Shown here piece after piece: positions 1 through 24,847 of a stretch of 24,847 nt of DNA. Numbering within the stretch: position 1 is the stretch's first letter; every line of letters starts with the position of its first letter. The stretch spans positions 1-24,847 of the IMG/VR virus record IMGVR_UViG_3300034198_005829; one strand, given 5' to 3'. The position numbers and the translations under genes are program-made. A model generated the notes under the pieces. That model saw only the letters and a list, made by a program, of their open reading frames with translations, was not told the origin of the DNA and searched no databases. The stretch comes from a virus.

Positions 1-348
1 CAAAGTCTGGCTGATGCAATCCCCTCCCACCTTAGAAATAGGGTGGAGAGGGAACTCATCAATGGCTGGAGGATGGAGGAAGTCAAGGCCAAGAGCACAG
101 CGAAGCAATCCGCTGTTTTTCGTCACGCTAACGAGGCATCAAACATCGAAGGCGTTGGACGGTTGAAAGCACAAATTCCTATTCAAGCGTGGCACTACTG
201 GGGCCAGCGTCTTGGGTATGAGTGCTGGGAAGACAATACATTCCTAGACGAATTCCTACGGGACAACCCAGAAACCGCCGTTACCAATTATGCCAAGCGT
301 ACTTGTGTTAACGGTGCAATTTTCACAGGTGACGGATATCTCACATAA
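1..348 (+). CDS. Hypothetical phage protein, 5' end outside the window
   Basis: The frame is open from the first base, so the gene begins upstream. A GTG at 43 is the first possible internal start, but codons before it read in frame (QSLADAIPSHLRNR) and look like normal protein. The visible 115 residues are mostly soluble and helical, with an aromatic stretch (AWHYWGQRLGYECW) in the middle. Its TAA overlaps the ATG of the next gene by one base (TAATG), which suggests translational coupling. It lies just before adaptor and tail genes, so a virion-assembly role is plausible by position only. I do not recognise the family. Confidence 0.75.
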   Translation, partial: QSLADAIPSHLRNRVERELINGWRMEEVKAKSTAKQSAVFRHANEASNIEGVGRLKAQIPIQAWHYWGQRLGYECWEDNTFLDEFLRDNPETAVTNYAKRTCVNGAIFTGDGYLT

Positions 349-1115
349 TGAGAACATCGAACTACTCGCAAATCCTCTTTGACGCTCTCCAGTACTCTGG
401 AAACGACAGACATAACATCACATCTGAGACATTTGCTCAATTCCGTGATTTCAGTTCTGCTAGGATTCGTGAGGCATGGGAATCTAACCAATGGGCAGAT
501 ATCTGCCGTCTGGTTGAATTCACCACAACAACGGATGCAAATGGCGTTGTCTCGTTCACGCCCGTTGACGAGGCTGATGAGATTCTTGGCGTGTTCTCTA
601 AGAACCCGCAGGAAACGACAAAGGCTGTCCAGTTGGCGTATCAGATTTACGACAGCGGTTCTTCCAGAAAGGTCGTAGTTGGCAACGGTATAAGTGGAGG
701 CTGGTATCTCTATCGCAAAGACTGCATCTCCCTTGAAGGAGACCTCTATAGCCCTACGGTTGTCTACTACCAAGGTGTTCAAGTCTATTTTGATTCTGGT
801 TCTGGCACGGGTTCCTATGTTCCAATTCTGGGCAAGCCTCACGCTGGTAACTTCTATACTTGCACGGTTGCTTCTACTTCTGCTGGTCAAAACCCAAACA
901 CACACCCTACATATTGGACTAAGATTGATATTCCGTATATCTTCTCTGCGTTTATGGCTTGGGGGTCTGCCGCTAATTGGCTTGTTTCTGAAGGTCAGAT
1001 TCAAGAGGCGGCTACCATCGAAGCCAAGGCTAACCAAGTCCTTGAACAAGAATACGATAAGTTCCTGCGTCAACAGGGACAGTTTGGTAAAATCAACATG
1101 ACAAACACTTACTAA
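348..1115 (+). CDS. Putative head-tail adaptor / tail tubular A-like protein with inserted beta domain
   Basis: This 255-aa protein has a helical N-terminal part (about residues 1-55), a beta-rich middle and a long helical C-terminus (about 195-245, ending near RQQGQF). Small phage adaptors such as T7 gp11 and P22 gp4 are built around a helical core. The gene precedes a nozzle-like gene, as gp11 precedes gp12 in T7. The extra length comes from residues about 145-195, where spaced aromatics, NFYTC and an NP...PTYW pattern resemble a small CBM5/12-like carbohydrate-binding module. The family assignment rests on position and fold pattern, not on a diagnostic motif. It could instead be another minor virion protein. 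The start is coupled to the previous stop. Confidence 0.5.
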   Translation: MRTSNYSQILFDALQYSGNDRHNITSETFAQFRDFSSARIREAWESNQWADICRLVEFTTTTDANGVVSFTPVDEADEILGVFSKNPQETTKAVQLAYQIYDSGSSRKVVVGNGISGGWYLYRKDCISLEGDLYSPTVVYYQGVQVYFDSGSGTGSYVPILGKPHAGNFYTCTVASTSAGQNPNTHPTYWTKIDIPYIFSAFMAWGSAANWLVSEGQIQEAATIEAKANQVLEQEYDKFLRQQGQFGKINMTNTY

Positions 1116-1123
1116 TAAATACA

Positions 1124-1423
1124 ATGGCTAACTTCCAATTCTCCTCTCCCCTTATCCGTGGATTTACCCATACCGATGTTACGGTTGGCACATCTGCTTC
1201 TACTGCCCTTGCGGTTGCTGTTACCCCTGAAAGACGGGTCAGCGTCATCATCCAGAACCAACACGCCACGGCTCTGCTGACTGTTATCTTTGCTGATACT
1301 GGCTCTGCTGGTCTTAAGGTCAAGGCTGGCGAAAGCATCTCCCTCGACAACTACAACGGCATTGTGCGTTGTGTTTCTGACACCGCCTCTACCCCTGTCC
1401 ATATCGCCTACGCTACGGCTTAA
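1124..1423 (+). CDS. Small beta-rich structural protein, possibly capsid or tail decoration
   Basis: This 99-aa protein lacks signal peptide and membrane segments and has alternating hydrophobic residues typical of a single beta-sandwich (for example VSVIIQNQHATALLTVIF). It is threonine-, serine- and alanine-rich. The context of adaptor upstream and fibre-like protein downstream makes a virion surface role likely. The ATG follows the previous stop by 8 bases in an A/T-rich spacer with no Shine-Dalgarno sequence. Its TAA overlaps the next ATG by one base. The precise function is unknown. Confidence 0.6.
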   Translation: MANFQFSSPLIRGFTHTDVTVGTSASTALAVAVTPERRVSVIIQNQHATALLTVIFADTGSAGLKVKAGESISLDNYNGIVRCVSDTASTPVHIAYATA

Positions 1424-1947
1424 TGAGCGTTGACCTCCATCGGATAGGCACAGGCATCTCGTCTGGCTCTAGCCGTAACGGGTTCGGGAACATCGTGTCG
1501 TTTCCTAGCGTGTCTGGCTTCCCTGCCGCTGGGACTTTTAACAGTTGGTTATATGGTGTTGCGTTGGATAGTGGCCCTAATGTTTCTATTCCAGAAAATA
1601 GCACTACATACCCAACAAAGAATGGTGATGTTATAGTAAAAAATGATGGGGCTGGTGGCACTTATATTGATTGGGCAACACTCACTAATGTTGAATACTA
1701 TGCTAACGGAATAATGATTGTTACACTTAGTGGTAACCTTTATATTTATATAAATACAAGTTGTACTAGTCCTCCAACACAACTTGCAGGTTATTACAAT
1801 CACGCATATTACCACGATGGAAATGGTGATTTCACGACAGGTGGTTCAAATAGTTGGTATAGTTATGGCACTCTTTTATACAGCGAAGAATGTGACTATG
1901 TAACACTTAATTACTACGCAGACGGAAATGGTGGATATTACTCCTAA
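1423..1947 (+). CDS. Glycine/tyrosine-rich fibre-like protein with chimeric composition
   Basis: This 174-aa protein starts with about 45 Gly/Ser/Phe-rich residues. It continues with a Tyr/Asn/Gly/Thr-rich beta-type sequence ending in DGNGGYYS. There are no signal peptide and no clear membrane helix. The composition resembles tips of phage fibres or short receptor-contact proteins. By hand count the 5' part is 36/60 G+C (1441-1500), while 1741-1800 is only 17/60. The 3' two thirds therefore look like an exchanged module. The ATG overlaps the previous stop. I do not recognise the family, and the receptor-binding role is inference. Confidence 0.6.
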   Translation: MSVDLHRIGTGISSGSSRNGFGNIVSFPSVSGFPAAGTFNSWLYGVALDSGPNVSIPENSTTYPTKNGDVIVKNDGAGGTYIDWATLTNVEYYANGIMIVTLSGNLYIYINTSCTSPPTQLAGYYNHAYYHDGNGDFTTGGSNSWYSYGTLLYSEECDYVTLNYYADGNGGYYS

Positions 1948-1952
1948 TATTT

Positions 1953-2138
1953 ATGGCTACTGAACCTATCACAATCCCTGTCTCTTGGACTGCCTTTGTT
2001 AAGGACAAGTCCTGCCTTGGCTACTCCGAGTTTGCCAAGGGAGGCAAGTACTCTGGCACTCTTACCCTCATCTCCAAGCCCACCGAGGCTGAACTGAAGG
2101 CTGAACTCAAGCGTCTCAAAATCTCTCTCCCCGTATGA
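1953..2138 (+). CDS. Small hypothetical protein (61 aa)
   Basis: A 61-residue protein with a beta-type N-terminus (PITIPVSWTAF) and a charged helical C-terminus (EAELKAELKRLKI). G+C rises again relative to the end of the preceding gene, so this is a separate unit. It starts 5 bases after the previous stop at ATGGCT with no Shine-Dalgarno sequence. Its stop overlaps the next ATG (ATGA). The family is not recognised. A small virion or assembly protein is possible from the neighbours. Confidence 0.6.
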   Translation: MATEPITIPVSWTAFVKDKSCLGYSEFAKGGKYSGTLTLISKPTEAELKAELKRLKISLPV

Positions 2139-2242
2139 TTACTCTTATTCTTGCTACCGTTGCCTTTCTTGGTGGCGTTTATGTCGGCACACGCTGGTCT
2201 GAAAAGATTAAGGCTGTGTACTTCTCTATCATCTCTCAGTAA
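2135..2242 (+). CDS. 35-aa single-pass membrane peptide
   Basis: The ATG at 2135 overlaps the TGA of the 61-aa gene (ATGA), and the TAA at 2240-2242 overlaps the ATG of the nozzle gene (TAATG). This peptide therefore exactly fills what would otherwise be a 103-base gap. The sequence begins MITLILATVAFLGGVYVG, one hydrophobic helix of about 18 residues, followed by a short positively charged tail (TRWSEKIK). The exact tiling with both neighbours argues that it is translated. It has no recognisable family. A membrane role during assembly, entry or lysis is possible, but the sequence does not choose among them. Confidence 0.6.
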   Translation: MITLILATVAFLGGVYVGTRWSEKIKAVYFSIISQ

Positions 2243-3852
2243 TGCCTAGTGAATACCAAAAGGACGGAGATTTAGCGTTTGTCGGGCTTAACAGCCGTGA
2301 CAACCCTAGTTCTTTGCCTTCTGGAATTGTTAGTCAGTCTCAGAATTTTCGGATGGACAGAGGTGTTGCTACCGTGCGTAAGGGTATGCAACGCAAGACA
2401 ATTGGTGCTTTGATTGGTCAAACAATCTATGGCATAGGCACTTATATTAACTCCACAGGACAGGAAATTGTAATCTGCGTTGTTACTGACGGCTTATATT
2501 CGTATAATCCTCAGACTGAAACTCTGTCCGCTAAGGTCAGTTTCCCTGCTGGCGAGACCATCACCACACAAGACGGCTGTGATGTGGTTGCGGCTATCGA
2601 CCATGTTTATATAAGCAGAGGGTTTAGCAAGCGTCCTCTAAGATGGGACTTAAATGTCACCATAATTGCACTTCCGACAAGCCCTTCCTCTGGTCATAAA
2701 TTTCCTAACTGCACGGGTATGCTTTACTACGCTAATCGTATGATTGCATTAGGCAAATACCATGCAGAAACAAATACGCTCAGAAACTACGACACTATTT
2801 CTGTAAGTAATTTCTTAGACTTTCAAGAATGGGATGCCGTTGATGCGTTCACAATTAACAACGGTAGCAATGACCAAGTCGTTGGTGTTGCCCCTTGGAC
2901 TCTCAACGAGTTCTTAGTGTTCATGCGTAACAGCATATTCTACATCAATACAGGTGGAGACAGGTATGCTTCTGGAGACGGTCTTTCTGCTACCTCATAC
3001 ATTAAGACCTTAGCAACAGATATCGGCTGTTCTGCACGAAAGTCAGTCGTACAGGCTGGTGGTGGCGTGTTCTTCCTATCAGATAACGGAATCTATTTCC
3101 TGCAACCTCAACCAGCATCTGCTGAGTCTATGAAGTTGCTGACAATGGCTGACCCTATTTCATCTCCCATTGACGATGTTATCCAGCGTATCAATCGTAA
3201 CTATGCTCACCGTGCAGTTGCTACCTATTGGAATAACAGGTACTATCTTGCAGTTCCGCTTGATTCCTCTGTCGATAACAATGCTGTTCTGGTATATAAC
3301 TTTATATTAAGACAATGGGAGTCGGTTGACACATACCCTGCTGGATTTGATGTATTTGATTTTGCTGTTGCTAAGAAAGACAATCAAAGACGGTTGTACG
3401 GAGTAGACACAGACCAAGGGTTGTTCTTAATGGAAGAACTAAACTGGGATGAATACGGTGTTTCTGTCGGTACGCCTATTCTTCCATTCTACATTCCTGC
3501 AACGCTTTCTCCGTCTTCCTTTACTCCTAACGCAATTAATTCTATATTAAAGACAAGACGCTATTCATTTAATAGTATTGGAGACAAGCGATTCAGTACC
3601 GCAGAAGTCGAACTCGTTGCAGACGCTGGCTCTCAAGTAGTTACTACGGCTGAAGTCTATAATCCAGACATTGTGGCAGTTATTGATACATTTGGCTCTG
3701 AGTTCACAGAAGACTCTGCCAGACGCAATGGTATAAGAAAAATAGGAACAGGAATTCAACTTCAATTTACCACTAACAATCTCAGACCTTCTATTCGTTC
3801 TGCATATGTATATGCTACGGTTCAGAAGCAAACTAACCAATCTAAACAATAA
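2242..3852 (+). CDS. Tail nozzle / packaged-DNA stabilisation-like protein
   Basis: This 536-aa protein is almost all beta strand, with repeated blades that suggest a beta-propeller. Typical local patterns are an early line of text-book type (RMDRGVATVRKGMQ), then GLYSYN, VYISRG, VVGVAPWTLNEFLVFM, SIFYIN, a GCSARKSVV block and VFFLSDNGIYFLQP. These resemble the arrangement in P22 gp10-like and T7 gp12-like proteins, which close the tail tube beneath the adaptor. The size is between P22 gp10 (about 470 aa) and T7 gp12 (about 790 aa). The position after an adaptor-like gene and before a fibre supports the call. The identification is by pattern, not by a catalytic motif. Confidence 0.62.
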   Translation: MPSEYQKDGDLAFVGLNSRDNPSSLPSGIVSQSQNFRMDRGVATVRKGMQRKTIGALIGQTIYGIGTYINSTGQEIVICVVTDGLYSYNPQTETLSAKVSFPAGETITTQDGCDVVAAIDHVYISRGFSKRPLRWDLNVTIIALPTSPSSGHKFPNCTGMLYYANRMIALGKYHAETNTLRNYDTISVSNFLDFQEWDAVDAFTINNGSNDQVVGVAPWTLNEFLVFMRNSIFYINTGGDRYASGDGLSATSYIKTLATDIGCSARKSVVQAGGGVFFLSDNGIYFLQPQPASAESMKLLTMADPISSPIDDVIQRINRNYAHRAVATYWNNRYYLAVPLDSSVDNNAVLVYNFILRQWESVDTYPAGFDVFDFAVAKKDNQRRLYGVDTDQGLFLMEELNWDEYGVSVGTPILPFYIPATLSPSSFTPNAINSILKTRRYSFNSIGDKRFSTAEVELVADAGSQVVTTAEVYNPDIVAVIDTFGSEFTEDSARRNGIRKIGTGIQLQFTTNNLRPSIRSAYVYATVQKQTNQSKQ

Positions 3853-3854
3853 CA

Positions 3855-5012
3855 ATGTCTCAAATTTCTAAAGGCGATACTTTCACAAACGGGGAACAGG
3901 TAACTGGTGCTCGTCTTAACCAACTTGTTGATGCTTCTACGCTTCTTGTTGGTGCTATCACAGACCAAGGTGCTTTAACCGCCGCTACGGTTGCTTCAAA
4001 TGACTTAGTTCTTATTTCTGACACCTCTGCCTCGGCTCTAAGAAAAGCCACCGTAAACGACCTATTAGGCTCTTCATTGCCTGTTGTGGCATCCACAGTT
4101 ACCGCAACTACATTAACAACCTCTGTGGTCAACGCAGAGGCTAATAAGGACATCGTAATCACTCCTAATGACGGTGCTAATGTAACAGGCAAGACATTTT
4201 CTTCTGGCGATGGAATTACTGCCACAGTTGCTTCTACAGCACACGGTCTTACTACAGGCCAAAATGTGACAATTACTGCCAGCAACTCTGCCTATAGCGG
4301 AACATATAAGATTATTGTCACAACTGTAGATGCGTTTACATATACTGTTTATCCTACTACAACAGCGGCCAGCGGAAGTTGTTCTTATGTCAGAGAGGGA
4401 ACCGTTAGCATCAATGGTGAACTTAACCTTTCTTCTGGTTTAAATGTTGTTGGTGCATCAAAAATTGATGGAAACATTGTTGTCAATGGTTCATTTGTAT
4501 CTAATGGTGCATTGACATCAAACGGAACTGCTAACTTTACAGGTGCTTTGCAAGTCAACGGAACTGTCGGCTATGTGCTGACTGAGATTGTAGAGGAAAC
4601 AATTAGTCAATCTTCTCCAACTTGTTCTACTACTGCTTGGACAGATTTATTTACATCTGCGTCTTATGTTAAACCTACTGGTGAAATATGGGTTCTTGAA
4701 TTAGACTCTTATTGGTATTATAGTGTAAATACACAATGTGTTGTTAGGTTTATAAAAACATCAGATAGTTCTGTTTTAGACCAAGCATATTCTGCTGAAG
4801 GTGCTGGCTCTACATATGTTCATTACGAAAACACCAATTTCCAAGTTGTTTTTGATTCTTCAACTTCATTTACAAGCACATTTAAAGTTCAAGGTGTTAT
4901 TTCTTCTGGGTCTTATCAAATAACATTTGCCCCTTCTGGTACTTTTTATTATAATTCTTTTGTTTCAATGCTTGCTCCTAAGTTCCGCATTTACAAATAC
5001 AAGACAGCCTAA
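3855..5012 (+). CDS. Tail fibre / tail spike-type protein
   Basis: This 385-aa protein begins with a short module (KGDTFTNGEQVTGARLNQLV) of the kind found at phage fibre N-termini that dock to the tail. A Thr/Ser/Val-rich shaft follows. Residues about 190-245 carry a loose 6-10 residue repeat with NG or DG turns (INGEL, IDGNIVVNGSF, SNGAL, SNGTANF, VNGTVG), typical of a beta-helical or trimeric stalk. The C-terminal 140 residues are rich in Tyr, Ser and Phe and probably form the receptor-binding tip. The 3' part is AT-rich (18/60 G+C at 4681-4740) compared with 30/60 at 4021-4080, consistent with tip exchange. It starts 2 bases after the previous stop. Confidence 0.7.
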   Translation: MSQISKGDTFTNGEQVTGARLNQLVDASTLLVGAITDQGALTAATVASNDLVLISDTSASALRKATVNDLLGSSLPVVASTVTATTLTTSVVNAEANKDIVITPNDGANVTGKTFSSGDGITATVASTAHGLTTGQNVTITASNSAYSGTYKIIVTTVDAFTYTVYPTTTAASGSCSYVREGTVSINGELNLSSGLNVVGASKIDGNIVVNGSFVSNGALTSNGTANFTGALQVNGTVGYVLTEIVEETISQSSPTCSTTAWTDLFTSASYVKPTGEIWVLELDSYWYYSVNTQCVVRFIKTSDSSVLDQAYSAEGAGSTYVHYENTNFQVVFDSSTSFTSTFKVQGVISSGSYQITFAPSGTFYYNSFVSMLAPKFRIYKYKTA

Positions 5013-5479
5013 TGCTACTTGCTGAATTAATCAGTTTTATAAAAGAACAGCAGGACTTGGAGCGTAGCAAGTTTTCTGAAGAAGATTTGCGTGGAAGGAT
5101 ATTAAAGACCTTTCCTTGGGATGAAGAAGGAATGAAACAGTATTTAATATGGGCTTTTTGTAGAGATTATCTTCTAATTGATTCGGATGAAAGTGGTCTT
5201 ACTGGCATCACAGTAGCATATGTTCTTCCTTTTGGTGCTGGAAATTGTATAACATCGCTACTTCCGTATGAAACGGATGTACCTAGAGAACAAGAACATA
5301 CAAAGGACATTACCATAATGGACACAATTTTTAAGACTAAAGCGGCTAGAAAAAACATAACACAAAAATTTATGAAAAGATTCCCTAATTGGAGAAACCA
5401 AAGAAAGTTTGGAAACAGAAAAGGACTCCCTGTAGTCCTTACTAACAAATACATAGAACTCGTTGGAGGACTTAACTAA
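5012..5479 (+). CDS. Small unknown protein in the internal-virion cluster, possibly acyltransferase-like
   Basis: This 155-aa soluble protein has an N-terminal helix (LLAELISFIKEQQ), a central hydrophobic beta stretch (GITVAYVLPFG) and a basic C-terminus with KRFPNWRNQRKFGNRKG. The layout is loosely like small GNAT-type acyltransferase folds, including the late basic FP...R segment, but I cannot point to a CoA-binding motif. T7 has a small gene, 13, in the same place before internal virion genes 14-16, so a role in building the ejection apparatus is a positional inference. The gene is AT-rich. Both ends are coupled to neighbours. Confidence 0.6.
   Translation: MLLAELISFIKEQQDLERSKFSEEDLRGRILKTFPWDEEGMKQYLIWAFCRDYLLIDSDESGLTGITVAYVLPFGAGNCITSLLPYETDVPREQEHTKDITIMDTIFKTKAARKNITQKFMKRFPNWRNQRKFGNRKGLPVVLTNKYIELVGGLN
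5465..5470 (+). promoter_or_regulatory. Shine-Dalgarno site for the 353-aa gene
   Basis: GGAGGA lies 8 bases before the ATG at 5479. It is the only strong ribosome binding site in the left arm. It fixes the start of the following gene even though the two genes overlap by one base. Confidence 0.7.
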
Positions 5480-6540
5480 TGGATTCAATTAAATTTGCAC
5501 AGTTCGGTGGGCGTTCTCCCGATTGCCAATGGGTTCAAGCCGCTATGATGGCGTATAGTGCTATCTCAGCAAACCAAGCAAAGAAGAAGGCTTCTGGTCT
5601 TCTTAACGCTCCTAACAATCGTTCTTATCTTGGTGAGATGCAATCTGCCCTTGATTCTCAAGCAGGGATTCAAGGTCAACTTCTTGACTTAGAAAGCCAA
5701 TATACACCTAGGTATCAAGAATTACAAAAGGAAACACTCATGGGTCAGATGGGTACTCTCAATGACCTGTACGGCCAAGCGATTCCGCAGTCTATGGAAC
5801 TTCAGAGCCAGTATGCTCAAGCACAGGCTCCTGTCTATGGTCAAGTAGGTCAAATGGCCTCTCAAGCCTACCAGCAGACCTTAGACCCCACTACGCAGAA
5901 ACTTGCCGCCCTCCAGCAACAGAGTGCGATGGAAGACCTCACCGCTGGTCGAAACCTCACCCCTCAACAGCAACAGTTAGCCCAGCAATCGGCTAGACAG
6001 GCTATGGCGGCTAGAGGTCTTTCTGGCAATCAAGCGGTTGCCCAAGAGGTTCTGAATTCTTATCAGATGCAAGATGCCCGTGAAAACAGGGCAAGACAAT
6101 ATGCAAATACCGTTTATCAAGGCGGTCTACAACACGCCAGCAATGCGATGAGCCTCTATGGTTCTCCGCTACTTGCTAACATGAATACAGTCAGCCCGTA
6201 TGGTATTATGACTCAATCTCAGCAGATGCAACAAGGTCTTGGTGCTAGGATTTTTAACCCAGAGTCTCAGTACAACGCAGACATCTATGGGGCTAATCAA
6301 AGCAATACTGCACAATCTAGAATGGCTCTTGCAAACATTTACGCAGGACAAAGTGCTGGACAGACTTCTATGATGGGTCAACTTGGTTCTGCTTATCTTA
6401 GCAACCCTAACAATATGTCTTCCTCACCCTCTAGTTCTTCTGCTGGTTCCTTTGGTGCTGGTTCAATGACCGCATCTTCATATCTTGGACAATATGGAAT
6501 GGGCTATTCTTCTGGAATGGGAACAGGAGTTATGAAGTAA
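5479..6540 (+). CDS. Internal virion (ejection) protein, gp14-like
   Basis: This 353-aa protein is extremely rich in Gln, Ala, Ser, Met and Tyr. A hydrophobic N-terminal segment near residues 20-32 (VQAAMMAYSAISANQ) is followed by long amphipathic helices with Gln runs (LTPQQQQLAQQSARQAMAARG). The last 90 residues are a Ser/Gly/Met-rich, probably disordered tail. Proteins of this composition directly upstream of two large genes occur as the first ejection protein in T7-like podoviruses (T7 gp14 is about 196 aa), where they form a pore in the outer membrane. A strong ribosome binding site precedes it, consistent with high expression of a virion component. The role is inferred from composition and order. 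Confidence 0.6.
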   Translation: MDSIKFAQFGGRSPDCQWVQAAMMAYSAISANQAKKKASGLLNAPNNRSYLGEMQSALDSQAGIQGQLLDLESQYTPRYQELQKETLMGQMGTLNDLYGQAIPQSMELQSQYAQAQAPVYGQVGQMASQAYQQTLDPTTQKLAALQQQSAMEDLTAGRNLTPQQQQLAQQSARQAMAARGLSGNQAVAQEVLNSYQMQDARENRARQYANTVYQGGLQHASNAMSLYGSPLLANMNTVSPYGIMTQSQQMQQGLGARIFNPESQYNADIYGANQSNTAQSRMALANIYAGQSAGQTSMMGQLGSAYLSNPNNMSSSPSSSSAGSFGAGSMTASSYLGQYGMGYSSGMGTGVMK

Positions 6541-6545
6541 AATTT

Positions 6546-9194
6546 ATGCCTTCTCAATTTGGACAATATCAAGGCGGCATCAAGGGAGTCCAAGGACTTG
6601 CAGAAACTGGTGCTAACATAGGCAAGACTCTTCAACAGGGTATGTCTTCCTTTGGCTCTTCAATGGCTGAAGGCATAAAGGCTTATAATGAGAATCAAGC
6701 CAAAGACCAAGTACTTCAAGAAGAAGCCAAAGCATTAGGAATGCAGATTCAACAGTTTGCGGCTCAGTTTGGAGACTCTCCAGAGCATAAGCAATTTGCA
6801 GATTCGCTTCAGCCTTATATCCAGCAGTTAGCCAAGGTTCCGTCTATGTCTCTCACTCAGAAGATGGGTGCTGTGACTGGCGTTAAAGCGGCCTTTGGCA
6901 ATATTGGTCAGCAATTGCAAGTGTTTGAGATGATGCGTAAGGAGCGTATGGCTAGAGACATGAATGCGGCTAGGGGCGGTGTCAGAGAGTTCGATGAACA
7001 GACTGTTCCGACTGCCATCATTCCGTCTGGCAAGTTGCCTTATTTCTACGGCAAGAACTACACAGAACAAGAAAGCGAACTTGTTAGACTTACCAATGAG
7101 GCTAAGGCTAAAGGTGCTAATGTTGACCTTCCAAAAGTTCTTAACGATTGGAGAAGCGGACTCAAGGCTAACGCTATGTCCAGACCAGACCTTCCTCCGC
7201 AAATCAAGGAGGCTCTTGTTAAGCAGATTGACGCTGGTGAAGGACTCACCGACAACATTCAGACTGACCAAAGCGGAGTCACGGATTACGCCAAGGAAGC
7301 GGAGATGTACGAGAAGACGAGCACATCGGTCAAGGAGCAACTTGCTCCTCAGAAGGTTGAAGCCCCTGTAAACAAGGGTACTGCTCCCGACAAGGCTACC
7401 GAACAGACTAGGTCTTTAATTACTGACACTATCTCTAAGTTAGAAGGCATGAGCAAGACGAAGGAAACTCTGTCAGATTCTGAGTTCAACAAACTTGTCG
7501 CTCAAGACCCTGCTCCGTCTAGATACACTAAGGTTGCTAACCTTGAAACTCAAGGCTGGAAGCGAAGCGTTGATGACAAGGGCAAGGTTTCTTGGTCTAA
7601 GGAGACAGAAAACAAACAAGTCAGCGATGCTCTTGCTATCTATAAGGGCGAACTGGATAAGTTAAATAAGCCTACAAAGGAAGCAGAAAGAGCAACCAGA
7701 GAAGAATCCGACAAGAAGGAACTAACAGAAATTGATTCCCTTCTTAAGAGCACACAAGAAAAGATAGATTCTGGAGAATCCTTAAGTATGGGTGAAAAGG
7801 AAAAGTTGCTGGATGGTGCGGCTAGATACACAAGACAATTTGGAACTTGGCTTGGAAAGCAATCCGCTATGGATTCTGCACGAACAATTAGCGGAGAGAT
7901 TACCGATGAGGTTGCTGACCGTCATATGGAAAGTGTAATTTATGGTAATGGTGCAAATACATCGGTTGCTGATAATGTGAAAAACTTTGCTATTGAAGGC
8001 ATAGCATCAAGCCCTGCTGGAGTTGCATTAGGAATAACTAATCCTTACGCTAGAAAACTCACAGTTAACGAGACCAAGCGACTTGAAGCGGCTTACGAAA
8101 GACTTAAAACAAAGAAGGCTGTTGAAATGGAAAAGGCTGGAGTGAATTCAACAGAGTTAATTGCGGCTCTCAATACCAGAAAAACTCAGTTACAAAATTC
8201 TATTGCTACAGGAATTAAGGCTCCTACTGCGGCTGATATGTCTAAGGCTCAACAGGCAACTGCGGCTGAACAGCCTAAGCCAGAACAAGAGTATACTCTG
8301 ACGAATCAGTACAATATGACGCTTGGAACGACTACAGGCCAAGTTGCTACTTCCCTTGAAAGCAAGCGTAAAGATATGAAGGCTTTCTTTCAGAACAAGT
8401 ACGGATATATCCCCGCTTCGTTTGAGGAATCATTTAAGGCTACTTATCCCGAAGCCAACTTCAAGACAATGGAAACAGCATATGGTGCGTTCATGTGGGA
8501 TGGCAAGGACTGGAAGCAAATCCAGATGAAAGAATATAAGCCTCCGTCTCGCAAGGAATTGGCTGAAGAAAAGGCTGTTTCGTTTGGTAAGTTACAACCC
8601 GACTCCAGCATTGATATCAATGAGTTCGGTGAACTTGTGCCTAACTCTGGCGTGTATGTTCGTGGTATCTTTGGAGGAACTCCAACAGAAGCGTTTAAAT
8701 TCAGAACAGATATGCTAGAAGGCTCTAATGCTAAGAAAGCAGTAGCCAGACTTACTGAGATTAATGACATGGTCGGTGAGTCTATGCCTTGGAACTCTAA
8801 AGTCTGGGGCGAAGCCAAGGCTCTCCTTCCTCAGATTAAGGCTGGTCTCAGAACTGACATCATTGGTGTCGGTACAGTTTCTAACTACGAACAAGAACTT
8901 ATCAACGATGTTGTGGCTGACCCAACAAAGTTCTGGTCTCTTGAGGCTTCCGATAGGGCTAAAATTGCCGTCATTATGGACAAGATTAGCAATAAACTTG
9001 TTCAAGCCCCCGCTAACTATGGTCTTGAGGTTAGGATTGCTGGCAAGCGTAATGAAGAACTTGAAAGAGGCTTCAAGATGGGCAGGGCTGGCAAGTCTAA
9101 ATTAGAACTTGATTTCGAGGCTAGAGGTGGCAAAAAGGGTGTTGGTCTTAACTGGAACTTATCTAACAAAATTCCAGACGCTCTTAAAAACTAA
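6546..9194 (+). CDS. Large internal virion (ejection) protein, gp15-like
   Basis: This 882-aa protein starts with a small-residue-rich segment (GLAETGANIGKTLQQGMSSFG). Long stretches of charged helix and probable coiled coil follow, with KEAERATREESDKKEL near residues 378-395. The C-terminal third is more globular. There is no signal peptide and no enzymatic motif I can recognise. The place between a Gln-rich ejection protein and a giant multidomain protein matches T7 gp15 (747 aa), which forms the periplasmic part of the DNA-ejection channel. It starts 5 bases after the previous stop without a Shine-Dalgarno sequence. Another possibility is a scaffold-like virion protein, but the order favours ejection. 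Confidence 0.58.
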   Translation: MPSQFGQYQGGIKGVQGLAETGANIGKTLQQGMSSFGSSMAEGIKAYNENQAKDQVLQEEAKALGMQIQQFAAQFGDSPEHKQFADSLQPYIQQLAKVPSMSLTQKMGAVTGVKAAFGNIGQQLQVFEMMRKERMARDMNAARGGVREFDEQTVPTAIIPSGKLPYFYGKNYTEQESELVRLTNEAKAKGANVDLPKVLNDWRSGLKANAMSRPDLPPQIKEALVKQIDAGEGLTDNIQTDQSGVTDYAKEAEMYEKTSTSVKEQLAPQKVEAPVNKGTAPDKATEQTRSLITDTISKLEGMSKTKETLSDSEFNKLVAQDPAPSRYTKVANLETQGWKRSVDDKGKVSWSKETENKQVSDALAIYKGELDKLNKPTKEAERATREESDKKELTEIDSLLKSTQEKIDSGESLSMGEKEKLLDGAARYTRQFGTWLGKQSAMDSARTISGEITDEVADRHMESVIYGNGANTSVADNVKNFAIEGIASSPAGVALGITNPYARKLTVNETKRLEAAYERLKTKKAVEMEKAGVNSTELIAALNTRKTQLQNSIATGIKAPTAADMSKAQQATAAEQPKPEQEYTLTNQYNMTLGTTTGQVATSLESKRKDMKAFFQNKYGYIPASFEESFKATYPEANFKTMETAYGAFMWDGKDWKQIQMKEYKPPSRKELAEEKAVSFGKLQPDSSIDINEFGELVPNSGVYVRGIFGGTPTEAFKFRTDMLEGSNAKKAVARLTEINDMVGESMPWNSKVWGEAKALLPQIKAGLRTDIIGVGTVSNYEQELINDVVADPTKFWSLEASDRAKIAVIMDKISNKLVQAPANYGLEVRIAGKRNEELERGFKMGRAGKSKLELDFEARGGKKGVGLNWNLSNKIPDALKN

Positions 9195-9199
9195 TCACA

Positions 9200-12100
9200 A
9201 TGGCTGAACTTTACGCTAAACCCTATGAAGTAATTGATACGGGTTATAATCCTCAGCAGACCCAACAAGGCGGTCAAAATGCTGAAATGCAATCCTATCT
9301 TGAGTCTCTTCCCCCAGAGGAAAGACAGAAGGCTATGGAGCGTATTAATTCTCCGCTTAGTGGCGAGGAATTAGCATTGATGGCTCAGTCTGGACAGAAA
9401 GCACCGACATTAGAAGAATACGCTGAGATTGAAAAATGGCACAAAGGTCACGAAATTTCGTTTATTGATGGTATTGGTAAAATAGCCGAAGCGGGAGGGC
9501 AAGTGATGAGTGACATCACGAATGCTATGGGTTCGTTTGTGAATAATCCTTCTGATGCTACATCAAAGATGCCAGCCACGGCTGTCGAGGCGTTTGCTCA
9601 AGGCACAAGAAACTTCTATGGGATGCTGGCTCAGTCTGGCAATCCCGATTCTGCTTTATTCAGAGTCAAGGACTTCCTCAATGGCACAGGAAGAATTGAG
9701 GATAGGTATAATCAGTACATGGAAGCCCTTAAATTCAATAGGGATTCCGCTGACCTCGCTGAAGGAAAGCAAACCCTTGTCATGGACAAGGACATGATTA
9801 ATCACGAAATTACACAGGCAATGGCGTACATCGCTGACCCTACCCTGTTCATTCCTTTTGGTAAGGTTGCTTCTACTGGTCTTCGTGCTATTGGTCTTGG
9901 CGAAAAACTTACTATGGCTGGGGCTAGGTCTGCGGCTATCAAGAACGGTATCCTTGGAAATACACTCAAATGGGGTGCTGGTCAACCTCTGGAGTTCCTT
10001 GGTGGTGCTGTTAGAAATACCATTGATTATGGATTAGAGAAGGCTGGGGCGGCTTTTGAAGCCACTACTGGCATGGAGGCTAAACAGTTCGCCCAGACTG
10101 CCAGAATGTCTGGAATAGGCTTTTCTGCTTCAGCGGTTGCTGGTCACGCAGTTCCTTACGCTTCTACGATTTCTGATGCCTACATTGTAGGTTCCTCTGC
10201 CAAGGGTTTCGGCGAGGCTCTTACCCTCATGGGAGAAACTATGTCCAAGAATAAGTTTGGACGAGGTATAAACTCTTGGGCGGCTGAGTCCCTTGAACAG
10301 GCTGAAAAGAACGGCGTTGCCCTAAGCCCTCATGCCAAGGGTCTTCTAAAGACTTTAAACGCTGTTGACCCGCTCTTTGCCTACGGCTGGAACGGTCTTG
10401 AAGGTGCGGCTGAAGGTGCGTTGATTGGTGGCGTATTAGGTTACGCAAGCGGTGGCGAGGAAGGTATGTACAGCGGCATTGGTGCTGGCGTCGCCCTCGG
10501 CGGCGTAGGTGCTACCGCTGGCAAGGCTGTTGCTGATGTGACAGGTGGTACTAATGTCGCCAGACGAGCCGTCCAAGCCAAGATGGTCATCGAAGGTCAC
10601 AAGGTAACTAACCCAGATAAGGCTATGTTCTTCCAAGCCATGCAGACTACTGCTGAGGCTAGAGGACAAGATGTAGACTTAGTTAACGGCATCATTGCTG
10701 GTATCGATAAGGTCGCTCCAAACTTTGAGTTCCATGCCCTCACTCCAGACCAGTTTAAGATTGAGGCTATTCGCAAGGGATATAATCCGTTCACGGGTAA
10801 GTTCGCTGAGTTTACGGCATTAAGCAATGAGTTCGGCTCAGATAGGGCATCTAAATCTAAGGCGATGTATATTCTTCGCTCAGTAGGCGGTGACTTTGTT
10901 GGCGATAGCAAGTCGTTCCTTGCGGCTCTCAAAAAGGCTTCTGCCAAGGATTCTACTAATCCCAATAAGCCAGCGGGTAACATTCCTGCCAATTTAAGAA
11001 AGTACACGGATGTCGCTAAGACATTTGATAAACTCACCAAGACGCAACAAGACGCTGTCCTAAAGGAAATTGACGGACAGGCTAATTTTTCAAAGGAACT
11101 AGGCGGTAGCACGAAACTCCGTGAACACTATGATGCCCTTTCTTGGTCTGAGGCATGGACTGATTCATTGGTCAAGAAGTTTGAATCTGACAGAGAAGGT
11201 GCAAGAAAGGATATCATTGATATGCTTTCACGGGAAACCAAGAAGAACGGTGAACGCACACTCAAGGGTCAGAGATTAGTAGACAAACTGACGGCTGAAG
11301 GATTCTTAGACAGAGACGGCAAGTTGCTCCGTAAGCGTAATCTGCATCAAGCGGATATGACGCTTATTGAGTTCGCTTCCACCAAGGGCGGGGTGATGAG
11401 AAGAGATGCTGATGGAAAGACGCATATGTACATCAACCTAAATAACATGGGTAGTGAGACATTCCCGCACGAACTCTTCCATACAATCATGCGTGAGTCT
11501 CCGATGAAAGACCATTTCACGAAGTCTTTGATTCAGAAACTTGTTGGCTCGTTTGACGCTCAAGGCAACCTCGTCAGAAACGGAGAAGTTAATGTCAACC
11601 AACTCCGCAAATTCTTCAAGAAGTATATCGACCTCACTTCCTTCGATGAAGACGGCACGATGAATCCTGTTAAGGCAGAGGAGACCATGAAGGCTGTTGA
11701 GATTGCCCTCGGTGAGTACGAACAGTCTGGCAAGAACAAGAAGATTTCGGCAGAGTCCAGAGACCTACTTGAGAAGTACACAGAAGAGTTCGGTGCTTAT
11801 TATTTTTCGCATTGGCTGATGGGTCGCAACAGAAACACCCTGTTCTTTGGTGGCGAACTCAAGGGCATTGAAGGTCTTGTCGAAAGAACCAAGGATTCGT
11901 TCATGGACTTCTGGCAGTCTAAGATTTCCAAGGCTAACCCAGAGTTCGATTTCTCCAAGGGACTCAATGAATCGTTCAGTCGCTCCAAGGGTCTTGGTCG
12001 CATCTCTTCGATGGACTACTACATGAGGGACATGGTCAGAGCCGCCTCTAATGCCAACAGAGACGCTTTCAAGCCCGACTCAATGACCCTTGAAAACCTC

Positions 12101-15100
12101 AGAGATTTTGAGCAAAGCAACGGTCTTAGAAACCTCACAAACAAGGATGGCAACAGAAGACTTAATCCTCCCGAAAGAAAGAAGCAGAACCATGCTCTTG
12201 GCAAGGAAGGATTCAAGATTCTCAGCGGACTGGATAAGAACCTCCGCACATCCAAGGACACAATCGATGAGAACGGAAAGCCTGTCATCACGGGCAGACT
12301 GTCTGAGGCTGAATTAGACGCTCTCGTCAAGGGCGGTATCGTTCCTAGGGCTTGGGCTGACAAGGTCAACCAAGGCTATGCGATGCTTGACGGCACGGTC
12401 TCTAATGTCTACTCGGCTGGCTATCTTGGTTTCTCTGAGCAGACCACGGATGCATCCTACCCAAGACTATACGGCAAGGATGTTGCGTTCAAGAACCGCA
12501 AGGCTATCCTCTTTGACATTGAGACCAAGATTAAGGCTGACGGTACATTCTATACGCTTTTCCATAACATCGACTTGGCTGTTGTTGAACAGCGTGGCAA
12601 CCACCTCTGGCAGAACACAGACTACAGAAACCTTTGGAATGGCGACAGGGGTGCTATGGAGGCTGATTTCTTCAGATACATCAGCAACGCTTCCAAGGCT
12701 TCTACGGACACTAAGAAGTTAGACTCTGCGGCTCTTCTTGAGAAGGGCGATGGTCTTGGAGCACAGCGTAGAGATGTCCTTCAGCAGATGGCTGGCATGG
12801 CTCTCCAGACTGGCGATGCCTACAAGCATCAGCCTATCGCTGTCATCCCAGAGGGCATCAGACACAGCGTAACCACATTTAACATCGATGGTCTTACTAC
12901 TCCCCGTGTCGAACAGGGTGCTAGATACGACATCGACATGAAGAACGCTCACAAGTTCATCCGTGAGAACTGGCAACCCGATGACATGAGACAAGAAAAA
13001 ACTCCTGTTGGAAGGGTGCTTACTCACGAATCTGGATTCAAGTTCACTCAAGATGCCAACGGAAAGGTCTCTGCTTACACATCTGTTGGTGCTAAGATTG
13101 GCACATTTAACAGCATAAAGGAAGCAACTGTCGCTGGCAAAAACAAGTTCAACGATGTTTACAAGAACCACGATGCTGAAGTAAAGAAGGTCTTTGAAAA
13201 AAAGAACGAGGAAGCAAAGCGATTCCAAGCCTTGGATGAAAACGAAAGACAAGAAGCCATAAGAAACGGAGACCTGTTTTCTCTTGAGCGTGTAAAAAAC
13301 TTCATAGGAAACAGAAAGGTTCTTCGTCAGTCCAGAGAGGAGTTCATAATTTCTAAGGTCATTGAAGCGGTTGAAAACCCAGAGATACTCAAAAACTCAG
13401 TCACAAAAGCATTATCTTCGACAAATAAAACTGCGATTCAATATAGAAAACTTCTTCAAGAATTTGTAAAAGTAGGCGAAGAAGAAAAAAGATTAGCAAA
13501 TGAACATGGTGTGTTATATCAACAATGGCTAAAAACAACAGATGCTGACAAAAGAAGTATGCTTAGTCAAAAAATGACTGAGAACTCTGAAGCCGCCCAA
13601 GTACTTCAAGTTCAAAGACCAAAGGCTAAGTTTAACTTAGAAAGATTTGAGTTAGAAATGCAAAAAGAAAGAGTTGAGGCATTCGTAGAACTTCAGAATT
13701 CTATGTCTCATCTGACTCCAGAACAGTTTACCGAAGTTGTAAAGAATGAGTTAATGCTTACATACAATCCAGAACTTGGAGGAAAATATAAGGCTATCAA
13801 AAAGGCTCACTCTGGGATTGCTGAGACATTGTTTGCAAAAGAGTTTGACGACCAGACACAGACTGGAGTTCCAATTGTAGTTGTTGGAACACACGGAACT
13901 AGAAATGTAGAGTTAATGATTTCTAGAATACTGCTAGATGAAAAACTTGGTTCTCGATATGGAACAGCCGCAGGAGGAAAAGCGTACTCTTCTGACCTTG
14001 GTCACTTTATGGGTGGCTCTACCGACACCTCTTCCTCATATTCTGGAATTCCTCCTTCAGCATTTACTGAATATGCAAAAAATGGTATTCCTGTTAATCG
14101 GCTTGCTGAGTTCTTAGGTGATGGTGCTTTCTTAAATCCTTATGGATTCCCAGAATCACATCCTGTTTATAGGCTTAACAAGGCAATATTTGAACTTAAG
14201 AAAAATAGCCAAAAGGTTAACGATGCCCTTCTTTTTAAAGCACAAGATGCATATTTGGAACTATTTGACAAAGGAGATAAACTTTCCTACGATGACTTGT
14301 TGGCAAAGGCAAGAGAAGTGCAAGGTATTTTATCACACCTAAAGGATATTAGGTATATTAGTGACAATGCACACAGAAATTTAATTAATCTTACGGTAGA
14401 AGCATTTGATAAGTCCGTAAGAAAAGAAAGACAAAATCGAATCAGTAGAGATGAATTCAATGATTACCTTAACAATGCTGAGGTTTTAGTTATAAATCCT
14501 ATGTTTTCTCCTTTAGATGAAATGCGTGTTTCTGTTGATGAGTTACTTGGGGGAGAATTAAAAAACCAAGACAAGGAAATAAAACTTCCAGAAGGAAAGT
14601 CTATTAAAGTAAAGTACGACAACGAACTGTACAAAGAAGTTATTAAGTTGTCGCAAGAAACAATAAATACATTAACTGACACTTTTAACGGCTGGATGGG
14701 CAAGACCAACTTTGAAAACAAAGTAAAGATGGTCATTGGTGGAAAAAAGTTTTACGAAGGTTCTAGTACCGTAGAACCTGCTAAAACTTGGATGCAAATC
14801 AGAATGCTAATGGCTTTTGATAATCCAAAGGTTATCATAGACCCAAGAGGATATGATGAAAGCAAGTTAGCACCTCAAATGATTCAAGCCATCAACGAAG
14901 GGCATGATGGTATTATCTTTAAGCGTCTACGAGACGGAGGCTCTGAGGATGATATTTACATTCAACTCAAGGGCAATCAGAACAAGATACTTACTATTGA
15001 TACATCCTTTGACTCACAACACATTCCAAGAAAAGATGAAAATGGTAATGTTCTTAAAACAGGAAGAGATATTGGTTTAGCCCTTCAACCAGATGAGGTT

Positions 15101-17845
15101 GATGCACCAAAGCAAGTCCAAGGCATTAAACTGGACATGACGAAGGCTTATGATGTCTTCAGACAGGAATACGAAGAGTCTACTGGTCAGTCTTGGTCGC
15201 AGGATAAGTTCATGCAGAGAGCCAGAAACTGGCAGTTCTTTGGTGACGAGAATGGCTTTGTAGCCGTCAGACCTCAGCGTTCTGGCTTCGTGAAACTGGT
15301 CGGCATGGCTGGTGACAACAAGTCTAAACTTCGTGGCATCCAGCAGATTCAACAACAGGGTCTGCCTATCTGGGGCATGGTAAGCAAGGACATCAAGGAC
15401 ATGGCGGTCAAGCGTGGTATGCGTGAGCCGAACATGATTGAGCGTACTGTGCTTAAACAGGCTCTGAACTCTGCGGCTCTTGGCGATGCTGAGATTCTTG
15501 GTTACACATCCGACAACGGAGTTAGACTCAGATACCCAGATATCGGTGAGGTCACTAAGTACATGATTGGTAGCCCAGAGTACTACCAGAAATTACGCTC
15601 TGCTTTTGGTGAACAAGTCAAGAGCAAGATTGGATTCCAGCCAGCAGAGGGCGGTGCTGACAGCGTAGCCACAAGAAACAAGATTACTCTGGATACTAAC
15701 GGGGTGCTGTCCAAGTTAGGCATGAACCTAAAGGATAAGACCAAGATGGAAATCTGGATGAGGCATCTGACGGATGACCCTGCTACAGCCTTGGAAAAAA
15801 TCAGAGAAGAAGGTCTTGTCGGCTGGATGAAGAACAGAGCACAAAGCGTTATTGATGCCGAAGTGGAGTCTTGGGACGCTGGATATAAAGAATTAAAGCA
15901 TCAGCAAAAGGTTGCTCAACAGTTTTTAGACAAAGTTGAATCTGGCAAAATTGACACGACTAATTTCATGCCAGCGGAGGGAGACAATTACAGGGGTTCT
16001 CACAAAGCACCTTCTGGAGAAAGTGGAGAAGGCTCTCTTGATGCGATGGATAGAACATATCCAGAAGACATCTACTCTGTCAATGGTGCTAGATACTATG
16101 GCACAAGAGAAAAAAGTGACGCTGAGATGATTAGCATCATTCAAAATCTTCGTGGCAAACCAGATGAATTAGTCTCTGTCTATAGAGCCGTTCCTAAAGG
16201 CACTAAGGGAGAAATCAATGCTGGAGATTGGGTTACTCCTTCCAAGGCTTATGCTCGCCTTCACGGAGGTCGCTGGGAGGAAGGCATGAGAATAATCGAG
16301 AAGAAAGTTCCTGCTAAAGAACTCTTTACAGAAGGCAATTCTATCTACGAATTTGGCTGGAGTCCAAAGAAGAAGTCACGGGCTGATGTTCTTAGAGAAG
16401 AAATCGCAAGCGATGAGAAGTGGATGGAAAGAAGAAGAAGCCAAGCCCCTGTTTTGTGGGAAACAAAAGGAAGCAAAATTTACAGACACAGGATGGACAT
16501 AGAAAGAAGGATTTCTTCCCTTAAGTACGAACTCAATCGAGTTGAACGAGAAGGAAAGACATCGTTCCAGCCAGCGGAGGGTGTCAACGCACCTGTCAAT
16601 GAGGTAAATAGAAACTTTATCTTAGATACAATATCTGGCAATGAAAACAGCCGTCGTGCCTTGGAAGAAGGCATGAAGCAAGCCAAGGACAGAAAGCAGA
16701 ACTTCATAACAATAGATAACATCAACCCAGAATTGCTTCGTGGCGAGGCTGTGGTCATGCACTCACCCGACAACGCTGGTGTTGAGCCTGTCCAGATTGG
16801 TAGGTTTACTGTCAACCCTAGGGGCGGTATGCGTTTTCCGTCAGAAAACCCGACATTAGGTTGGGCTGGAGTTAAGGCTGGTCTTGGCAAACAAATCAAC
16901 GACAACGGAAACTATAACGCTGACAAGGGCAAGGGCTGGAGTTCTGGCGTTGGTCTTATCAAGGGCGAGTATTCTAAGATGAAGGGAACGCACATCGGTC
17001 TTGAGGTGTTCCTACGCAACCTACAGAAATATACGGACAACAATGTCTTAACAGAAAGACAGACAATCCAGATTTTAAAGAATGGTCTTGGTGACATAGG
17101 TGACACTAAGCGTCCGCTTGACACCATCGTTGAGGGCATCCTTGCCAAAAGTGCCAAGCACGAACCCCCGTATACAATCGATGGAAGGAGAACGGCTATC
17201 GAAAAAATGACCGAGACTGACGGCTCTGCATCGCTCTGGAAATATCTTCAGTCTGACCTCACAAAGTTAGAGTCACAAACTGATGGCTTCACTTCCGAGG
17301 GTGTCACAAACGCCAAGCAGTTTATCAAGGCTTTACTTGAGCCTATGTATGAGGCTGTCTCTGACCCCCTCACAAGACACGCTAAGGTTGGAGAGGTGTA
17401 CGGGTATCTGATGTTCAGAAGTCCTGTGACGGAGCCTATGTCTGATGTTCACCCTTCATACAAGTATGCCGTACAGCCAGAAAAGGGAGGCAGTCCTGTG
17501 CAGTTAGATATCTTGTCTACGCCTATGAGTGCTAGGAAGGCATTTACAAACAGGATTACCGCTGGCGAGGTTTCCCCCCTTCCAGAATCTGAGGCTGGGT
17601 TTAAGGTATCCACGGGTCAGAAACATATCCCTACAATGCGTGGCACATTTATGCCAGCGGAGTTCACGGAGTTTAAGTCTGAGCAGTCACCCACGGGTCG
17701 CATCCTGCGTAACGCCAAGGGCTATGTCATCATGTTAGCCAACAATAAGTTCAGAGTCTACAATCCCTCTAAGGCTATCATCGGTGTCTACGGCTCAGAG
17801 GAAGAAGCCAAGAAGCGTATCTACAAGGAAATCCCTAAGCGATGA
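9200..17845 (+). CDS. Giant polyvalent internal virion protein with peptidase and ADP-ribosyltransferase domains
   Basis: At 2881 aa this is about twice T7 gp16 (1318 aa) and takes its position as the last ejection gene. Residues 1-400 are helical. Residues about 395-450 are very Gly/Ala-rich (EGALIGGVLGYASGG) and may enter a membrane. HELFH at 757-761 plus EE at 862-863 indicate a zinc metallopeptidase. Residues about 1000-1260 resemble a block I have seen in large phage proteins. A short unit at 1271-1317 recurs at 2833-2878. Residues about 1320-1560 are charged helices. HGT at 1565 to DGII at 1903 looks ART-like. A clearer ART has R2329, S2348 and E2384. FxPAE motifs occur at 2146, 2256, 2456 and 2817. 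This matches the large polyvalent proteins described in phages, which are injected with DNA to act on the host. I see no lysozyme motif. Confidence 0.75.
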   Translation: MAELYAKPYEVIDTGYNPQQTQQGGQNAEMQSYLESLPPEERQKAMERINSPLSGEELALMAQSGQKAPTLEEYAEIEKWHKGHEISFIDGIGKIAEAGGQVMSDITNAMGSFVNNPSDATSKMPATAVEAFAQGTRNFYGMLAQSGNPDSALFRVKDFLNGTGRIEDRYNQYMEALKFNRDSADLAEGKQTLVMDKDMINHEITQAMAYIADPTLFIPFGKVASTGLRAIGLGEKLTMAGARSAAIKNGILGNTLKWGAGQPLEFLGGAVRNTIDYGLEKAGAAFEATTGMEAKQFAQTARMSGIGFSASAVAGHAVPYASTISDAYIVGSSAKGFGEALTLMGETMSKNKFGRGINSWAAESLEQAEKNGVALSPHAKGLLKTLNAVDPLFAYGWNGLEGAAEGALIGGVLGYASGGEEGMYSGIGAGVALGGVGATAGKAVADVTGGTNVARRAVQAKMVIEGHKVTNPDKAMFFQAMQTTAEARGQDVDLVNGIIAGIDKVAPNFEFHALTPDQFKIEAIRKGYNPFTGKFAEFTALSNEFGSDRASKSKAMYILRSVGGDFVGDSKSFLAALKKASAKDSTNPNKPAGNIPANLRKYTDVAKTFDKLTKTQQDAVLKEIDGQANFSKELGGSTKLREHYDALSWSEAWTDSLVKKFESDREGARKDIIDMLSRETKKNGERTLKGQRLVDKLTAEGFLDRDGKLLRKRNLHQADMTLIEFASTKGGVMRRDADGKTHMYINLNNMGSETFPHELFHTIMRESPMKDHFTKSLIQKLVGSFDAQGNLVRNGEVNVNQLRKFFKKYIDLTSFDEDGTMNPVKAEETMKAVEIALGEYEQSGKNKKISAESRDLLEKYTEEFGAYYFSHWLMGRNRNTLFFGGELKGIEGLVERTKDSFMDFWQSKISKANPEFDFSKGLNESFSRSKGLGRISSMDYYMRDMVRAASNANRDAFKPDSMTLENLRDFEQSNGLRNLTNKDGNRRLNPPERKKQNHALGKEGFKILSGLDKNLRTSKDTIDENGKPVITGRLSEAELDALVKGGIVPRAWADKVNQGYAMLDGTVSNVYSAGYLGFSEQTTDASYPRLYGKDVAFKNRKAILFDIETKIKADGTFYTLFHNIDLAVVEQRGNHLWQNTDYRNLWNGDRGAMEADFFRYISNASKASTDTKKLDSAALLEKGDGLGAQRRDVLQQMAGMALQTGDAYKHQPIAVIPEGIRHSVTTFNIDGLTTPRVEQGARYDIDMKNAHKFIRENWQPDDMRQEKTPVGRVLTHESGFKFTQDANGKVSAYTSVGAKIGTFNSIKEATVAGKNKFNDVYKNHDAEVKKVFEKKNEEAKRFQALDENERQEAIRNGDLFSLERVKNFIGNRKVLRQSREEFIISKVIEAVENPEILKNSVTKALSSTNKTAIQYRKLLQEFVKVGEEEKRLANEHGVLYQQWLKTTDADKRSMLSQKMTENSEAAQVLQVQRPKAKFNLERFELEMQKERVEAFVELQNSMSHLTPEQFTEVVKNELMLTYNPELGGKYKAIKKAHSGIAETLFAKEFDDQTQTGVPIVVVGTHGTRNVELMISRILLDEKLGSRYGTAAGGKAYSSDLGHFMGGSTDTSSSYSGIPPSAFTEYAKNGIPVNRLAEFLGDGAFLNPYGFPESHPVYRLNKAIFELKKNSQKVNDALLFKAQDAYLELFDKGDKLSYDDLLAKAREVQGILSHLKDIRYISDNAHRNLINLTVEAFDKSVRKERQNRISRDEFNDYLNNAEVLVINPMFSPLDEMRVSVDELLGGELKNQDKEIKLPEGKSIKVKYDNELYKEVIKLSQETINTLTDTFNGWMGKTNFENKVKMVIGGKKFYEGSSTVEPAKTWMQIRMLMAFDNPKVIIDPRGYDESKLAPQMIQAINEGHDGIIFKRLRDGGSEDDIYIQLKGNQNKILTIDTSFDSQHIPRKDENGNVLKTGRDIGLALQPDEVDAPKQVQGIKLDMTKAYDVFRQEYEESTGQSWSQDKFMQRARNWQFFGDENGFVAVRPQRSGFVKLVGMAGDNKSKLRGIQQIQQQGLPIWGMVSKDIKDMAVKRGMREPNMIERTVLKQALNSAALGDAEILGYTSDNGVRLRYPDIGEVTKYMIGSPEYYQKLRSAFGEQVKSKIGFQPAEGGADSVATRNKITLDTNGVLSKLGMNLKDKTKMEIWMRHLTDDPATALEKIREEGLVGWMKNRAQSVIDAEVESWDAGYKELKHQQKVAQQFLDKVESGKIDTTNFMPAEGDNYRGSHKAPSGESGEGSLDAMDRTYPEDIYSVNGARYYGTREKSDAEMISIIQNLRGKPDELVSVYRAVPKGTKGEINAGDWVTPSKAYARLHGGRWEEGMRIIEKKVPAKELFTEGNSIYEFGWSPKKKSRADVLREEIASDEKWMERRRSQAPVLWETKGSKIYRHRMDIERRISSLKYELNRVEREGKTSFQPAEGVNAPVNEVNRNFILDTISGNENSRRALEEGMKQAKDRKQNFITIDNINPELLRGEAVVMHSPDNAGVEPVQIGRFTVNPRGGMRFPSENPTLGWAGVKAGLGKQINDNGNYNADKGKGWSSGVGLIKGEYSKMKGTHIGLEVFLRNLQKYTDNNVLTERQTIQILKNGLGDIGDTKRPLDTIVEGILAKSAKHEPPYTIDGRRTAIEKMTETDGSASLWKYLQSDLTKLESQTDGFTSEGVTNAKQFIKALLEPMYEAVSDPLTRHAKVGEVYGYLMFRSPVTEPMSDVHPSYKYAVQPEKGGSPVQLDILSTPMSARKAFTNRITAGEVSPLPESEAGFKVSTGQKHIPTMRGTFMPAEFTEFKSEQSPTGRILRNAKGYVIMLANNKFRVYNPSKAIIGVYGSEEEAKKRIYKEIPKR
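10382..10549 (+). other. Glycine-zipper-like segment of the giant protein
   Basis: Residues about 395-450 contain alternating Gly and small residues (GVLGYASGG, SGIGAGVALGGVGATAG). This pattern is common in pore- or membrane-associated parts of phage ejection proteins. Membrane insertion is inference. Confidence 0.4.
11387..11914 (+). other. Zinc metallopeptidase domain of the giant protein
   Basis: Residues about 730-905. A beta strand with MYINL leads to a helix carrying HELFH (H757, E758, H761). A second helix about 100 residues on has YTEEFGAYYF, with E862 or E863 as likely third zinc ligand. HExxH plus a downstream Glu in an EExxAxxF context is the gluzincin-like arrangement seen in peptidase domains of phage polyvalent proteins. 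The substrate is unknown; self-processing or host proteins are both possible. Confidence 0.65.
13010..13150 (+). repeat. Internal protein repeat, copy 1
   Basis: Residues 1271-1317 begin GRVLTHESGF and end with a charged helix (SIKEATVAGKNKF). The order of strands and helix, and the GR(V/I)L start, match residues 2833-2878 at the C-terminus. The copies have diverged, so the match is at the level of pattern. Confidence 0.45.
13350..15075 (+). other. AT-rich block within the giant gene
   Basis: Hand counts give 18/60 G+C at 14161-14220 and 19/60 at 14401-14460. Flanking samples are 30/60 at 12961-13020 and 32/60 at 15361-15420. The reading frame stays open throughout. The block covers the coiled-coil region and the first ART-like region. 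Limits are approximate. Confidence 0.6.
13877..15034 (+). other. ADP-ribosyltransferase-like region of the giant protein
   Basis: Residues about 1560-1945. VVVGTHGT (H1565-T1567) starts a beta strand as in HGT/HGS-type ART-like domains, and AINEGHDGIIF (D1903) with a following beta strand resembles their C-terminal end. About 300 residues between them are longer than usual and probably contain an insert. No clear catalytic Glu is assigned, so it may be inactive or a different fold. Confidence 0.35.
15635..17662 (+). repeat. Four FxPAE motifs in the C-terminal part of the giant protein
   Basis: The motif F-(Q/M)-P-A-E occurs at residues 2146-2150, 2256-2260, 2456-2460 and 2817-2821. The nucleotide positions are 15635-15649, 15965-15979, 16565-16579 and 17648-17662. 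Three are followed by Gly. They bracket segments of 105, 195 and 356 residues that have unrelated sequences, so they look like boundary tags, not duplicated domains. Confidence 0.7.
15980..16384 (+). other. R-S-E type ADP-ribosyltransferase domain of the giant protein
   Basis: Residues about 2261-2395. Core elements are in the expected order: YRAVPKG with R2329, GDWVTPSKAYARLHG with S2348, and VPAKELFTEGNSIYEFGW with E2384. An upstream YRGSHKAP / YPEDIYS / RYYG stretch is typical of phage ART domains of this kind. There is no Glu two residues before the catalytic one, so arginine specificity is not implied. The target is unknown. Confidence 0.62.
17696..17833 (+). repeat. Internal protein repeat, copy 2
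   Basis: Residues 2833-2878, beginning GRILRNAKGY and continuing FRVYNPSKAIIGVYGSEEEA, form the extreme C-terminus of the giant protein. They correspond in pattern to residues 1271-1317. The unit looks like three or four strands plus one helix. Confidence 0.45.
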
Positions 17846-18147
17846 GCCAAGACCCACAGTCCCTCGATGTCATCGCAGAAGAATTCAAGAAGACAGGCTG
17901 GCTGTTTGCTGTCCTTGGTGCTCTTGGGATGCTTGCTAGGCTTATACTTACTGACGAGAAGTACGAGATTATGCGATGGACTAGGATGGTTCTGGCTGGT
18001 GCTATCGTTGGGGTGGTCTGCTACTTCGCCCTTGCTAACGCTGATATAGACCCTTTCTACAAGAGCGTCCTGTGCAGTATCTCTGGCTCTATTGCTCCAG
18101 AGGTATTCAACTGGGCTAGACGCAAGTTCCTACAGAAAACTAAATGA
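17842..18147 (+). CDS. Holin-like membrane protein (superfamily III / LydA-like)
   Basis: This 101-aa protein has three hydrophobic stretches: about 19-37 (GWLFAVLGALGMLARLIL), 48-66 (MVLAGAIVGVVCYFALA) and a weaker one at 71-88 ending in SGSIAPEVFNWARRK. The final APEVxxWARR pattern is like LydA-type phage holins. Holins set lysis timing by forming holes in the inner membrane. It overlaps the giant gene (ATGA) and the following spanin-like gene (ATGA), which makes a compact lysis unit. No endolysin sits in this cassette. The nearest muralytic enzyme is on the other strand at 22486-22965. Confidence 0.65.
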   Translation: MSQDPQSLDVIAEEFKKTGWLFAVLGALGMLARLILTDEKYEIMRWTRMVLAGAIVGVVCYFALANADIDPFYKSVLCSISGSIAPEVFNWARRKFLQKTK

Positions 18148-18857
18148 GATTCCTAATCCCTGTCCTGTTACTCTGCGGTTGTTCTACTGCACCCATCCCT
18201 ACTACCCACAATCCCATTGAGCCGCAAAACAAAGAGAAGGACACCTACATCCAGAAAGTCGAGTCTGTCGTTTCTGACTCTGCTTCTGCCCTTACTGCTG
18301 TCGTTCCTGTCCTCAATAAAGGAACTGTCAGAGAAGTTGTCGAAGCCCAAGTGACCCGTCTGTCTGGCATCTCTAAGCCATCTGTTGCCAAGGTAGAGGA
18401 GTTCACCCGTATCATCGAACAGAATGACACCAAGGCTGTCCAGAAGGACAAGAAGGAGGCATCCAAGGTGGACGCTGAGACCTCAGCCCTGTACGCTATG
18501 GTAGAGCAGAAGGACTGGGAGATACAGGAGGCTCACGCTAGGGCTGACGGGGAGTTCAAGCAGAAGGTACTCTGGCAGTTCAGCACCGCAGGGCTGGGGC
18601 TGTTTGTGACTGGCTTACTTGTGGTTGCCTTCACCCCGTTCAAGACCAATGGGGTAATCGTGATGGCTGGTGGTGCGTTGGCTATGGCTTCCCTGTGGGT
18701 GTTTGACTCTACTTGGTTTACTTGGATAGTCGGAGGCTCTATAGGCACAGCCGTCCTATGCACGACCTTCGTGCTTATCAAGAAACTTACTTCCAGAACT
18801 CCTCTGGAATCACATCCACAAAAACAGGAGTCCGTTGACCCGCATCAGCCCCAATGA
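18144..18857 (+). CDS. Spanin-like lipoprotein with C-terminal membrane segments
   Basis: This 237-aa protein begins MRFLIPVLLLCGC, a lipoprotein signal with C13 as lipid site; Cys at the -2 position of the lipobox is unusual. Residues about 30-140 are charged and helical, probably coiled coil. Two or three hydrophobic segments follow at about 145-163, 169-187 and 191-213, and a polar tail ends the protein. An outer-membrane lipid anchor plus a C-terminal inner-membrane anchor is the layout of unimolecular spanins such as T1 gp11, which fuse the membranes at lysis, but those have one C-terminal segment. The position after a holin-like gene supports a lysis role. An antiholin or other membrane role is possible. 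The last 71 bp overlap an opposing gene. Confidence 0.5.
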   Translation: MRFLIPVLLLCGCSTAPIPTTHNPIEPQNKEKDTYIQKVESVVSDSASALTAVVPVLNKGTVREVVEAQVTRLSGISKPSVAKVEEFTRIIEQNDTKAVQKDKKEASKVDAETSALYAMVEQKDWEIQEAHARADGEFKQKVLWQFSTAGLGLFVTGLLVVAFTPFKTNGVIVMAGGALAMASLWVFDSTWFTWIVGGSIGTAVLCTTFVLIKKLTSRTPLESHPQKQESVDPHQPQ

Positions 18858-19068
18858 TGTTGAAGTGCATATACTCTTCAGCAGTCTCAAAGTCCATATT
18901 ATCATTCTCCATTAGGTTAGAGATGATACGCTCCGTGGAATAAACAGCAACCACTCCGTTAGGGGTGTTAGTAAGTCCAATAAAGGCGTGAGCAAGTCCG
19001 TCAGCAATAATAATACCATCGTCTAGTTCAGCAAGAAACTCTTCTAGTTTTTCGTTATCGGATTTCAT
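18787..19068 (-). CDS. Small acidic conserved-type phage protein (93 aa)
   Basis: This acidic protein (many Asp and Glu) has the pattern DDGIIIADGLAHAFIGL, then a Tyr-containing helix around ERIISNLMEND, then AEEYMHFNIIGADAG and TPVFVDV. I recall small phage proteins with the same order (DxIxxADGxxxAFxG ... EExxxFNxxGA ... TPVF) of unknown function. This makes the gene credible even though its 3' 71 bp overlap the opposing spanin-like gene. It is the last gene of the leftward transcript and is coupled by ATGA to the winged-helix gene upstream. Confidence 0.72.
   Translation of the reverse strand: MKSDNEKLEEFLAELDDGIIIADGLAHAFIGLTNTPNGVVAVYSTERIISNLMENDNMDFETAEEYMHFNIIGADAGQRTPVFVDVIPEEFWK
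18791..18809. terminator. Possible bidirectional terminator hairpin inside the convergent overlap
   Basis: TTCCAGA, a 5-base loop ACTCC and TCTGGAA form a perfect 7-bp stem. It lies where the two arms of the genome meet and within coding sequence of both converging genes. There is no good U tract on either side, only GTTTCTT after the stem on the - strand. Termination is therefore uncertain. Confidence 0.3.
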
Positions 19069-19298
19069 TTGATTCGGTAGTGGGGAATAGGGCGAGTTAC
19101 CATCCCAGACTTCACCCGATACATACGGGTTTCAAGAAGATTATTCTTGAGAGCAACAGCAAGTTTACGGGAAATGATAGGCTCAGAAAGATTCCAGAGT
19201 TTCTGGATTTCCCTGCGTGTGTAAAAACCCTTTTCTGGTTTCTCGCATACTGCTTTCCCAAACAGTCTCTCCATAGCCTTGAGGTCTTTAGCGTTCAT
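19065..19298 (-). CDS. Small winged-helix DNA-binding protein (77 aa)
   Basis: The frame is open further upstream, but the start at 19298 (MNAKDLKAMERLF) overlaps the TGA of the phosphoesterase gene (ATGA) and fits the coupling seen across this operon. Residues about 26-58 (TRREIQKLWNLSEPIISRK and following helix NNLLE) look like helix-turn-helix, followed by a basic hairpin (RVKSGMVTRPIPHYRIK) as wing. It is probably a transcription regulator of the phage, but its operator cannot be identified. Confidence 0.62.
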   Translation of the reverse strand: MNAKDLKAMERLFGKAVCEKPEKGFYTRREIQKLWNLSEPIISRKLAVALKNNLLETRMYRVKSGMVTRPIPHYRIK

Positions 19299-20032
19299 AG
19301 TCCTTTGATAGAGTAGATGAATTCTTTGCCGACACGATGGGCTTGCCAGACCTTCCAGTCGTTTCCTTGGGTGAACCCATAAGTCCAGCCCGACCCCCAT
19401 TTGCTGGTGGCTAGGCGGTTCTTAGCGTAGTCGGGGGACTTACCACATAGGCAACCACCAGAGAAGCCCACAGCACCCCCGTGCTTACGGGCATTGACTT
19501 GCTGGATAGAATGCAGGTGACCCATAATGACAGCACCCTGCGGTTCAGCATAATGGATTGCGTGTTCCTCTACGGCACGGACACCACAGGTATAGCCGTG
19601 GACGAAGGCAACCTTTCCTAATCTGTGTACGCCTTCTTCAGCGTGGTAATCGTAAATCTTCTTGCAACCATTCTTCTTGAGGTGGTTACGAATGTCGTTC
19701 TTGAGGTCGTGGCAGTAGTCTACCATCATCCCGTGCGTAGAGCCGTTGATAATCTGGTCGAGTCTGTCATCGTGATTACCGTTTAGGAAAATAGTAGGTT
19801 GGACACGGGTGATGAATTCCTTTCCAGCCTTGACATCAGCCACCAGCGATTCATCTTCTTCTTTGCGTCCTGCACCCCTTCGGATGCTACGGAAATCGAA
19901 GTTATCTCCTAGGTGGATGACCTCGTCTGGGTCGAACCATTTTAGGAATTTGTAAAACTGCTTGGCAACATCTTCATCGATGTGGTCTCCGTGGTTATCG
20001 CCCACGGCTACGAACTTAATTAGTTTGCTCAT
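19295..20032 (-). CDS. Calcineurin-like metallophosphoesterase
   Basis: With the start at 20032 (MSKLIKFVAV) the protein has 245 aa. All the motifs of the family are present in order: GDNH (D12, H14), GDNFD (D43), GNHDD (N86, H87), HG (H145) and GHLH (H172, H174), which bind two metal ions. This family hydrolyses phosphomono- or diesters, and phage members act on nucleic acids or on nucleotides. The protein lacks the extra domains of SbcD/Mre11 and has a Cys-containing insert near GGCLCGKS. An upstream open stretch to 20158 was rejected because it covers the end of the next gene. The start overlaps that gene by 17 bases. Confidence 0.82.
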   Translation of the reverse strand: MSKLIKFVAVGDNHGDHIDEDVAKQFYKFLKWFDPDEVIHLGDNFDFRSIRRGAGRKEEDESLVADVKAGKEFITRVQPTIFLNGNHDDRLDQIINGSTHGMMVDYCHDLKNDIRNHLKKNGCKKIYDYHAEEGVHRLGKVAFVHGYTCGVRAVEEHAIHYAEPQGAVIMGHLHSIQQVNARKHGGAVGFSGGCLCGKSPDYAKNRLATSKWGSGWTYGFTQGNDWKVWQAHRVGKEFIYSIKGL

Positions 20033-20222
20033 TGGAAATATCGAATGTGTCGTTACGCAAAACTTTGAATTGGTCTGTACGCATATGACGGATGACACCA
20101 TCCTTCTCAAAGACAATAGCAAAGATATCGTTAGACCAAGTCCCGCCATCCCGCACATACATCAGCCAGCCATAACCGATGTCGGTGCTGACTGGGATGG
20201 GGTTGCGGAATTCGTGAATCAT
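20016..20222 (-). CDS. Small hypothetical protein (68 aa)
   Basis: A beta-rich 68-aa protein (YGWLMYVRDGG, IFAIVFEKDG) with a short charged tail. The start overlaps the stop of the coiled-coil gene (ATGA), and the 3' end overlaps the phosphoesterase by 17 bases. It has no membrane segment or motif. It is accepted as real from its tight packing in the operon. Confidence 0.6.
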   Translation of the reverse strand: MIHEFRNPIPVSTDIGYGWLMYVRDGGTWSNDIFAIVFEKDGVIRHMRTDQFKVLRNDTFDISNEQTN

Positions 20223-20464
20223 TTTAGATTACGGAGATGTTCTAGGTCTTCAAGGCAACGCAACCAGCGTCCGTGGTCGCACTCAGCCTCAATCTTCCAG
20301 TAATTAACCCTGCCCTTGAGAACCTCTACCTCAGCCTTGAGGCGGGTGTTCTCCTCTGCTAAGGCACGGCACTCGATGCCTAAGTTCAGTACGCTCTTGG
20401 CTAGGCTAGTCTTGATTGGGTCTTCAAAACTATGTTCGTAGAAGACTAACTTTGGGGTGTCCAT
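20219..20464 (-). CDS. Small coiled-coil protein (81 aa)
   Basis: The start at 20464 (MDTPKLVFYEHSF) was chosen because an upstream start at 20497 would overlap the preceding gene by 52 bases instead of 19. Residues about 30-55 (ALAEENTRLKAEVEVLKGRV) form a leucine-zipper-like heptad pattern, so the protein probably forms a dimer. The C-terminus is charged and has Trp and Cys residues. Function is unknown. Confidence 0.58.
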   Translation of the reverse strand: MDTPKLVFYEHSFEDPIKTSLAKSVLNLGIECRALAEENTRLKAEVEVLKGRVNYWKIEAECDHGRWLRCLEDLEHLRNLK

Positions 20465-20667
20465 TTGTTCAGAGGTTTTGCAAAAAGTACAGCCCACCGA
20501 TTTTTGTTGGAATCAAAGCACGAAGCGGTGATAGAACGCTCCCAGCCTGTCTGCTTTTTTCCAGCCAGAACGCTACCCGTTCGTTTCGGTAGCGAACTTC
20601 TTCCACTAGGTCTCTGCTCATTTGGGAGTGCAAGTAACTGCTTTGCATATTCGCTTAGTTTGGGCAT
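20446..20667 (-). CDS. Small basic hypothetical protein (73 aa)
   Basis: This basic protein (many Lys and Arg, for example RPSGRSSLPKRTGSVLAGKK) has no membrane segment. The start overlaps the 3' end of the HTH gene by 13 bases. The charge suggests nucleic-acid contact, but nothing more can be said. Confidence 0.5.
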   Translation of the reverse strand: MPKLSEYAKQLLALPNEQRPSGRSSLPKRTGSVLAGKKQTGWERSITASCFDSNKNRWAVLFAKPLNKWTPQS

Positions 20668-20948
20668 AGTTTACGCTTCTGTAAGAGCATCTTGCATACA
20701 TTGAACTCACGCACGGAGCGTTGGTTCTTCGGGATAAGAAGAAGGTCGTAGTATTTGAGCAACTGCCTGTCATCAAACTTTCCTAACTGTTCTTCATAGC
20801 CAGCCTCCCACTCGTTTCTCAGAGTAGGAAGATTGTAACGGGTCTTGCACTTGGCGATGGAAGTATGGTTAAGATTGAACTTAGCCCCCGCTTGCTTGGC
20901 TGTCAGCCCTTCGACAAGGGCGAGTCGGTATGCGTCTAGTGAGGTCAT
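20655..20948 (-). CDS. Small helix-turn-helix protein (97 aa)
   Basis: Residues about 4-30 (LDAYRLALVEGLTAKQAG followed by KFNLNHTSIAKCK) match a helix-turn-helix with the second helix starting at NHTSIAK. The remaining 60 residues are helical and charged. It could be a regulator or part of a terminase-like or resolvase-like small HTH family. The start is coupled to the previous stop by ATGA. Confidence 0.58.
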   Translation of the reverse strand: MTSLDAYRLALVEGLTAKQAGAKFNLNHTSIAKCKTRYNLPTLRNEWEAGYEEQLGKFDDRQLLKYYDLLLIPKNQRSVREFNVCKMLLQKRKLCPN

Positions 20949-21319
20949 AGAGCCTTAGTGCGTACCCAAGCCTTGATGGATTCTTGGTTTAACTTTCCGT
21001 GAACAAGATTGTCTCCTGCCTCTTGCAAATCTTTAATCTTGCAACGAGCCTCAGCCAAGTCGCTGAGAATCTTAGATGGCGTAGGGCTGTTCAGACGCTC
21101 AAGGAGTTCCTTGGCATCCATAGCAAGAACAACAGCCGCACCCTTGAGGGAGTTACTCCTAAGAGTATACTCTCCCTGTGTGGGTTGGAAGCCGTTGGAT
21201 GCGTCTAGGATTTCTTGTGCTTTGTCCACAGGAATACTGATGTAATTCAGTTTCTTGTTTCGATGCGAGACTGCGTGGCGTAGGTAGGAAATCCCGTGGG
21301 ACTTAGGACTGTACGCCAT
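20945..21319 (-). CDS. Hypothetical protein (124 aa)
   Basis: The start at 21319 (MAYSPKSHGISYL) gives 124 aa and overlaps the preceding gene by 17 bases. An ATG at 21337 is possible but less favoured. The protein has a basic N-terminus, a small domain around LNYISIPVDKAQEIL, and a helical C-terminus with a charged region (ILSDLAEARCKIKDLQEAG). No family is recognised. It lies in the recombination and replication operon. Confidence 0.55.
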   Translation of the reverse strand: MAYSPKSHGISYLRHAVSHRNKKLNYISIPVDKAQEILDASNGFQPTQGEYTLRSNSLKGAAVVLAMDAKELLERLNSPTPSKILSDLAEARCKIKDLQEAGDNLVHGKLNQESIKAWVRTKAL

Positions 21320-21503
21320 TACTGTCTGCTTCAGCAAACATCTTCGTCAGTTCCTGCGTGTTCACCCGCTTCATCTTCTTGTCGATGATGAAATTGATGT
21401 AGGTCTGCTGATGAATCTTGGTTGGCTTGAGGAGACGGGCAACACGACCATCGCTAAGGATGATATACTGCGTGTTATTATACTGCTTGGCTTGTAGGGA
21501 CAT
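21303..21503 (-). CDS. Small hypothetical protein (66 aa), NUMOD4-like pattern
   Basis: The sequence YIILSDGRVARLLKPTKI followed by TYINFIIDKK resembles the short beta-rich module seen in NUMOD4/HNH-associated phage proteins (xLSDGRVxRLLKP). There is no nuclease motif in these 66 residues. It starts 18 bases after the ERF gene. A DNA-binding accessory protein is possible. The match is to a pattern only. Confidence 0.5.
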   Translation of the reverse strand: MSLQAKQYNNTQYIILSDGRVARLLKPTKIHQQTYINFIIDKKMKRVNTQELTKMFAEADSNGVQS

Positions 21504-21521
21504 AGGATTTATAGGTTAGGA

Positions 21522-22268
21522 TTAGAAGGGGACTTCGTCTTGAGTGACGGCAGGTTCGGGGAGGTCACCGTTAGCGATAGCCCAAAGGCGTTCAGCCTCA
21601 GCCTTGACACGGAGGTCACGGGGGCTGATTTCGGTGTTGTCACCAAACGGCTTGGGCTTCCAGACATTAGCGAAGTAGTTGAGGTCTCCGAACTTGACGC
21701 TACGGTCAGCGGACTTCAGCGGGAGTTGAGAGAGGGGAGTTCCCTTGAGGTCTCCAAAAGGAGCAACGGCTTCTCCTCCAGCAACAGGCTTGGCTGAGGG
21801 GTTAGGAATGAACTTTGTCCCAGAAGCAGTCGGCTTGCTGACAGGCGTGATGTATTCCTTCTTAGGAGCAGTCTTAGCCACTCGGTCGGATTCCGCATCA
21901 TCATCGTCAGTTGCAACTCCAGCAATGGAAGCAAGGCTGTATCTACGGACATAAGAATACAGGCTACCCGCTTGCTGTCCAGACATACCCTTCTCAGCAG
22001 GGACGAGAGCATTGCACGAAAGCATACCTCCGTCTTCGTGGATGATGAGGTTACGGATACCAACGGCATCGATGTCACCGATTGGCATCTGGATGATTGC
22101 GAGTCCGTGCTTCTTGGCGAGAGGCTTAAGGGCAAGCAAATGGGCTTGGAGGGAGGCATAGCGTGACTTGTGGAATGGATTGTTGCTGTCAGCGTGGACA
22201 TCTTGGGCTTCAGACACGAAGGCTACTAGAGCCTTAGCAAGACTGACCTGTTGTTCGGGTGTGTTCAT
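21522..22268 (-). CDS. ERF-family single-strand annealing protein
   Basis: This 248-aa protein has the ERF signature: NNPFHKSRYASLQAHLLAL near residues 29-47, KHGLAIIQMP (53-62), an inner HEDGGMLSCN (77-86), and GSLYSYVRRYSLASIAGVA (101-119) followed by an acidic DDDD. ERF proteins anneal complementary single strands in phage recombination. A linker with Pro and Ala leads to a second part (about 170-235) with FGDLKGTPLSQLP, like the small domain at the end of some phage nucleases. The last residues are TQDEVPF, resembling the acidic tip of SSB proteins. The start at 22268 (MNTPEQQ) was chosen to fit usual ERF N-termini; 22298 is an alternative that adds ten residues. Neither has a Shine-Dalgarno sequence. 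Confidence 0.82.
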   Translation of the reverse strand: MNTPEQQVSLAKALVAFVSEAQDVHADSNNPFHKSRYASLQAHLLALKPLAKKHGLAIIQMPIGDIDAVGIRNLIIHEDGGMLSCNALVPAEKGMSGQQAGSLYSYVRRYSLASIAGVATDDDDAESDRVAKTAPKKEYITPVSKPTASGTKFIPNPSAKPVAGGEAVAPFGDLKGTPLSQLPLKSADRSVKFGDLNYFANVWKPKPFGDNTEISPRDLRVKAEAERLWAIANGDLPEPAVTQDEVPF

Positions 22269-22312
22269 ATTAGGGGATGAGTGAGAGAAGAATTCCATAG
22301 GTGATAGTAGTA

Positions 22313-22489
22313 TTACGAGAGGGGATGTGTGTCAACATCTCTTTGCAAAATAGTTCGGACATAATCTGAACGAGTCATAGAGATTCTTGTTGACACGGTG
22401 TTGAGGGATTTGAACAGCGACTTAGATACACGGAGTGTGAGCATAAGTTCGTGGTTGCGTGTGCGTTTCTTGGTAGTTGTTTTCTTCAT
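22313..22489 (-). CDS. Ribbon-helix-helix DNA-binding protein (58 aa)
   Basis: An open frame from ATG at 22489 (overlapping the endolysin TGA as ATGA) to TAA at 22313 gives 58 aa. A basic N-terminal arm (MKKTTTKKRTRN) precedes LMLTLRVSKSLFKSLN, which fits strand then helix A. MTRSDYVRTILQRDV fits the turn and helix B of CopG/Arc-type ribbon-helix-helix proteins. These dimerise and bind DNA through the strand, often to repress their own operon. It fills the gap between endolysin-like and ERF genes. No partner toxin gene is seen next to it. Confidence 0.72.
   Translation of the reverse strand: MKKTTTKKRTRNHELMLTLRVSKSLFKSLNTVSTRISMTRSDYVRTILQRDVDTHPLS
22329..22396. repeat. Inverted 9-bp repeat GTGTCAACA ... 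TGTTGACAC
   Basis: GTGTCAACA at 22329-22337 and its exact complement TGTTGACAC at 22388-22396 are 50 bp apart. Both are inside the ribbon-helix-helix gene and just before the ERF gene. Both contain the hexamer TTGACA on one strand. They may be operator half-sites, but two 9-mers in a coding region can also arise by chance. Confidence 0.25.
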
Positions 22490-22965
22490 CGGGAAAGGAT
22501 TTGGTTGGCTCTTGCGAGGATGCTTCTGCGTTTGCTGTCAAGGTAGAAAGACTTGTAGTTGAAGTCTTTGTTGTATGCACCTTGGAAGCCCATATTATAA
22601 GCCATATAAAGGGAGATAGGAGTGACCTTAATCTTAGAGTTGTTAATCTGTGTCTCAAGAATCTGTAAATACATTTTGGCTACGAGACGGCTGATAGTAG
22701 GGTCGCTGGAAAACTTCTTGTGGTTGTTGGAGAAGTCATCCCACGGGCTAAAGCCAGCACAGTCTTTGCGAGCATAACGCTGGCAGGACTCACGCCAAGA
22801 GGCTTCGTGCATCTGCCAAGCCCCAAGAGCCTTGCCCTTGTCTCCTACGGCATCGTAGTTGTAGTTAGATTCAACCATTGCCACCTTGTCTAAGAAATCT
22901 TCTGTGACGATGGACTTGGCTTCAGCAGAAGCGTAACTGAGCAGGAGAGCGAGTAGGCGTTTCAT
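22486..22965 (-). CDS. Secreted lysozyme / lytic transglycosylase-like endolysin
   Basis: This 159-aa protein starts MKRLLALLLSYASAEAKS, a likely Sec signal with cleavage after AEA. MVESNYN follows, with E32 as probable catalytic Glu, then DKGKALGAWQM (matching the G-x-x-Q region of SLT domains) and YNMGFQGAY near 125-133. This order fits the lysozyme-like/SLT fold that cuts peptidoglycan. Four Cys residues after the signal region would suit an oxidised periplasmic protein (two are certain, in ESCQRYARKDC). It is in the replication operon, on the strand opposite the holin. It is probably the phage endolysin, exported by Sec; an alternative is an early cell-wall-remodelling role. No Shine-Dalgarno sequence is visible. 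Confidence 0.75.
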   Translation of the reverse strand: MKRLLALLLSYASAEAKSIVTEDFLDKVAMVESNYNYDAVGDKGKALGAWQMHEASWRESCQRYARKDCAGFSPWDDFSNNHKKFSSDPTISRLVAKMYLQILETQINNSKIKVTPISLYMAYNMGFQGAYNKDFNYKSFYLDSKRRSILARANQILSR

Positions 22966-23018
22966 AGGTCGGGAGTAGAAAGAAATGGTATTACTTGGTC
23001 AACAAGGAAAGCAAAGAA

Positions 23019-23687
23019 TCAACCGACCCCTACTGCCCTGTAATAATCCTTGAGTCTGCGGATGAGAGCAACGCCCGTCTCCTTGTCACGATTGTCGAAC
23101 CTGTCAAGCAGGGTCGAGCCGTTGAAGTTCGTGCTGATGATGGTAGCCCTACGGCTGGTGCTACGCTCGTCCACGATAGCGAAGAGGTCAGAAGCCATAC
23201 GCTGAGTCAGTCGCTCCTTGCCGAAGTCATCGAGGATGAGCAAAGGGCAGTTGATGAGGTAGTCAATAGCAGAGCCGTGCTTCTGCTCCTTAAATCCAGA
23301 CTCAATCGTAGTTTCTAATTTACGCATCGTGAGGAATTCAAATTTAAGTTGCTTGTCCTTTTTGGTTTCCTCAGCCCATAGACGCTTGATGATTTCCCAG
23401 ATGCCACGGGTCTTGCCCACGCCTGTCGTGCCGTGTAATAGTAATCCAGATACATCACCTTCGGGCATCCAGTCGAGTGCGGTTTGAATCTTAGGATGGA
23501 GGCGAGTCACATCCGTATCTAGAAAAATTTGAGGGATAGCAGGGGGTACGGTAGAGTCTACCAGACCAGCCAGCGTCACTCGCTCCATATCCAGATGCTC
23601 ACGGCAATGATGCCAGCGGATAAGGGAGTGGTCAGCCTTGGCAAACAACGCACCCCTACGACCACAATGACAGGCGATGTCGCTCAT
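23019..23687 (-). CDS. DnaC-like AAA+ helicase loader
   Basis: The start at 23687 (MSDIACHCGRRG) overlaps the upstream TGA as ATGA and has AAGGAG 8 bases before it, giving 222 aa. Walker A is GTTGVGKT (86-93), Walker B LLILDDFG (149-156), sensor 1 IISTN (183-187) and a possible arginine finger at RRL (210-212). These are characteristic of DnaC/DnaI-like proteins that load the replicative helicase. The N-terminus has CHC and HHC (C6, C8, H26, H27, C28), possibly a zinc site for contact with the helicase. It is two genes downstream of the initiator, as lambda P follows O. A longer reading to 23744 was rejected. Confidence 0.82.
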   Translation of the reverse strand: MSDIACHCGRRGALFAKADHSLIRWHHCREHLDMERVTLAGLVDSTVPPAIPQIFLDTDVTRLHPKIQTALDWMPEGDVSGLLLHGTTGVGKTRGIWEIIKRLWAEETKKDKQLKFEFLTMRKLETTIESGFKEQKHGSAIDYLINCPLLILDDFGKERLTQRMASDLFAIVDERSTSRRATIISTNFNGSTLLDRFDNRDKETGVALIRRLKDYYRAVGVG

Positions 23688-23902
23688 CGCTTGGTCTCCT
23701 TTTCGTAGACTTCCCATCCGTTGCCCGTGTAGGCACGAAGACAACAGTTTACATATTTATCATCCCACCAAGCAAGGATATGATAATCCTTATTCTCGAT
23801 AGTAATGTTTCCGTTAGAGCCACCCACGATGTTCTCAAGGATGTTTACGAACTTGTTGTCAGCCCAAGCATCAAAGCCTAGTCGATTAATTTCTTCTTCC
23901 AT
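23684..23902 (-). CDS. Small hypothetical protein (72 aa)
   Basis: This acidic protein has a helical start (MEEEINRLGFDAW), a beta-rich middle (NITIENKDYHILAWWDD) with a Trp pair, and adjacent Cys residues (VNCCLRAY). It has no membrane helix and no recognised motif. It lies between the initiator and loader genes, 7 bases after the former, and is coupled to the latter by ATGA. A role in replication is a positional guess. Confidence 0.6.
   Translation of the reverse strand: MEEEINRLGFDAWADNKFVNILENIVGGSNGNITIENKDYHILAWWDDKYVNCCLRAYTGNGWEVYEKETKR
23696..23701 (-). promoter_or_regulatory. Shine-Dalgarno site for the helicase loader
   Basis: AAGGAG on the - strand, 8 bases before the ATG at 23687. 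It decides between this start and the longer in-frame reading to 23744. Confidence 0.65.
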
Positions 23903-23909
23903 AGTGCTA

Positions 23910-24581
23910 TCAGAATGCTTCGTGGTCTCTGGCGGTCAAGACATTTGTATTACCTTTGCCAGATACTTGCTTAGGTTCAAAGAGACCCTGCCAGCCCTGC
24001 TTGATGGACTGCTCGATGCTGGCGATGGACTTGGCTTCACCCCACAGGACGAACTCCTTGCATTGAGCCTGTACGCTGGAGTCGGTAAGGGTCTTCTTCA
24101 TCTCCTTGCGATAGACTACCCAAGACTTCCAAGCCTTCAGAAAAGCCTCAGAGCCAAAGGGTAAACGAACAATCCACATCTGCTGTTGGACTGTATCTTT
24201 ATCTCCTTTATTATCTTCTTTGTTATATGTAGGCAATTTTTTGCCACCCCCCGTGGCAATATTTTTCCTCCCCCCTAGGCAATTCTTTTCCTCCCCAAGA
24301 GCCTTTACAATCGCAGTCTTCTCGACAGTACGGATGACCCTGCGACCATCGACATCGACACGGGTAATCAGATTAGCCTCATCGAGTTCCTGTAGGATGT
24401 TGCGTACTTGCCTCTCCCCTAGCCCAAGGTGGCGAGATAGGTAGGCGTTTGAGGCAAAGCACCCGTCATCGTTGTCAAGGGCTTCTACGACCCCGTAGAC
24501 CACCTTAGCGGTAATGCTGATGGTGGTGTGCTGGAAGACTCCAGCAGGAATCCAGACTCCCGTGAACTTAGGCTCGCTCAT
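23910..24581 (-). CDS. Replication initiator protein with winged-helix N-terminus (lambda O-like organisation)
   Basis: The start at 24581 (MSEPKFTGVWIPAGV) has GAGGA 8 bases upstream and gives 223 aa. Residues about 8-85 (ISITAKVVYGVVEAL, then SNAYLSRHLGLGERQVRNIL, then a wing around RVDVDGRRVIRT) form a winged helix-turn-helix as in phage replication organisers. Residues about 95-125 are a low-complexity Gly/Lys linker (GEEKNC, GGRKN, GGGKKLP) encoded by out-of-frame DNA repeats. The C-terminal 100 residues contain AWKSWVVYRKEMKK and are helical, probably for contact with the loader or helicase. The whole resembles lambda O: N-terminal origin binding, linker over the origin, C-terminal partner binding. 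Confidence 0.75.
   Translation of the reverse strand: MSEPKFTGVWIPAGVFQHTTISITAKVVYGVVEALDNDDGCFASNAYLSRHLGLGERQVRNILQELDEANLITRVDVDGRRVIRTVEKTAIVKALGEEKNCLGGRKNIATGGGKKLPTYNKEDNKGDKDTVQQQMWIVRLPFGSEAFLKAWKSWVVYRKEMKKTLTDSSVQAQCKEFVLWGEAKSIASIEQSIKQGWQGLFEPKQVSGKGNTNVLTARDHEAF
24191..24298. other. Candidate replication origin inside the initiator gene
   Basis: Three iteron-like repeats (24232-24298) sit beside an AT-rich tract at 24191-24230 (10/40 G+C by hand count), which is also strongly pyrimidine-biased on the + strand. This is the arrangement of lambda ori inside gene O, where iterons bind O and the adjacent AT-rich region melts. It is inference from layout. Confidence 0.6.
24232..24298. 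repeat. Three direct repeats with 23-bp period (iteron-like)
   Basis: Copies of 21 bp start at 24232, 24255 and 24278. The + strand consensus is GGCAATnTTTTnCCnCCCC. Copy 1 has TTTTTTGCCA, copy 2 has ATTTTTCCTC and copy 3 has TCTTTTCCTC in the middle. The spacing of 23 is exact between all three. The copies are read in three different frames of the initiator gene. Confidence 0.82.
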
Positions 24582-24816
24582 TTTCTTGTTCCTCAATCTT
24601 GTCAAGGAGACGGAGATTCTTAGTTTTCATTTCCCTGTTACGCATCTTGTAGTAATTGAATTGCTTAAGAAGAGATTCGTAGTCTTCCCACTTGACCCAC
24701 TTGCCGTCAAAGTTTGGGGACAGGTGAAGGCGATGCTGGAGTCGGGCTTGCTCCCCGTACTCTCCAACAACCTTAGTTGCGTTGTACCGAATTGGCATTT
24801 GGAATTCGTGGTTCAT
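24568..24816 (-). CDS. Small coiled-coil protein (82 aa)
   Basis: The N-terminal half is polar with basic residues (RLQHRLHLSPNF). The C-terminal half is a charged helix (YESLLKQFNYYKMRNREMK and KNLRLLDKIEEQENERA) with heptad-like leucines and tyrosines. The gene is coupled to the upstream gene by ATGA and overlaps the initiator by 14 bases. Function is unknown. Confidence 0.6.
   Translation of the reverse strand: MNHEFQMPIRYNATKVVGEYGEQARLQHRLHLSPNFDGKWVKWEDYESLLKQFNYYKMRNREMKTKNLRLLDKIEEQENERA
24590..24594 (-). promoter_or_regulatory. Shine-Dalgarno site for the replication initiator
   Basis: GAGGA on the - strand lies 8 bases before the ATG at 24581. This supports that start over the in-frame ATG at 24605. 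Confidence 0.6.
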
Positions 24817-24847
24817 AGGGAAAGTTCAATGACCTCGTCAGAGTAAG
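24813..24847 (-). CDS. 3' end of an unidentified gene
   Basis: A frame enters from the right edge, reads YSDEVIELSL and stops at TGA 24813-24815, which overlaps the next ATG (ATGA). The regular coupling in this operon makes it likely that this is the true end of a gene. Only about eleven codons are visible, so no function can be given. Confidence 0.5.
   Translation of the reverse strand, partial: YSDEVIELSL

Follow-up and report, generated by a model that had tools for sequence, protein, structure and literature searches.

The window, meaning the whole stretch of viral DNA that was analysed, is a complete IMG/VR record of 24,847 bases in which one giant reading frame stands among the following genes:

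5479..6540, plus strand: 353-aa Ala/Gln-rich protein at the position of T7 gp14 (gene order, composition)
6546..9194, plus strand: 882-aa upstream protein at the position of T7 gp15, with only a weak match to a PHROG of unknown function
9200..17845, plus strand: giant putative ejection/polyvalent protein of 2881 aa, one uninterrupted frame with full-length homologues
17842..18857, plus strand: holin-like and candidate spanin/lysis-like genes, directly downstream of the 2881-aa ORF

Homologues along the whole length of the 2881-aa protein were found in other viral contigs, where they are likewise giant proteins of 2.3-3.4 kaa, and the ORF is therefore considered a real gene. Family searches gave no match for the 353-aa neighbour and no family for the 882-aa neighbour beyond the weak PHROG. 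The holin-like gene matches holin PHROG 6384 (E=9e-5), and the second downstream gene is, judged from its sequence, a candidate spanin/lysis-like gene. By gene order, the 2881-aa gene is the last of the virion-gene block, with the lysis genes next; in relative L003, genes for a major head protein and a tail fibre belong to the equivalent block as well. The T7 gp16-like position claimed in an earlier sequence-only reading is borne out, with gp14/gp15-like genes before and lysis genes after, and this gene order suggests packaging into the virion and ejection. The likeness to T7 gp16 is one of relative gene position; T7 gp16 is less than half as long, no sequence match to it was obtained from the 2881-aa protein in Pfam, PHROG, NCBIfam or PDB searches, and no lytic transglycosylase domain was detected with Pfam and PHROGs. 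To the right, at 19065-24605, the window has consecutive minus-strand ORFs that point towards the structural block.

Viral contigs were scanned four times: the whole protein as query gave 6 loci, the constant region 16, the C-terminal domain 56 and the zincin region 66, with overlap between these sets. The family comprises several dozen viral contigs, and dropping near-duplicates left 35 giant proteins in the family set. Two scans of a bacterial and archaeal genome collection gave no confirmed relative of the 2881-aa protein, tblastn found no cultured phage with the whole protein, and sequence searches of Pfam, NCBIfam and the PDB with the whole protein as query returned nothing useful. Residues 1 to ~1400 and the last ~65 aa can be aligned across members, and the stretch between them is swapped. 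Common to the members are a hydrophobic N-terminus, a putative HExxH zincin and a first junction, followed by shuffled enzyme modules. The constant parts of the window protein, and the helical segment behind them, are:

9200..10669, plus strand: N-terminal constant region, residues 1-490, conserved in all relatives
10670..11989, plus strand: putative zincin-type metallopeptidase region, residues 491-930 (alignments; HExxH conservation)
11384..11386, plus strand: residue 729 (Lys in the window), candidate specificity position, best of 961-975 constant-region columns
11468..11482, plus strand: HELFH, residues 757-761, predicted zinc ligands and catalytic Glu (invariant H/E/H)
11783..11788, plus strand: E862-E863, candidate third zinc ligand, invariant, within the EEFG(A/S)YYF helix
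12986..13174, plus strand: first copy of the small beta-beta-beta-alpha domain, residues ~1263-1325 (homology to copy 2)
13187..13819, plus strand: predicted helical/coiled-coil segment, residues ~1330-1540 (secondary structure of homologous region)
17663..17842, plus strand: C-terminal beta-beta-beta-alpha domain, copy 2, residues 2822-2881, with a basic end (tail scan; homology to copy 1)

Within residues 1-490, hydrophobicity and glycine content mark weakly hydrophobic Gly/Ala-rich segments near residues 216-234, 306-324 and 427-445, and the glycine-rich segment already noticed in the sequence lies at residues ~391-450, with up to 32% Gly. This region may form the membrane or ejectosome part of the protein. 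The region that follows, putatively a zincin-type metallopeptidase, is split by a lineage-specific insertion at ~540-715. HExxH occurs in 33/33 relatives with an intact N-terminus, and both HExxH and EEF are invariant among aligned representatives, the helix around the latter reading EEFGAYYF in the window protein. Of the peptidase proposed earlier for HELFH, the motif, its conservation in the 33 relatives and an EEFG(A/S)YYF-like helix downstream all stand; the fold was not independently recovered. A model of relative L017, of modest confidence, places strands before the HExxH helix, the structural match lists for this model name no zincin, an absence that says little because the lists were filled by the ART domain and the coiled coil, and a PDB sequence search gave no match. 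The small domain at ~1263-1325 and the one at the C-terminus are homologous by hhalign (98.2%, E 4e-14), and the variable array thus has one copy on either side; the C-terminal copy lies at, or a few residues from, the ORF end in 41/41 tail-scan loci examined.

Between the two copies, four modules were delimited in the window protein:

13832..15079, plus strand: ART1, residues ~1545-1960 (PARP/tankyrase-like fold of relative L017; sub-threshold ART-PolyVal)
15119..15601, plus strand: GNAT acetyltransferase, residues 1974-2134 (AlphaFold2 model and structural matches)
15980..16399, plus strand: possible second ART, residues ~2261-2400 (R...TPS...E pattern; PHROG 2579)
16580..17647, plus strand: recurrent ~350-aa module, '[N/H]xPDT...W...Y...H..Y', residues 2461-2816, found in many relatives

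Structural searches with the model of the ART1 homologue in L017 find matches in the catalytic domains of tankyrase and PARP, by Foldseek at probability 1.00 with an E of about 0.01 and by VIA at a Z of about 7-8. Pfam ART-PolyVal is below cut-off in L017 (E=0.0017) and passes it in modules that family members L013 and L014 carry. With an H-Y-D-like pattern in the window formed by THGT (1564), SSSYS (1611) and GHDG (1901), the assignment of ART1 as a PARP-like ADP-ribosyltransferase is supported by the modelled fold of the relative, in agreement with the probable ADP-ribosyltransferase of the sequence-only reading. The GNAT segment, which that reading had overlooked, was modelled at a pLDDT of about 90; its VIA list is filled by GNAT chains, the best of them at Z 9.6 with 121 residues superposed at an rmsd of 2.7, and Pfam GNAT is above cut-off in relative L001. 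A domain of this GNAT type also forms the C-terminal part of a 737-aa protein of an uncultured 735-kb phage (L021:10417-12630).

Residues 2261-2400 match PHROG 2579 (E=7e-37), were modelled at a pLDDT of about 30 and had no match in a PDB profile search. A second ART had been put forward here as possible, and it is kept at that strength: the R...TPS...E-like pattern and the PHROG match agree with it, and the fold is not confirmed. According to tblastn, many mycobacteriophages carry this domain, under labels as varied as 'ParB C-terminal domain', acetyltransferase, aminotransferase or hypothetical; the sequence pattern suggests that these relatives may be ARTs rather than what their annotations state. 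The module at 2461-2816 is common to many relatives, which had likewise gone unnoticed; family searches returned no match for it. PDB matches to PPR proteins, none with a stretch that qualified, were rejected as repeat artefacts.

With ART1 (fold seen in a relative), GNAT and the HExxH region as unrelated domains in one chain, the earlier description of a multidomain, polyvalent-type protein holds, and the domain types of the polyvalent class that are present in the family are ART-PolyVal, GNAT and the MPTase-type HExxH region. The suggestion that the particular module order might be undescribed needs to be recast, because close relatives have quite different module sets and the order in the window is only one of many. 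In the close relative L025 (L025:2261-5044; tail 98% identical), two extra GNAT-like modules and another module replace the window set, and a remnant of ~25 aa between two junctions looks like a deleted module.

The modules each begin after a short peptide of the form [F/Y/W/M]-x-[P/V]-x-[E/D], and six copies of this junction, none of them noticed in the sequence-only reading, lie in the window protein:

12971..12985, plus strand: J1, WQPDD, residues 1258-1262 (conserved position, lineage-specific code)
15083..15097, plus strand: J2, LQPDE, residues 1962-1966 (motif at module start)
15635..15649, plus strand: J3, FQPAE(GG), residues 2146-2150 (repeat search)
15965..15979, plus strand: J4, FMPAE(G), residues 2256-2260 (repeat search)
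16565..16579, plus strand: J5, FQPAE(G), residues 2456-2460 (repeat search)
17648..17662, plus strand: J6, FMPAE, residues 2817-2821 (repeat search)

The 6 matches compare with 0.04 expected in shuffled sequence, the pattern having been defined from the same data. A repeat search without a preset motif ranked this peptide with the leading repeats of many of the 35 proteins and returned QPxE, MPAE, KPAEG, KVSD and other codes by lineage; repeat strength varies, and some members are without a clear top repeat. The code is uniform within a protein and differs by lineage (FQPAE, FMPAE, FKPxE, YKVSD and WSPSE), and that of J1, which lies in the constant region, predicts the codes downstream. The nine proteins of the QP class hold 50 QP junctions vs 1.5 expected, together with three MP junctions; the five KP-class proteins hold 27 KP junctions vs 2.9 expected, and the eight KV-class proteins 32 KV junctions vs 4.3 expected, both classes with 0 QP. 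Homologous modules bear the code of the protein in which they reside, and so the code tracks the resident protein and not the module.

The median distance from a junction to a homology breakpoint is 1 aa vs 9 for random positions, and 96% of junctions vs 55% of random positions lie <=10 aa from a breakpoint, a proximity that is partly built in because the junction motif is itself conserved. In predicted models the junctions sit in low-pLDDT linkers. In the phages checked, no other ORF repeats the peptide, and no equally clear junction repeat was seen outside the family in the Helicobacter mosaic polyvalent protein L094 or in Caudoviricetes L022. Part of the latter, a 'coil containing protein' (L022:4494-13931; 3145 aa, from an uncultured phage), weakly resembles the AcrIF11 anti-CRISPR ADP-ribosyltransferase family, with a score below its cut-off. 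No description of a junction code or motif was found in the portions of Iyer et al. 2017 (PMC5512222) that were searched, nor of the code in the openly licensed literature searched; polyvalent proteins and the zincin-processing idea date from 2017, and the lineage-specific junction code appears to be new.

Among the constant-region columns, residue 729 was singled out by exploration, before a partial out-of-sample check. It starts a strand 28 residues upstream of HExxH; in well-known zincins, the substrate-binding edge strands lie in the strand region preceding HExxH. Glu-729 was present in 13/13 proteins with a Lys code and in 0/20 others, which carry Ala, Gly, Lys, Asn or Ser, making it the only perfect single-residue predictor among 961 columns. 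On the constant-region tree, the Lys code requires 5 parsimony steps and Glu-729 likewise 5, and the Lys code changes with residue 729 at every step in these first 33 proteins; under a null that allows for a match to any column, random 5-step traits found one in 57/20,000 trials. With 12 proteins added (45 in total), Glu-729 was found in 16/16 Lys-code proteins and 1/29 others, one mismatch where the next-best column has four, the Asp of L134 being scored as non-Glu. When columns were compared with the five-way code, residue 729 ranked 1st of 975 columns by normalised mutual information and 4th by raw mutual information, with Lys or Ala under the Q code, Ala or Ser under M, Glu under K, mostly Asn under H and a mixture under S. 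Predictions fixed before the junctions were read were right for 10/12 scorable proteins, most of these from clades already sampled; of the two deep lineages not sampled before, one bore the prediction out and the other went against it. The two failures, L127 (Glu) and L134 (Asp), both have the S code and belong to one deep lineage. Additionally, when two Lys-code lineages were compared alone, the zincin was not singled out, and controls gave similar counts of convergent residues.

Because the code and residue 729 change together, the protein's own zincin probably recognises the junctions or cuts at them, as judged from these sequence patterns. The explanation considered best, and held with some confidence though well short of certainty, is that of a virion-delivered polyvalent polyprotein whose own zincin recognises the junction peptides and probably cleaves there, releasing exchangeable enzymes. 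A constant N-terminal part (ejection/membrane region and zincin peptidase) would be followed by exchangeable host-directed enzymes and then by the small C-terminal domain; the zincin would recognise the junction peptide ahead of each module, and cutting at these sites would probably release the enzymes. The further proposal, given somewhat better than even chances, is that the zincin and all junction sites co-evolve as lock and key, such that modules can be swapped but must adopt the resident code. Junction position 2 and residue 729 would form the recognition pair, switching jointly between lineages; since this pair changes together, an incoming module would have to take the resident junction code.

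The architecture, the shuffling of modules, the ART and GNAT folds, the concerted junction code and the covariation with residue 729 are computational results, and from the invariant catalytic motif we infer an active zincin that probably cuts at the junctions. Zincin processing of polyvalent proteins was proposed independently by Iyer et al. 2017 (PMC5512222), who contrasted DdrB of phage P1, which is processed ahead of packaging, with N4 vRNAP, which goes into the virion whole. Any cutting of the present protein could accordingly take place at assembly, in the capsid or in the cytoplasm. In favour of a zincin that reads the junctions are HExxH in all 33 intact relatives and the restriction of the peptide repeats to this protein in the phages checked. 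Counted against it are the L127/L134 lineage, the two-lineage comparison, codon likeness among the junctions and the unrecovered zincin fold, and, against cleavage in particular, the case of N4 vRNAP, a comparable giant ejected protein that has an HExxH domain and enters the virion uncut.

This N4 precedent, together with the fact that covariation shows recognition and not catalysis, leaves a small share of probability for junctions that serve as docking motifs, bound without cutting by a zincin-like groove (perhaps catalytically idle) or by another constant part. Such docking, which appears unlikely on balance, would serve to arrange or pack the modules inside the virion or the ejection channel, and the small domain at both array ends, each copy just after a junction, could join such packing. 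However, HExxH and the downstream EE are invariant in aligned members, which would be needless for a pure binding groove, and the junctions lie in predicted flexible linkers between unrelated enzymes.

That modules are shuffled exactly at the junctions would also be expected if the junctions were recombination adapters, short shared DNA enabling module exchange, with the uniform code arising from gene conversion. The same-codon fraction at junctions exceeds expectation in most proteins tested, including the window (0.66 vs 0.42), though not in all (0.46 vs 0.45 in L001), and therefore DNA-level homogenisation contributes. As the full explanation this is improbable: identical peptides are written with varying synonymous codons, and DNA homology predicts no covariation with a zincin residue >500 codons away. 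Still harder to credit are plain linkers, in which the motif would cap domains as a widespread structural element and its link to residue 729 would be a phylogenetic coincidence. Codes do cluster by clade and one deep lineage breaks the residue-729 rule, but in the first 33 proteins each of the 5 parsimony steps of the Lys code has its counterpart at residue 729, and the sequence identity of the motif is far above shuffled expectation. The covariation thus disfavours both adapters and plain linkers.

Recognition and probable cleavage by the in-chain zincin would bear on the cutting of polyvalent proteins by zincins, an open proposal since 2017. The family gives candidate sites (six here), a candidate enzyme and a candidate specificity residue, which puts the proposal within reach of a test on purified protein. 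If it holds, the sequences of other members would reveal their cleavage sites, module boundaries could be drawn even where no fold is known, and the modules could be listed as candidate anti-host or anti-defence enzymes. A protease would then also have coevolved with several sites inside one chain.

MARTX toxins carry interchangeable effector modules that are released by an in-chain cysteine protease. Polymorphic toxins likewise combine interchangeable effector modules with a releasing in-chain peptidase (PMC3482391). The likeness is one of working only (exchangeable effectors plus an in-chain peptidase), with no evidence of homology; unlike these toxins, the present protein is phage-encoded, has a putative zincin in place of a cysteine protease, and its targets are presumably in the phage's own bacterial host. 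The polyvalent proteins of phages and conjugative elements, as described in PMC5512222, are multidomain, undergo rapid domain shuffling and are predicted to be delivered together with DNA. The 2881-aa protein resembles them in its large chain, zincin motif, ART-PolyVal-type ART, GNAT and shuffled domains, and differs in its constant front, its two bracketing small domains and a code that covaries with a zincin residue. The N4 vRNAP gp50 is a giant (~3500-aa) ejected protein whose N-terminal part is predicted to insert into membranes and which has an HExxH domain and a payload enzyme (PMC12633501), and the present protein is similar in its giant size, its candidate membrane part, its HExxH region and its payload enzymes. 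In contrast, the N4 payload is a single RNA polymerase, the N4 zincin follows the payload, and the N4 protein is packaged unprocessed. In relative L003, an extra module (L003:16760-17701) has a weak match to an N4-type vRNAP PHROG (E=0.0013), around profile positions 2071-2247.

Follow-up and report, generated by a model that had tools for sequence, protein, structure and literature searches.

Three dyad iterons and an AT-rich tract within an O-like initiator gene: a probable lambda-type origin in an uncultured phage family

The Initiator Gene and Its Neighborhood

The window analyzed here is a stretch of viral DNA of 24,847 nucleotides (IMG/VR record IMGVR_UViG_3300034198_005829), and the features discussed below are listed in Table 1. 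The gene of interest encodes a protein that matches PHROG 678 ("replication initiation O-like") over residues 28–221, that is over most of its length, as well as the Pfam family HTH_36. In an AlphaFold model made with relatives, the protein is composed of a winged helix (residues 7–87), a disordered linker (approximately residues 102–131) and a helical C-terminal domain (residues 132–195). The closest folds to residues 7–87 are those of Rep initiators (4pql, 5kbj, 4pt7, and 4pta), including a Rep-DNA complex, with Z-scores of 8.0–8.9 over 78–81 residues, which head the list yet are middling; we take these four to be RepA_N proteins. A sequence search of the PDB with the initiator gave no match below an E-value of 0.37, a search of genome contigs returned remote matches only (24–39% identity over part of the protein), and a DNA search of annotated phage records gave no match.

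Downstream of the initiator lies a gene for a DnaC-like helicase loader, for which the in-frame ATG at position 23687 is the more likely start than the TTG of the open reading frame. An earlier reading of this DNA, made from the letters alone and referred to below as the sequence-only reading, had described a winged-helix initiator that holds repeats, with such a loader two genes downstream. The O-like match agrees with the former, and the latter is right since exactly one small ORF separates the two genes. Of 48 relatives, 47 have the loader downstream of the initiator; in the other one, the contig stops 243 bp past the initiator gene. The same replication/recombination cluster contains a transglycosylase gene (SLT domain; 22486–22965, minus strand), with the loader gene on one side and the gene for an Erf-like annealing protein (21522–22298) on the other. 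Elsewhere in the window, a single ORF of 2881 aa (9200–17845, plus strand) and a neighboring ORF of 882 aa (6546–9194) have no Pfam match at an E-value of 0.01; their products are probably virion proteins.

Table 1. Coordinates of the features at the initiator locus.
Feature	Position	Strand	Basis or remark
Replication initiator, O-like; start ATG 24581, 223 aa	23910..24581	-	phrog_678, 3.7e-18; PF13730, 4.8e-09
Recognition helix, residues 56–68	24378..24416	-	helix in predicted model; covariation with iterons
Recognition-helix residue R60	24402-24404	-	
Recognition-helix residue N61	24399-24401	-	
Iteron 1, core dyad GGAAAAGAATTGCC	24278..24291	-	within the 21-bp copy 24276-24296
Iteron 2, core dyad GGAAAAATATTGCC	24255..24268	-	within the 21-bp copy 24253-24273
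Iteron 3, core dyad GGCAAAAAATTGCC (arms pair perfectly)	24232..24245	-	within the 21-bp copy 24230-24250
AT-rich tract with 12-bp sub-repeats, translated as TYNKEDNKGDKDT; presumed DNA unwinding element	24191..24230	-	G+C count; TRF period 12; codon bias in relatives
Intervening small ORF of 72 aa, no assigned function	23684..23902	-	
DnaC-like helicase loader, ORF from TTG	23019..23744	-	phrog_50, 4.9e-20

The Repeat Array and the AT-Rich Tract

Inside the initiator coding sequence, three tandem copies are spaced by exactly 23 and 23 bp, and this array has the highest tandem-repeat score in the window (90, compared with 45 for the runner-up; Tandem Repeats Finder). When the whole gene was redrawn synonymously, keeping the protein and taking codons from the phage's own usage, none of 2000 versions reached the observed repeat score of 24 (mean 12.9, maximum 20), and the outcome of codon shuffling was likewise 0/2000. 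Coordinates, tandem-repeat score and resampling therefore agree with the three 21-bp copies of the sequence-only reading. Beyond what that reading had noticed, every copy contains a hyphenated inverted repeat, GGCAA-N4-TTGCC, with a core of 14 bp. Exact matches to the pattern GGMAANNNNTTGCC occur in the window at the three iteron sites only. The arms pair at 4/5, 4/5, and 5/5 positions in the three iterons of the window; in relatives, pairing reaches as much as 15/15 when the three iterons are taken together. The spacers between the iterons (24246–24254 and 24269–24277 in the window) consist of G-runs in 75 of the 98 spacers of the window and its relatives and of C-runs in 12. Whatever the frame, these runs are translated into Gly or Pro, and they may thus keep the linker flexible however the iterons are read.

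Read along the gene, the array ends directly at the AT-rich tract, so that the tract lies 3' of the last iteron; its 40 bp contain 10 G+C, as had been claimed. It is built of repeats of approximately 12 bp (AAAGAAGATAAT). In relatives, Lys is encoded by AAA in 123 of 140 cases within the tract compared with 197 of 735 elsewhere, Asp by GAT in 133 of 134 compared with 143 of 392, and Tyr by TAT in 49/49, indicating that codon choice in the tract is held to A and T.

Conservation of the DNA Rather Than the Peptide

Three dyads are present at the same place in all 66 distinct initiator genes, the one of the window included, and in 57 of these 66 none of 150 resampled versions matched the gene's own score. 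The spacing is 23,23 in 40 and 22,23 in 25 of the 65 relatives measured (L116, whose array is visible but was mis-anchored by the script, was omitted from these counts). Hence the 23-bp spacing of the sequence-only reading is exact in the window but is not universal in the family. With a spacing of 23 bp, iterons 1 to 3 of a gene fall into different frames, and the frame of iteron 1 also differs between relatives. The 14-mer GGCAAAAAATTGCC occurs unchanged in all three frames, giving AKNCL, RQKIA, and GKKLP, from which it follows that the DNA is the conserved unit. The linker peptide, by comparison, varies among relatives while repeats and spacing are kept: following the G-runs or C-runs of the spacers, most relatives have a Gly-rich linker and some a Pro-rich one (e.g. 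Pro-rich in L033, with Pro-Pro in L020). The alignment of related initiators, which was the main test put forward in the sequence-only reading, thus turned out in its favor, and so did its claims that the copies encode different peptides and that selection acts on the DNA. To judge from these sequences, the linker peptide appears to be largely a by-product of the origin DNA.

Covariation of the Recognition Helix With the Iterons

The half-sites of the relatives fall into several types (GGCAA, GGAAA/G, TGCAA/G, TGCGG, CGAAG, and others). Among 49 representatives under 90% identity, all 29 with G as the first half-site base have Arg or Lys at residue 60 of the initiator, and all 20 with T (19) or C (1) have Gln. 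The outermost base pair therefore follows residue 60 in 49/49 cases, R/K60 going with G:C and Q60 with T:A or C:G; this dependence is a new observation of the present analysis. Covariation of residues 97–117 was set aside as trivial, because the iterons themselves encode these residues. Outside them, residue 60 is the best column, with a normalised mutual information of 0.75 compared with 0.45 for the next, and columns 62–96, which are nearer to the iterons, associate much less. Asn61 is the best column for base 5 of the half-site, and both residues belong to helix 56–68 of the winged helix in the model.

In a tree built from the N-terminal domain with the columns of residues 60 and 61 removed, the helix and the iteron trait each change seven times. 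The trait pairs on well-supported branches agree in 3/3 cases, which is too few for significance alone and leaves the covariation not fully freed from shared ancestry. For this reason the residue-60 rule was fixed in writing and new loci were then fetched. All 14 newly fetched family members obey the rule, even two whose identity is 43% and 46% and whose half-sites were previously unseen (TGCAC in L251 and GGATG in L260), and so do 4/4 distant loci (L263, L264, L267, and L276). Since several of the new sequences are close relatives of one another, the independent cases are estimated at approximately 12. Where Ser occupies the place of residue 60 (ISKTRVS type), other repeats or none were found and the rule is silent. 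On these comparisons, we lean toward the view that residue 60 of the recognition helix (R/K versus Q), helped by residue 61, directly sets the outermost iteron base pair, and that new origin types would arise through matched changes of helix and iterons. A search of the literature on helix-iteron covariation found only the work on PLE satellites considered below and an unrelated study of homeodomains.

GC Skew in Relatives

If replication is bidirectional and the leading strand G-rich, cumulative GC skew is expected to have a minimum at the origin. The strongest skew switch was located in 11 near-complete relatives: in 8 of them it is no more than 3 kb from the iterons, while 3/11 have no switch nearby; where the peak is clear, cumulative skew near the iterons is a maximum rather than a minimum. 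A difference in skew is still seen when one coding strand is taken by itself, and in two of the 11 relatives the signal is not significant. These relatives, drawn from G001–G012 (loci L156–L170 and L182–L198), are not independent, because ancestry and probably gene order are shared. The origin of lambda itself is unmarked by the identical measure. The skew check suggested in the sequence-only reading lends partial support, with a switch near the iterons but of polarity opposite to the usual one, and skew was dropped as a decisive test and treated as neutral. The contigs of G001, G002, and G005 end in direct repeats of 123–127 bp, which suggests that they are complete genomes of approximately 41–43 kb.

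Alternative Explanations

That the repeats are a feature of the protein, a repetitive Gly/Lys-rich linker selected as a peptide, could be argued from the translation of the stretch and from the fairly conserved peptide KEDNKxDKDT. A peptide repeat would hardly have a period that is not a multiple of three, nor would one 14-mer be read in three frames; the linker is predicted to be disordered and turns to proline in L033 and L020, and no synonymous version reaches the repeat score. Frame usage and synonymous resampling refute this explanation, to which we give next to no credence. It is also very improbable that the repeats are an operator, bound by a winged-helix protein that acts mainly as a regulator of the early operon from within its own gene, with replication starting elsewhere. 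The covariation of the helix demonstrates recognition but is silent on what it serves, repressors such as MepR also have the winged-helix fold, and the polarity of the GC skew is unlike that of a usual origin. Yet the best family matches are replication initiators and not repressors, a loader is encoded downstream, the repeats lie mid-gene and not at a promoter, the tract next to iteron 3 is conserved by codon choice, and the layout of lambda is identical in plan.

A further alternative concerns the code and not the origin: the association could stem from common descent and linkage, the N-terminal part and the linker moving as one block with no direct contact between residue 60 and the base. 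Block swaps do occur, as the window and L003 have near-identical C-terminal halves and different helix and iteron types, the iterons of L003 being of the form TGCGG-N4-CCGCA, and few of the tree pairs are well supported. A moving block would not, however, readily account for the much weaker association of columns closer to the iterons than residue 60, for the position of this residue in the predicted recognition helix, or for a rule that held in new sequences at 43–46% identity and below. We therefore regard linkage as an unlikely explanation.

A Probable Lambda-Type Origin Within the Initiator Gene

The reading that we favor, with a probability of about 0.92, is that of a theta-type, lambda-like phage origin inside the initiator gene, working with a matched helix-iteron module. 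The earlier proposal that iterons and tract form the phage origin is supported by the conserved repeats and spacing, the O-like gene, the loader in 47/48 relatives, and the covariation, including that in the new data. Its corollary, that the origin has shaped the linker, gains from a variable linker peptide and from iterons of the same sequence in different frames. Binding of the iterons by the initiator is likewise supported by the covariation.

The sequences themselves show the anatomy of the locus, its conservation at the DNA level, the covariation, and the synteny; from binding and dimer stoichiometry through melting and loading to the direction of replication, the course of initiation is what we infer. 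Dimers of the initiator would use their N-terminal winged helices to bind the three dyad iterons, and an O-some-like complex would form within the initiator's own gene. This complex would strain and open the adjacent AT-rich tract, the C-terminal domain would pass the site to the product of the downstream loader gene, and this DnaC-like protein would place host DnaB at the origin, while the disordered linker would accommodate iterons and tract in the coding sequence. As residues 60/61 and the half-sites change together, initiator and origin would constitute one self-contained specificity module. An origin would thereby be located for an uncultured phage family without a DNA-level match to annotated phage records. 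With approximately 66 natural initiator-origin pairs, several iteron types and a rule that is predictive for unseen cases, it becomes directly testable how an initiator and several binding sites shift specificity together; if the reading is true, origin specificity is a readable code carried within one gene.

Comparison With Known Origins

The origin of lambda lies in gene O and contains four 18-bp hyphenated inverted repeats, to each of which an O dimer binds, with an AT-rich region of 39 bp alongside (PMC6022878). In the O protein, a flexible linker joins the N-terminal domain, which binds DNA, to a C-terminal part that binds P (PMC6022878; PMC7466680). The window shares this plan: the probable origin lies inside the initiator gene (as also in Stx and P22-like phages), hyphenated inverted-repeat iterons with A-rich centers are directly followed by a tract of approximately 40 bp whose coding strand is rich in A, and the initiator has the same order of DNA-binding domain, flexible linker and presumed loader-binding part. 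It differs in having three iterons instead of four, other half-sites, spacers of G or C runs, and a DnaC-like loader in place of P; the iteron spacing in lambda is 20, 24, and 23. A profile comparison of the initiator with lambda O (hhalign) gave a probability of 0.5 over 24 columns, so that homology is not detectable and the likeness to lambda O would be one of working.

In PLE satellites of Vibrio cholerae, RepA proteins have a common C-terminal part, whereas their DNA-binding domain varies together with the origin and its iterons, and swaps proved that only cognate initiator-origin pairs replicate (PMC8263062). The covariation of DNA-binding domain and origin is thus common to PLE RepA_N and the window, and the nearest solved folds of the window's initiator are Rep initiators too. 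By contrast, the PLE origin lies between genes, its iterons are approximately 30 bp and the protein belongs to another family, and the passages of that study considered here give no single-residue rule (PMC8263062).

It is well supported that the origin of the window belongs among the already known initiator-embedded, lambda-type origins. Gene-embedded repeats spaced by 22–24 bp are found in Oceanospirillum phage GJ44, in the Pseudomonas phages Cruim01, Skulduggery and HU1 and in Escherichia phage N7, as well as in the O-like genes of Klebsiella phages. The five named phages differ from the window in iteron sequences and recognition helices, with approximately 30–39% identity over part of the protein, and several of them have a loader or helicase gene adjoining the initiator. 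The AT-rich tract of GJ44, CCATATATAACAAAGAAGATAACAAAGAG, is almost identical to that of the window, though the two initiators are only approximately 32% identical.
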